IMG/VR virus record: IMGVR_UViG_3300025141_000234
Span: 1-41,433 of that record
DNA length: 41,433 bases
Reading direction: 5' to 3' (one strand)
DNA from: a virus
The translations under genes and the position numbers were made by a program. The notes beneath the pieces were generated by a model. It was not told the DNA's origin and did no database searches. It saw only the letters and a program-made list of their open reading frames with translations. Positions 1 through 41,433 of the stretch are shown here, piece by piece; positions within the stretch are counted from its first letter, which is position 1; each line of letters begins with the position of its first letter.

Positions 1-5
1 ATTTC

Positions 6-1268
6 ATGGCTTTACCTAAACAACAAGAGTTCATGCAATCGGAAGCGGCAGAGAATTTGTATTCCGGGGCGGTACGGGCCGGCAAGAGTCGAGCTTTAAT
101 GGAGAAATGTTACCAAGAGGCGATTGATAATCCAGGCATCCGGTTGGGTGTCTTTCGTAAGGTACGAGCTACGCTATACGAAACGACCATCCGCACTTTT
201 GCTTGCGATGTTTTAGGCTGGCCCTCAATAGATGACCCTCAATCCGGCATCGTTAAACGGTGGCGCAAATCGGAACTGAAATCCACCCTTTATAATGGCT
301 CAGAGATCATTTTCTTGGGTATGGATAAGAACAGCAAGATCGGTTCTTTGGAGTTGGGTGGAGCTTTCGTTGATGAGGCTCACGAACTGGAAATTGATGA
401 TTGGAACATGATCCAGACCCGATTGAGCCAACCAGTAGTTGACAAACAACGGATGTGGGCCGCTTGCAACCCGGCCAGTCCGATGCACTGGTTGTATGAA
501 AAGTTTTTCCGTAATGCCGGTGAAAACGCCTTTTGCGTTACCACCAACAGCTTTGAGAATCCGTATCTGGGCGAAGAATATATTGCCCGATTGAAAAGGA
601 TGACCGGCAACTTCTACCGCCGGATGGCCTTGGGCGAATGGGTAGCCTTTTCTGGCTTGGTTTACGATTGCTTTGATCCTGAGCGACATATTATTGACCA
701 ACCAGAAGAAGGTAACAGCTTCAACTTGCGCTCGATTGATTTTGGTGGCCTGAATCCTCACGTCTGTCAATGGTGGCGAGTGTATCAAGATGGCCGCATG
801 GCTTTGTATCGGGAACTATATCACAGTAACATTTCGGTTCGGGCTTTCGCTGATATGATCCACCAACACCAACCCGCCAATGAGGTGATTCGGGTTACGA
901 TCAGTGACCATGATGTCAGCGACCGATTAACCTTGGCCGAGAACGGCATCCAAACACGACCGGCCTTGAAGGAGGTGCGGCAAGGCATCGAACGGACTTA
1001 TGAGAAGCTGGCTAATGGAGAGCTATTATTTTATCGAGATGCCTTGGTGGAACAAGATTGGCAACTGAAGGATGATGCCGGAGCCGTCAATCGGGTTCGA
1101 CCTCAATCCACCTTGGAAGAAATTGGTGGATACGAATGGGCCGTTACGGCTGGTATTCCCAAAGACCAACCAACCAAGAAAGACGATCATGGCATGGATG
1201 CCATGCGATATGCAGTAATGAGTTTACACCAACCACAAGCCAATTGGCGGCACGTCAGGGGCGTATAG
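6..1268 (+). CDS. terL: Terminase large subunit (DNA-packaging ATPase/nuclease)
   Basis: The packaging motor protein that cuts concatemeric DNA and pumps it into the prohead through the portal. The N-terminal ATPase shows a Walker A loop, SGAVRAGKSR, with K27, a Walker B strand, GGAFVDEAHEL, with D123 and catalytic E124, and a coupling motif, AACNPASP, near residue 152. The C-terminal RNase H-like nuclease supplies acidic residues at D245 (SIDFGG), D301 (ISDHDV) and in DDHGMDA near 393-398. At 420 residues it has the usual length and is complete. It opens the head operon; the next gene starts on the base after its stop. No small terminase is seen in the window, so that gene probably lies outside. 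Family assignment is firm; the packaging type (cos or pac) cannot be read from it. Confidence 0.96.
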   Translation: MALPKQQEFMQSEAAENLYSGAVRAGKSRALMEKCYQEAIDNPGIRLGVFRKVRATLYETTIRTFACDVLGWPSIDDPQSGIVKRWRKSELKSTLYNGSEIIFLGMDKNSKIGSLELGGAFVDEAHELEIDDWNMIQTRLSQPVVDKQRMWAACNPASPMHWLYEKFFRNAGENAFCVTTNSFENPYLGEEYIARLKRMTGNFYRRMALGEWVAFSGLVYDCFDPERHIIDQPEEGNSFNLRSIDFGGLNPHVCQWWRVYQDGRMALYRELYHSNISVRAFADMIHQHQPANEVIRVTISDHDVSDRLTLAENGIQTRPALKEVRQGIERTYEKLANGELLFYRDALVEQDWQLKDDAGAVNRVRPQSTLEEIGGYEWAVTAGIPKDQPTKKDDHGMDAMRYAVMSLHQPQANWRHVRGV

Positions 1269-1568
1269 ATGGCTAGACTACCTCGCTCGATGTATTACGA
1301 CCAATTGAAAGACCCGGTCGTCCTCCACAGTTACTGGTCCCCTCGGTACGGCACCGTCCATAAAATCCAATGCGATACCGATTTAGAGTGGCGTGACCTA
1401 ATCCAAGGTGTGCCGGATTATGATCGCGAATTGTATGAAGTTGGCAAACGCAAATTGGTAGCACCGGATTATTGCCTCTATATTTTGATCGAACGGAGAA
1501 AGATGGAAGAACTCCGAGAACGAAAATACGGTGAAACGGCAGAACGCAAGATATTTTCAGTGGGGTAA
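1269..1568 (+). CDS. Hypothetical protein between terminase and portal
   Basis: A 99-residue protein I do not recognise. It is rich in charged and aromatic residues (YYDQLKDP, SYWSPRYG, then a basic/acidic helix ERRKMEELRERKYGE near the C-terminus) and has no membrane segment or signal peptide. Its ATG directly follows the terminase stop and its stop lies two bases before the portal start, so it is tightly embedded in the head operon and probably made with packaging proteins. Position suggests a small packaging or head accessory role, but nothing in the sequence proves that. Confidence 0.75.
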   Translation: MARLPRSMYYDQLKDPVVLHSYWSPRYGTVHKIQCDTDLEWRDLIQGVPDYDRELYEVGKRKLVAPDYCLYILIERRKMEELRERKYGETAERKIFSVG

Positions 1569-1570
1569 AG

Positions 1571-3007
1571 ATGGATTTCATTACTGATTATCATTCGGAC
1601 TACACCAATTTCCAAGCCGATTGGCAATTCTATATCCAATCATATATCGGTGGCCGCGCCTATATCACTGACAGCAACCTGTTCCAACACCTGCGGGAGA
1701 GCGAACAGGATTTCAACCTCCGCTTGAAACGGGCGGTCTACACCAATTATTGCCGTTCGGTGATTGATTTGTATACCTCCTTCATTTTTGGGGTGGAAAC
1801 CCATGTTATGCGGGATTTCGAAGGTGATCAATATTACCTCGATTTCAGTCGTGACGTGGATTTACGCGGCAATACCATCGACGATTTCATGCAACAGGTC
1901 GCCACCTATACCCAAGTTTATGGCTTTTGTGGCATTTTGGTCGACTCGCCGCCCCGTGATGACTCCATCTTGACCTTACGCGACCAACAGGATTCCGGCC
2001 TCCGGCCTTACCTTTGTATCTACCAGCCGGTCGATATAGTCAACTGGTCATTGGATCGGTTCGGCCAGTTGCTATGGGTCAGGTTACGCGAAACCGTCAC
2101 CGATAATGTCGACCCATTTGAAGAGACGGAGGAGGAGGTCGTATTTCGGACTTTCACCCGTGATGAATGGTTTTTGCATGACGATCAGGGAGAGCTAATC
2201 GAACAAGATACTCATGGTTTGCAACGAGTGCCTTTTGTCTTGGCCTATTTTCAACGGCATCCTCAATACCCGTTGATCGGGTTGAGCCAGTTAGTGGACA
2301 TCGCACCCATCAACCGTTTATTGACTAACATTAGCAGTTATATTGACGAGTTCGTAGCCAAGCAAGCCTTCCCTTTCTTGGCCGCTAGTGACAATCCAAT
2401 GGCGGCTAACGATCAGGAAGAAGAGGCCATTATTTCGGCCAGTAACGTCTTTCAATATCCCCAAGGTGGCCAACCGCCAGCTTACGTTAGCCCGCCCACC
2501 GATCCGGCTGAGTTCATGCAGAGCTTTTCCAGTGATTTCCTGATCCAACAAATCTTGAGAGCCGCTCATCTGGATCATCGGGCTTTAGCCGAACAGTCAG
2601 GGGTGGCCAAACAGTACGATTTCCATCAGCTGAACCATGTTTTGAGCCGCTTCAGTCGTAACCTGGAGATGGCTGAATCTCAGATAATGTCCGTCTACCA
2701 TCGTTGGACCGGTCAGGATTTGGAGTTAGGGCAGATAGATTATCCCGACACTTTCGAGATCGAATCCATCAGTCAAGCCTTAGCCAACAGCAAATTGGTG
2801 CGTGAAATTTTCGGTGATAAATCTCCCACCTTCACCAGCGAACATCTGCATCGGATGGCCCGACGGTTAGCTCCCAAACTGGAACAAGATGTGGCCGGCA
2901 CCATCGCTGAAGAGTTGGAAGGAAGTGCTACCAACGATTCGCAAGCCTTGGCCTTTATGGCTGAGATGGAAGAGTTCGGGGATAACGGACAACCAGAAAC
3001 AGAATGA
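1571..3007 (+). CDS. Portal protein
   Basis: The dodecameric ring at the capsid vertex through which DNA enters and leaves. The 478-residue length, the position between terminase and the MuF minor head protein, and the sequence character all fit. There is an N-terminal segment with SVIDLYTSFIFG, a central crown region rich in Asp/Glu, a stretch PFVLAYFQRHPQYPLIGLSQLVDIAPINRLL typical of the stem and wing helices of DUF4055-type portals, and an acidic C-terminus. The start at 1571 follows GGGGTAAAG, an acceptable ribosome binding site. The stop overlaps the next start as ATGA, implying translational coupling to the MuF gene. I identify it from overall pattern and synteny; portals have no single catalytic motif. 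Confidence 0.88.
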   Translation: MDFITDYHSDYTNFQADWQFYIQSYIGGRAYITDSNLFQHLRESEQDFNLRLKRAVYTNYCRSVIDLYTSFIFGVETHVMRDFEGDQYYLDFSRDVDLRGNTIDDFMQQVATYTQVYGFCGILVDSPPRDDSILTLRDQQDSGLRPYLCIYQPVDIVNWSLDRFGQLLWVRLRETVTDNVDPFEETEEEVVFRTFTRDEWFLHDDQGELIEQDTHGLQRVPFVLAYFQRHPQYPLIGLSQLVDIAPINRLLTNISSYIDEFVAKQAFPFLAASDNPMAANDQEEEAIISASNVFQYPQGGQPPAYVSPPTDPAEFMQSFSSDFLIQQILRAAHLDHRALAEQSGVAKQYDFHQLNHVLSRFSRNLEMAESQIMSVYHRWTGQDLELGQIDYPDTFEIESISQALANSKLVREIFGDKSPTFTSEHLHRMARRLAPKLEQDVAGTIAEELEGSATNDSQALAFMAEMEEFGDNGQPETE

Positions 3008-6000
3008 GTATTTCGGCTTATCAGCAGTCTATTTTTAAGTCGAGGGCTATACCCCTCAAAGCCACTCAATCGGTAGAAGAACGACAGTTAATGGCCTTAG
3101 AAATGGCCTCCTCGCAGTTGACGGCTTTAATAACTCAAATGACAGAATCGGGTGAATTGAGTGAGGAGGAGGCGATAGATCGCGAATTATATTTAGCCAA
3201 GAAAACTGCCATCCAAAACCTGATGACCCGATTGGGGACTGGTATTAGTGTCGATATATCGGACTCAGTGAAGTCAGTAACCGAAGAAACAACGGCTTTG
3301 ATGGAATTGGTTACTGGCGATTTGGTTAGCGAGGACGATCAAGAGGTGGATTTGAGCAATTTCGCCGGAATCCCGCAAACAGTGCTGGCCGATTATGCTA
3401 GCCGGGTGGATGTCGAAGGGTTGAAAATTAGCCCTGATATATGGGCCAACAACCAAACAGCCTTGATCGAGAACCAAGTTATGTCAGCTATCGTCAGAGG
3501 CCAAAGTGCTATTAGCCTAGCTCAAAATCTGGAGAAGTTTGTACTTGGTGGTTCGATAGGTATGGGCCACAGTATCGCCTACAAAACGATGCGCTTGGCT
3601 CGGACGGAAATAAATACCGCTTACCACGAAAGCCGCCGTTTGAGTGCTATGGCTAGTCCGGTAGTACAAGGGATGGTATGGAAACTAAGTAACCGACACC
3701 CGAAATGGGATGTCTGCGACCTATTAGCCGAACAGGATTTATATGGTATGGGACAAGGCGTTTATCCGTCCGCGCAATTACCCCCCAAACCACATCCGAA
3801 TTGTATTTGTTACACGATGGATGATTTGCGAGATCCTGTTTTGTGGGATTCACCGAAACCGGCCATAGCCTTGAAAGGCGATCCTTCCCAATTTCGGCCT
3901 AAGGGTGTGGGGACAGAAGCATCCATCAATAAACAATATCAAATGTTCGATGCTCTGATCCGAAAATCAGCCGAGGCCGACGAGAGGGTAGTGGTTAGTC
4001 CTAAGCCAATACCACTGACTGAGCCACTGGTCATAAAAGAAGCCGAAGTGGCCCAACTCTGGGATACAGATGTGTTTGATGGTGCGGGTGTTCCGGTCAA
4101 GAAGGTATTTGATACCGGTTATCAAGATCTCACCACCCTGCTTCGCTGGATGATAGATAACCCCGGTCATTCATTGACCCAATTACACGACCAGTGGATC
4201 GGATTTAGCCCCAAGGCCAAATCAGCTGATAATGAGACCCTTAAACTCGTCAAGGGGAAGCTGGAATCAATACTGGACCAATTGGCCCAGCCTGAGCGGG
4301 CAGAGACCGAGGTTGCAGTTCCTGTTTTGCCGCCGCACACCTACGAAACCGATAAGAAAATGGTGCTGGAAACTTTAGCGGATGAAGCCGAGCAATCGTA
4401 TTTGATTGACAAAGATGGGGCAATGACTGAAATCTCAAAGGGTGACCCTCACATGGGGGCAGACGCCTCAGTCAAACACCCGGATCATCCTGATTTGGTC
4501 AAAGAAGGTGCTGACCTGCATTTGGTTCACACTCATCCGATAATTTATGGCGATTTTGTAGGGCCATTATCTCCGGGAGATATTATTCAGCTGAGTAATT
4601 ATGACGGCATGAGATGGATGTCAGCCCTTTTGCCGGATGGGACTTTGATTACAGCTGAAAAGTTAGTAGATCGAAGTCTGTTTTATTGGAAAGCCAAAGA
4701 TTTAGCTGGCGATCTTCATATGAAGAAGGTAGACAAGCTCTTGGAGGGCGAACTGGCTGATAAAGCGGCCGGCGATAAGTGGGTGGCTGATCAAATGTGG
4801 GAAGCCTTGCGTCAGCTGGATAGGGATGGGTGGATAAAATTATCTATTCAAAAAGGGTATATTGACCTTGAAAAATCAGCCGAGGCCGACGAGCCGACAT
4901 CACCGGTGCCGGCTGAATTAAAAGACAAGTTGAGTTTCTCTTTATCAGATAAGGTTTATAACGATTTGCTACAGGCAGTTCGGGCCAACCCTGAGATTAT
5001 CGACACCATGGACATCGACGCTTTATCCGGAGAATGGGGGTTTATTGACCCGAAATACTCGGTCGACTACTACGCGACCGGCTGGGAATTGCAGGAAGTT
5101 ATGAAAAGCTTGGCCGCGGACGTAGCCGCTCGGCCTCCCTTAACACCCGAACCGACTCCAACACCCGAACCATCGCCCGCCGCAGAAGAACGGGTCGACA
5201 TAAGCCAATTCCTTTCAGATTCGACCGAACTTACCGAGGCGGAAAAGGGCTCCTTATCTGCGTTGATGAGCCATATCAAAGAGGATCGAATGATGGACAT
5301 TATAAATGCTATCAGGAGCGGCGTTGCGGTGGAAGCTGTTTGGGAGGGGGATGCGCATTTCGCCTTGGATCCAGCGATAGCTCTTTACCGGGAGCACAGG
5401 GATCTGGATGCGACCATCACTAAGTTGGCCATGGAGATAGATAAGTTTCATATTTCCTCATCTTGGGCAAAATTCTTGGCTGAAGAACCGTCTCCCACAC
5501 CTCCACCAGAGGGAGTCGTAGAACCGCCGGCAGGACGGGAGATAGTCATTACCCATGATCGGATAAGAGGTCTTCCAATAGACTTGGGTGAAAAAGAAAG
5601 TCTCGGTGCCTTATTAAGCCATATTGGAGAAGGGCCAATGATAGATATAATTACCCGATTAGAGGGTGGGGAAGCCATAGATTCTGTTTTATCAGCTTAT
5701 GATGGAGATGGGCTTGTCTCATATCTACGAGCTTTTAAGTTAGATGAGGCTTTAGTACGGGTTGTCTCCAACGAAATGTTCGTTGATGTAGAGGCTGACC
5801 CACCGGTTTCAGAACCGCCCCCGCCACCACCGGCAGTTCTCTCGGAACCGTCGGTCCCAGCGAAGCCGGTGGATAATGTTTATCTGGAGGTCCAAAAAGG
5901 GCTTGGTTCTAAGGCTCCTTCTGAGAAGCTGTTTAAGGAAATGGTGGAAGCGGCCAAAAAGTCGGGAGGCGATTTAGATATAGATGACATAACCAGCATT

Positions 6001-7368
6001 TGGGCCAAAACCGATGACGGACATACCAAGCTGGCCAGCTATGAATTTTTCGACTTGGAGGATCTTGTCTTTAAAGCGTCATTTATCCCAGATCCACCAC
6101 CAGCTTCAGAACCAAGCCCCAAGAAAACAGTTGATGATTTAGATTTCAGCCCGGAATGGGTGGGCGAACTAACAACTATAACCGTTGATGAGCGGGAAGC
6201 CATCGAGTATGTTAAAGGCATGTTGTCGGTCGATTTAGCCAGGATGGCTGAATTGGTGTATGACTTTGATAATGGAGTGGGGATAGATGTCGGATCACCG
6301 GAATTCAATGAGATAATACTTAATTATCTGGACTCAAATTATGTTTTAGAGGGCGATAGCCGCCGTGAGATCGCCCTGATAGCGGCTAAGGCGGTAGCTA
6401 ATAACATCGACTATTTCACTGGTGTTGTTCCTGAATTGCCGGCACCCTCTGATGAGGCGGTTGTAGAGGCAGAGCTTAGTTCAAGCCCGTTGCAGAAGTT
6501 ACAACGCCGATTTGAAGAAGGCATTGATAAGTTAGATACTTATTATTATCAGTTGCCAGAAGATGTCAGAACGAAATATGAAGCCGCGGCTGACAAATTG
6601 CGAAGTGAAGAAGTCCCAATCTCGATGAATATCCCCTTGGGGAAAACGCTAGATTTCAATAGGACTGTCTTAGATGCTTTGCTGACAGATGGCCGTTTGA
6701 AAAACTTATTTGAAACAGGAACCGGCGAAGGTTCAACTAATCAGAATCAGCGATCTGATTGGGAGAGGAACATTATAGCTTCAATGGCGGGTATGCAGAC
6801 CTATAAATCAGGCAGTCAGGTCATAAACGGTAAAGGAGCTTTGGGGGTATCAGCGGTTGAAGGTTTATATGACTCTATCCCAATTGAGGATCGACCTGTT
6901 TATGGCGCCTTTAACATTGGCAGAATCCCTGACGGAGCGGCTACGCAATATTCGGGCAGATATAATAACTCTTGGCTAGAATTAGAGAATCATGTCAAGG
7001 ACCGAACTACGATGGTAGCAGGTAATTCATCGGCAGAGCAGTCATCATTCGTGCCGGTCAACCAAGCGGAAAAAGGGTTTGTTTTGGAGGAATGGGATAC
7101 TTCAAGAGCGATTGATGATATTCAGGCAGGGAAGAAAGAAGGCTACTACCGCTATGTAGAGGCTCAAGTTTGGGGTGGTGTAGATTTGGCTCGGGACGTA
7201 AAAGCTGTTCATATTACTATCCCTTATTATGATGCTGATGATGACCCATTTGGGATGGGGCCAGAGCAGTTGAAGGTGGATATGGATAAGTTGCGAGAAT
7301 TAGGCGAGAAATATGATATTGAAATAATCACCCATCAAGAGGCTAAACCGGGGACAGGTACATACTAA
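3004..7368 (+). CDS. MuF minor head protein fused to JAMM-like and DUF3626-like domains (candidate delivered effector)
   Basis: A 1454-residue multidomain protein, several times longer than a plain MuF head morphogenesis protein. Residues about 150-290 are the MuF domain, with ARTEINTAYHESRR near 198 and the Cys/His end HPNCICY near 264. Around 445-560 lies a JAMM/JAB-like metalloprotease signature, H509-x-H511, then S523-x2-D526. The middle (about 625-1160) alternates helical modules with four Pro/Glu-rich linkers. The C-terminal 290 residues resemble DUF3626 as I remember it: LFETGTGEG at 1235, RPVYGAFNIGRIPDG, and EAQVWGGVDLARDV from 1386. MuF proteins sit inside the capsid, and MuF fusions with C-terminal toxin domains are a known class of phage-borne polymorphic toxins. 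By analogy this C-terminus may be ejected into the host. Effector function is inference; the MuF call is firm. Confidence 0.92.
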   Translation: MSISAYQQSIFKSRAIPLKATQSVEERQLMALEMASSQLTALITQMTESGELSEEEAIDRELYLAKKTAIQNLMTRLGTGISVDISDSVKSVTEETTALMELVTGDLVSEDDQEVDLSNFAGIPQTVLADYASRVDVEGLKISPDIWANNQTALIENQVMSAIVRGQSAISLAQNLEKFVLGGSIGMGHSIAYKTMRLARTEINTAYHESRRLSAMASPVVQGMVWKLSNRHPKWDVCDLLAEQDLYGMGQGVYPSAQLPPKPHPNCICYTMDDLRDPVLWDSPKPAIALKGDPSQFRPKGVGTEASINKQYQMFDALIRKSAEADERVVVSPKPIPLTEPLVIKEAEVAQLWDTDVFDGAGVPVKKVFDTGYQDLTTLLRWMIDNPGHSLTQLHDQWIGFSPKAKSADNETLKLVKGKLESILDQLAQPERAETEVAVPVLPPHTYETDKKMVLETLADEAEQSYLIDKDGAMTEISKGDPHMGADASVKHPDHPDLVKEGADLHLVHTHPIIYGDFVGPLSPGDIIQLSNYDGMRWMSALLPDGTLITAEKLVDRSLFYWKAKDLAGDLHMKKVDKLLEGELADKAAGDKWVADQMWEALRQLDRDGWIKLSIQKGYIDLEKSAEADEPTSPVPAELKDKLSFSLSDKVYNDLLQAVRANPEIIDTMDIDALSGEWGFIDPKYSVDYYATGWELQEVMKSLAADVAARPPLTPEPTPTPEPSPAAEERVDISQFLSDSTELTEAEKGSLSALMSHIKEDRMMDIINAIRSGVAVEAVWEGDAHFALDPAIALYREHRDLDATITKLAMEIDKFHISSSWAKFLAEEPSPTPPPEGVVEPPAGREIVITHDRIRGLPIDLGEKESLGALLSHIGEGPMIDIITRLEGGEAIDSVLSAYDGDGLVSYLRAFKLDEALVRVVSNEMFVDVEADPPVSEPPPPPPAVLSEPSVPAKPVDNVYLEVQKGLGSKAPSEKLFKEMVEAAKKSGGDLDIDDITSIWAKTDDGHTKLASYEFFDLEDLVFKASFIPDPPPASEPSPKKTVDDLDFSPEWVGELTTITVDEREAIEYVKGMLSVDLARMAELVYDFDNGVGIDVGSPEFNEIILNYLDSNYVLEGDSRREIALIAAKAVANNIDYFTGVVPELPAPSDEAVVEAELSSSPLQKLQRRFEEGIDKLDTYYYQLPEDVRTKYEAAADKLRSEEVPISMNIPLGKTLDFNRTVLDALLTDGRLKNLFETGTGEGSTNQNQRSDWERNIIASMAGMQTYKSGSQVINGKGALGVSAVEGLYDSIPIEDRPVYGAFNIGRIPDGAATQYSGRYNNSWLELENHVKDRTTMVAGNSSAEQSSFVPVNQAEKGFVLEEWDTSRAIDDIQAGKKEGYYRYVEAQVWGGVDLARDVKAVHITIPYYDADDDPFGMGPEQLKVDMDKLRELGEKYDIEIITHQEAKPGTGTY
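3963..3984 (+). repeat. 22-base direct repeat, left copy, in the MuF gene
   Basis: Identical to 4872-4893 and in the same frame, encoding KSAEADE at both places. It marks the left edge of the segment containing the JAMM-like domain. Confidence 0.9.
4872..4893 (+). repeat. 22-base direct repeat, right copy, in the MuF gene
   Basis: Second exact copy of 3963-3984. The two copies lie 909 bases apart, an exact multiple of three, so recombination between them would delete the JAMM-bearing segment without breaking the frame. Confidence 0.9.
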
Positions 7369-7661
7369 TGAAAATTGTAGGCGTAATGATAGGAGGGGAC
7401 GACCACAAAATTGATTCGGCTGTAATCGAATTTGATGATACTCTAGTCAATTTTTTGGATCGACGCCAAGGGTTTGTTGATGATGGGCAACGCCAACCAC
7501 AGGCTACCGGACAAGCCAGTTTTATCAAATGGACGTTCACTCAGGTTTGGCCTCCGCGAGAGATCGACAATTTAGACCAATTGAGACAGATAGCAGAACG
7601 ACCAGTATTAGAAAGCCAGTGGAGTCCGGCCGACTCGCCTGACACTTACGTCAGTTTATAG
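7368..7661 (+). CDS. Hypothetical protein translationally coupled to the MuF effector
   Basis: A 97-residue acidic protein of unknown family. It begins with a hydrophobic strand, MKIVGVMIGG, and contains FIKWTFTQVWPPREIDNL. It has no signal peptide or membrane segment. Its ATG overlaps the stop of the MuF gene in a TAATG arrangement, so it is probably translated by re-initiation and made in proportion to the large protein. That is the position an immunity protein or dedicated chaperone of a polymorphic toxin would occupy, but a simple head accessory protein is equally possible. I see no homologous motif that decides. Confidence 0.7.
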   Translation: MKIVGVMIGGDDHKIDSAVIEFDDTLVNFLDRRQGFVDDGQRQPQATGQASFIKWTFTQVWPPREIDNLDQLRQIAERPVLESQWSPADSPDTYVSL

Positions 7662-7716
7662 GATGGCCGACGGGCCTTAAACGAAGATCGACGGATCGAA
7701 AACGGAGGAACACCAA

Positions 7717-8595
7717 ATGGCAGAAACAGCAGAAGTTACCACCGAATCAATTGAGGAATCAACTGAATCGGCCACGACTACAGCCAGCCCGTCCGAAGGG
7801 ACGCAAAACACGGCACAGGATCCAAAACCTGTTTTTACAGATCAACAACAACATTGGATAGATAACCAAATTATCCCTAAGATCATCGCCCAATCCAAGC
7901 GACAACAGCAGGCCGACACCAAGGCCAGAGGGTTGGGGAAAGATGAACGGGAAGAGTTAGAACAGTTTCGGCTCCAACGAAGGGAGCAGGCCGAGCAACA
8001 AGCCTTGGATGAACAGCGAAAGCTGGAAGAGCAAGGCGAGTACAAAAGGATCATCGAAGAAAAGGATGCCCAAATCCAAAAGGCAATCGCTGATGCCCAA
8101 CAAGCCTCTGACGGTTTGCAACAGGAACGGGAATCCAATTTTGTCGAGAACCAATTGGGTTCGGCCATCTCCAGAGTCGAAGGCGGGATCATCCCTGAGA
8201 TGGTGCATATCGCCAAACAGATGCTGAAAAGCGGGGTGCCAATCTTGGCCGATAGCGATACCTATTATGCCATCAAGACCGGCAACGGGACTGATAACGG
8301 CAACTTGGAGATCCAAATCCAAGACGGTAACGGAAACCGACCTTTCAATTCTAATGGCGAATACATGTCACTGGAAGAGGCTCTGGCCGGCTTTGTAGCC
8401 CGTCATCCTAGTTTCCAACCGGCCAACTTTCGAGGTGGCGGCTCCGGTGCCAGTGGCGGCTCTAATTTGAACACTGTCCAATCCTTACAAAAAGAGCTTG
8501 ACGACCTCACAGCCCAAGCCCGTAAGTCGGGACGGTCGGGGGATCGACAAGCCATGCTGAAAAAACAGCGTGAACTCAAATCGGCGCAAGCATAA
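7717..8595 (+). CDS. Capsid scaffolding protein
   Basis: A 292-residue hydrophilic, largely helical protein directly upstream of the major capsid gene, the usual place of the scaffold. The N-terminus is Glu/Thr/Ser-rich, residues about 60-150 form a Gln/Glu/Arg-rich coiled coil (REELEQFRLQRREQAEQQ), a Gly-rich stretch (FRGGGSGASGGSN) follows near 240, and a basic helical tail (LKKQRELKSAQ) ends the protein; such tails commonly bind the capsid protein. Start choice is supported by an AACGGAGGA ribosome binding site. It should fill the prohead and leave before or during packaging. No protease gene is seen nearby, so exit without cleavage is likely. Confidence 0.85.
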   Translation: MAETAEVTTESIEESTESATTTASPSEGTQNTAQDPKPVFTDQQQHWIDNQIIPKIIAQSKRQQQADTKARGLGKDEREELEQFRLQRREQAEQQALDEQRKLEEQGEYKRIIEEKDAQIQKAIADAQQASDGLQQERESNFVENQLGSAISRVEGGIIPEMVHIAKQMLKSGVPILADSDTYYAIKTGNGTDNGNLEIQIQDGNGNRPFNSNGEYMSLEEALAGFVARHPSFQPANFRGGGSGASGGSNLNTVQSLQKELDDLTAQARKSGRSGDRQAMLKKQRELKSAQA

Positions 8596-8618
8596 TAGCC
8601 GATTAAAGGAATAACATT

Positions 8619-9764
8619 ATGGCCTTTTCAGGAAGGGCTACCTATTCAAACGATACCCTGATCGGTGAAGATGTATCTGATCTGGTATCTACTATCTCAC
8701 CTTTCGAAACTCCGTTACTGGACTTCTTGGGTGATGCCCCGCAATCAGCTACCAATGTCCTCCATGAATGGGTGGAAGATTCACTCAATCCCGGCACTTT
8801 ATTGGCATCATCGGCCATCGCTTCGGCCACGGCTGATACCGCTTTCCGTGTCAATGGCACCGGCAACAATTTGCAAGTGGGCGATATTCTACGTATGGTC
8901 GGCGGCAACGTGATTGCCAACGAAGAATTGATGCAAGTCACAGTGGTGACCGGTGCTAATTCGATTACTGTTAGCCGAGGTTTCGGGAGTGTTGGCCCAT
9001 CTTCACTAGCAGTCGGCGGTTCTTTGGAACTGGTTAGCAATGCCAGTTTGGAGGGGGCCGATGTTTCGGGCGATATTTCCCTCAACCGTAGCCGTCAATA
9101 CAATTTCGTGCAACAGTTCCAAAAGCCGATTGAGGTTAGCGACACCCAACGCTCAGTCAACAACTTGGGCGGGATTGACGACGAATACAGTTACCAGCTA
9201 GAGCAAAGAACCAAGGAGATCTTGCGTGACTTGGAGAAAGCGGTCATCTTGGGCGCGGCTTCGGGTAACAGCTTCGGTTCATTAACCGCCTATCGGTCAA
9301 TGAAAGGTATCTGGCGTTCAATCGCTACCAACCAACAAACCACCACCGCCGCTTTGACCGAAACTTTCTTGGGCGATACTATCGTCAAGTCAGCTTGGGA
9401 TAACGGTGGCGATGATGTTGACCTGATCGTGGCTGATGCGGAATGGAAACGAGCTATTGACGGCTTCATTGACTCTCGCATCCGAGTGACTGATGATGCG
9501 GATACCTTCCGCACCGAAGTAACCTACTATGAGTCTAGCTTCGGTCGTCAAGTAGTCTTACCGCCTAACCGTCACATGCCATACAAATCGGCGATGGTCT
9601 TGGCCTCGGATCGGATTGAAGTGGTGCCGTTACAAGGCCGCTCATTCCAACACGAATCGCTAGCCAAAACCGGCCATGCTACCAAAGGTGTAGTGGTCGG
9701 TGAATACACGGTGGCGGTGATGAACGAATCCGGTCATGCCAGAGGTGTTGACACAGACGCTTAA
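8619..9764 (+). CDS. Major capsid protein (HK97 fold, SU10/DUF5309-like)
   Basis: The main shell protein, 381 residues. The N-terminus runs through EDVSDLVSTISPFETPLLDFLG and then HEWVEDSLNPG, the pattern of SU10-type capsid proteins (DUF5309). Residues about 68-150 form a Val/Gly/Thr-rich insertion (VGDILRMVGG, ITVSRGFG) that reads as an inserted beta domain. After it come DISLNRSRQYNFVQQF, the helix LEQRTKEILRDLEKAVILG (spine helix), and a C-terminal part with VVLPPNRHMPYKSAMVL and GRSFQHESLAKTGHATKGVVVGEYTV. The start follows AAAGGAATAAC. There is no long N-terminal delta domain, consistent with a separate scaffold gene upstream. Family call from memory of the pattern; role is supported by synteny. 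Confidence 0.93.
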   Translation: MAFSGRATYSNDTLIGEDVSDLVSTISPFETPLLDFLGDAPQSATNVLHEWVEDSLNPGTLLASSAIASATADTAFRVNGTGNNLQVGDILRMVGGNVIANEELMQVTVVTGANSITVSRGFGSVGPSSLAVGGSLELVSNASLEGADVSGDISLNRSRQYNFVQQFQKPIEVSDTQRSVNNLGGIDDEYSYQLEQRTKEILRDLEKAVILGAASGNSFGSLTAYRSMKGIWRSIATNQQTTTAALTETFLGDTIVKSAWDNGGDDVDLIVADAEWKRAIDGFIDSRIRVTDDADTFRTEVTYYESSFGRQVVLPPNRHMPYKSAMVLASDRIEVVPLQGRSFQHESLAKTGHATKGVVVGEYTVAVMNESGHARGVDTDA

Positions 9765-9801
9765 CCCTAACACAATTGCCCATCGCAGGAAATTGTTTAT
9801 T

Positions 9802-10020
9802 ATGCCTATGCTCGATTTAGCTGATATTGAAGTGCTGAAAAGTTTTATGACCCACAATATCCATCAACCCTTCAACCCCAAATACTTGATCCGGTTTCGG
9901 CGGGTGTTACCGGTTTTATTACAAGATTACGAGAAACTGTGCTACGAAAATGATGCTTTGTTAAAAACTAACCGGCTATTGGAAAAGGAACTGGTCAAAG
10001 GGCAAGAGGCGGCAGAATGA
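9802..10020 (+). CDS. Small protein between capsid and glycosyltransferase genes
   Basis: A 72-residue protein of unknown family. I start it at 9802 (MPMLDLADIEVLKSF) because AGGA at 9787-9790 precedes that ATG, whereas the longer frame starting at 9736 would run into the capsid gene. The C-terminal half is a helix with heptad-like leucines (LLKTNRLLEKELVKGQ). Its stop overlaps the start of the large glycosyltransferase gene as ATGA, so the two are probably co-translated and this protein could be a partner of the enzyme. No catalytic motif is visible. Confidence 0.7.
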   Translation: MPMLDLADIEVLKSFMTHNIHQPFNPKYLIRFRRVLPVLLQDYEKLCYENDALLKTNRLLEKELVKGQEAAE

Positions 10021-12998
10021 AATATAATATCGCCTTCTATTGCCAATCAGTACCCTTTTCGGCAGAGACTATCAAGCTGGAGAAATCTTTAGGTGGTAGT
10101 GAAACAGCTTTGGTTTATATGGCCAATGCTTTGGCCCAACGAGGCCATCAGGTCACGGTCTTCACTCAATTTCAAAACGAAGATCATCAAGGGCGGTATA
10201 ACGGGGTCAAATGGGCTGATAGCCAGTATTTCCCTGATATGTGCCACAGTATCGAATGGGATATATTTATCTCCCAACGCTACTATCCAGTGATGGCTAA
10301 TAATGTCCGGGCCAAGTATCGTGGTTTATGGGTTGAGGATGTGTTGGAAGCTGGTATCAAGGCTGAATATGCCGGCAGTTTATGGCAAACAGATCAGATC
10401 CTTTATGTCAGTGATTGGCAACGGAAAAATTACGAATCTATCTTACCTAGTGGCATAGAGAAGCTAGCCTTTGTTACTAAGAACGGCATTGATTTGGATA
10501 CGGTCGATGACAGTTTGGTGGCTGAAAAAGATCCCAACCAGATGATCTATATTAGCCGGCCAGAACGAGGGTTGTTCCCACTGTTACAAATCTTTCCTCA
10601 GATGCGGGAGTTACGGCCTGACCTGAAATTAAAGGTTTGTCGCTACTATTCAATGTACGAGAACAACCCGGACGTGAAGCGGATTTGTGAGCAAGCGGAT
10701 CGTATGGTAGCTCATACCGAAGGGGTGGAATATTTGGGTAATTTGAACAAAGCCCAATTATATAAACATATCTCCAGATCAGCTTTAATGTTGTATCCGG
10801 GTGTACCGACTTTCGATGAAACCTCTTGCATCGCCGCTTTGGAAGCTCAAGCCTGTCGAACCCCAATGGTAGCCACCAACCGTGGAGGATTAGTCGAGAC
10901 TTTATGGCCGTTTGCTGGTGCTTTGATCGACGGTGATGCTTATAGTGACGGTTACCAGCGCGAATTTATCGCCCAAGCCTTCGATCTGTTGGACGATTCT
11001 GCCCGTTACCGTGAAGCCCAAAAAACGGGTCGTGAGTGGGTAGTTGACAATTATCAATATCACACTATTGCTGAGGAATGGGAACAGAATTTCGATCAGT
11101 TCTTTAAAACTCGATTTGAAACCTATACCCCTCAAATATTTGACAACCTGTTACATCACGACGATTTTGTTACCGCTTACCATATGCAAGAGGAAGACGG
11201 TATTAGCCAAGAGCAACGTGACCGCTTGGATTCCCAACTCAACCAAACCCATACTGAACAGCAATACGAAGATGGGACAGAAGATCCAGCTGTTGAATTC
11301 TCCTTTTTTGAAACTGGCTATCATGGCCGATTAGAAACGGTCTTGCAATTGATCGACCCCAAAAAAAGCCAAATGGAGCCAGCTAACATCATGGATTATG
11401 GCTGTGGCGGAGGTGTCTTTGCCAGTGCCTTGCAACGAATGTTCCCTTCGGCCCAAGTTTTGGGTATAGATTTCAGTCAAGGTGTTGTGGACAAGGGCAA
11501 CCAATTCATAGCCGACCAGAAATGGGAGCAACGGAAACCGCATCTGCACCAAGCTGATTTGATGGATGCATCCAGCTTGCAAGAGATCAAGGTTGAGGGT
11601 GATGTCCGGTTCTCTTTAGAGGGCCAGAAATATGATTTGATCTTTTGTGGCGAATTATTGGAACACTATGCTGAACCAATGGAACTGGTTTTGACCTTGG
11701 AAGACTTGCTAACCGATGATGGTTGGCTGGTGTGGACAGTCCCCAACGGCCCATTCGTAGAGATGGCCACCAATGACAGGGAGCGGAACCAACGGACGCA
11801 CCGAATCCATTGGGAATACAACACGGTGGAAGAAGTCTTTAGCCAGAAGGACGGGTATCAGGCCCGTTATATCTGCATCAATAATTCCACCGGATGTCGG
11901 GGCTTGGAAAAGGGCCATTATGTCTTCCGCCACCAAAAGGGCGGTCAATACGGCGAGATAGATTTCGACAAGAAAGCCAAGCTGACTCGACCTTACCAAA
12001 AGATTAGTGTTTGCATGATTGCCCAGAACAACGAACAGGATATAGGCCGTTGTTTGGATTCGGTCAAAGGGGTAGCTGACGAGATTATTTTGGCCCACAA
12101 TCAATCAACCGACAAGACGGTGGAGATCGCCAAACAGTATGGGGCTAAGATCATCGAATTGCCAGAAAAATGGCCAGCCGCTCCGGATTGGGCACCTAAT
12201 CCGGGCAACTTTTCGTGGATGCGGAACGAGTCGGTTGATCCGGCCAACGGTGATTGGATTCTGTGGATTGATACTGACGAAGAATTGCGTAACGGTGATC
12301 TGTTGGGCAAGTATCTACAGACCCGACTTTATGACGGATATGTCTTGCGTCAGGTTCATTTGATGGTTGACGCTGACCAAAGGCATGATACCCCGGTTAG
12401 GCTGTACCGTAACGGGGCCGGGTTCAAGTTTTATGGTTGCATCCATGAACATGCCCATCGGAGTCTAAACGAACCGATAGAACCGTCATTTGAGTTGCCA
12501 TCGACCGACATCATCCATTATGGCTATGTGACGGAAGATGTGCGCCAAATCAAGTGTAAAGAACGGAATATCGGACTGTTAAAACTGGATCGAGCTGTGC
12601 ATCCTGATAGGTTGTTAGGTTGGGTCTTGTTAGCACGGGAATATATTAATATGGTGGGCTGGGAACGGCAAGAAACCCCGGACCAACCTTTAAGCCAGAC
12701 TTCCGAACGACGGTTGCGGGAAGTGTTACGCATTTTCCACGATGAAGATCTTAATTTGGCTGATCCAGAGGGCCGTTATTACAAACTGATATTCCCTATT
12801 TATCAGGTGGCTTTGAAACTGTTACAAGTAGGGTTCGGGGCCAAAATAGATGTTCAGATAACGGATAACGGTCAAGATATGCGCTTCTTGGATCAGGACG
12901 ATTTGGAGAAGCATTTACAGTTCCAAATTAAGGACTTGGAGAAACAAGTCTTCACCTTGACCAGAGATAAAACCTATTTAACTCAAGTGGAGGGCTAA
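10017..12998 (+). CDS. Trifunctional GT4 glycosyltransferase - SAM methyltransferase - GT2 glycosyltransferase fusion
   Basis: A 993-residue protein with three enzyme modules. Residues 1-380 are a GT-B glycosyltransferase of the GT4 kind: LGGSETALVYMANAL near 25, and an EX7E pair at E268/E276 in PTFDETSCIAALEAQ that would hold the nucleotide-sugar donor. Residues about 430-640 are a class I SAM-dependent methyltransferase, with motif I MDYGCGGG at 459 and later FCGELLEHY and VWTVPNGPF. Residues about 660-900 are a GT-A/GT2 glycosyltransferase (SVCMIAQNNEQDIGRCLDS, ADEIILAHNQSTDKT) with a DXD-like metal site at D752/D754. No membrane segment is visible, so it should be cytosolic. It lies in the head operon between capsid and connector genes, which suggests it builds and methylates a glycan on a virion protein or another phage-specific acceptor; the acceptor is not evident. 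Domain calls are strong, the substrate is unknown. Confidence 0.93.
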   Translation: MKYNIAFYCQSVPFSAETIKLEKSLGGSETALVYMANALAQRGHQVTVFTQFQNEDHQGRYNGVKWADSQYFPDMCHSIEWDIFISQRYYPVMANNVRAKYRGLWVEDVLEAGIKAEYAGSLWQTDQILYVSDWQRKNYESILPSGIEKLAFVTKNGIDLDTVDDSLVAEKDPNQMIYISRPERGLFPLLQIFPQMRELRPDLKLKVCRYYSMYENNPDVKRICEQADRMVAHTEGVEYLGNLNKAQLYKHISRSALMLYPGVPTFDETSCIAALEAQACRTPMVATNRGGLVETLWPFAGALIDGDAYSDGYQREFIAQAFDLLDDSARYREAQKTGREWVVDNYQYHTIAEEWEQNFDQFFKTRFETYTPQIFDNLLHHDDFVTAYHMQEEDGISQEQRDRLDSQLNQTHTEQQYEDGTEDPAVEFSFFETGYHGRLETVLQLIDPKKSQMEPANIMDYGCGGGVFASALQRMFPSAQVLGIDFSQGVVDKGNQFIADQKWEQRKPHLHQADLMDASSLQEIKVEGDVRFSLEGQKYDLIFCGELLEHYAEPMELVLTLEDLLTDDGWLVWTVPNGPFVEMATNDRERNQRTHRIHWEYNTVEEVFSQKDGYQARYICINNSTGCRGLEKGHYVFRHQKGGQYGEIDFDKKAKLTRPYQKISVCMIAQNNEQDIGRCLDSVKGVADEIILAHNQSTDKTVEIAKQYGAKIIELPEKWPAAPDWAPNPGNFSWMRNESVDPANGDWILWIDTDEELRNGDLLGKYLQTRLYDGYVLRQVHLMVDADQRHDTPVRLYRNGAGFKFYGCIHEHAHRSLNEPIEPSFELPSTDIIHYGYVTEDVRQIKCKERNIGLLKLDRAVHPDRLLGWVLLAREYINMVGWERQETPDQPLSQTSERRLREVLRIFHDEDLNLADPEGRYYKLIFPIYQVALKLLQVGFGAKIDVQITDNGQDMRFLDQDDLEKHLQFQIKDLEKQVFTLTRDKTYLTQVEG

Positions 12999-13001
12999 AT
13001 T

Positions 13002-13595
13002 ATGGCTGTCAGAGCAACGATGGCTGACTTGATAACTTATACTCGCTATCTGGTAACGGATGAGGCTTCAGCCACTTTCACTGATCAGAAAGTGCAGGAT
13101 GTATTGGATCAGCATCGGACCCATTTTGACTATATCTTGCTGGATCGTGATAGCGATTACCGGTATTACTATAGCCGAGGATGGCGGGGCGATGATGTGT
13201 CATTGAATCGGATTCCGCGCAGTAATTATCCGATCCAAGTGCCGGATTTTAGCCTTTATACCAAGGTCGGTTTCTTTGAGACTGATTACACGTTACGGGA
13301 TGGTAGGACTGAAGACAATACTAGCCACACGGCCGATGATGCCAACCTATTCGACGGCACTTATACCTTCAGCACCACGCCAGATACTGACCTCTATTTC
13401 TTCGGCAAAGGTTATAACGTTTGGAGAGCGGCGGGCGATCTGTTGAGTTGGACACCCGACTTTGGCCGTTTGCCTCTGGATAGCAACAGTCGAGGAAGTG
13501 TCAATGAGAGTTATGCTTGGAAAGATAAAATCGAGCAATACTACAATCGGGGCATGGGCCTCAATAAACGGGTGCCAAAACTATATCGAGCATGA
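13002..13595 (+). CDS. Probable head-tail connector (adaptor) protein
   Basis: A 197-residue protein starting AVRATMADLITYTRYLV, with a helical N-terminus resembling gp6/gp15-type adaptors (an early helix, then SATFTDQKVQDVLDQH). It ends in a helical tail, AWKDKIEQYYNRGMGLNKR. The aromatic and Asp-rich middle (YRYYYSRGWRGDDV) is divergent. It is the first gene after the glycosyltransferase fusion and heads the block of small connector genes, overlapping the next start as ATGA. Assignment rests on N-terminal pattern and synteny. Confidence 0.7.
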   Translation: MAVRATMADLITYTRYLVTDEASATFTDQKVQDVLDQHRTHFDYILLDRDSDYRYYYSRGWRGDDVSLNRIPRSNYPIQVPDFSLYTKVGFFETDYTLRDGRTEDNTSHTADDANLFDGTYTFSTTPDTDLYFFGKGYNVWRAAGDLLSWTPDFGRLPLDSNSRGSVNESYAWKDKIEQYYNRGMGLNKRVPKLYRA

Positions 13596-13783
13596 AAGAC
13601 TTTAATAGTATGCGGATTATCTGTTACTTGTCCGGGCAGATCTCGGACCAGAAATGGCAAGAGATGTTGAACCAAAACGAGGAACTCCAACGCCGATGGT
13701 CATTGTTGGAACGGGAAGAAGTGGGTGACATGATGCGGATGGGCGATCAGATGAGGGCGGTTTGTCAGGTAGCGGCAAAATGA
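13592..13783 (+). CDS. Small hypothetical protein in the connector block
   Basis: A 63-residue protein, hydrophilic and probably helical (LNQNEELQRRWSLLEREEVGDMMRMGD), with no recognisable domain. It overlaps both neighbours through ATGA junctions, so it lies in a translationally coupled chain and is very likely expressed. Confidence 0.65.
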   Translation: MKDFNSMRIICYLSGQISDQKWQEMLNQNEELQRRWSLLEREEVGDMMRMGDQMRAVCQVAAK

Positions 13784-14118
13784 ATCTGTTCATTAATACC
13801 ACCGATATTTCGACCGTTACCATCCAACAGGAAACGGCTACTCAAGATGCCAGCTTCAATTATGTGACGGGCAGTCCGACAGCTTTACAGGCCGATGCTC
13901 AGGTAGATTTGCAACCGACGGTGGCTTCTATGTCGGACAATGCGACAGGTTCCGCCTACAGGTCGACTCACACTATGTACAGCCAAAGATATGCTAATGT
14001 TCTGTCGGCCTATCCGTCAGGCGGAGTGGTAGTGGTTTTGGGTAGCACCACCTTTGATGTATTGGGAATTGAGGATTGGGCCAGCCATATGGAGACCTCT
14101 CTACAGGAGCGGATGTAA
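13780..14118 (+). CDS. Probable head-closure (stopper) protein
   Basis: A 112-residue, mostly beta protein (VTIQQETATQDASFNYV, VVVVLGSTTFDVLGIEDWASH). The pattern of a closing strand followed by V-x-G-I-x-D resembles SPP1 gp16-like stoppers that plug the connector after packaging. I use the ATG at 13780, which overlaps the upstream stop as ATGA; the longer frame beginning at a TTG at 13762 lacks support. Between adaptor and tail-completion genes, the position fits. Moderate confidence in the function, high in the frame. Confidence 0.7.
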   Translation: MNLFINTTDISTVTIQQETATQDASFNYVTGSPTALQADAQVDLQPTVASMSDNATGSAYRSTHTMYSQRYANVLSAYPSGGVVVVLGSTTFDVLGIEDWASHMETSLQERM

Positions 14119-14119
14119 T

Positions 14120-14230
14120 ATGCCTCTCAAATGCAATTACAAAATCAAGAAACGTCCCGGCCGAAAACCGAAGCCGCGTCGCAAACAACGCAAGCAAGGC
14201 AAATATCGTTCATTCTCCCGTCAAGGCTAA
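14120..14230 (+). CDS. 36-residue highly basic protein
   Basis: A very short gene with good context: CAGGAGCGG lies just upstream of the ATG, the ATG begins two bases after the preceding stop, and its own stop directly abuts the next start at 14231. The product (MPLKCNYKIKKRPGRKPKPR at its start) is about half Lys and Arg, with an RPGRKPKPRRK core resembling an AT-hook, and ends SFSRQG. It could bind DNA or RNA, or act as a charged virion or neck component. It resembles no family I can name. Confidence 0.7.
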   Translation: MPLKCNYKIKKRPGRKPKPRRKQRKQGKYRSFSRQG

Positions 14231-14575
14231 ATGATGTTGCAAGCCAAACAGAACGTGGAAAAGTTCGTGGCCCGTCAGCTGGATCGGGTAATCGACAAGA
14301 TTGAGACTAAAGGCGAGGCTTTCTTGGATTATTTGGGACGGCAGAGCGTCAATAATAGCCGTGACGGTAATCGGCCCGGTGCTTGGATAGATCGCTCCGG
14401 TAATTTGAGGGCCAGTATCGAGCATAGGTTATTTGAGGGTTCGGCCGGGCCATATGCCAAGATATTCGCGGTGATGGAATATGCTGTCCATGTCCATTTC
14501 CGTGACGGTTATCGAGTCTTGGTCAAACCCACTAAAGCCGAAGCCAAAAAAGCTATGCGGGAATTCAAGTTGTAA
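14231..14575 (+). CDS. Probable neck/tail-completion protein (HK97 gp10-like)
   Basis: A 114-residue protein with the order expected of gp10-like neck proteins: an N-terminal helix (VEKFVARQLDRVIDKIETKGEA), then RPGAWIDRSGNLRASIEHRL, where W-x-D-x-TG-x-LR-x-SI is the hallmark, and a final segment (YAVHVHFRDGYRVLV) followed by a basic helix. It lies between the stopper and tail terminator, as in other siphophages. The translation start is either of two consecutive ATGs at 14231 and 14234. Confidence 0.78.
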   Translation: MMLQAKQNVEKFVARQLDRVIDKIETKGEAFLDYLGRQSVNNSRDGNRPGAWIDRSGNLRASIEHRLFEGSAGPYAKIFAVMEYAVHVHFRDGYRVLVKPTKAEAKKAMREFKL

Positions 14576-14584
14576 GGAGGTGTA

Positions 14585-15007
14585 ATGGGTGCGGTAACAA
14601 CTGACAATTATCTGATCGGATTAGCCACCTTGGTTAATGTTTCCGGTGTGACATCGTTACTCAACGGTGGGATCACCAAAGGGCCAAAACGACCGGATGG
14701 TGTCAGCTATCCCAGCGTCAATGTTCTGGCCTCTATTAATGATGTGGGCATGGATTCCACTATCCAGAATTATGACGGCTGGTTTAATGTGTTCGTGGCT
14801 TCGGAGGATAACGGTTCGGCTGATGTGGCCACCCTGTCTTCAATAGAAAGCCAGATCATAACAGCGGCCAATGTGGAGAGGTGGACACAAGGCACCACCG
14901 TTTGCAAATCACAATTCTTTCTCGGCACTCTCGGCCCGTTATGGGATGCTTTAGAGGCCGATGTTCATTATTTGACAGTTAGGTTCCGGTCTTATATTAG
15001 TTTATGA
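14585..15007 (+). CDS. Probable tail terminator protein
   Basis: A 140-residue protein of the size and place of the ring that caps the finished tail tube and joins it to the neck. It starts MGAVTTDNYLIGLATLVNV after a strong AAGGAGGTGTA site. The middle contains YPSVNVLASIND and WFNVFVASEDNGSADVATLSSIESQI, and it ends in a beta strand, HYLTVRFRSYISL, typical of terminators. It is the last gene of the head-to-neck block; a 139-base gap follows. Function is from size, synteny and general fold pattern. Confidence 0.7.
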   Translation: MGAVTTDNYLIGLATLVNVSGVTSLLNGGITKGPKRPDGVSYPSVNVLASINDVGMDSTIQNYDGWFNVFVASEDNGSADVATLSSIESQIITAANVERWTQGTTVCKSQFFLGTLGPLWDALEADVHYLTVRFRSYISL

Positions 15008-15146
15008 AAGTTACATTTGTTAGGTTTCTCAGGCCGTTTTGTAAACTTTCTGACGGTATATATATTTTTAATTTGGAAAATATTTTTCCAGCCAAAAACT
15101 TTTGAAAGTGGGAAAATAACATAACAAACATAACATGGGAGGTTAA
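15006..15146 (+). promoter_or_regulatory. AT-rich gap with two inverted repeats ahead of the tail genes
   Basis: The longest gap in the structural operon. It holds an imperfect inverted repeat (arms 15006-15015 and 15040-15050, GAAAGTTACA/TGTAAACTTTC), a TATATATTTTTAA stretch that could serve as a -10 region near 15057-15068, and a perfect 7-bp inverted repeat with a 3-base centre at 15074-15090 (TGGAAAA/TTTTCCA). A directly repeated ACATAACA and a GGGAGG ribosome binding site then lead to the gene at 15147. It probably separates head and tail expression, as promoter, processing site or attenuator. Which one cannot be decided by eye. Confidence 0.5.
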
Positions 15147-15746
15147 ATGTCGCACCTAGAACTAGATATTGGTGCCATCCAGTATCCGCAGGTCAATGGG
15201 AGCATTATCAGGTTAGAAGATACGGCTACGGTTGATATTAGCGGTCATTATTCGGTGGCTGGTGCCACAGATGCCGAACGGCAAGAGAATTTGGAGATCG
15301 AGATGTTCAAGCGGGGCAAGGTGGCTTTAGTTGATTACGACCGCCAAAAACAGATCGACGACCATAACAAAGAGATCCAAGAATCGGTCAAGGATCTGGA
15401 AGGTGGCAAGGTTAATCAACCCACCGCACCAACGGCTCCGACCTTAACGGTTCAAGCCAGTGATGGCAAGCTGAAAGTTTCGGGGGTAGCTGATTCGGCT
15501 ACGACTCGATTAGTGGTTTCTATTACCGGTAGTGGAGATCCTAGTACCACCACCGATGAGGATGGCAACGAAGTTGATAATACTGTTCGGGTTGATTTCC
15601 AAGAAACAATCACCACCGGCTTGCCGGATTATGCAGTAGAAATAGTTGAACCAACCATAACCGTAGCTGTCAAGGTGACGGCTTATAACAAAATCGACGA
15701 TCAAGCGGTGGCTGAATCTTCATGGTCTCCACCAGCTTCAGAATAA
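15147..15746 (+). CDS. Tail-region protein with C-terminal Ig/FN3-like beta domain
   Basis: A 199-residue protein. Residues 1-95 include a charged helical segment (YDRQKQIDDHNKEIQESVKD). After a PTAPTAPT linker, residues about 98-199 read as a beta sandwich of Ig or FN3 type (LTVQASDGKLKVSGVADSA, ITVAVKVTAYNKIDDQAVAE, ending SSWSPPASE). Ig-like domains are common decorations of tail tubes and capsids and often bind carbohydrate on the cell surface. It lies directly before the tail tube gene with its own GGGAGG ribosome binding site. No enzyme motif is seen; a decoration role is inference. Confidence 0.65.
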   Translation: MSHLELDIGAIQYPQVNGSIIRLEDTATVDISGHYSVAGATDAERQENLEIEMFKRGKVALVDYDRQKQIDDHNKEIQESVKDLEGGKVNQPTAPTAPTLTVQASDGKLKVSGVADSATTRLVVSITGSGDPSTTTDEDGNEVDNTVRVDFQETITTGLPDYAVEIVEPTITVAVKVTAYNKIDDQAVAESSWSPPASE

Positions 15747-15758
15747 AGGAGAAAAATT

Positions 15759-16289
15759 ATGGCTATAACAACTGCCAATATCCTATTGGGATCAGGCACC
15801 TTTTCATGGTACGGCCTCAATATAACGGATACGCCCACAACCGGTTGGCATGATGTAGGCGGATTTCGTGACGGGGTGACAATGGCTTTTGAAGAAGACC
15901 AAGTTTTGGTGGAAGGCCAAGCAGGTGGGGCTGTTAAAGCCTTACGAGGTAGGATGGGAATTACCGTCACCACTAACCTATTAGAATCTACACTAGACAG
16001 CTTGATGGTCTCCCTATACGGTTCTGGCACCAACACCGATGTGGTTACCGCCAATACCTCTATTGAGTTCTTAGTGGCCGATCCAGTGCCAGTGCCGATC
16101 AAATTTGTGGCCGCGTCGGCTTTGGCGGCAGACGGGTTGGTGACCTATAACTTCTCGTCGGCGGTTCCGCAATTAGGACAAGATGTTTCCTATACCAAGG
16201 ACGCTGAAACCATTTTTCCTGTCACTTTCACTTGCCTGGCGATAGCCAGTGGAGCTAATTGGGGATTTGGCAAGGTTACAGACACCTAG
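15759..16289 (+). CDS. Major tail tube protein
   Basis: A 176-residue, beta-rich protein with a strong ribosome binding site (AAAGGAGAAAAATT), as expected of an abundant structural product. It opens MAITTANILLGSGTFSWYG, has a GWHDVGGFRDGVTMAFEEDQ stretch typical of tube proteins, and ends in strands (TIFPVTFTCLAIASGANWGF). It sits immediately upstream of the G/GT-type chaperone pair and the tape measure gene, the conserved siphophage order. It should polymerise into hexameric rings forming the tail tube. Confidence 0.85.
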   Translation: MAITTANILLGSGTFSWYGLNITDTPTTGWHDVGGFRDGVTMAFEEDQVLVEGQAGGAVKALRGRMGITVTTNLLESTLDSLMVSLYGSGTNTDVVTANTSIEFLVADPVPVPIKFVAASALAADGLVTYNFSSAVPQLGQDVSYTKDAETIFPVTFTCLAIASGANWGFGKVTDT

Positions 16290-16291
16290 AT

Positions 16292-16816
16292 ATGAGTGAA
16301 GATCGTCTCAATTTCCTGACAGTCAAGGTGGAAGAACTTGAGAATCAGGTCAAGAACCTTAAAGAAGGCGGTGTCGGCGATCAAGCCGAAGAACTGCGTA
16401 AGGTTATGGCTGATATTCCCGAGGTTTTCACCGTCCATCGCCGTGACGGAAACGGAGAGATGGAGAAGATCGAACTCAGTTTGCATTATCCCTCATTTTA
16501 TAAACTGGAGCTAATCTCGACCGAGGTTCAAGCTCTATTAGAATCGGTGCAAGGTGACGAGGATTTGATGGCTGAAACGGCTATCCCTCGTTTCATCATG
16601 CGCCTATTGGGTAAACAAGATCTGCGGGACCGGATCTACAAGGTTTTACAAATAGCTTTGGATCCGTTCCCCGATCCTGACCCGTCCAAATTAGAGGTGG
16701 AGATGGAGGTGATTAAACTGCTAAATCCAGCCGAAGTCATCGACGCCTTAGTCAAGGGCTCAACCCCTTTTTTCATTCAAATCTTTCAGATCCTCAACCT
16801 AAGCAAGCCAGCCTGA
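16292..16816 (+). CDS. Tail assembly chaperone, short (G-like) form
   Basis: A 174-residue protein in the position of lambda gpG, which coats the tape measure protein during tail assembly. It has an N-terminal coiled coil (LNFLTVKVEELENQVKNLKEGG) and then a mixed alpha/beta part (LSHLHYP-like stretch near 65, AIPRFIMRLLGKQDLRDRI). I start at the ATG at 16292; the frame stays open upstream to a TTG at 16259, inside the tube gene, but that is less likely. A slippery run at 16765-16774 near its 3' end would send some ribosomes into the -1 frame to make the longer form. Confidence 0.8.
   Translation: MSEDRLNFLTVKVEELENQVKNLKEGGVGDQAEELRKVMADIPEVFTVHRRDGNGEMEKIELSLHYPSFYKLELISTEVQALLESVQGDEDLMAETAIPRFIMRLLGKQDLRDRIYKVLQIALDPFPDPDPSKLEVEMEVIKLLNPAEVIDALVKGSTPFFIQIFQILNLSKPA
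16765..16774 (+). other. Programmed -1 ribosomal frameshift site
   Basis: The run CCCTTTTTTC contains two overlapping X XXY YYZ heptamers in the chaperone reading frame, C CCT TTT and T TTT TTC. The -1 frame is open from here, without a stop, to 17037, giving a fusion of about 248 residues. This is the same place and direction as the lambda G-T shift. Confidence 0.75.
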
Positions 16817-17037
16817 TCCCGCCTTGGATGGGTTATGCCAGCTTAGAAATGAATATGGCTAGAGGGTTGCATATACCGCCCGGTACCATCTACCGCAAAA
16901 TGCCGTATTTGAAACTGCTCCTCTATTTGCATATTCTGGATTTGGAAGAACAAGAACGAAAGATCGACGAAGTTAGATCCAAGCACCAAGAGATGTCCCG
17001 TAAAGCGCCGGAAAATTTCCGACGAGGCAAAATATAA
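16774..17037 (+). CDS. T-like extension of the tail assembly chaperone (made by -1 frameshift)
   Basis: The frame following the slippery site encodes about 87 residues: HSNLSDPQPKQASLIPPWMGYASLEM, then a helical part (LLLYLHILDLEEQERKIDEV) and a basic tail. An internal ATG at 16828 exists, but CCCGCCTTGG in front of it is no ribosome binding site, so expression as a fusion to the upstream protein is more likely. In lambda the T part recruits tail tube protein to the gpG-coated tape measure. The stop overlaps the tape measure start as TAATG. Confidence 0.75.
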   Translation, partial: HSNLSDPQPKQASLIPPWMGYASLEMNMARGLHIPPGTIYRKMPYLKLLLYLHILDLEEQERKIDEVRSKHQEMSRKAPENFRRGKI

Positions 17038-20000
17038 TGGCTGATACCACCAACATCGGCAACATCGAATTTGATCTTAACCTAGACACTAAAGGTCTGC
17101 AACGAGGGGCCAAGAAAGCCGAATCAATAATGAGCCGGCTGGATCAACATTTCCATCGCCTCGCCAGCCTCAACGAAGCCTCTGATCTATTCCAGAGGAC
17201 TGGCAAGGCGGTATTCGATTTTGGGCGGCAATTTATTGATGCGGCGGCTCAGATCGAACGGTTCCGAGCCGGGTTGACTTCGGTAACTGGTAGTGCGGCG
17301 GAAGCTGACCGTCAACTTAAACGGTTACGGGAAGTGGCTAAACTGCCGGGCTTAGGGTTCCCGGAAGCGGTGGAGGGTTCAACCAACTTGCAAGCGGCCG
17401 GCTTTTCGGCTGGCCAAGCCGAAGAATCGTTACGGGCCTTTGGTAACGCTTTGGCCTCGGTGGGTAAAGGGAAAGCGGAACTCGACGGAGTGATTCTGGC
17501 TCTCAGCCAGATGGCGGCTAAAGGGAAGCTATCAGCCGAGGAGATTAATCAGATCGCCGAACGGGTACCACAGATCCGTCAGGTAATGAAGGATGCCTTC
17601 GGTACCGCTATTCCCAAAGACATCGAAGCGATGGGCATCTCGATTGAGGACTTTGTTTCTGGTGTCAATAAATCCCTGCTAAAGATCCCACCGGTGGCTC
17701 AAACGGCCAGCAACGCTTTCGAGAATTTCGGTGATACCCTCAACCAGTTACGAACCACTATCGGCAACATGGCTTTGCCGGCAGTGACGAGGCAGACCGG
17801 GGCTTGGAGCGATAGGATCTCTCAACTGAACGAGATGTTGATGCCAGCCAACGAACGGCTGGAAGCGATGGGTAGCCGTATCTCCACCATGACCACCAAC
17901 TTCAAGGCTCAAAACACTGAAACGGAAACCTTGATCACTCGATATGGCGAGATCCAGACCGCTTTAGCTGATGCCAATATTGATACTGAGGAGTCCGAAC
18001 GGTTACACGGCGAGTTGCTGGAAGTGGTCAAATCCTTGAAGGAACAACTGCCCGGCTTGGTCGGGTTATGGGGTGATGAGGGCGGTTCAATTGAGGAGGC
18101 TAACGGTGCTTTAGCCCGTCGGTTGGAACTACAAAAACGGCTGGTCAGGGACCAGTTTACGGCCGAATTAAAGAAATCGGCCCGAGCCTTTAAGATGCAA
18201 TCCTTGTCGATTGGACGTGCAGAAGAGCGTATTGATGCCTACCGGAAGGCAATCAATACTTTCTCCCAACAGTTAGGCGGGAAAAAGCTGGCCGGCTTCA
18301 CCTTTGAGGATTTCGAGGAGGATCCCAAGGCCCGGAGACGGTTCGAGGAGGCATTGGAGCGTTGGAAAGGAGATACAACGCTAGCCAGTCAAACCCTTAA
18401 AGAATTGAGGAAAGGTCAAAAGCTCGGCCTGACGGTCGGTGATTTATTGGGCGGTAATATCCAAGAGGAAGAAGGCAAGATCCAAGCCACCCGTGATAGC
18501 ATGGCCCAATTGAGTTTGGCTTTGGAGAATTTGATCCGGGTTAGTGGTGATGTTGAAGTCGGTCGTTTCGAGCGGTTGATTTCGACTTTCGATGAGGCCA
18601 AAACAGATAGCCAACTAGCTGGCTGGAACCGAGAGCTCGAAACCTTAGCCACCAATTTGGGCTTGAATAAAAAGGTGCTGGCCGATTTTATCCGATTAGC
18701 CAGCGAATTACCTGAGCCTAAAGCCCCTGTGGTTAAGCCCAAAGGCAAAAGCGAAGCCGAACTAGCTTTAGAGGCTAAAGACCGAGCGGCCAAACAAAAG
18801 AAGGCGGATGAGGATGCCACCAAAGCTAGGGAAGAAGCTAAAGCCCGTCAGATGCAAGGCGAAGCTGACCGTCGAGCGGAACAAGAGATGTTGCGGAAGT
18901 TGGCGGTCAAATTAGAGAAAGAGATTGAGGCGGAGAAGGTAGAGGAAGCCAAAAAGACACAAGCAGAGCTTGAGAAGCTCAAAGCCAAACAAGAACGGGA
19001 TGCTAAGAGAGAAGCTAAAGCGGCAGATGAGGCACGGGAGGCATACAATAAATACTGGAAAGATAAACGTGTGGCCATGCAAGCTGAAATCGAGCTGTCT
19101 AATGCCTTGCAATTAGCTCGCAATAAAACCCATGAGGAAGGAATAGCATCTAAACAAATTGATTTCAGGGAATCTGAAGCTGAAATATCAGCAATGGAAC
19201 GCCGACAAAAAGAGGCTGATGATAGGATAGCCGCTAATGCTCGTAAAGGCCGTGAGGCAGAAGCCCATTTTGAACAAGAGTCTTTGCGTGACGGCCAACG
19301 GGCATTTGAAGAGGCGGCACAAAGACGGCACGATCAGATGTTGGGCTGGATATATGATATTTCCCAAGTGTCAGATGCCTTTGCCGATTTAGGGGCCAGC
19401 CTTGGTGTTGGTAGCGAATTGCAACAAAACTTGAATGACATATCTGAAGCTATGCACGGATTCGCCCGATTGGCATCGGGGGATATGGTCGGAGGGTTTA
19501 TCACCATCGGGAATGTCGTTTTTGACATGCTGGGCGGATTTAAGAAACTTAAACTGGATGAGATTAAAAAGCAGGCTTTTTCTTTATGGGACATGATCTC
19601 TACGGGAATGATGGAATCACCTTTTTCCGAGATTAGGGAAGAAGCTGAAGGTTTAACAAAAGCCTTAAAAGAATTGTCGCAAGGTCGCATCCTTGGCTTT
19701 GACGAAGAAAAAGTTGACCCAAAGATTTTGGCTCAACACTTAGAGTCATACATAAAAGAGTTCGACGGATTAGAGCAAGAGTTTACCAACAGGCAAGAGC
19801 AAATCCGAGGTCAAGCCCAAGGCTTAGGCGAAGCCGTATTAGATGGGATCCGGGCCGGGTTTTCGGGGGTGAATTTGGCAGGGACTGAAGAAGCGATCGT
19901 CACCTCAATTGACAAGATGCTCTTGGATTCTATCTTGCAAGCCAGCTTGATGAATGAGCAAATCCAACCATCAATGGACAAGTTGGCCGTGAAAACAGTA

Positions 20001-20453
20001 CAAGCCTTCAGGGATGGGTTCTTGACTCAAGCCGAAGCTGAAGGCTTGTCTTCTTTGCGGGATGACATCGCCCGGTCATCCAAGTATGCTTTGGAGCAAG
20101 CGAGAGGGCAAGCCAATGCGTTAGGGATAGATGCCGAGAAAATCTTCCCCTCAAAAGCGGGGCCGGAAGAAGACCGAAAAACACCCGGCCTATCAGTGGC
20201 TATTCGCAATATTACCACCCGACAAGCCGATACCTTGACCCGTGTCCTCCGTGGCCAAATGTCGTTACTATCTCAAGTAGCGGGTAACACCTTACGTTCA
20301 GCAATGGCTCTCGAAACATACTTACCGTCCGTGTCGAATACTTTGGAACAGAACCAAGGCCGACCAGCGGCCGAACAGGTTACCAGCTTTAACAGGCAAT
20401 CAAATTTGATAGATTCATATTTCCAACAACAGGCGGCAATGGGCGGAGCCTGA
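17037..20453 (+). CDS. Tape measure protein
   Basis: A 1138-residue protein that sets tail length and is later ejected. The N-terminus shows LDTKGLQRGAKKAESIM and then the conserved tape measure domain (IERFRAGLTSVTGSAAEA, LPGLGFPEAVEGSTNLQAAG, GKLSAEEINQIAERVP, residues about 80-240). Long Ala/Lys/Glu-rich coiled coils follow between about 560 and 760. A less polar segment (GDMVGGFITIGNVVFDMLGGF, about 815-840) could insert in a membrane during DNA entry. No peptidase or lysozyme motif is visible. At roughly 1.5 angstrom per residue, a rule known for this family, the tail would be about 170 nm. It directly follows the chaperone pair. Confidence 0.93.
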   Translation: MADTTNIGNIEFDLNLDTKGLQRGAKKAESIMSRLDQHFHRLASLNEASDLFQRTGKAVFDFGRQFIDAAAQIERFRAGLTSVTGSAAEADRQLKRLREVAKLPGLGFPEAVEGSTNLQAAGFSAGQAEESLRAFGNALASVGKGKAELDGVILALSQMAAKGKLSAEEINQIAERVPQIRQVMKDAFGTAIPKDIEAMGISIEDFVSGVNKSLLKIPPVAQTASNAFENFGDTLNQLRTTIGNMALPAVTRQTGAWSDRISQLNEMLMPANERLEAMGSRISTMTTNFKAQNTETETLITRYGEIQTALADANIDTEESERLHGELLEVVKSLKEQLPGLVGLWGDEGGSIEEANGALARRLELQKRLVRDQFTAELKKSARAFKMQSLSIGRAEERIDAYRKAINTFSQQLGGKKLAGFTFEDFEEDPKARRRFEEALERWKGDTTLASQTLKELRKGQKLGLTVGDLLGGNIQEEEGKIQATRDSMAQLSLALENLIRVSGDVEVGRFERLISTFDEAKTDSQLAGWNRELETLATNLGLNKKVLADFIRLASELPEPKAPVVKPKGKSEAELALEAKDRAAKQKKADEDATKAREEAKARQMQGEADRRAEQEMLRKLAVKLEKEIEAEKVEEAKKTQAELEKLKAKQERDAKREAKAADEAREAYNKYWKDKRVAMQAEIELSNALQLARNKTHEEGIASKQIDFRESEAEISAMERRQKEADDRIAANARKGREAEAHFEQESLRDGQRAFEEAAQRRHDQMLGWIYDISQVSDAFADLGASLGVGSELQQNLNDISEAMHGFARLASGDMVGGFITIGNVVFDMLGGFKKLKLDEIKKQAFSLWDMISTGMMESPFSEIREEAEGLTKALKELSQGRILGFDEEKVDPKILAQHLESYIKEFDGLEQEFTNRQEQIRGQAQGLGEAVLDGIRAGFSGVNLAGTEEAIVTSIDKMLLDSILQASLMNEQIQPSMDKLAVKTVQAFRDGFLTQAEAEGLSSLRDDIARSSKYALEQARGQANALGIDAEKIFPSKAGPEEDRKTPGLSVAIRNITTRQADTLTRVLRGQMSLLSQVAGNTLRSAMALETYLPSVSNTLEQNQGRPAAEQVTSFNRQSNLIDSYFQQQAAMGGA

Positions 20454-20472
20454 TCATTGATAGGAGTTCATA

Positions 20473-23400
20473 ATGGCTAATCAGCTAGTAAAGATCAACG
20501 GCAGAAATTTATATGACGGGCTTGGCACGGGGGCGAATTTCGAGACCTTGTCCATCTCCGGCCGGGGCTTGGCCCCAACCAGAGACCGACAACTCCAATT
20601 CCCGGGCGATGTTGGAGCTAGGGATTACGGTAGCTTGCCTGATGTGAGGAGGATCACAATTAGCGGCATCTTGCACGCCAATACCATCAACCAATTCACC
20701 TCGGCCTTGGATGAGTTAAAAATGGTTTGCCGTTCCCGTTTGAAAGTGGACGAAATCTTGTATGGTGAAGTCGAGGCTCAGACCTTATGGTTTGCCGACG
20801 AGAGCGTGATTCAAACCGGTAATATCGCGGCGGCCAGCGGAGGCGGTTATATTTCAGCCACAACGGCCGACCTCGATGCCGGGTCAAGCGACAACGACCA
20901 TTACAATGGGATGCAGATCGAGATCACCGGCGGTGCTGGAGCCGGTCAGGTGCAGGATATTGTCGATTATCTGGGCGCTTTTAAGGTGGTCACAATCGGG
21001 AAGGCTTGGTCTACCAATCCAGACGGCACCTCCACCTTTTGGATACTGGACAATCGGTATCATCTGATCAACTATTCCGGCACCATGAACGAGGAACGGT
21101 TGACCCGTCAGTGGTTCGCTCATGGATTTGCCAACATCACTTTACCCTTCAAAGCGGTGTATCCTTTCGCGGTTAGTGATGTCAAGAATACCGAGTTCAC
21201 GCCTAACTCCACCAACGGCTATTTCAAGAGTATCAATACCGGCACAGCCCCAACTTACCCTGTTTACCGTATCAAAGGCGAGGCTAATACCCCCACCATT
21301 GTCGAAGCTACCCATTCGCTAGTTTGGAACGCCAACGACAATAACGCCACCAATATCTTGGGCGAATCGGTATCAGCCACCGTCTCAGCGGCCGGCTTCT
21401 ACGGCCAGACCGGCAAGCTGAACCAAGCGATTGCTTTTGATACCAATCAGGACAAAACGCAAGGGGATGTCGTCAGTATTACTAATGTTGGCGTTAGGCC
21501 ATCATTGGGGATTGGGGTGGGAGCAAATTACAATCAGGGGACAGTGGGGTTTTGGGCCAAGAAATCAGGCGATTGGTTCGACCCTGCGGTGGAGCTTGAT
21601 TATCAATATATTTTGAAATCCTATAGTTCCTCAGATGGGCTAATCTTATTCGTTAATAAGGCGTGGGGCAGTAACCGCATTGTCCTCCAAGTCAACGATC
21701 AAGTCTGTGAGGTTAGCCCGACCTTAACAGCAGGTGACTGGTTCTATTTCATTTTTCGATGGGATACTAGACGGACGGGGTTTTCAACATCTTCTGCCTC
21801 GTCCTATATTTTGGGCGAGATTTACAACACGGCCGGGGCTCTGGTTGCCAATGCTTCTGTCACTACTGACCCGTCTGAAGCTGACGGTGTAAACTCCCCG
21901 ATCACGTTAGGCAACGACGGTGCCGGCTCTAGTTTTTTCGATGGCCTAATCGACGATCTGGCCATCTGGGATCGGCCCCTCACCGATACCGAGCGCAACA
22001 CCCTTGTCAACTCCGGCACAGGAGTCCGAGCCGATACCGTAGCCTCCAGCGAGTTGGTGTATTATTCGGACTTCGACCAAACCGTCGGCACCGTATTTGA
22101 TGACGAGACAATCGCCTCCTCCAACATGGACACGGCGCAGGTTTCAGTCACCAGCGATACGGCGGCTACGGTGGGCGGATATGGTGACAAGATTTTCTCG
22201 GCCAGTGATCGGTTTGTTCTCTACGATGAAACGGGCTACAAGGTGCAAAGCACAGTAGCAACCTCGGCTGATACGAGCATCACCTATGCCACCCTAACAG
22301 ACGCCGATAAAGTCGGGGTTTATGGCACCCTCAACGGGGCGCAATGGTATCAAAATGCTACCAACACTGTGGCTAACCCGACCACCAAGATCTATTCAGT
22401 ATCGGCTTGGGTTAAAACGACTTATACTACGGGTGACCAAGTCGTTATTTACAAACAGTCAGCCACTGCCGGGGTCGCTGTTGAGATCAACACGTCTGGA
22501 TTTCTGGTTGGATATTTAAGGGAGAGTAGCACCAACTATATTGCTACTGCAAACACGCTGGCTGTCAATGACGGGAAGTGGCACCATATAGCCTATACTA
22601 GCGACGGGACGACTCAACAGTTGTATGTTGACGGGGTTGAGTGCGGTTATTCCGCCCAAGCATCAGTCGCAGGGGTGACTTCTGCCTCCAATACTGGCAC
22701 CCCAAATATTGGCCGAAACGGCAACACCGGCAGTGGGTTGCTAAATGGGTCGATCCGCGATGTTGCTGTTTGGGTGAATACAGGCCTAACTAGCGCCAAC
22801 GTCTTGACCTTAGCCACTAATCCGGTGTCCGGTGTTGGATCGGTTGCCGGCGCGGCGGTACATTGGAAAATGGTTGACGCCGCTAGCGCCACGACTTTAG
22901 ATGACGCAATTGGCACCAGTGACCTTGCTTTTAACGGCGGCACGACTACCAACTATGGCACCCATTCCCGCACCCAACTGGCCTACATCAGCAGAAACCT
23001 GATCGCCGATGGGGGCATGGAAAATGGCGGGATTGGGGGGCGGGTTAGCGTGCTGGATACCTGTGTATACTCCAAAACGACAGCCGCTATTAAGGATGCT
23101 CAGTCCTTCCACGTCCACTGCCCCACCGGATTCGGCACTGATAGGTGGAATAGCTCGTCGATGTCCGTAGCCGATGGCGAGGATTATGTAGCTCGGATGT
23201 GGGTTAAACGGACGGGAACATCGCCCCTACAAATGTTCGGGCAAACTTTCGAGGGGGGCACTCTCCGGACTGAGTTGCAATTGAATGTGTCCGGGGCTAT
23301 TGGCACAGATTGGACTTTTATCGAATCTAGTTACCAAATTGATAAAGGTGGAGGAAGTGTAGGAGATAATTTTAAGATCCAAAGCTATGGCGCTAACACG

Positions 23401-24702
23401 GCCGCCGACAACTTCGACATCGACGACATAAAACTCCTGCCCAACTTGGTGGATAACGGCGGTTGTGAAGGAGCAGTTCAAGGCTTGGACCCATATTATC
23501 CGTTAAATTGGGGGCTTCAGGGGTCGCCGGCCGCGGGCACGATTGCGGTCAATGCGACAGCCGCCCACAGCGGATCTTTGGGCGTTCAATTTATAGCATG
23601 TGCACCCTCGACCGGCGTGAAGTTTTGGGGGGCGAGTTTAATAGTTGGGCAAACTTATGAATACAGCCTTTGGGTCAACATCTCGTCAGGCTCAATAAGG
23701 CTTCAAGACGGCTGGTTGAACTTCCCCCTGAGCTATGTAGGCACGACCAGCGGGTGGGAGAGAAAATCCTTCTTTTTTACTGCTTCCGCTGTGGGCTTCG
23801 CTCCTATTATAGATTGCCAGCTAACCACGTCGGGATACATCGACGACGTGTCCCTAGTCCACCGCCCCGACCTGTCCGCCTCCTTCAACAACATGACCAA
23901 CGGCTACCGCTTCGAGCCGACGAGGCTGACGCGGGGGTATAAAACGGGCTACAACGAGCTGGGGTATTTTGTCGGCCAAGTTTTCAACCTTGACGAATTT
24001 TGCGTCAGGGCTGTTTTCCGCCCACAATTTCCGTCAACCACCGGCTCAGATGAGTATCTGGTAGGGGCCTACGAGGTTCTTAATAGTCGCTTGTCAATCT
24101 TTTATCAAAGTAGTTCAGATAAATTCGTGTTTGAAAGTTACGACTCGACCTCGGGGACACGAACGTCAACTACACCGGCGATGAATTTCAATCAAGACGA
24201 GGAGCTAGAACTAGGATGGGCCTTCGACTCGTCTGGGTCAAGGGTTTATGTCAACGGCTCAGGGGCGGGGGCAACTAATAACGGCGTGGGGACACCACTG
24301 ACCAACGATATGTCTGTTGTTGCCTTTGGTAGTGATTATTATTCAAATCACACGGGCAACTACATCATCGACGACCTCGAAATCCTGGCCAAATCGCAAC
24401 CCGCCGAATGGTTCGCCGAAAAACACGCCAAACGGAACGCGGCCAAGTTTGAGAACCTGAAAGCGGTTTACGCTTCCACCTTGGATGCGGGAGACATCTT
24501 GACCTTAGACTCCAACACCACCAAGGTAATCGCTAGGGCCAAACTGTGGGACGCTTCGGCCAGCACTGATACTGATGCCCTGACCAATATGACCATCAAC
24601 CAGAGCAAGATGCCGATCTTGTCACCTACCAAGTCGATGTTGTATTTTCCTAATTCGATACCCTCTGGTGTTGAGATTTATTACCGCAATAACTTCCAAT
24701 AG
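20473..24702 (+). CDS. Distal tail protein with LamG and carbohydrate-binding-like insertions ('evolved Dit')
   Basis: A 1409-residue protein whose N-terminal 120 residues (VKINGRNLYDGLGTGANFETLSI, then DVGARDYGSLPDVRRITISG) and last 90 residues (LDAGDILTLDSNTTKVIARA) look like the two halves of a Dit protein, the hexameric base of the tail tip. Between them lie a small GAGAGQVQDIV beta module (about 135-195), LamG-like domain 1 (about 293-515, ending FFDGLIDDLAIWDRPL), LamG-like domain 2 (about 621-785, WHHIAYTSDGTTQQLYVDGV), two CBM-like jelly rolls beginning NLIADGGMENGG and NLVDNGGCEGAV (about 841 and 990), and a third LamG-like domain (about 1170-1316). These modules probably bind cell-surface glycans. 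Base composition changes between modules, suggesting separate acquisition. Start follows ATAGGAG. Confidence 0.88.
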   Translation: MANQLVKINGRNLYDGLGTGANFETLSISGRGLAPTRDRQLQFPGDVGARDYGSLPDVRRITISGILHANTINQFTSALDELKMVCRSRLKVDEILYGEVEAQTLWFADESVIQTGNIAAASGGGYISATTADLDAGSSDNDHYNGMQIEITGGAGAGQVQDIVDYLGAFKVVTIGKAWSTNPDGTSTFWILDNRYHLINYSGTMNEERLTRQWFAHGFANITLPFKAVYPFAVSDVKNTEFTPNSTNGYFKSINTGTAPTYPVYRIKGEANTPTIVEATHSLVWNANDNNATNILGESVSATVSAAGFYGQTGKLNQAIAFDTNQDKTQGDVVSITNVGVRPSLGIGVGANYNQGTVGFWAKKSGDWFDPAVELDYQYILKSYSSSDGLILFVNKAWGSNRIVLQVNDQVCEVSPTLTAGDWFYFIFRWDTRRTGFSTSSASSYILGEIYNTAGALVANASVTTDPSEADGVNSPITLGNDGAGSSFFDGLIDDLAIWDRPLTDTERNTLVNSGTGVRADTVASSELVYYSDFDQTVGTVFDDETIASSNMDTAQVSVTSDTAATVGGYGDKIFSASDRFVLYDETGYKVQSTVATSADTSITYATLTDADKVGVYGTLNGAQWYQNATNTVANPTTKIYSVSAWVKTTYTTGDQVVIYKQSATAGVAVEINTSGFLVGYLRESSTNYIATANTLAVNDGKWHHIAYTSDGTTQQLYVDGVECGYSAQASVAGVTSASNTGTPNIGRNGNTGSGLLNGSIRDVAVWVNTGLTSANVLTLATNPVSGVGSVAGAAVHWKMVDAASATTLDDAIGTSDLAFNGGTTTNYGTHSRTQLAYISRNLIADGGMENGGIGGRVSVLDTCVYSKTTAAIKDAQSFHVHCPTGFGTDRWNSSSMSVADGEDYVARMWVKRTGTSPLQMFGQTFEGGTLRTELQLNVSGAIGTDWTFIESSYQIDKGGGSVGDNFKIQSYGANTAADNFDIDDIKLLPNLVDNGGCEGAVQGLDPYYPLNWGLQGSPAAGTIAVNATAAHSGSLGVQFIACAPSTGVKFWGASLIVGQTYEYSLWVNISSGSIRLQDGWLNFPLSYVGTTSGWERKSFFFTASAVGFAPIIDCQLTTSGYIDDVSLVHRPDLSASFNNMTNGYRFEPTRLTRGYKTGYNELGYFVGQVFNLDEFCVRAVFRPQFPSTTGSDEYLVGAYEVLNSRLSIFYQSSSDKFVFESYDSTSGTRTSTTPAMNFNQDEELELGWAFDSSGSRVYVNGSGAGATNNGVGTPLTNDMSVVAFGSDYYSNHTGNYIIDDLEILAKSQPAEWFAEKHAKRNAAKFENLKAVYASTLDAGDILTLDSNTTKVIARAKLWDASASTDTDALTNMTINQSKMPILSPTKSMLYFPNSIPSGVEIYYRNNFQ

Positions 24703-24710
24703 GCCGATCA

Positions 24711-27700
24711 ATGCTTGAGAGTTACCGCCTAGAAGTTTGGAACGGCAAAACTGAAACCGTTGGGGGGACGGAATACCCTCCTAACGGCCTCAGAATGGCT
24801 TTTCTGGACAGTATTGACTTTAATAGTGTTCAAGTGTCGGAGGACTTGGTCGGAGGCCACAGGATCGAATTTCGGGCGGCTTACGACGATCCGGCCTTGG
24901 AGCATGTGACCGCCTTCAATTATTTGCGGTTGGTGGATTTACGGACCGATGTTTTGGAGACCACCATCACGGCCATAAATTCCTCTACTGGCGTAGTGCT
25001 GGATGCTACCACCGGCCCGGCTTTCCTGACCAATTTAGCTATAGATGATGTGGTGACTGTTAATTTAGCTGACACGGTATACCGTAGCACGGTCAACAGC
25101 ATTGATGCCGCCAATGTCAGTATCCGTCAATGGTCACGCGGTGAGGCTGGCACTACCCAAGTCAAGACAGCGGCCGACCATGCTGGCCGTACCATCCAAA
25201 GAACCGATTATCGGCTCTATCGGATCAAGCAGGTCGAATACCAACGTGACCAGCAAGGCATTTTATCGGCCCGGATCCAAGCTGACCATTTCAGCTACGA
25301 CATGGCCAACCTGCCTTTTATTGTTAGCGGTCGAGCGGATATAGCCTATTCTCAAAACCAGTTAGGAGCTTCACGCCCGTCTTGGGAACAAGACCCCACC
25401 AGTTTATTAGGGGATATTTTAAGCCCTTTCAGCAACAGTTTCGCCGCCGGCCGGGTCGATTTTTCTGACACTAGCAACAAGGAGGCCGTTTTTAGGTCGG
25501 ATTCGTGTCTACGAGCCGCCCGTAGTTTGGCCCCCATTTGGGAAGGTGACCTGTCTATCAATGAAGATGGGCTAGCCGATCTCCTCTATTTCAAAGGCAG
25601 ACACTCCGGCATGAGTGTGATTTATGGCCGGAATCTGGAATCTTTGAGCAAGCACCAAGACGCTTCAGAATTAGCCACCGAGATTTATCCGGTTGGCGCA
25701 TCTTCCGCCTGGGAAGATACCTATACCGGCCTCGTCCAAGATTTCCATACCGCCACTTACAGCACGGGCCGTCAAACCTCGCGCCAGATGTTACGGATCG
25801 CCAATAATTGGGCCGGCGGTGATAGGAAGTTTCGGGTCGGTGATGTGATAGCTGTTTACAATGATGTCTGGGCTACTGGTGTGGTTTCCCAAAGTTCGGA
25901 CAGGTTGACCTTGACCTTGGATGCTACCAAGGGGCCGGGGTTAGCTACCGTCACCACTTATGCCGGCCTGAAAGCCAGTGCCTATCGGGGTGGGATCGCC
26001 TTTATTTATTCAGGTACTGAAGCTGGCCAGATCAGGAATATTGTTGATAATGGCGGCTTGACGGTGACTTTAGACCAAGCCTTCGGTGGAGATCCGACTG
26101 GCGGCGAAATTTGGCTGATCCGTAACCCAGAGATAACCGAGGTCTTGGGGTTCAATTACCTGACCGGCACCGCCACCTCTGGCACGTCCAACACCTTGAC
26201 CGATAGTGGAGCCTCATTCGGTGATTATACCAGCACTGGTTGGATCGAGATTGCTAGCGGGACCGGATTGGGCCAAGTTCGGGCCGTCTATAATAATACC
26301 TCCACCGTGATCACGGTGGCTTCGGATTGGGATACCACCCCTGACAGTTCGAGTGTCTATATGCTCTGGAACAACCATCTAGCGACTGGAACTGGCAGTT
26401 ATTTTATGCAGGTCGGAAAGTTGAAGCGACAACCTTCTAGCGCCTCCTACGAGACGGGCGGTAGTACCGTCGGCCAATATGGGGCCGGAGGGGTCAGCAT
26501 GATGGTTAAGGTCGATACTGAGGAACCATTAACGGTCGGCAAATCGTTCAACTACCGGTCATCATTACAGTATTATCATCGGGGCGGAACCAATGCCCAT
26601 ACTGTCAGCTTGGTGGATGCGTCAGAGAGTAGCAAATTCACCCATGTTGGCCGGGTCAGGATCAGTGAGTATCTACCGACCCTGACGGCAGGAGACCCAG
26701 CCATCGGCATCCCGGTTAAACAGGTTCTGGAGACCCGGATCACCTCTATCAGCAATAATTATTTGATCCTTCCGCCTTCTCCTATCAGTGAGCCAACTAC
26801 TGGTGATCCGACCACCTTTGCCAGTGTGGAGGCGGTGACGTTCAAAGACCAAACGGCTAGCGACAATTATGGGCAAGTCAGCCGGTTCGTGTCGGACGAA
26901 CAGATCCATCGGCCTGACGATCTAGCCAATAAAGCCCTGAAGACCTTAGCCAAATCGTCGATTCCCAAGACCCGCTATTCGGTCAAGTTTGGCGAGTTAT
27001 ACGAGATCGACCCCATCCTTTATGATACCGAGAAAGCTAATGTCGGTGATCTATTCGATGTCTATGACGAGTCGGCCACCGCCGCCACTTACCAAGACAA
27101 CCTGATCGACCCTAATGAGTTTCAAATCGTTATCCCGGCCACGGCCAAATTGGCTCATGCAACTGATTTCACCGTAATCTACAATATCGCCGGCGGTACC
27201 ATTTCCTTGATTGAGAACCAATATCGAGGGGCCAAGCTCGGCTTCGGGCGTAGCACCATCACCTTGATAGATGAATTTATGAAATTCTATGCGGTTGTAG
27301 CTAACACTGATTCCCAAATCGTAATTGAAAGGATGGACGAAACGGTCGATGCTTGGGCATTTGAGCCAGCCAACATGAGTTCAACGCCGTACGGAGGCGG
27401 GATTCGCAACAGCTTGCGAATTATCGAGAAAAGTTGGAACCCGTTCGATCCGCGCCAAATGACAGTCGAGGTTTCTAATGCCGAGGATATGATGGCCTCA
27501 TTGCCTCAACTGCAACTGAAGCAAGATCTGGCCGGCAAGAAAACCCAAACTGGAACCAATAACGCTAATATCCAAGCCAACATTCCGGTCTGTATGCACT
27601 GGTCAAGTGAAAAACGGAGGTGCGTTCGGTCGGCCCCGCCCAACTGGTTCTGCAATTCCATGTATGCTAATAAAGACGGCAAGTTGACCGATGAATTGAA

Positions 27701-28142
27701 ACCGATCACCAAAGCCATGTGCAAGGGGTTCCAGACACCGGTTGATCGTGACCTCCCTACCGTTACCAAGACCATGATTACCACTATTTCAAGTCTGGCT
27801 TATGATGCCTCTGCTACCAATCCGTCATCGTTTACTACCATTTCAGTTGATTTGCCGGTAATTGTGAGAGATGCTAGTCAGGTCAAAGTGACCCCAATAG
27901 GTATGACCAAAGATGCGGATACTGGGAGCGAGGTACAGAAACCGCCCCGCAAATTAAAATACAAAATCGAACTTGACGGACTTAACGACCTGAAACCTTA
28001 CGACCCGGTCAAAGGTACAGGTATCGTTTTGGATGGTTGGCAAATGGATGGAAACGATCCAGACCATGAAGGCACCTATGAGATCAGCCTGACAGGTTCG
28101 GATGCTTCATATTATTACGACCAATTTATGGCTTCGCAATAA
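24711..28142 (+). CDS. Tal-like baseplate hub / tail-associated protein
   Basis: An 1143-residue protein following Dit, the usual place of the hub that closes the tail tube and contacts the host. The region about 300-330 (LADLLYFKGRHSGMSVIYGR, then SLSKHQDASELATEIYPVGA) matches the signature of Gp37/Tal-type hub proteins, where the conserved text runs F-x-GRD-x(n)-YG-x-NL-x(n)-LVTRLYPYG. Residues about 415-560 contain two copies of a small beta module (SGTEAGQIRNIVDNGG and SGTGLGQVRAVYNN). The C-terminal third ends with a Cys-containing segment (CMHWSSEKRRCVRS, WFCNSMYANK, CKGF; about 962-1005) unlike its surroundings. No lysozyme or endopeptidase motif was found. The stop overlaps the next start as TAATG. 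Confidence 0.85.
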   Translation: MLESYRLEVWNGKTETVGGTEYPPNGLRMAFLDSIDFNSVQVSEDLVGGHRIEFRAAYDDPALEHVTAFNYLRLVDLRTDVLETTITAINSSTGVVLDATTGPAFLTNLAIDDVVTVNLADTVYRSTVNSIDAANVSIRQWSRGEAGTTQVKTAADHAGRTIQRTDYRLYRIKQVEYQRDQQGILSARIQADHFSYDMANLPFIVSGRADIAYSQNQLGASRPSWEQDPTSLLGDILSPFSNSFAAGRVDFSDTSNKEAVFRSDSCLRAARSLAPIWEGDLSINEDGLADLLYFKGRHSGMSVIYGRNLESLSKHQDASELATEIYPVGASSAWEDTYTGLVQDFHTATYSTGRQTSRQMLRIANNWAGGDRKFRVGDVIAVYNDVWATGVVSQSSDRLTLTLDATKGPGLATVTTYAGLKASAYRGGIAFIYSGTEAGQIRNIVDNGGLTVTLDQAFGGDPTGGEIWLIRNPEITEVLGFNYLTGTATSGTSNTLTDSGASFGDYTSTGWIEIASGTGLGQVRAVYNNTSTVITVASDWDTTPDSSSVYMLWNNHLATGTGSYFMQVGKLKRQPSSASYETGGSTVGQYGAGGVSMMVKVDTEEPLTVGKSFNYRSSLQYYHRGGTNAHTVSLVDASESSKFTHVGRVRISEYLPTLTAGDPAIGIPVKQVLETRITSISNNYLILPPSPISEPTTGDPTTFASVEAVTFKDQTASDNYGQVSRFVSDEQIHRPDDLANKALKTLAKSSIPKTRYSVKFGELYEIDPILYDTEKANVGDLFDVYDESATAATYQDNLIDPNEFQIVIPATAKLAHATDFTVIYNIAGGTISLIENQYRGAKLGFGRSTITLIDEFMKFYAVVANTDSQIVIERMDETVDAWAFEPANMSSTPYGGGIRNSLRIIEKSWNPFDPRQMTVEVSNAEDMMASLPQLQLKQDLAGKKTQTGTNNANIQANIPVCMHWSSEKRRCVRSAPPNWFCNSMYANKDGKLTDELKPITKAMCKGFQTPVDRDLPTVTKTMITTISSLAYDASATNPSSFTTISVDLPVIVRDASQVKVTPIGMTKDADTGSEVQKPPRKLKYKIELDGLNDLKPYDPVKGTGIVLDGWQMDGNDPDHEGTYEISLTGSDASYYYDQFMASQ

Positions 28143-28513
28143 TGGCTAATAACGTCCCAAAAACCGAACTGGATTATGCCAACTCGGTCAACCACGAACT
28201 GCTGGAGTTGATCCTATATCGCCAGAAAAGGAAATATGCTTTGAGTGCATCCTTGTTGGCGGTTCTGTTGGCCTTGATCATGGGCTTGCTGGTGATGGCG
28301 GCTGGGAAATATGAGATCGACGCGGGGGTGGAGACCCTTTTGACGATCACCGTCACCGCCGTGGCCACAAGCATGTCCAAGCTGACCGATTTCTGGTTTA
28401 ACAACCAAAGTGACGATGCCCAATTGGTGAAAGAGGCCACCAGCTTCAGCCTTGGGTTAAACGGCCCCAGCAAGGGGGAAGGGAACGAAGGAGATGAGAC
28501 TGAAACTGGTTAA
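28142..28513 (+). CDS. Small membrane protein, holin-like candidate
   Basis: A 123-residue protein with two predicted membrane segments: ALSASLLAVLLALIMGLLVM at about 33-52, preceded by a basic stretch RQKRK, and a weaker VETLLTITVTAVATSM at about 63-78. The C-terminal tail is acidic (GEGNEGDETETG). Start overlaps the hub stop. Its position just after the tail genes and its topology are compatible with a holin or with a membrane anchor. There is no sequence signature that identifies a holin family. Confidence 0.65.
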   Translation: MANNVPKTELDYANSVNHELLELILYRQKRKYALSASLLAVLLALIMGLLVMAAGKYEIDAGVETLLTITVTAVATSMSKLTDFWFNNQSDDAQLVKEATSFSLGLNGPSKGEGNEGDETETG

Positions 28514-28703
28514 GAATTCGGATCATGTGTTTGGGGAGCTTGACCGATATTGGCATGCCAAGGTGGAAGTGGCTGGCGAGGTTATGCAAGATATTTTGCT
28601 GACTGAATCACAAATCAAGGATGCCATCAAGAGAGCCAAACGGAAAGACGAACTGCTCAACGGCACCAAATCGTGGGGTGAGAAGCTGTTCGGGTGGTGG
28701 TAA
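28494..28703 (+). CDS. Small hypothetical protein
   Basis: A 69-residue protein overlapping the previous gene by 20 bases. It has a short beta start (HAKVEVAGEVMQDILL), then a basic amphipathic helix (ESQIKDAIKRAKRKDELL) and an aromatic end (GEKLFGWW). Tail-region proteins with L-T-E-S-Q-x-K-x-A-x-x-RA are frequent in phages but have no assigned function. The next gene starts on the base after its stop. Confidence 0.65.
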   Translation: MRLKLVKNSDHVFGELDRYWHAKVEVAGEVMQDILLTESQIKDAIKRAKRKDELLNGTKSWGEKLFGWW

Positions 28704-29123
28704 ATGATAGGCTTCACTTGCGGATCGTTCGACCTGTTACATGCCGGCCATATTCTAATGCTAACTGAATGTAAGGATTATTGCGACTATTTGATCGTGG
28801 GCTTGCAGGTAGATCCCTCGGTTGATCGGTCAGAAAAGAATAAGCCGGTCCAATCGTTGTTCGAACGCCAGATCCAGTTAGAGAGTGTGCGGCATGTGGA
28901 TCGGGTAGTAGTTTATGAAACCGAGGCCGATTTGGAACAAGTATTGTTGTCCTTCTGTCCTGACCGGCGGTTCGTTTCAGAGGAGTATCGAAACAAGGAT
29001 TTTACCGGATCTGAGATCTCTGGCATCGAGGTTATTTATAATAACCGCCGTCACCATTTCAGTTCTAGTAGATTACGGGAGAGATGCCAAGACGGGTCAG
29101 GCTGGATAATGGATCGTGAATGA
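28704..29123 (+). CDS. TagD-like cytidylyltransferase
   Basis: A 139-residue nucleotidyltransferase of the HxGH superfamily. CGSFDLLHAGHI puts the catalytic HxGH at H13-H16, followed by LIVGLQVDPS and a Rossmann-type pattern. It has the length of a glycerol-3-phosphate cytidylyltransferase (about 130 residues), which makes CDP-glycerol from CTP. The usual R-T-x-G-I-S-T-T end appears here as HHFSSSRLRER, a divergence near the nucleotide pocket, so substrate may differ. Pairing with the glycosyltransferase fusion at 10017 suggests the phage makes or redirects an activated polyol or sugar. Other members of the superfamily, such as FAD synthetase-like or ADP-heptose-type enzymes, remain possible. 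Confidence 0.88.
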   Translation: MIGFTCGSFDLLHAGHILMLTECKDYCDYLIVGLQVDPSVDRSEKNKPVQSLFERQIQLESVRHVDRVVVYETEADLEQVLLSFCPDRRFVSEEYRNKDFTGSEISGIEVIYNNRRHHFSSSRLRERCQDGSGWIMDRE

Positions 29124-29346
29124 AAGCACCTTGGCCTATGGACGACATGGGGATATGTCTGATTTCCTGGCCCCCGCTTTGGAAGGCGAACGCAAACGGA
29201 AATTCTTGAGCTTGGTTGACCAAATACGTCAAGCGGTAGACGAGATCGAGGAAGCTGGGAATAAGTGTCCGTCTTGGCTGGCGATAGCCAACCTCAAGGC
29301 CGTCACCGGCTTAGTAGATCAAGCCCGGATCGTCTTGCGGTCTTAG
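29116..29346 (+). CDS. Small hypothetical protein
   Basis: A 76-residue helical protein (FLSLVDQIRQAVDEIEEAG, then CPSWLAIANLKAVTGLVDQA). The start is either GTG at 29116, overlapping the previous stop, or ATG at 29155 (MSDFLAPALEG), which has GGGGA in front of it; I give the longer form with low certainty. Its stop overlaps the 3' end of the opposite-strand gene at 29343, so the two genes converge. Confidence 0.55.
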   Translation: MNESTLAYGRHGDMSDFLAPALEGERKRKFLSLVDQIRQAVDEIEEAGNKCPSWLAIANLKAVTGLVDQARIVLRS

Positions 29347-29699
29347 CGACCCATCAACCGTTGCCAAACCGTTCTTTTCTGTTCTTGTAGCAACTTCTGT
29401 TCAGTGTTTTGGAGTCGGCTTTCGTTGAGGGCTTGCAGTTGCTGGGCTTGATCTAAAGCCTTTTGAATCTCAGCCAGTTGCAGATCTTTGGCCTCTAATT
29501 GGGATCGCAGAAACTGGATTTGATCGGTGTCGGGTTGACCGTCATCATCGCGAGGTAATTGATTGGAAATTGAAAACCAGACCTGTCGATCCCGGCCCTG
29601 CTTACGACTCAAAAGGAAATGGTCTTTGATGGCTCTTTCAATGGTACGGCGGCTTTTGCTTGACTTGTCGGCCACCTCGTCAATCGTCATCCAAGCCAA
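29343..29699 (-). CDS. HTH protein with C-terminal coiled coil (Par/KfrA-like)
   Basis: The only convincing minus-strand protein gene. A 118-residue product begins with a helix-turn-helix (MTIDEVADKSSKSRRTIERAI), then a short wing (SRKQGRDRQVWFSI), and continues as a long Gln/Leu/Glu coiled coil (about 55-108, QLEAKDLQLAEIQKALDQAQ) ending in WQRLMGR. HTH plus coiled coil is the layout of plasmid Par (pSK1) and DUF536 proteins and of KfrA, which bind DNA and aid partition. Here it may be a repressor or a segregation factor. Start is TTG at 29699 with AGAGGTGG close upstream, or ATG at 29690 giving 115 residues. A dyad and -10-like box lie just upstream, so it may regulate itself. Confidence 0.75.
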   Translation of the reverse strand: MAWMTIDEVADKSSKSRRTIERAIKDHFLLSRKQGRDRQVWFSISNQLPRDDDGQPDTDQIQFLRSQLEAKDLQLAEIQKALDQAQQLQALNESRLQNTEQKLLQEQKRTVWQRLMGR

Positions 29700-29724
29700 A
29701 ACCCACCTCTTTTAATCATGTCGG

Positions 29725-29747
29725 ATTATACGTCATATCTTGAGATA
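29725..29747 (-). promoter_or_regulatory. Possible promoter and dyad ahead of the minus-strand HTH gene
   Basis: On the minus strand, TATAAT (29725-29730) lies about 25 bases before the HTH gene start. Just upstream is a dyad, TATCT-TG-AGATA, at 29736-29747. No convincing -35 box is seen. The gap also lies in front of the + strand gene at 29758, so a bound repressor could affect both. Confidence 0.4.
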
Positions 29748-29757
29748 AGGTTTCATC

Positions 29758-29988
29758 ATGCCAGAAATGAGTAACGAGTTGATACAGGAATTTAAGGATA
29801 GCCTCTCTCGGACACTTCAACACCAAGAAGCCAAGAACGCCATCGCTATTGAGGGGATTCAACGAACGCTGGTTGAAGTCCAATTGTCAGTGGCCCGGAT
29901 AGAGACTTCCAATAAAGTCTTATCGGCGGTCGGTACCGCTTCGGCGGCCGGGGTGGTTGGGTTACTGGCGAAAATGCTCCTCAGTTAA
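29758..29988 (+). CDS. Small tail-anchored membrane protein (XhlA-like layout)
   Basis: A 76-residue protein with a polar helical N-terminus (LIQEFKDSLSRTLQHQEAK, VEVQLSVARIETSNKV) and one hydrophobic C-terminal segment (LSAVGTASAAGVVGLLAKML, about 54-74). Coiled coil followed by a terminal membrane helix is the layout of XhlA-type lysis accessory proteins. AAGG at 29748-29751 serves as ribosome binding site. Lysis involvement is a guess based on layout and on the membrane-protein neighbours. Confidence 0.6.
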   Translation: MPEMSNELIQEFKDSLSRTLQHQEAKNAIAIEGIQRTLVEVQLSVARIETSNKVLSAVGTASAAGVVGLLAKMLLS

Positions 29989-29996
29989 TCAGATGG

Positions 29997-30347
29997 ATGA
30001 ATCCATTATTCCTGATCCGAATACTTCTCTCGATCAAGGATTACCGGAACCGATTAGAAGAAGAGTCAGGAAAATTCGACCAAGAACACAATATCCAAAA
30101 ATGGGGTGCTGGCACCAAGCGGATGGCCCATCTGATGTTGGGTTTGAAAATAGCGGTTTTGGGTTCGATTATGGGCGAGTTTCCGTTTCTGGATTTGATC
30201 CCCAACTTGATCGGCTTTTGGCCCAAGATGGAGTGGGTTGGAGCTTTGCTGGTTTTGGGGCTGGTTGGTGCTATCTTGCTGGTTTTAATCAACGATCAAG
30301 ATCGGGACGAGAGGCGGGCTAAGGCGGCAAGAAATGGTGTCGGCTGA
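29997..30347 (+). CDS. Membrane protein with two to three helices, holin-like candidate
   Basis: A 116-residue protein with hydrophobic segments MLGLKIAVLGSIMGEFPFL (about 47-65) and VGALLVLGLVGAILLVLI (about 81-98), a short hydrophobic N-terminus (MNPLFLIRILLSI), and a charged C-terminus (NDQDRDERRAKAARN). I choose this frame over an Arg-rich overlapping one at 29957-30322 because of its regular membrane topology. The gene after it starts inside its last codons. Topology fits a class II holin; no family signature is present. Confidence 0.6.
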   Translation: MNPLFLIRILLSIKDYRNRLEEESGKFDQEHNIQKWGAGTKRMAHLMLGLKIAVLGSIMGEFPFLDLIPNLIGFWPKMEWVGALLVLGLVGAILLVLINDQDRDERRAKAARNGVG

Positions 30348-30702
30348 CCATAAGGACGAATATGCTGGCAAAAGTGACCACGAAGTAATCCTGATCCTAG
30401 AGTCCCAAGTCCAAAACTTGCTGGCCAATTTGGACAAGACCGAGAAACAGAATGAACGGCTAACCAAGACCCAAGGCCAGATCTCGGTAGTAAGGATGGT
30501 TTTCATGGGCGTGATCCTGTTGATTGGCAGTATGGTAGCTATGAGTATTGTTAGCTGGTGGTCACCCAAGGGTACCATCGGGATCGAGAAGGAGTTAGCT
30601 TTTTTTGAGAGGTTGTTGCTGGTGTTGTTGGGGATATTAGGATCAGCGACGGTGGCACTCTACGACCAACGGGCCGGTAATGGGAATGGAGATAGCAAAT
30701 GA
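30334..30702 (+). CDS. Membrane protein with coiled coil and two membrane helices
   Basis: A 122-residue protein. Residues about 18-48 form a coiled coil (LILESQVQNLLANLDKTEKQ), followed by membrane helix VFMGVILLIGSMVAMSIV (about 56-73) and a second, LLLVLLGILGSATVALY (about 93-109), and a short polar tail. The stop overlaps the start of the histidine kinase gene as ATGA, so this protein and the kinase are likely co-translated and might form a membrane complex, supplying the sensing part the kinase lacks. That partnership is inference from gene order. Confidence 0.62.
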   Translation: MVSADHKDEYAGKSDHEVILILESQVQNLLANLDKTEKQNERLTKTQGQISVVRMVFMGVILLIGSMVAMSIVSWWSPKGTIGIEKELAFFERLLLVLLGILGSATVALYDQRAGNGNGDSK

Positions 30703-32057
30703 TTTTTGGTGAGATCTCAGTCGAGGGTGCGTTGGGGTTAGGGGTGGTTTGGGGGGTTGGAGTAGTCTCCGTCATGACGGCCATCGTCAACAAAGCCAAG
30801 GAGGAGGTCAAGGGGTATTTGCACACGACCTTGAAAGAGCATCGGGATGTAGCGGCTGAAATGGTAGGGTCTGGTGTCGAGAGTCAGCTATGTGGGGTAC
30901 AACAAGATTTGAAAGTGGCGTTAGCGGATCTGGTCACGGCGGAAGCGGCCACTGAGGCCAAAACGGAGTTCTTGTCACGGATGAGCCATGAGATCCGTAC
31001 CCCGTTGAATGGGATTATCGGTTCGTTGGGCTTGGTGGATAAAGAAGGGTTGAGCCTCCAACAGGCCGAAGATATTGAACGAGCGGTAACCGCCTCCAAC
31101 CGATTACTGGCGGTGGTTGACCAGATCTTGGAGTTTTCCAAGGTGGAGTCCGAAACCGTCGACTACCAAAAAGAGGCTTTCGCCTTAAATGAGGTCTGTC
31201 AAGAATTAGTGCAAGAAATGGACGTACTGGCAAACGAGAAGGGGCTTGACCTTTCCTTGGAGTTAATTGGTGATGGCCCGGACTGTCGAGTAGGAGACCG
31301 GCAAAAGATATTTCAAGTCCTGACCAACTTGGTTGGCAATGCTATCAAATTCACCAATAAAGGATCTGTCCGGTTGGAAGTTAATCAGGCTGATGATGAT
31401 TGGGTCGAGTTCAAAGTGGTTGACACAGGGATCGGAATCCCAGCTTCAGAATTGGGAGTTATTTTTGGTTCGTTCACTCAAGCCAGCAATAGAACATCCA
31501 ATCAGACCTCCAGCACTGGTTTGGGGTTGAGTATTTGCCACCGCTTCGTGTCGGGCATGGACGGGAAAATGGCGGTCTACTCCGAATTAGGGGTCGGCTC
31601 CACCTTTAGCTTTCGCCTCCCTTTGCCGTTGTGTCATGTGGGCGATCTTGGGGCCAAGCCTAATCCAAGCCTTGGATTAGTTGGGCATGGCCAATCCGCT
31701 TTAATAGTCGATGACGAACCAACCAACCGTATTATCGCCACCCGGTATCTGGAGAATTTAGGGCTGGAGGTGGTGGCGGTGGCGAGTGGGACCGAAGCGG
31801 TAGCGGAATGTGGGAAGACGAAATACGATTATGTTTTTATGGATTTGCAAATGCCGGTCATGGACGGGTTTGAAGCCTGCAAACTGATCAAGGAAGGCGG
31901 AAACGGGGAGGAGATAATCGCCCTGACAGCCAGTGTGGTTGGTGATATTGAGGACAGGTGTCTGGCGGCGGGGATGGATGGATACCTGAGCAAGCCTTTT
32001 ACCGCCGATCAATTGCGGTCTATCGTCTCAACAAGGCATATTAGAGAGAAGGAATAA
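30699..32057 (+). CDS. Hybrid sensor histidine kinase with receiver domain
   Basis: A 452-residue two-component protein with every catalytic box intact. A membrane helix lies at about 9-30, followed by a coiled linker. The HisKA domain carries FLSRMSHEIRTPLNGI with phospho-acceptor H97. The HATPase domain has N-box QVLTNLVGNAIKFT (N210, N214), G1 DTGIGIP at D242 and G2 TGLGLSI near 273. A receiver domain at about 333-445 has acidic pair D338/D339, phospho-acceptor D382 in MDLQMPVMDG, T410 and K432. There is no periplasmic, PAS or other sensor domain, so input must come through the membrane helix, the coiled coil or a partner such as the membrane protein just upstream. Such kinases are standard in bacteria and very rare in phages. 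Terminator at 32147 follows. Confidence 0.96.
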   Translation: MIFGEISVEGALGLGVVWGVGVVSVMTAIVNKAKEEVKGYLHTTLKEHRDVAAEMVGSGVESQLCGVQQDLKVALADLVTAEAATEAKTEFLSRMSHEIRTPLNGIIGSLGLVDKEGLSLQQAEDIERAVTASNRLLAVVDQILEFSKVESETVDYQKEAFALNEVCQELVQEMDVLANEKGLDLSLELIGDGPDCRVGDRQKIFQVLTNLVGNAIKFTNKGSVRLEVNQADDDWVEFKVVDTGIGIPASELGVIFGSFTQASNRTSNQTSSTGLGLSICHRFVSGMDGKMAVYSELGVGSTFSFRLPLPLCHVGDLGAKPNPSLGLVGHGQSALIVDDEPTNRIIATRYLENLGLEVVAVASGTEAVAECGKTKYDYVFMDLQMPVMDGFEACKLIKEGGNGEEIIALTASVVGDIEDRCLAAGMDGYLSKPFTADQLRSIVSTRHIREKE

Positions 32058-32065
32058 AGACTCAA

Positions 32066-32142
32066 ACGGGAGGCGGGGGATGTCAGACAGTAACTGACAA
32101 ACCCCACACCAACAACCCAAACTTTGATCCTGATCCTCCCGT
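32066..32142 (+). other. Nested inverted repeats after the histidine kinase gene (structured 3' RNA)
   Basis: Three levels of pairing: outer arms ACGGGAGG (32066-32073) and CCTCCCGT (32135-32142), a GGGG/CCCC pair (32076-32079 with 32102-32105), and an inner hairpin TGTCAG/CTGACA (32081-32086 with 32094-32099). Just ahead of the terminator, it would form a compact 3' structure on the kinase transcript, perhaps protecting it from exonucleases. Confidence 0.55.
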
Positions 32143-32146
32143 AGAG

Positions 32147-32180
32147 AAAAGCTCGGTCTGATAGCGAGGCCGAGCTTTTT
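32147..32180 (+). terminator. Rho-independent terminator after the histidine kinase operon
   Basis: Perfect 10-bp arms AAAAGCTCGG (32147-32156) and CCGAGCTTTT (32170-32179) with a 13-base loop and a run of five T. It closes the long structural/kinase transcript. Confidence 0.9.
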
Positions 32181-32189
32181 ATTTAGACA

Positions 32190-32236
32190 TAAAAAAGCCA
32201 ACTCAACCGAGGCGAAACACCTCACTTGAATTGGCT
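32190..32236 (-). terminator. Rho-independent terminator reading on the minus strand
   Basis: On the minus strand, AGCCAATTCAA (32236-32226) pairs with TTGAGTTGGCT (32206-32196), inner GAGG/CCTC extends it, and six T follow. One position is a C-A mismatch on the + strand but a U-G pair on the minus strand, showing which strand makes the RNA. No minus-strand protein gene leads into it. Confidence 0.85.
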
Positions 32237-32341
32237 ATAACTAATATTAGTTATGATCAGTTTCAGCTTGGCGGCAAGAGCTGATCAAATCTAACAACGG
32301 GCTTTTGGTGGACCGTTTTTAAAATGCCCACTTTGTTCCGC
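32190..32341 (-). ncRNA. Candidate small RNA of about 150 bases on the minus strand
   Basis: The segment lies between a minus-strand extended -10 promoter (32348-32356) and a minus-strand terminator (32190-32236) and has no plausible protein frame. Going 5' to 3' along the minus strand it contains a hairpin with outer arms TGATCAG/CTGATCA (32281-32287 with 32254-32260) and inner CTTG/CAAG, then a perfect 18-base palindrome at 32237-32254, then the terminator stem. The clear promoter-hairpins-terminator arrangement is that of a small regulatory RNA. I do not recognise the family; candidate roles are antisense control of phage genes, or a host-directed or anti-defence RNA. Ends are estimates. 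Confidence 0.6.
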
Positions 32342-32347
32342 TGTTTA

Positions 32348-32356
32348 ATTATAGCA
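32348..32356 (-). promoter_or_regulatory. Extended -10 promoter for the minus-strand small RNA
   Basis: Reads TGCTATAAT on the minus strand, a perfect extended -10 element, with no good -35 box upstream. Predicted start is near 32341, so the transcript would run through 32190. Confidence 0.55.
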
Positions 32357-32400
32357 TCTGTGATCTTGAAACAGGCATGAATAGCAGGGTGGGGTGGGTT

Positions 32401-32523
32401 ATCAAATAAAATGTGGTATTATGGCATTTTAGCTTGCATTATCACATCCTAGGTGGTATAATACAACCATAACGATGAGAAATGGAGACAAACAAGATGA
32501 ACAACTTAACCAACCAACCAACC
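32401..32523 (+). repeat. Promoter-leader-start module, copy 1
   Basis: Aligns with 35932-36057: the same ATCAAATAAAATG at the left end, ATTTTAGCTTG before the promoter, TTATCACAT in the spacer, CATAAC in the leader, GGAGACA ribosome binding site, and identical first codons. A whole regulatory and translation-start cassette has been duplicated. Confidence 0.75.
32434..32462 (+). promoter_or_regulatory. Sigma70-type promoter of the accessory operon, with operator-like dyad
   Basis: TTGCAT (32434-32439), a 17-base spacer and TATAAT (32457-32462). The -35 and -10 flanks form an imperfect dyad, GCATTATCACA/TGGTATAATAC, matching 8 of 11 positions, related to the perfect dyad at 40429-40457. Drives the small genes from 32497 on. 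Confidence 0.8.
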
Positions 32524-32739
32524 ACAACTCAACCAGTCATAACCGTAACTGTTGCAAACCCAACGGGACATCAAACCACCGTTATGGAGATTACGGACAT
32601 CAATTGGCTCTATGCCATCGACTTTACGGAGGGGCATTCCAAAACGGTACAAACGGATGATTTCAGCTCTCTTATTTACGTCCGACACGAAAGCCTTGAA
32701 GCCGCTAACGAATTTGCACAAGCTAATAACAGTCGATAA
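32497..32739 (+). CDS. Accessory protein with MNNLTNQP N-terminus (1 of 3)
   Basis: An 80-residue protein of unknown function: a Thr/Pro/Asn-rich start (MNNLTNQPTTTQPVITVTV) and a mixed alpha/beta remainder (INWLYAIDFTEGHSKTV, SLEAANEFAQANN). I use the ATG at 32497; the earlier ATG at 32482 would swallow the GGAGA ribosome binding site. First gene after promoter 32434. The first eight residues are identical in the proteins from 36034 and 36334, although the rest is unrelated. Confidence 0.72.
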   Translation: MNNLTNQPTTTQPVITVTVANPTGHQTTVMEITDINWLYAIDFTEGHSKTVQTDDFSSLIYVRHESLEAANEFAQANNSR

Positions 32740-32754
32740 AAGGAGACAAACAAG

Positions 32755-33249
32755 ATGAACAACTATTTCCAAGGATGCGAAAGTTTAGAGGATTTCAAGA
32801 AGCGTTACAAAACCCTAGCTATTTTGCACCACCCGGACAAAGGTGGGAATAAAGAGATAATGCAAGAGGTCAACGAACAGTATGAGATGGGCTGGTTCGC
32901 ATGGAAGACCAAAGCGGCCTCCAGCGACAACGGGTTTGAACGCAAATGGGCTGAAACCGCTACATGGGCCGGTGAGCAGATGTTCATGGACGCCATCAAC
33001 GAGATCGTACACCTCAACCTCAATATTGAGGTCTGCGGCATATATATATGGGTTTCGGGTAACACCAAACCTTGCCGGCAGGAATTGAAAGATTCCAGTT
33101 ACAGGTGGCACTCAAAGAAATTGATGTGGTACTGGAAGCCGAAACAGTACCGAAGTCGATCCAAAGGGTCGTGGGACATGAACAAGATCAGAGACACTTT
33201 CGGAAGCGATTCGGTCAAAGAGCAACAACAGCAAAACACTTTAGCATAA
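32755..33249 (+). CDS. J-domain protein
   Basis: A 164-residue protein with an N-terminal J domain: FKKRYKTLAILHHPDKGGNK with the HPD triad at 26-28, which stimulates the ATPase of host DnaK. It lacks the Gly-rich and zinc regions of DnaJ. The C-terminal part (IEVCGIYIWVSGNT, YRWHSKKLMWYWKP, WDMNKIRDTFGS) is a second module seen in other phage and plasmid J proteins, of unknown role and probably binding a specific client. Chaperone recruitment for replication-complex remodelling or virion assembly is the usual idea. Ribosome binding site AAAGGAGACA. Confidence 0.85.
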   Translation: MNNYFQGCESLEDFKKRYKTLAILHHPDKGGNKEIMQEVNEQYEMGWFAWKTKAASSDNGFERKWAETATWAGEQMFMDAINEIVHLNLNIEVCGIYIWVSGNTKPCRQELKDSSYRWHSKKLMWYWKPKQYRSRSKGSWDMNKIRDTFGSDSVKEQQQQNTLA

Positions 33250-33261
33250 GGAGACAGAATA

Positions 33262-33633
33262 ATGGAATTGAAAAGCCAACTGAGCGAGATTAGCGAACAA
33301 ACCAGAGGCAAATTCGGCCAGACCATTGAAGATTGCATCGAGGAGATCCAACGCAATCGGGATCGGACTTGGCACAGTATAGCCATAAGGTTGTCTAACA
33401 GTGATGTGGATGTCACTGATGACATCATTGGCCATTTGATAGAGGAGGCCATTTTGGAAGGAGCCAGCCACGTCCTGAAATATCATGCCAGATTCCTGAT
33501 GGAGGGATTGGGCAACGAAATTAATCGGGTTGGTCACTATGACGGGCTTGACAAAGACCGTAATGGTGAAGATTACAAATCGCCAGAATTGACCAAAGCA
33601 TTTGAAGAACTCAAGAATAAGGAGACAGAATAA
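33262..33633 (+). CDS. Accessory protein, paralogue of the gene at 37551
   Basis: A 123-residue helical protein of unknown function. It shares with the protein from 37551 the start (MELKSQLSEISEQT against MELRSKLSKMSQQT), the NRDRTWHSIA/NRDRAWHMIA block, the DVTDDIIG/DITDDVIG-x-x-IEEAIL block and the end (KSPELTKAFEELK against KSPALKSALEELK). The last codons (AAG GAG ACA GAA TAA) serve as the ribosome binding site of the next gene, which starts in a TAATG overlap. Confidence 0.72.
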   Translation: MELKSQLSEISEQTRGKFGQTIEDCIEEIQRNRDRTWHSIAIRLSNSDVDVTDDIIGHLIEEAILEGASHVLKYHARFLMEGLGNEINRVGHYDGLDKDRNGEDYKSPELTKAFEELKNKETE

Positions 33634-34031
33634 TGGGACTAGACCAATTCGCATATAAGATACGAGAAGAATACGATTCTAAGACATTGACCAAAACTAC
33701 CACCAGAACTGAGATAGCCTACTGGCGCAAGCATAATAGACTCCAAGGCTGGATGGAAGAATTATGGCATAGCCGAGGTGACGAGGCTCCAGAATTTAAT
33801 TGCCAAGATATGGAATTGACACTGGACGATATAACCGATTTGGAGGAGGTGATTAAGGCTCAAGAATTACCTTTTACAGAGGGGTTTTTCTACGGCCACG
33901 ATTCCTATTCCTATACCGACGGGCCAGCCGGTAGCAAATACCAAGATGAACCGGTTGACCTTGAGTTTATCAAACAGGCCAAGAAAGCACTAACCGAGGG
34001 GTGGACGATAGTCTATTCCTGCTGGTGGTAA
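33633..34031 (+). CDS. Phage accessory protein of the YWRKHN type, unknown function
   Basis: A 132-residue protein starting MGLDQFAYKI and containing TEIAYWRKHNRLQGWMEELW and a C-terminal GWTIVYSCWW. Proteins with MGLD-x-Y and E-I-A-YWRKH-x-x-L-x-x-WM are widespread in phages and always small, but no function is established to my knowledge. The Asp/Glu-rich centre and a Tyr/Asp stretch (GHDSYSYTDGP) are visible. The frame is very likely real because of the family pattern and its coupled start. Confidence 0.78.
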   Translation: MGLDQFAYKIREEYDSKTLTKTTTRTEIAYWRKHNRLQGWMEELWHSRGDEAPEFNCQDMELTLDDITDLEEVIKAQELPFTEGFFYGHDSYSYTDGPAGSKYQDEPVDLEFIKQAKKALTEGWTIVYSCWW

Positions 34032-34034
34032 ATA

Positions 34035-34253
34035 ATGAATATCGGAACAATCAATTCAACGGCTTGGGAGAAATTCCGGGCCGACTTCCCTTCAGCTTAC
34101 CAACGGCTTCAGCACGAATCACTGGTGGGAGAATGGAAATTGCTAGGCCAACGATCACGATTACACGGGCGGGATAACCTGCCACCAATGGAGCAGAAAC
34201 GGTTAGAAGAACTAAACCAATATTTCGCAAATCGAACCAAGGAGACGAAATGA
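34035..34253 (+). CDS. Small accessory protein, unknown
   Basis: A 72-residue basic protein (WEKFRADFPSAYQRLQHESL, GQRSRLHGRDNLPP). It ends NRTKETK, where the same bases form the AAGGAGACG ribosome binding site of the next gene, whose start overlaps its stop (ATGATGA). No domain recognised. Confidence 0.65.
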   Translation: MNIGTINSTAWEKFRADFPSAYQRLQHESLVGEWKLLGQRSRLHGRDNLPPMEQKRLEELNQYFANRTKETK

Positions 34254-34453
34254 TGACCAACCGAGAACGGAAACAAGCCAACCGATTCCTCTACCGGCTT
34301 CAAGCCAGTGGGAAAATCAATATGTTCGGTGCGCCCAAGGTATTGCAAGATACTTTTGGCTTCGATCGAACAGAAGCCCGCCAGATATTCCAAGATTGGG
34401 GCGATAATTGGTCGGCTTTATATTATGACGAATATAAGAAGGAGACAGAATAA
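34250..34453 (+). CDS. Small accessory protein with FGA..L...F...R.EA.. pattern
   Basis: A 67-residue protein: a basic helix (MMTNRERKQANRFLYRL), then NMFGAPKVLQDTFGFDRTEA and RQIFQDWGDNW. The FG-A-x-x-x-L-x-x-x-F-x-x-x-R-x-E-A-x-x-I-x-x-DW pattern recurs in small phage proteins of unknown role and could be a small helical DNA-interacting fold. Two adjacent ATGs (34250, 34253) are possible starts. Ends KKETE, encoding the next ribosome binding site. Confidence 0.68.
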   Translation: MMTNRERKQANRFLYRLQASGKINMFGAPKVLQDTFGFDRTEARQIFQDWGDNWSALYYDEYKKETE

Positions 34454-35289
34454 TGAACGAAATCAATGTTTATTCAGATAGTCACTACCAAGTTGAATTG
34501 GAAGAATTACTGGCCGCACCGTTACCCCAATTCGATCCCGAAGGTCGGTTCCGGCCATTACCGCATTCAGTAATGGATCAACAGACTCGCTCAGTGGTCG
34601 AAGATTTGGGCCATACTATAACAGCAGAACAGTTTCACATGACCGATGACGGTATGAGGGCGGTCGGTATTTACCAATTCCTCAGCGACTTGGATCCCGA
34701 CCATTCCAACACGGTGTCGTTCTATAATGCCAATGATAAGTCATCGTCAACCAAGATGGCGGCTGGTAAGATCCAACACATCTGCCTCAACTCAGTCATC
34801 ACGGGTGAGGTGGTTTATAAAACCTGCCACACCAAATTTATTGAGGACCGACTTCCACTTCTCTTGAGTGAGGCCGTTAGCAAAATCGGCGGCTACATCA
34901 AACACCAAGAAATCCAGCATATCGCCTATAAACGAATATGCTTGGACGAGGGGAGCAAGAAAGACCACCAGATAAAAGTGGATCATCTTATCATGGAAGC
35001 CACCCGAAATAAGGTAATTGCCGGTTCTGCCATTGGTGCAGTTGAACACCAATATTGGATGCCGAAATATGAGGAATTCACCGAAAACGGTTATTCACTA
35101 CACCGCTTCCTGCAAGCCTTTACCCAAGTCTTTCAGGACAAGAGGTATCCCTATCGCCGATTGACCAAAGCCAGCTTGGAGTTGCAACGGGTTTTCAACC
35201 GGCAATTTAAAACTGAGCTTGAGCAAGTTGGTTCGGACATCGAAGAGACGCTTCAAGAAATGGAGGTTGGGGAGTTAAATAATGAGTAA
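34453..35289 (+). CDS. DUF932-like protein
   Basis: A 278-residue protein resembling the DUF932 phage/plasmid family: early FRPLPHSVMDQQTRSVVEDL, then ITAEQFHMTDDGMRAVGIYQ, then a block NANDKSSSTKMAAGKIQHIC that corresponds to the family's NSHDKS...AG..VFVCDN, then CHTKFIEDRL in place of the usual KHT. The remainder is helical with an acidic tail. Function is not established; members occur on plasmids and phages and are often linked to DNA metabolism. This copy is divergent at the normally conserved Asn-Leu. Start coupled to the previous gene by TAATG. Confidence 0.75.
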   Translation: MNEINVYSDSHYQVELEELLAAPLPQFDPEGRFRPLPHSVMDQQTRSVVEDLGHTITAEQFHMTDDGMRAVGIYQFLSDLDPDHSNTVSFYNANDKSSSTKMAAGKIQHICLNSVITGEVVYKTCHTKFIEDRLPLLLSEAVSKIGGYIKHQEIQHIAYKRICLDEGSKKDHQIKVDHLIMEATRNKVIAGSAIGAVEHQYWMPKYEEFTENGYSLHRFLQAFTQVFQDKRYPYRRLTKASLELQRVFNRQFKTELEQVGSDIEETLQEMEVGELNNE

Positions 35290-35590
35290 TAATTATGTCG
35301 TGTATGAAGAATCGGCTCAGGATCTGATTCAAATCAAGGCGGTTTATACTAATTGTCCCGACGAGATTGATGCCAAGGATTTGGCCCTGCGGGGCCATTT
35401 CTACGACCTTGGGATCTACTTGAGGGAAGTCCATCTACAATGGATTCCTCCGGTCTTCAACAAGGAGCGTGAGGGGCTGAGTATTCTCTTGCTCGAGGAA
35501 CTCAGCAGGTGGGAGGGCGAGATCTTCGATTACCCGACGCTAGAGATCAAGCCGTTCGGATTCGAAGGACCTGACAAGGAGGACGAATGA
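35282..35590 (+). CDS. Hypothetical accessory protein
   Basis: A 102-residue acidic protein without a recognised domain. It begins MSNNYVVYEESAQDL, has AVYTNCPDEIDAKDLALRG and LLLEELSRWEGEIFDYP, and ends GPDKEDE. It overlaps the previous gene by eight bases and the next by four (ATGATGG), so it lies in a coupled chain. Confidence 0.62.
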   Translation: MSNNYVVYEESAQDLIQIKAVYTNCPDEIDAKDLALRGHFYDLGIYLREVHLQWIPPVFNKEREGLSILLLEELSRWEGEIFDYPTLEIKPFGFEGPDKEDE

Positions 35591-35916
35591 TGGGACTTGG
35601 TAGGAAACCGAAAATGGAACCAGAAATCAGTGTCTATTGGGATCCGAACCAAGAGACATTGAGAAAATACATGGTCAAAATGGAGGGCTGGCGTCAGTGG
35701 GATGCCAGCCTGTCCACCGCTGAGCAGATTATCCGAGATTTGAAAACATTACCAGTTGAGAATATCACTGACAATAATATCAACCTCCAACACCTAATCC
35801 GATTAATCGGAACGAAAGAGGCTTATCGACAATTAGGGGGCTCACCTTCGCCACCTTCGCCACCTTCGCCACCGATAGCCATTAACAAGGAGCATCCACA
35901 ACTGGAATTATTCTGA
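35587..35916 (+). CDS. Hypothetical protein with C-terminal beta-clamp-binding motif
   Basis: A 109-residue protein whose last five residues are QLELF, a close match to the bacterial sliding-clamp (DnaN) binding pentapeptide QL[SD]LF, presented after a flexible PSPPSPPSPP linker. The middle (RQWDASLSTAEQIIRDL, NLQHLIRLIGTKEAYRQLGG) is helical. This arrangement would let the helical part ride on, or compete for, the host replication clamp. The PSP repeat is encoded by three copies of a CCACCTTCG-type nonamer and may vary in number. It is the last gene before the second promoter module. Confidence 0.68.
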   Translation: MMGLGRKPKMEPEISVYWDPNQETLRKYMVKMEGWRQWDASLSTAEQIIRDLKTLPVENITDNNINLQHLIRLIGTKEAYRQLGGSPSPPSPPSPPIAINKEHPQLELF

Positions 35917-35931
35917 AAAAGCCGCAAATTT

Positions 35932-36057
35932 ATCAAATAAAATGCCATAATATCACATTTTAGCTTGTATTATCACATGCCAGATGTTATTATATAGTCA
36001 TAACAAAGAACAAGGAACAAGGGAGACAGACAGATGAACAACTTAACCAACCAACCC
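35932..36057 (+). repeat. Promoter-leader-start module, copy 2
   Basis: Second copy of the module at 32401-32523. The left part, promoter core, CATAAC leader, GGAGACA site and first eight codons are conserved, while the middle of the operator and the leader differ in length. The inner box is GCCATAATATCACA here and GGTATTATGGC in copy 1, the same half-site in opposite orientation. Confidence 0.75.
35965..35993 (+). promoter_or_regulatory. Second accessory promoter with the same core
   Basis: TTGTAT (35965-35970), a 17-base spacer, and TATTAT (35988-35993), within AGCTTGTATTATCACA. The overlapping dyad is weaker than at 40429. Drives the genes from 36034. Confidence 0.75.
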
Positions 36058-36279
36058 CAATCAAGCAAAGGCCACGAACCAACGGCAGTAAGGTCGTTAG
36101 ACCTCGCGATGAAAGCACTAGAACAGCGAAAAGCGTCGATAATGGATTCCATATTCAACCAAGAGGACAAGCAAGAAAGAGAAAGGCTTGAGGCAGAGTA
36201 TAAAGAAGTTGGAATCGCTATTAGCGACCTTAACGGAATGTTAGGCCACTACAAATTCGTAACTGGCCAATACCTATAA
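36034..36279 (+). CDS. Accessory protein with MNNLTNQP N-terminus (2 of 3)
   Basis: An 81-residue protein. After MNNLTNQPQSSKG it is mainly helical and charged (LDLAMKALEQRKASIMDSIF, then DKQERERLEAEYKEVG), a likely short helical hairpin. Function unknown. First gene behind promoter 35965, with GGGAGACAGACAG as ribosome binding region. Confidence 0.7.
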   Translation: MNNLTNQPQSSKGHEPTAVRSLDLAMKALEQRKASIMDSIFNQEDKQERERLEAEYKEVGIAISDLNGMLGHYKFVTGQYL

Positions 36280-36333
36280 GAGATAGACAAATAAGGAGAA
36301 GGGAACAACAAAGAACAGGGGATACAGACAGAG

Positions 36334-36588
36334 ATGAACAACTTAACCAACCAGCCAACCAGACCTAACCCATACACCGGATCAACTGAGAACAGGATTG
36401 AAATGGCCATTTACCAGATAGCAGAATCCCGACTGATGAAGATTTTTGGGATCTCAAGAGACGAGCTATATGAAATGAAGGACGGGCAGTATATATACGG
36501 TGACGAATTTGATGCCACTTCGAACGACGTGAGAACAGCTCTCAACGATCTTCAGTGGACACTTTACAGTGATCAGGAGGCAAGATAA
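36334..36588 (+). CDS. Accessory protein with MNNLTNQP N-terminus (3 of 3)
   Basis: An 84-residue protein starting MNNLTNQPTRPNPYTG, followed by a helical part (RIEMAIYQIAESRLMKIFG, ISRDELYEMKDGQYIYG). It repeats the leader and first codons of the genes at 32497 and 36034 but has no separate promoter that I can see; GGGGATACAGACAGAG precedes the ATG. Unknown function. Confidence 0.68.
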   Translation: MNNLTNQPTRPNPYTGSTENRIEMAIYQIAESRLMKIFGISRDELYEMKDGQYIYGDEFDATSNDVRTALNDLQWTLYSDQEAR

Positions 36589-36932
36589 TGACAGTACAAC
36601 AACTAATCAGCAGGCTTTCCCTCATGGATCCTACAGCAGACGTGGTAATTGGCGATGACGAACAGGCTTTCCAGCATGGGATAGCCAGCACCCAATGCGT
36701 GAGGACAATGGCGACATATTTGAAAACCTCAGACCCAGAAGCCAAGGAGGAGTTGGAACAGGCAGAGAAAAAAGGTTTTTCAGTTCCAAACAAAGTCATG
36801 CTGGTAAAAAGCTCAAACATCAAAACTTTCAACTATGACGACGACGACGACGACGACAGTGGCCGATTAGACAATATCAGTCAATACGTTATCCGCAAAT
36901 CCCTCGATAAAATGAAGCAATCAACCTTATAA
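36588..36932 (+). CDS. Hypothetical accessory protein with a poly-Asp tract
   Basis: A 114-residue protein. The start, MTVQQLISRLSLMDPTADVV, follows a common phage pattern (a helix, then a D-P-x-x-x-V-V-I strand) found in small proteins of unknown function. Near residue 83 a run of Asp (NYDDDDDDDSG) is encoded by consecutive GAC triplets at about 36838-36856. The tail is helical. Start overlaps the previous stop (TAATG). Confidence 0.65.
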   Translation: MTVQQLISRLSLMDPTADVVIGDDEQAFQHGIASTQCVRTMATYLKTSDPEAKEELEQAEKKGFSVPNKVMLVKSSNIKTFNYDDDDDDDSGRLDNISQYVIRKSLDKMKQSTL

Positions 36933-36942
36933 GGAGATAGAG

Positions 36943-37182
36943 ATGAATTTCTTAACCGCAAGCACAATTCCAAGTTGGCTCGAGGAACGAAAGATAGAAG
37001 TTCTGTATATGCTGGATGAAACATATTACACCGTAGCCGAAGGGCATGGTGTACACGATTACGTCCGCGATGTCAACGGCGACATCGAGGAATTCACTTT
37101 GGCCCAAGCTCTAGAGCTAACCGGGCAAGCCTCGATTGATGAGGCTTATGAGAATGGAATTTTTATAGAGGAGACCAAATAA
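36943..37182 (+). CDS. Small accessory protein, unknown
   Basis: A 79-residue acidic protein: MNFLTASTIPSWLEERKIEV, VAEGHGVHDYVRDVNGD, then EFTLAQALELTGQASIDEAY. No recognised domain. Preceded by AAGGAGATAGAG. Its last codons (GAG GAG ACC AAA TAA) form the ribosome binding site of the next gene, with a TAATG overlap. Confidence 0.65.
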   Translation: MNFLTASTIPSWLEERKIEVLYMLDETYYTVAEGHGVHDYVRDVNGDIEEFTLAQALELTGQASIDEAYENGIFIEETK

Positions 37183-37409
37183 TGTATTACGACATCAACA
37201 AGTCGATCCAGTTGGCCCAAGAGGGGATTCAGAGACTATACAAAGAAACCCAAACCGCATACCAACGAGAACTGAAAGAGGACGCCAGTTCCGGTGACCT
37301 CATGGTCAACACCTTTCTGGAAGATCTGGAAGGGCAACTCGACGACTTGAAAGAAGCCGTGTCCGACATCAATAAATTGGGCAACCATTACGCCCAAATA
37401 ACAAAATAA
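37182..37409 (+). CDS. Small helical accessory protein
   Basis: A 75-residue protein, largely helical (SIQLAQEGIQRLYKETQTAY, then FLEDLEGQLDDLKEAVSDI). Unknown function. It is the last gene upstream of the mini-ORF and hammerhead ribozyme, so ribozyme cleavage would leave it at the 3' end of the upstream mRNA piece. Confidence 0.65.
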   Translation: MYYDINKSIQLAQEGIQRLYKETQTAYQRELKEDASSGDLMVNTFLEDLEGQLDDLKEAVSDINKLGNHYAQITK

Positions 37410-37421
37410 GGAGAAGGGATA

Positions 37422-37454
37422 ATGGAATATAAAATATGGGGACATTACAAGTAG
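37422..37454 (+). CDS. Ten-codon leader-type open frame abutting the ribozyme
   Basis: Encodes MEYKIWGHYK. The AATAAGGAGAAGGGATA in front is as good a ribosome binding site as those of the real genes. The TAG stop (37452-37454) ends on the base before the first paired base of the hammerhead. A ribosome terminating there would cover the ribozyme's stem I and part of its core. It may be a regulatory leader peptide or a gene remnant. Confidence 0.5.
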   Translation: MEYKIWGHYK

Positions 37455-37508
37455 CCCACCTGATGAGGCCGGCCGGTAATTGGCCGAAACGCCTGACGGC
37501 GTTGTGGG
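37455..37508 (+). ncRNA. Hammerhead ribozyme, type I
   Basis: All conserved parts are present in order: stem I 5' strand CCCAC (37455-37459), core CTGATGA (37460-37466), stem II GGCC/GGCC (37467-37470 with 37482-37485, 11-base loop), GAA with A15.1 (37486-37489), stem III ACGCC/GGCGT (37489-37493 with 37498-37502, loop TGAC), cleavage-site U17 at 37503, and stem I 3' strand GTGGG (37504-37508). Every stem pair is Watson-Crick. Stem I is the open one, hence type I. Predicted cleavage lies between 37503 and 37504. U at position 17 is allowed but usually slower than C. It sits in the gap between two accessory cassettes. Confidence 0.9.
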
Positions 37509-37515
37509 AAACCAC
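37504..37515 (+). other. GNRA-capped hairpin at the predicted 5' end of the cleaved mRNA
   Basis: GTGG-GAAA-CCAC shares its left arm with ribozyme stem I, so it can form fully only after cleavage or when the ribozyme is unfolded. It would leave a structured 5' end and oppose re-ligation. Confidence 0.65.
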
Positions 37516-37550
37516 AATATAGATTTCAACTACAGGGAGAAGACAGAGAA

Positions 37551-37916
37551 ATGGAATTGAGAAGCAAACTGAGTAAGATGAGTCAACAGACCCAGACCAA
37601 ATTCGCTTGGGCCGTTGAAGGTTGTACTAATACAATCGAGAGCAACCGAGACCGGGCGTGGCATATGATAGCCACTGAGATAGCCACCGGGTGTGATATT
37701 ACTGATGATGTTATCGGTGATATTATAGAAGAAGCCATCTTGAATGTGATCCAAGAATCCTTCAGCCATCAAGCCAAAGTCCTAATGGTAGGGATGGGTA
37801 AGGAGATCTGTCGGACAATGCACATGAGCCAAAGGGAAAGAGACGCTACTGGTGAGAGCCTAAAATCGCCAGCATTAAAATCGGCGCTGGAAGAACTCAA
37901 GAAGGAGAAGGGATAA
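37551..37916 (+). CDS. Accessory protein, paralogue of the gene at 33262
   Basis: A 121-residue helical protein of unknown function, sharing start, NRDRAWHMIA block, DITDDVIG-x-x-IEEAIL block and the KSPALKSALEELK end with the protein from 33262. It is the first gene downstream of the hammerhead, so its mRNA would start with the GTGG-GAAA-CCAC hairpin after cleavage, with about 47 leader bases. Ribosome binding region CAGGGAGAAGACAGAGAA. Its last codons (AAG GAG AAG GGA TAA) provide the site for the next gene. Confidence 0.72.
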   Translation: MELRSKLSKMSQQTQTKFAWAVEGCTNTIESNRDRAWHMIATEIATGCDITDDVIGDIIEEAILNVIQESFSHQAKVLMVGMGKEICRTMHMSQRERDATGESLKSPALKSALEELKKEKG

Positions 37917-38230
37917 TGTCAGATTTAACCTATACCCAAACCAAAGGACTAATCTCGCAACTAGGTCGGGATGAAGTCGATTCACTGGTCAAACAGCACG
38001 GCATCGAGATGCTGGTAGCCGCTTGTGAATTGGGCATCCAAGCCGACAGTATTGAGGACAGTTATCAAGGCTTCTGGCAGAGTGACAAGGATTTTGTCAT
38101 GGACTTGCTTTATGACCTTTACGACCTGGAGCAGTTGCTCCCCCACTTTATTGCTATTGATTGGGAGATAACAGCAAGGGCGGTAATGACGGACTATTCG
38201 GAAGATAACGGCCACTATTGGAGAATATGA
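37916..38230 (+). CDS. ArdA-like antirestriction protein, C-terminal domain only
   Basis: A 104-residue protein whose second half matches the ArdA pattern: SIEDSYQGFWQSDKDFVMDL corresponds to the family's F-x-E-A-Y-x-G-x-W-x-S-x-x-E-F, followed by LLPHFIAIDWEITARAVMTD and a closing DNGHYWRI, where ArdA has GHVFR. ArdA mimics B-form DNA and blocks type I restriction enzymes; full-length proteins are about 165 residues with three domains, so this one is short. The strongly acidic character needed for DNA mimicry is retained. Start coupled to the previous gene (TAATG). Confidence 0.8.
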   Translation: MSDLTYTQTKGLISQLGRDEVDSLVKQHGIEMLVAACELGIQADSIEDSYQGFWQSDKDFVMDLLYDLYDLEQLLPHFIAIDWEITARAVMTDYSEDNGHYWRI

Positions 38231-38346
38231 TGAAAGATAGTTTTGGAGGAGATAATGGGCCGGAAATGATTAGAGATTTTCTGGAGACGATAATACTAGC
38301 CGGGGCCATGTTCTTGTGGCTGGTATTAGTATTTTGTAGCGGATAG
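38230..38346 (+). CDS. 38-residue membrane microprotein
   Basis: Starts at an ATG overlapping the previous stop, with TTGGAGAAT as ribosome binding site. The product has a polar start (MKDSFGGDNGPEMIRDFLET) and a single membrane helix (IILAGAMFLWLVLVFC). Size and layout fit a small inner-membrane regulator or a lysis-timing or exclusion peptide; nothing identifies it further. Confidence 0.6.
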   Translation: MKDSFGGDNGPEMIRDFLETIILAGAMFLWLVLVFCSG

Positions 38347-38434
38347 AAAAATGGGGCTGTGTCTAAAGCACAACCCCAACCAATTTAACACTTTAACACC
38401 TAAAGCCATAAAGGTGCTTAAGGAGAAACAGTTT
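38347..38434 (+). other. Short gap with two hairpins
   Basis: Contains GGGGCTGTG/CACAACCCC (38355-38363 with 38370-38378 approximately, one central mismatch) and CACCT/AGGTG a little downstream, ahead of the AAGGAG site of the SWIM gene. There is no T run, so it is not a classic terminator. Confidence 0.4.
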
Positions 38435-38779
38435 ATGATAGCATATCAGCAGAGGCAAAACCAGTTTGGGATCAAGCCTCAATTGAGTTATAACGAATGT
38501 TTGGCGGTGGCAAAACGGTTGAATATCAACCCTTCACCGTCGAACCTCAAACGGATCGGAAATGCCAATTCGATCCGCTTCAATCAACAATACGTGGAGA
38601 TGCCTTTTGTCCGAGACGGGTATGAGGTCTATTGCGTATTTTCTCAAACACTTGGAGGTCAGGGATACATCGTATCTTACCAGATCTTCAAGAAAACTTG
38701 GGTTTGCAGTTGTCCGGATTTTCAATTCCAAGGACATCAATGCAAGCACATCTTAACCTTCTCCGCTCTGCAACCATAA
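38435..38779 (+). CDS. SWIM zinc-finger protein
   Basis: A 114-residue protein with a C-terminal SWIM motif, CxC-x9-CxH (C91, C93, C103, H105 in VCSCPDFQFQGHQCKHI), which binds zinc and usually nucleic acid or a recombination partner. The N-terminal half (LSYNECLAVAKRLNINPS) is unassigned. I start at the ATG at 38435 because AAGGAGAAACAG precedes it; a longer frame from 38351 would pass through a hairpin region and lacks a ribosome binding site. SWIM proteins in phages are small and often lie near recombination genes, as may be the case here. Confidence 0.8.
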   Translation: MIAYQQRQNQFGIKPQLSYNECLAVAKRLNINPSPSNLKRIGNANSIRFNQQYVEMPFVRDGYEVYCVFSQTLGGQGYIVSYQIFKKTWVCSCPDFQFQGHQCKHILTFSALQP

Positions 38780-38788
38780 GGGGGATAC

Positions 38789-39724
38789 ATGAATCAACGA
38801 AAAGATACTGGCAAGTTCGCCAACTACCAAAATGTAGCCAGCCGGGTGGACGGCATCCACCAAGTTAATGAAGACCGAGTCAGCATTAAAACTGACAAGC
38901 CAACTTTCTCCGAGCATCCGATCTATGGCCAAATTGTTGAATGTTCGGCTACGGTCACAATTTACCCGAAAGACCTTGATCTACCCGATCAACTGGAATA
39001 TGATGGGCATGCCAAAAAGGTGTTAGCTAAACCGGACGGCAAAGGGGGCTGGAGGCCGGAACAAAACATTGACAACCTTTACGAAATAGTCGAAACCAAA
39101 GCCATCGGACGGGCATTAGCCGCCGCTGGATACTTAACTCGCAAGGATGATGGCGGGAAGATGGACTATGCTACGGAGGAGGACATCAACGAATCCAAGC
39201 GGCAAGAAACCGACACGGCCATGCGAAAGGAATTGGAAACAACCAAGAGGAGGTTGCGGGAGGTAGAGGCTGACCACAACCTCCTAAACGGCTTGGACGA
39301 CCCAAGAGGCCAAACTAATAAGGAGACCGAAGATAAGGCCCGAATGGAACTTGAACGGAGGGGAACACTGGCCGAGAACTTGGATCGAAAACTTGAACAA
39401 GCCAAGGCCATTGAAGCCGAAGTCAAGAAGGTGGCTGATACAATCGTAGCACCTGAAGATGCGACCCTAACCCCTCAATTATGGAAAACTTGGCTGGATG
39501 CGGCCAAGATCCCAGAGGACACATTTCAGGCTATCGACGGTTCTCAGCAGAAAGCCAGTGTTCTAAAATTGGCTCAGATCTTTCAGACCTATCAATCGAA
39601 ACCAGTCATGAAGCCGGAGGTGTTGAAGGCGCAATTGGAGAGTCAATATAAGGTGACGAATCCCCGGTTATTGAGCGATGAACAAGCTGACCAATTGATC
39701 GCTGAAATCAAGGGGGTGCAATAA
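38789..39724 (+). CDS. Putative DNA-metabolism protein with long coiled coil
   Basis: A 311-residue protein. The N-terminal part has a small beta region (YGQIVECSATVTIYPKDLDL) and the motif IVETKAIGRALAAAGYL near 100-116; E-T-x-AIGRAL-x-x-AGY is recurrent in phage and plasmid proteins found near single-strand annealing genes, and I treat this as a hint only. Residues about 135-220 are a charged coiled coil (KELETTKRRLREVEADHNLL). The C-terminal part (LTPQLWKTWLDAAKIPEDTF, LLSDEQADQLIAEIKG) is helical. It follows the SWIM gene closely (ribosome binding region AAGGGGGATAC), suggesting a joint role in recombination or replication. Confidence 0.65.
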   Translation: MNQRKDTGKFANYQNVASRVDGIHQVNEDRVSIKTDKPTFSEHPIYGQIVECSATVTIYPKDLDLPDQLEYDGHAKKVLAKPDGKGGWRPEQNIDNLYEIVETKAIGRALAAAGYLTRKDDGGKMDYATEEDINESKRQETDTAMRKELETTKRRLREVEADHNLLNGLDDPRGQTNKETEDKARMELERRGTLAENLDRKLEQAKAIEAEVKKVADTIVAPEDATLTPQLWKTWLDAAKIPEDTFQAIDGSQQKASVLKLAQIFQTYQSKPVMKPEVLKAQLESQYKVTNPRLLSDEQADQLIAEIKGVQ

Positions 39725-40014
39725 TGGGATTGCATCCCGGAGAGATTACTAGGGCCAGAATACGGGGTGTCAACTATCCCGCTGAGGCAGAACAGATTTT
39801 CCGCCAAGAGTTGCACCAGAAAACAAAAGAGGAGCTGATCGACTATATCATCAGCCTCCTTGATGGGCCACCCGGTCAAGGATACGTCACTGAACGCATC
39901 CTCAACTATCTGGAACGGGAGGATAAGTTGGAGGGTTTGATCTTCAACGAGGTGCGAGACGATGAGGCCCGGATGCTGTATCGAGATCTGCATCGAGATC
40001 AAGGCTACTATTAG
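39724..40014 (+). CDS. Hypothetical accessory protein
   Basis: A 96-residue charged helical protein (MGLHPGEITRARIRG, EAEQIFRQELHQKTKEELID, YVTERILNYLEREDKLEGL) ending in RDLHRDQGYY. Unknown family. The start overlaps the previous stop (TAATG), so it is coupled to the coiled-coil protein. It closes this gene chain; a 114-base gap with a hairpin follows. Confidence 0.65.
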   Translation: MGLHPGEITRARIRGVNYPAEAEQIFRQELHQKTKEELIDYIISLLDGPPGQGYVTERILNYLEREDKLEGLIFNEVRDDEARMLYRDLHRDQGYY

Positions 40015-40128
40015 CCGTCAAAAGGCGCGACAGTGCGATTTATTTTACATTTCTATAACCTTACACTAAACCGTGACATCCGACACCACCTGTCAGGTGT
40101 CGCGGTTATTATTAAGGAGGAGGCATAA
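40015..40128 (+). other. Gap with inverted repeat
   Basis: Holds a perfect 7-bp hairpin CGACACC/GGTGTCG (40081-40087 with 40096-40102), extended by AACCG/CGGTT (40069-40073 with 40103-40107) across a bulge. The inner CACCTG-T-CAGGTG is an alternative palindrome. A GTG-started frame of 31 codons (40033-40128) runs through it, but that is weak. It may be an attenuator or operator ahead of the gene at 40129, whose AAGGAGGAGG site follows. Confidence 0.45.
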
Positions 40129-40425
40129 ATGGATCATTTCAAGCTGGCCAAGCAGGTCGAGGAAGATTTCCAGAATCTCCCTTACCACAAGGTAATTGAG
40201 CTTCGGGACAAGATGGCCAACCAGATCGCAGACATTGATCTGGACGAGCCAATCAAAGACATCAAGAGGTGGTATCGAGGCCATCCCTTGCAAGAGATGG
40301 AATCAGACGGCTACCTGAACGATAGCTTATCCACCCTGATTTACCTTTACATTTCAGCCGTGGTGGAGGAAATGGAACAGGATTGGAGGGACAAGGAACA
40401 TTTCTGGCAACACTTGTCGGCCTAG
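40129..40425 (+). CDS. Hypothetical accessory protein
   Basis: A 98-residue protein with a very strong ribosome binding site (TTAAGGAGGAGGCATAA). It is helical and acidic (MDHFKLAKQVEEDFQNLPYH, VIELRDKMANQIADIDL, STLIYLYISAVVEEMEQDW). Unknown family. Its TAG stop is part of the TAGCTTGTAT core of the promoter/operator that starts at 40427, so any regulator bound there would lie at its 3' end. Confidence 0.65.
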   Translation: MDHFKLAKQVEEDFQNLPYHKVIELRDKMANQIADIDLDEPIKDIKRWYRGHPLQEMESDGYLNDSLSTLIYLYISAVVEEMEQDWRDKEHFWQHLSA

Positions 40426-40426
40426 C

Positions 40427-40457
40427 TTGTATTATAACAGGACAGGTGTTATAATAC
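40427..40457 (+). promoter_or_regulatory. Promoter overlapped by a perfect 11-bp dyad operator
   Basis: TTGTAT (40427-40432), a 17-base spacer and TATAAT (40450-40455). Arms GTATTATAACA (40429-40439) and TGTTATAATAC (40447-40457) are perfectly complementary around GGACAGG, so a dimeric regulator would cover both promoter boxes. The Cro-like gene starts at 40484, suggesting autoregulation. Related sites are at 32434 and 35965. Confidence 0.82.
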
Positions 40458-40483
40458 AGCGATTAGGGTTAAAATGAGGCGAA

Positions 40484-40801
40484 ATGAAAACGGTTAGAAT
40501 TGACTATATCAAGGTCAGAGGGCTCGTCGAGTGGGGGTGGAGCCAGTGCCTATCGGCCAAGTTGGGTATCCACAAGAATATGTGGGGCAAGCGGATGGAT
40601 GGCACTATCCCGTTCAAAATGGACGAGTTGAATCAATTCGCCAGAGTGCTAAACGAGTTGGGCGAAGGTAAATACGGCAAGCAAGGCTGGGAGGAGATCG
40701 GGGCTGATGATTTGCTTATCTTTGAGGATACGAGGCGCAATTCAGTCAAGTTGCCGAAAGCAAAAAAGACGGAGACAGTGAAAAATGGAGAGGGAGAATA
40801 A
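40484..40801 (+). CDS. Cro-like HTH regulator
   Basis: A 105-residue protein with an N-terminal helix-turn-helix: IDYIKVRGLVEWGWSQCLSA, KLGIHKNMWGKRMDGTIPF and then MDELNQFARVLNEL. This is the Xre/Cro pattern in which the second helix contacts DNA. The C-terminal part is charged (LIFEDTRRNSVKLPKAKK), with no peptidase (LexA/CI-type) domain, so it is more like Cro than CI. It is the first gene after the dyad at 40429-40457, the most likely binding site. No strong ribosome binding site: AATGAGGCGAA precedes the ATG. Confidence 0.78.
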   Translation: MKTVRIDYIKVRGLVEWGWSQCLSAKLGIHKNMWGKRMDGTIPFKMDELNQFARVLNELGEGKYGKQGWEEIGADDLLIFEDTRRNSVKLPKAKKTETVKNGEGE

Positions 40802-40821
40802 CATCCGGAGGGTTTGTTTAT

Positions 40822-41190
40822 ATGGAAACGAAAATGATGGAAGAGCTGGTTGGAGCATTAAAGAGCGAGATCATTAAACATCGGCTGGCAGGGGAATTGG
40901 CAGAAAAAATTGGGGTTCATCGAAGAACTTTATATTCGTGGCTGGACGGATTTTGCCAAAAAATGCCATTATCGGCCGTGGTCATCATCGCCGCCCATCC
41001 AAAACTGGACGAGAGCATGAAGGAGGTCCTCCTCGGTCAATTGGGGATTATTTGTCCGAGCAAGGCCAGAGATAGCGTTTGCCTGTTGGTGGGAGGCGGG
41101 CCGGAGGCATATCGACCGCCCCTTCAATTGAAAGGTTTATTGGCTGAAGACCCGGAGGGTCAGGTCTTTGTCGTTTCACCGCCGAAATGA
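40822..41190 (+). CDS. HTH regulator with unassigned C-terminal domain
   Basis: A 122-residue protein with a helix-turn-helix near 20-45 (HRLAGELAEKIGVHRRTLYS, WLDGF). The rest (LSAVVIIAAHPKLDESMKEV, then a Gly/Pro-rich VGGGPEAYRPPLQL and a beta end VFVVSPP) is unassigned. Preceded by CATCCGGAGG. It lies behind the Cro-like gene, probably in the same transcript, and just before the nested inverted repeats at 41191, which may be its target or a structured 3' end. It could be the second half of a regulatory switch. Confidence 0.72.
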   Translation: METKMMEELVGALKSEIIKHRLAGELAEKIGVHRRTLYSWLDGFCQKMPLSAVVIIAAHPKLDESMKEVLLGQLGIICPSKARDSVCLLVGGGPEAYRPPLQLKGLLAEDPEGQVFVVSPPK

Positions 41191-41301
41191 TTATCGGACA
41201 TCAATTTTGGCAATTGAGACTCAATAAAGGGAAGGCAAGTCAATGATAGCCAGAAACGGGTTTCGGCTCAGTCTCAATAAGAGGGCGAGAATGTCCGATA
41301 A
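41191..41301 (+). other. Three nested perfect inverted repeats
   Basis: Starts on the base after the preceding stop. Outer arms TTATCGGACAT/ATGTCCGATAA (41191-41201 with 41291-41301), middle GAGACT/AGTCTC (41216-41221 with 41270-41275), inner AGCC-A-GAAA-CGGG-TTTC-GGCT (41248-41268). It could be a structured RNA, a cruciform at an origin or packaging site, or paired regulator sites. No T run follows, so it is not a simple terminator. Confidence 0.75.
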
Positions 41302-41331
41302 CGATTATTATAGGACATGGTGTCTAGGGTC

Positions 41332-41360
41332 TTGAAAAATGGCAAATAAGACTATATAAT
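41332..41360 (+). promoter_or_regulatory. Promoter-like boxes near the right end
   Basis: TTGAAA (41332-41337), 17-base spacer, TATAAT (41355-41360), pointing out of the window. The -10 box coincides with the T tract of the minus-strand terminator, so the match may be partly accidental. Confidence 0.45.
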
Positions 41361-41401
41361 AAAAAAAGAGGCCGACGGCATAGCCATATACCATCGACCT
41401 C
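41361..41401 (-). terminator. Rho-independent terminator for a minus-strand transcript entering from the right
   Basis: On the minus strand GAGGTCGATGG (41401-41391) pairs over 11 bp with CCGTCGGCCTC (41378-41368), followed by seven T. Two positions are mismatched on the + strand but U-G pairs on the minus strand, fixing the direction. It implies a leftward gene beyond the window. Confidence 0.85.
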
Positions 41402-41433
41402 GAAACCATAAGGTAATACAAAGCCTTATCAAC

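Follow-up and report, generated by a model that had tools for sequence, protein, structure and literature searches.

The window analysed here, the whole of the 41,433-nucleotide viral record IMGVR_UViG_3300025141_000234, carries at 10017-12998 on the plus strand a single intact open frame with an ATG start that encodes a protein of 993 amino acids. Its domain order is GT4 glycosyltransferase, class-I SAM methyltransferase (MT) and GT2 glycosyltransferase (GT: glycosyltransferase), with Pfam matches above the curated cut-offs to Glycos_transf_1 (aa 166-306), Methyltransf_23/12/31/11/25 (aa 452-599) and Glycos_transf_2 (aa 664-762). Upstream of this fusion, Pfam and PHROGs recognise the genes for TerL, a portal (phrog_145), a MuF-like protein, a scaffold and a major capsid protein (MCP) of the SU10 type; downstream lie a 197-aa open reading frame (ORF), a weakly Neck1-like ORF, an Ig-domain/tail protein and the tape measure protein. 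The features that matter for the argument are as follows.

8619..9764, plus strand: major capsid protein (SU10_MCP; Pfam E 2.4e-69), candidate acceptor
9736..10020, plus strand: 94-aa gene between MCP and fusion, overlapping the fusion start (ATGA) and conserved in close relatives
10017..12998, plus strand: GT4-MT-GT2 fusion gene, 993 aa (Pfam, AlphaFold; 48 aligned relatives with the same architecture)
10017..11111, plus strand: GT4 domain (aa 1-365), GT-B fold (Pfam Glycos_transf_1 / Glyco_transf_4; Foldseek to MshA, BshA, PimA, PglA)
10818..10844, plus strand: GT4 EX7E catalytic motif, E268/E276 (49-sequence alignment)
11112..11321, plus strand: helical linker (aa 366-435), the fastest-evolving part of the fusion (AlphaFold model; sequence divergence)
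11322..11951, plus strand: class-I SAM-dependent methyltransferase domain (aa 436-645), motif I D460-G466 (Pfam Methyltransf_23; 49/49 members match)
11952..12626, plus strand: GT2 domain (aa 646-870), GmaR/SunS-like, GT-A fold (phmmer to GmaR 22ao, SunS 7msp)
12270..12278, plus strand: GT2 DXD motif D752-T-D754 (both D invariant in 49 sequences)
12627..12995, plus strand: C-terminal helical tail (aa 871-993; AlphaFold model)
13002..13595, plus strand: 197-aa gene after the fusion, connector-like by sequence inspection only, with no database match
28704..29123, plus strand: cytidylyltransferase-like protein, candidate donor or accessory enzyme (61% identical to the homologue in locus L018)

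The fusion stops 3 bases before the next start (13002) and the stop of the preceding ORF falls within the ATGA overlap; as read from this layout, the gene is translationally coupled into the head operon. Strong purifying selection acts on its frame: compared with two close relatives, the gene as a whole has a dN/dS of 0.06-0.08 and the three domains have values of 0.01-0.08, and the linker by itself is less constrained (0.16 where it could be measured). No strong or long hydrophobic segment was found in the fusion protein, which is therefore probably soluble.

Elsewhere in the window, the MuF-like head protein (3004-7368) joins a MuF-like part (aa 1-320) to a long C-terminus with DUF3626, and in several relatives the similarity is confined to its first ~320-350 residues, a pattern like that of MuF proteins with exchangeable toxin tails. 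Other genes encode a large tail-region protein with a Laminin_G_3 (lectin-like) domain (20473-24702), a hybrid histidine kinase with HisKA, HATPase and receiver domains (30699-32057) and a small protein with a SWIM zinc finger (38351-38779).

Each module carries the marks of its enzyme class: Glycos_transf_1 with EX7E for the GT4 (GT-B) module, Methyltransf_23/11/12 with motif I for the class-I SAM-dependent methyltransferase, and Glycos_transf_2 with DXD for the GT2 (GT-A) module. An AlphaFold model built from a 49-sequence alignment reached a pLDDT of 89.9 and a pTM of 0.89, and replaced a poor first model from 7 sequences (pLDDT 56), which was discarded. Foldseek searches of the PDB matched the GT-B side to the GT4 enzymes GlgM, MshA, BshA, PimA and PglA and the GT-A side to the protein S-glycosyltransferases SunS and ThuS. 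By phmmer, the best solved-structure match of the GT2 module is Listeria GmaR (PDB 22ao, E 6e-19), followed by SunS (7msp, E 3e-11). GmaR transfers O-GlcNAc to flagellin; SunS glucosylates a cysteine of a peptide. Both sequence and fold similarity thus place the GT2 domain with glycosyltransferases of the GmaR/SunS kind, and we regard it as a putative protein (Ser/Thr/Cys) glycosyltransferase closest to these two. The BFVD predicted structures of uncultured phages include other large multidomain GT/MT proteins. The earlier note had described three sugar/methyl-transfer modules in one protein, flanked by virion genes. Pfam, AlphaFold and Foldseek agree on the modules, and the flanks are indeed head genes upstream and a putative connector and tail genes downstream.

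A search for the same architecture in viruses, which the earlier note had proposed, revealed a sizeable family. Searching IMG/VR with a profile of the GT2 part gave 165 relatives, of which the best 80, representing 79 loci, were kept; because only these were taken, other architectures may be missed. Clustering at 90% identity with the window included yielded at least 57 distinct uncultured-phage clusters. In 49 of the 57 the protein is 937-1093 aa long with GT4, MT and GT2 in identical order, so that the fusion recurs at full length. Two more clusters have proteins of 1276-1278 aa with an insert within GT4, and the remaining six are shorter, five of them beginning at a contig end and one (L111) being naturally divided into a GT4 protein of 444 aa and an MT-GT2 protein of 576 aa. 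The long variants, L064:5214-9047 and L096:5211-9038, are ~1277-aa fusions with ~240-250 additional residues in the GT4 domain. The relatives are all uncultured, and many of their records are fragments.

Among 50,697 phage records, four different queries found no place covering 80% of the query and hence no full-length copy. A single full-length copy was present in 796 bacterial genomes (398 Pseudomonadota and 398 Bacillota), and it is phage DNA, since its contig carries an SU10 MCP and a portal. A weak search of bacterial genome contigs, which used two short patterns from the first alignment, returned single-domain relatives only.

Aligning the window fusion with 48 relatives (27-93% identical to it) gave Pfam matches to GT group 1 and to a methyltransferase in 49/49 members and to Glycos_transf_2 in 47/49. 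The MT domains are more diverged across the family than the GT domains. An exchange of the MT between lineages was considered and rejected: the MT domains are homologous throughout (31-35% identity). The earlier note had named catalytic residues in all three modules that relatives should not have lost. For the glycosyltransferases this stands: E276, D752, D754, E755, H810 and E811 are invariant over the 49 sequences, and residue 268 is a glutamate in 42 of them and an aspartate in the other 7. For the methyltransferase it stands only in part, since the motif I glycines that had been named are often substituted (G462 kept in 32/49, G464 in 27/49), while D460 is found in 48/49 and G466 in 47/49. 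Because these glycines vary, some relatives may have an altered methyltransferase.

The position of the gene in head operons is conserved as well. We built models of neighbouring proteins from the loci themselves and named them via PHROGs. Where more than 3 kb of upstream sequence was available (37 clusters), profile searches recognised an MCP near the fusion in 32; over all 57 clusters they did so in 42, of which 28 have a phrog_1005-type MCP and 14 an SU10-type one, mostly 0.1-2 kb upstream of the fusion. Loci of the phrog_1005 type come with the portal phrog_113 and the protease phrog_976. Head-tail adaptor or Neck1 genes lie near the fusion in 30/57 clusters. Synteny in related phages, a check that the earlier note had named, places the fusion between capsid and neck/tail genes with two capsid families; there is in addition a third group (L054, L057, L080) in which it sits among the neck genes, preceded by minor-head and Neck1 proteins and followed by a connector, as tested on L080. 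No recognised MCP adjoins the fusion in this group, which makes a neck or tail protein a possible acceptor. Some SU10-MCP phages, Sporosarcina phage Lietuvens among them, lack an annotated GT at the corresponding site, so the fusion is not a required part of the SU10 head module.

Two arrangements deserve mention in their own right. In L083 and L073 the fusion is inverted with respect to the head operon and still lies between the MCP and the head-tail adaptor. Directly before the fusion, L063 carries an HNH endonuclease gene (L063:5560-6096), with related ORFs in L067 and L085; the L063 endonuclease is perhaps a mobile element using the fusion's slot.

A maximum-likelihood tree of the 49 fusions separates SU10-type from phrog_1005-type rows with support of 100/99 or better, a figure in which a few rows with no observed MCP are scored as phrog_1005. 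When only rows with an observed MCP are counted (41), a single change between MCP types is enough. Because the tree splits along capsid type, it argues against free exchange of the cassette between head types, and a freely moving cargo gene is unsupported at that level. This congruence fits an acceptor in the head; genetic linkage alone could give the same pattern.

Some neighbours hint at sugar metabolism, namely TagD-like cytidylyltransferases and a galactokinase-like GHMP kinase. In L018 a cytidylyltransferase-like gene lies between MCP and fusion, and the relative behind L001 also has one; L019 has the GHMP kinase together with a radical SAM enzyme at this position, and L039 has a radical SAM enzyme near the fusion. 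These accessory genes suggest modification-related neighbourhoods and do not name the sugar. In the window, no full nucleotide-sugar pathway was found.

Bacterial genomes offer a further parallel. The nearest MT-GT2 proteins, in two Bacillota genomes (L138, L139), are ~1096 aa long, have the domains GT2-MT-GT2 (with TPR domains too, where scanned) and are encoded beside flagellin. The flagellin island of L138 also encodes an MT-GT4 protein, and the other Bacillota flagellin locus contains FliD and dTDP-rhamnose-type genes.

The earlier note had suggested glycosylation of a capsid or tail component. Because the gene keeps a fixed site in the head operon, its tree is congruent with capsid type, its GT2 domain is nearest to the protein glycosyltransferases GmaR and SunS, and its bacterial MT-GT2 homologues adjoin flagellin, we infer that a virion component is glycosylated, and consider this suggestion well supported. 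It is likely, in our judgement, that the fusion glycosylates a virion protein and that the sugar is methylated. If the flagellin of C. difficile is taken as a model (PMC5207246), the methyl group would more likely go to a sugar than to the protein itself. The enzyme would act in the host cytoplasm during late infection as a soluble three-module glycan builder, with a newly made virion protein as target, most likely the MCP or a neck or head protein encoded next to it. In the mechanism we propose, the glycan would be started on a protein side chain by the C-terminal GmaR/SunS-like GT2 module and lengthened by the GT4 module at the N-terminus. Methylation of the sugar by the central MT would then terminate or change the glycan chain, a role that has also been put forward for the C. 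difficile GT-MT fusion acting on type B flagellin. With all three modules in one polypeptide, the steps would stay together and in fixed ratio. The outcome would be a surface-decorated particle, which may affect stability, aggregation, adsorption to the host or the environment, or hiding from binding proteins.

Other substrates have to be weighed against this. The fusion could modify surface polysaccharides or lipid-linked glycans of the host, leading to seroconversion, receptor masking or superinfection exclusion, and lie in the head operon by chance or for late expression. GT4 enzymes often make LPS, capsule or lipid-linked glycans, and PglA and PimA are among the Foldseek matches. The GT2 domain nevertheless matches protein glycosyltransferases, the fusion looks soluble, and both the fixed late-operon site and the capsid-type congruence extend over many phages, so that we regard such a role as unlikely. 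A late accessory gene acting on a host protein during infection, for example flagellin or pilin, would agree with the bacterial homologues beside flagellin genes and with the action of GmaR on flagellin. Against it stand the congruence of the tree with head type and our inference that late structural expression seems too late to benefit the lytic cycle via the host surface, and we give it a lower chance still.

Phage glycosyltransferases that act on DNA are well known and build diverse glycans (Pyle et al. 2024, as cited in PMC12619734), and the fusion might glycosylate and methylate modified phage bases as a protection from restriction. Such a system would have a companion thymidylate-synthase-family enzyme, and a gene of this thymidylate-synthase/hydroxymethylase type (PF00303) was matched in 0 of 14 records, the window and 13 related ones, which are fragments. 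The gene also lies within a structural operon and its GT2 domain groups with protein GTs, which leaves DNA modification by the fusion unsupported and, to our mind, very improbable. The similarity to SunS and ThuS, together with the radical SAM genes within the loci of 14/57 clusters, raises the case of a small glycocin- or RiPP-like peptide as substrate, modified in partnership with those enzymes. Most loci, the window included, have no radical SAM gene, those present are scattered on the tree (7 changes), neither a precursor peptide nor a transporter was recognised, and the gene sits in a head operon; we find this the least probable of these readings.

With glycosylation of a virion protein as the preferred reading, a broader and more tentative picture can be drawn, to which we give a little less than an even chance: an old and widespread head-specific glycosylation machine of uncultured phages, in which one polypeptide starts, extends and methylates a capsid or neck glycan, is inherited along with the capsid type it belongs to, in two or three different head modules, and uses the enzyme kinds of bacterial flagellin decorators. 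Few systems have been shown to glycosylate phage virions, and the literature we found ties such glycosylation to mycobacteriophages. Here a three-enzyme protein is kept in the head operons of many uncultured phages with differing capsids. If our reading is true, sugar-coated phage particles would be common in nature, with consequences for particle stability, adsorption and phage survival, and the fusion would offer a one-gene glycosylation tool. The flagellin-island parallel suggests that bacteria and phages share one way to decorate self-assembling surface proteins.

Among known systems, GmaR and SunS/ThuS resemble the GT2 module alone. GmaR, its best solved-structure sequence match, is also an anti-repressor and has neither GT4 nor MT. 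SunS and ThuS (PDB 7msp, 7msk) are GT2 enzymes that sugar a polypeptide directly, and SunS is itself phage-borne (SPbeta phage); their target is a bacteriocin cysteine rather than a virion protein, and they too have no GT4 and MT modules. The C. difficile type B flagellin GT2 (CDR20291_0242), which has an MT domain, adds two rhamnoses, and methylation of these has been proposed (PMC5207246). By its description it is like the window fusion in combining GT and MT in one protein whose gene adjoins that of a self-assembling surface protein, and unlike it in having flagellin as acceptor and no reported GT4 domain (PMC5207246).

Closer in genomic setting, the Manatee Spring podovirus ctKR88 (MW202524) has an SU10-like MCP followed by a GT2-TPR-GT4 fusion, more GTs and methyltransferases; the GT order is reversed relative to the window, the MTs are separate, and the 28% identity covers the GT4 part only. 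Another GT-rich head operon, in ctf1B273 (MW202497), has its GT2, GT and methyltransferase-like functions in individual genes, located between those for terminase and portal. GT genes within or beside a structural operon are one mark of a phage virion glycosylation system, and the window fusion is so placed. In the mycobacteriophages, GTs of Che8 (gp110), Corndog (gp38) and Myrna decorate capsid and tail-tube subunits (Freeman et al. 2023, as cited in PMC12363180 and PMC12619734). These systems share with the window fusion phage-encoded GTs and, as predicted here, a virion target. They differ in their hosts and, in those citing passages, are described as GT genes, with no GT4-MT-GT2 fusion. 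In the open-licence papers searched, we did not meet one polypeptide that combines GT4, MT and GT2 and is tied to head modules.

Follow-up and report, generated by a model that had tools for sequence, protein, structure and literature searches.

What does a short RNA motif at a gene junction of an uncultured phage do, and is it the self-cleaving ribozyme that it appears to be? Since many hammerheads came to light in 2011, their biological role in bacteria and phages has been an open question. The case considered here lies in a 41,433-nucleotide stretch of viral DNA (IMG/VR record IMGVR_UViG_3300025141_000234, positions 1 to 41,433), called the window below.

Architecture and detection of the ribozyme

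Positions 37455-37508 on the + strand read CCCAC-CUGAUGA-GGCCGG(CCGGUAA)UUGGCC-GAA-ACGCC(UGAC)GGCGU-U^GUGGG, 54 bases in which all of the hammerhead core bases, the A15.1-U16.1 pair and H17 are in place. Stems I, II and III have 5, 6 and 5 bp, respectively, with two G-U pairs in stem II. Stem I is open while stems II and III are closed by loops, which makes the hammerhead type I (Table 1). A complete hammerhead had been described here in the first-pass annotation, and its coordinates, core bases and three paired stems are all upheld by the sequence and by a strict parser. The hammerhead rule places the cut directly 3' of H17, in agreement with the 37503/37504 site predicted in that annotation. 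The functional element extends 3' of 37508, to about 37515-37525.

Table 1. Positions of the ribozyme, its parts and the neighbouring features in the window.
Feature	Positions	Strand	Evidence
Possible 10-codon ORF MEYKIWGHYK, TAG abutting the ribozyme	37422-37454	+	sequence; stop-abutting layout is the family rule
Type I hammerhead ribozyme (whole)	37455-37508	+	strict parser; R1 67.8 bits; Rfam Hammerhead_1 16.6 bits
Stem I 5' strand CCCAC, partner 37504-37508	37455-37459	+	sequence; pairing retained in G001 and G002, A-U to G-U
Catalytic core CUGAUGA	37460-37466	+	sequence; same in G002, one base inserted in G001
Stem II GGCCGG/UUGGCC, loop CCGGUAA	37467-37485	+	parser and three-phage pairing
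Loop II GGU, proposed pseudoknot with ACC 37511-37513	37475-37477	+	family covariation
Core GAA (G12 A13 A14)	37486-37488	+	sequence
Stem III ACGCC(UGAC)GGCGU, A15.1-U16.1 at base	37489-37502	+	sequence; C-G/G-C compensatory change among three relatives
Predicted cleavage, U17 (37503) / G (37504)	37503-37504	+	hammerhead rule
Predicted product hairpin GUGG-GAAA-CCAC, exact 5' end of 3' product	37504-37515	+	sequence, fold switch, conservation in G001/G002, general enrichment
Shine-Dalgarno-like AGGGAG for downstream gene	37534-37539	+	sequence
Downstream gene, 121 aa, no assigned function; start 47 nt past cut; paralog of 33262-33633	37551-37916	+	
Next gene, 104 aa, like C-terminal part of ArdA-type antirestriction proteins	37916-38230	+	PHROG 14321 E 2.2e-8

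The parser demands the core CUGANGA, GAA, A15.1-U16.1, an H17 other than G and three helices. It finds this single site on either strand of the window and no match in 20 Mb of random sequence drawn from a first-order Markov model of matched composition, even with stems of 3/3/3 bp; a looser pattern matches the window once, with 0.03 matches expected. The Rfam model Hammerhead_1 (RF00163) aligns with the locus from end to end at 16.6 bits versus a gathering score of 34, and a search of the window at the gathering threshold returns no match. The same threshold returns no hammerhead match in ten loci holding about 30 strict phage hammerheads. Because the cut-off rejects every phage hammerhead tried, the low score does not refute the ribozyme. 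It is a limit of that model, not a defining feature, and Rfam hammerhead thresholds miss phage hammerheads.

A phage-specific covariance model, R1, was trained on 26 phage hammerheads, none of them from the window or from its two near relatives, G001 (IMGVR_UViG_3300012950_000003) and G002 (IMGVR_UViG_3300008219_000054), both of which have large parts of the window's structural genes in common with it. R1 has one match in the window, at 37455-37517 (67.8 bits, E 7.8e-18), and scores 77.0 bits in G002 and 62.8 bits in G001. The covariance search suggested in the first-pass annotation is thus formally below the Rfam threshold but strongly positive with the phage-specific model. Neither the parser nor R1 finds further copies elsewhere in the window or at the paralogous gene at 33262. 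Judged by its sequence, the segment is confirmed as a genuine hammerhead ribozyme, which would be expected to cleave itself and to leave a 2',3'-cyclic phosphate and a 5'-OH.

Pattern scans of IMG/VR followed by parsing gave 286 strict phage hammerheads, 279 of them non-redundant. A generic pattern found 119 loci in bacterial genomes but only 3 strict hammerheads, compared with 192 in 234 viral loci; the motif is therefore mainly viral. The window fits a sub-family having stem I CCCRC/GUGGG, a loop II with GGY and the flank GUGG-GNAA-CCAC. An extra base opening stem II is usual in the sub-family, though not universal: it is present in G001, G002 and most members and absent from the window. When 26 members are aligned, 97.7% of the cells are paired, as against 80.3% after shuffling and at most 47% after sliding by 1-3 columns. 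Double changes occur in 13 of the 20 pairs, including all three pairs of the pseudoknot described below.

Up to 5-6 copies may occur per phage at successive gene junctions (L033, L228, G011, G012), and two contigs of about ten kb, L376 (G011) and L384 (G012), carry five sub-family hammerheads each. The window has one copy only; several per operon are common but not obligatory among the phage hammerheads of Perreault 2011. A second large class has an AT-rich stem I of the GGTTAA/TTAACC type (for example L017, L020, L021 and L034) and mostly lacks product hairpins. It is situated near start codons without clear Shine-Dalgarno sites and might belong to a different host group.

Proposed loop II pseudoknot and product hairpin

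In the window, GGU of loop II is proposed to pair with ACC of the 3' flank before cleavage, forming a pseudoknot. The proposal is based on covariation of the two triplets among family members, in which GGU:ACC occurs 47 times, GGC:GCC 13 times and GGA:UCC three times. When all classes are taken together, loop II and the flank are complementary in 108 of 212 hammerheads versus 48 expected. The complementarity is confined to the first bases after stem I, with no excess 6-18 nt further on. Pseudoknots between stems I and II are known in hammerheads and accelerate them (PMC3088659).

Directly 3' of the cut, GUGG is followed by GAAA and CCAC, and the sequence and its computed fold predict a 4-bp hairpin with a GNRA loop. 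The corresponding hairpins are GUGG-GAAA-CCAC in G002 and GUGG-GCAA-CCAC in G001. As the hairpin would be formed with the stem I strand of the ribozyme itself, the two structures exclude each other; the hairpin also shares bases with the pseudoknot and cannot coexist with it. The first-pass annotation, correct in its description of the ribozyme, missed both of these features.

Product hairpins were counted under Watson-Crick, GC-weighted rules with permutation and one-per-locus controls. These rules replaced a looser test (4 bp, G-U allowed) that was uninformative, giving 41 of 108 versus 27% in random positions. Among hammerheads collected with patterns blind to stem I and the flank, 23 of 191 have the hairpin, where 3.3 are expected. 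When each locus contributes one ribozyme and identical flanks are merged, the count is 16.8 versus 2.0 expected, and the largest value in 1,200 permutations is 7. An excess of product hairpins across phage hammerheads is thus well supported. For the exact sequence of the window, the proposed hairpin draws on conservation between the relatives and on this general pattern.

The most serious alternative is that the element is an ordinary hammerhead that does nothing except cut mRNA, the complementarity within GUGG-GAAA-CCAC being a by-product of the ACC required by the pseudoknot and of a fixed stem I. The pseudoknot does already demand ACC, and within the GGY class the flank CCAA is common whatever the sequence of stem I. 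Covariation of the hairpin arm with stem I is not significant in the GGY-loop sub-family as sampled by the loci of one pattern scan (p 0.18), because CCAA is the default flank there, and the GTGG/CCAC association taken alone is not significant in the wider GGY-class set (p 0.14). Against this stands the roughly 8-fold excess itself, which spans 13 different arm sequences in hammerheads chosen without regard to stem I or the flank. The excess holds within GC-rich stem I alone (14.4 versus 3.8), and in the wider GGY-class set a GCGG stem I is accompanied by a CCGC flank in six of seven cases (p 1e-6). Furthermore, hairpins occur in geometries that have no ACC pseudoknot, such as GCGG-ATAT-CCGC, TGCGG-ATGA-CCGCA and GTAGG-ATA-CCTAC. 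The by-product explanation is, on this evidence, doubtful. UUGG/CCAA was not accepted as hairpin covariation in the GGY class, CCAA being the default flank. Hammerheads with an AT-rich stem I largely lack hairpins, and processing in general therefore does not require them.

The order of events was considered by folding a transcript growing from 37420. Stem I is predicted at 0.98 when the 3' end has reached 37512, and the hairpin at 0.99 once CCAC is complete (37516 onwards). The folding model contains no energies for the pseudoknot or for core contacts, so the true switch from stem I to the hairpin should come later, ideally after cleavage.

Operon layout and the proposed mechanism

The ribozyme of the window sits at a junction between genes and has their orientation. 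Such a position is the rule. In 257 of the 267 hammerheads with enough flanking sequence, the upstream ORF stops between -120 and +20 of the ribozyme, at a median of 0 nt. A nearby upstream ORF end combined with a start codon at most 80 nt after the cut is found in 225 of the 267 (84%) versus 24% at random positions. The start codon is at a median distance of 27 nt from the cut, or 37 nt where a hairpin intervenes; in the reverse direction only 23 of 186 fall within 60 nt. The layout across the 267 phage hammerheads is stop codon, ribozyme, leader and start codon, which supports cutting of polycistronic mRNA.

Processing of a polycistronic message had been suggested in the first-pass annotation, and the position of the ribozyme fits that suggestion. 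The paralogous gene cassettes between which the ribozyme was said to lie are incidental to it: the proteins at 33262 and 37551 are indeed paralogs (47% identity), but the ribozyme is upstream of only one of them and is situated elsewhere in G001 and G002. The gap had also been called non-coding; the ribozyme is intergenic, although the gap holds the possible small ORF listed in Table 1. For the product of 37916-38230, the Pfam ArdA model gave 0.065, below its cut-off.

The computed properties of the element, namely the motif, its phage family, the covariation of stems II and III and of the pseudoknot, the stop-ribozyme-start layout and the hairpin excess, are what would be expected of a cis-acting mRNA-processing module that cuts itself and then refolds into a 5'-terminal hairpin. 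We consider this reading likely. During transcription of the operon, the ribozyme would fold immediately 3' of the stop codon that ends the upstream ORF, with stems I-III forming and GGU of loop II pairing with ACC of the 3' flank. Self-cutting at 37503/37504 would separate the upstream message from one opening with the 121-aa gene. The freed GUGG would pair at once with the downstream CCAC around the GAAA tetraloop, so that a 5'-OH hairpin stands at the head of the new message. The upstream product would thereby be released, religation prevented and the new 5' end protected against 5'-end-dependent RNases, and the Shine-Dalgarno site would stay free, 18 nt beyond the hairpin.

Whether the same description can be extended to a widespread class of phage hammerheads appears evenly balanced. 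The class would then be a two-state RNA machine, in which the 3' strand of stem I serves first the ribozyme and then, once its second partner has been transcribed and the cut made, a 5'-terminal hairpin that frees the upstream RNA and caps the downstream mRNA, and in which the flank pairs with loop II before the cut and with the cut strand after it. Such natural RiboJ-like parts would divide an operon transcript into separately stabilised monocistronic messages.

Related phages, likely activity and known systems

The ribozyme and hairpin occur as one block of 71-74 bp in G001 and G002, about 80% identical over 37455-37525. The shared block runs from the very first base of stem I to about 10 nt past the hairpin. 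Its junction differs from that in the window: in the relatives it lies behind an unrelated ORF of about 100 aa without counterpart in the window and precedes the region of a 278-aa gene, the homologue of window 34453. Because two related phages hold the element at another gene junction, it behaves like a portable module. The searches that led to relatives used the 311-aa protein at 38789 and an element-specific DNA pattern. The downstream 121-aa protein has none in IMG/VR or among GenBank phages, and neither the locus nor the family consensus matches GenBank phages at the DNA level.

Every structural pair is a standard pair in all three phages. Stem III shows one C-G/G-C double change, and stems I and II show G-U/A-U or G-U/G-C replacements, although three sequences are too few for covariation significance by themselves. 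As to the loss of core bases in related phages, named in the first-pass annotation as a possible refutation, G002 retains the full core and G001 has one base inserted after A6 (A6a). Perreault et al. report low activity for variants of this type (PMC3088659). In the G001 homologue (L124 2727-2800, G001:C1:20855-20928) the UGA of the core doubles as the stop codon of the upstream ORF.

The copy in the window may itself be slow. Its H17 is U, a base that phage hammerheads have there in 2 of 203 and 0 of 40 cases, and a stem II bulge has been lost. For an out-of-register stem II, CGGCCG/UGGCCG (37470-37475 paired to 37481-37486), the predicted gain in stability is 2.7 kcal/mol, and this pairing would tie up G12. 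The predicted probability of the active register is about 0.002 in the window versus 0.77-1.0 in short constructs of family members, with the model that omits the pseudoknot and core contacts. Given the rare U17 and a stem II favouring the inactive register, the RNA of the window is expected to be slower than those of its relatives. The same features, together with the A6a insertion of G001, could indicate a decaying relic, inactive or nearly so, of a family that functions elsewhere. However, the copy in the window retains the invariant core, all three stems, the triplets of the pseudoknot and the hairpin despite only about 80% identity to the relatives, and U17 still obeys the H rule; decay is accordingly judged unlikely.

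The presence of the block at different junctions, and the direct repeat formed by the stem I 5' strand and the hairpin arm, would also suit the footprint of a mobile element, with CCCAC and CCAC as target-site duplications around an inserted retrozyme-like cassette and no functional hairpin. This is highly improbable: in the sub-family the repeat tracks stem I and not the insertion site, a start codon accompanies the element a few tens of nucleotides later, and no terminal repeats, integrase or reverse transcriptase were seen among the annotated neighbours. The idea that core-like bases came together by chance in a short stretch of coding or repetitive DNA, for which the sub-threshold Rfam score and a 26-codon ORF overlapping the ribozyme from TTG 37480 might be cited, is refuted in practice by the empty 20 Mb of random sequence, the held-out model (E 8e-18) and the finding that phages share the block at different loci.

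Several known systems are close to the element of the window. A 2011 paper described hammerheads in phage and prophage operons, noted that they cluster and put forward the idea of transcript processing (PMC3088659); in similar prophage arrays cleavage was demonstrated in vitro and in E. coli (Perreault 2011, PMC3088659). The type I prophage hammerheads of that study are like that of the window in their core, three stems, stem I-II pseudoknot and proposed processing of long transcripts. They form clusters flanking single genes, and the sub-family of the window differs from them in its short stem I, CCCRC/GUGGG, and in the extra stem II base of most members. In Legionella and in an Agrobacterium prophage array, ardA is directly downstream of the hammerheads (PMC3088659); the window likewise has an ArdA-like gene, two genes downstream. 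A text search of PMC3088659 found no mention of a hairpin in the product that is built from the stem I strand, and neither the systematic stop-ribozyme-start layout nor the product hairpin is mentioned in the searchable literature; priority is not certain, because subscription journals were outside that search.

Another parallel is the man-made RiboJ, in which the sTRSV ribozyme with an appended 23-nt hairpin is placed just upstream of the ribosome-binding site and cleavage puts a hairpin at the 5' end of the message. RiboJ raises mRNA and protein, for which mRNA stabilisation or exposure of the ribosome-binding site has been suggested (PMC6206723). The hairpin of the window, by comparison, would reuse its own stem I strand. 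The glmS ribozyme also cleaves itself in an mRNA leader and leaves a 5'-OH message, but it is unrelated and metabolite-controlled, and its message is exposed to and degraded by RNase J1. The opposite, a capped 5' end, is expected for the window, and mRNA can be stabilised by stem-loops at its 5' end (PMC3997798 and references therein). In haloviruses HF1/HF2 an HHphage variant, which differs in its variant core and in belonging to viruses of archaea, lies 13 nt upstream of the start codon of an early gene, and a mapped transcript 5' end is at most 3 nt from the cut (PMC3088659). Retrozymes and viroid-like circular RNAs have the catalytic motif in common with the window (PMC7761336), but the single copy of the window has neither a tandem same-strand pair around one unit nor a replication-related context.

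The strict stop-ribozyme-hairpin-start layout and the hairpin formed from the cut strand suggest a concrete role for these ribozymes, that of cutting polycistronic phage mRNA and protecting the new 5' end, and they would supply natural, portable insulator parts of the RiboJ kind.

Some other features of the phage genome were observed. A hybrid histidine kinase with a response-regulator receiver (HisKA, HATPase_c, Response_reg) is encoded at 30699-32057, and in its relative in G001 (L124 10518-11996) the kinase and receiver parts are separated by a long repeat of alternating Q and A. A 993-aa fusion of a group 1 glycosyltransferase, a methyltransferase and a family 2 glycosyltransferase is situated within the head and tail block (10017-12998), and a cytidylyltransferase-like gene directly follows the tail genes (28704-29123). 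Leader stretches at 32399-32535, 35930-36056 and 36304-36372 are 79-87% identical to each other, and the proteins encoded there contain or start with MNNLTNQP, resembling a reused gene-start cassette.
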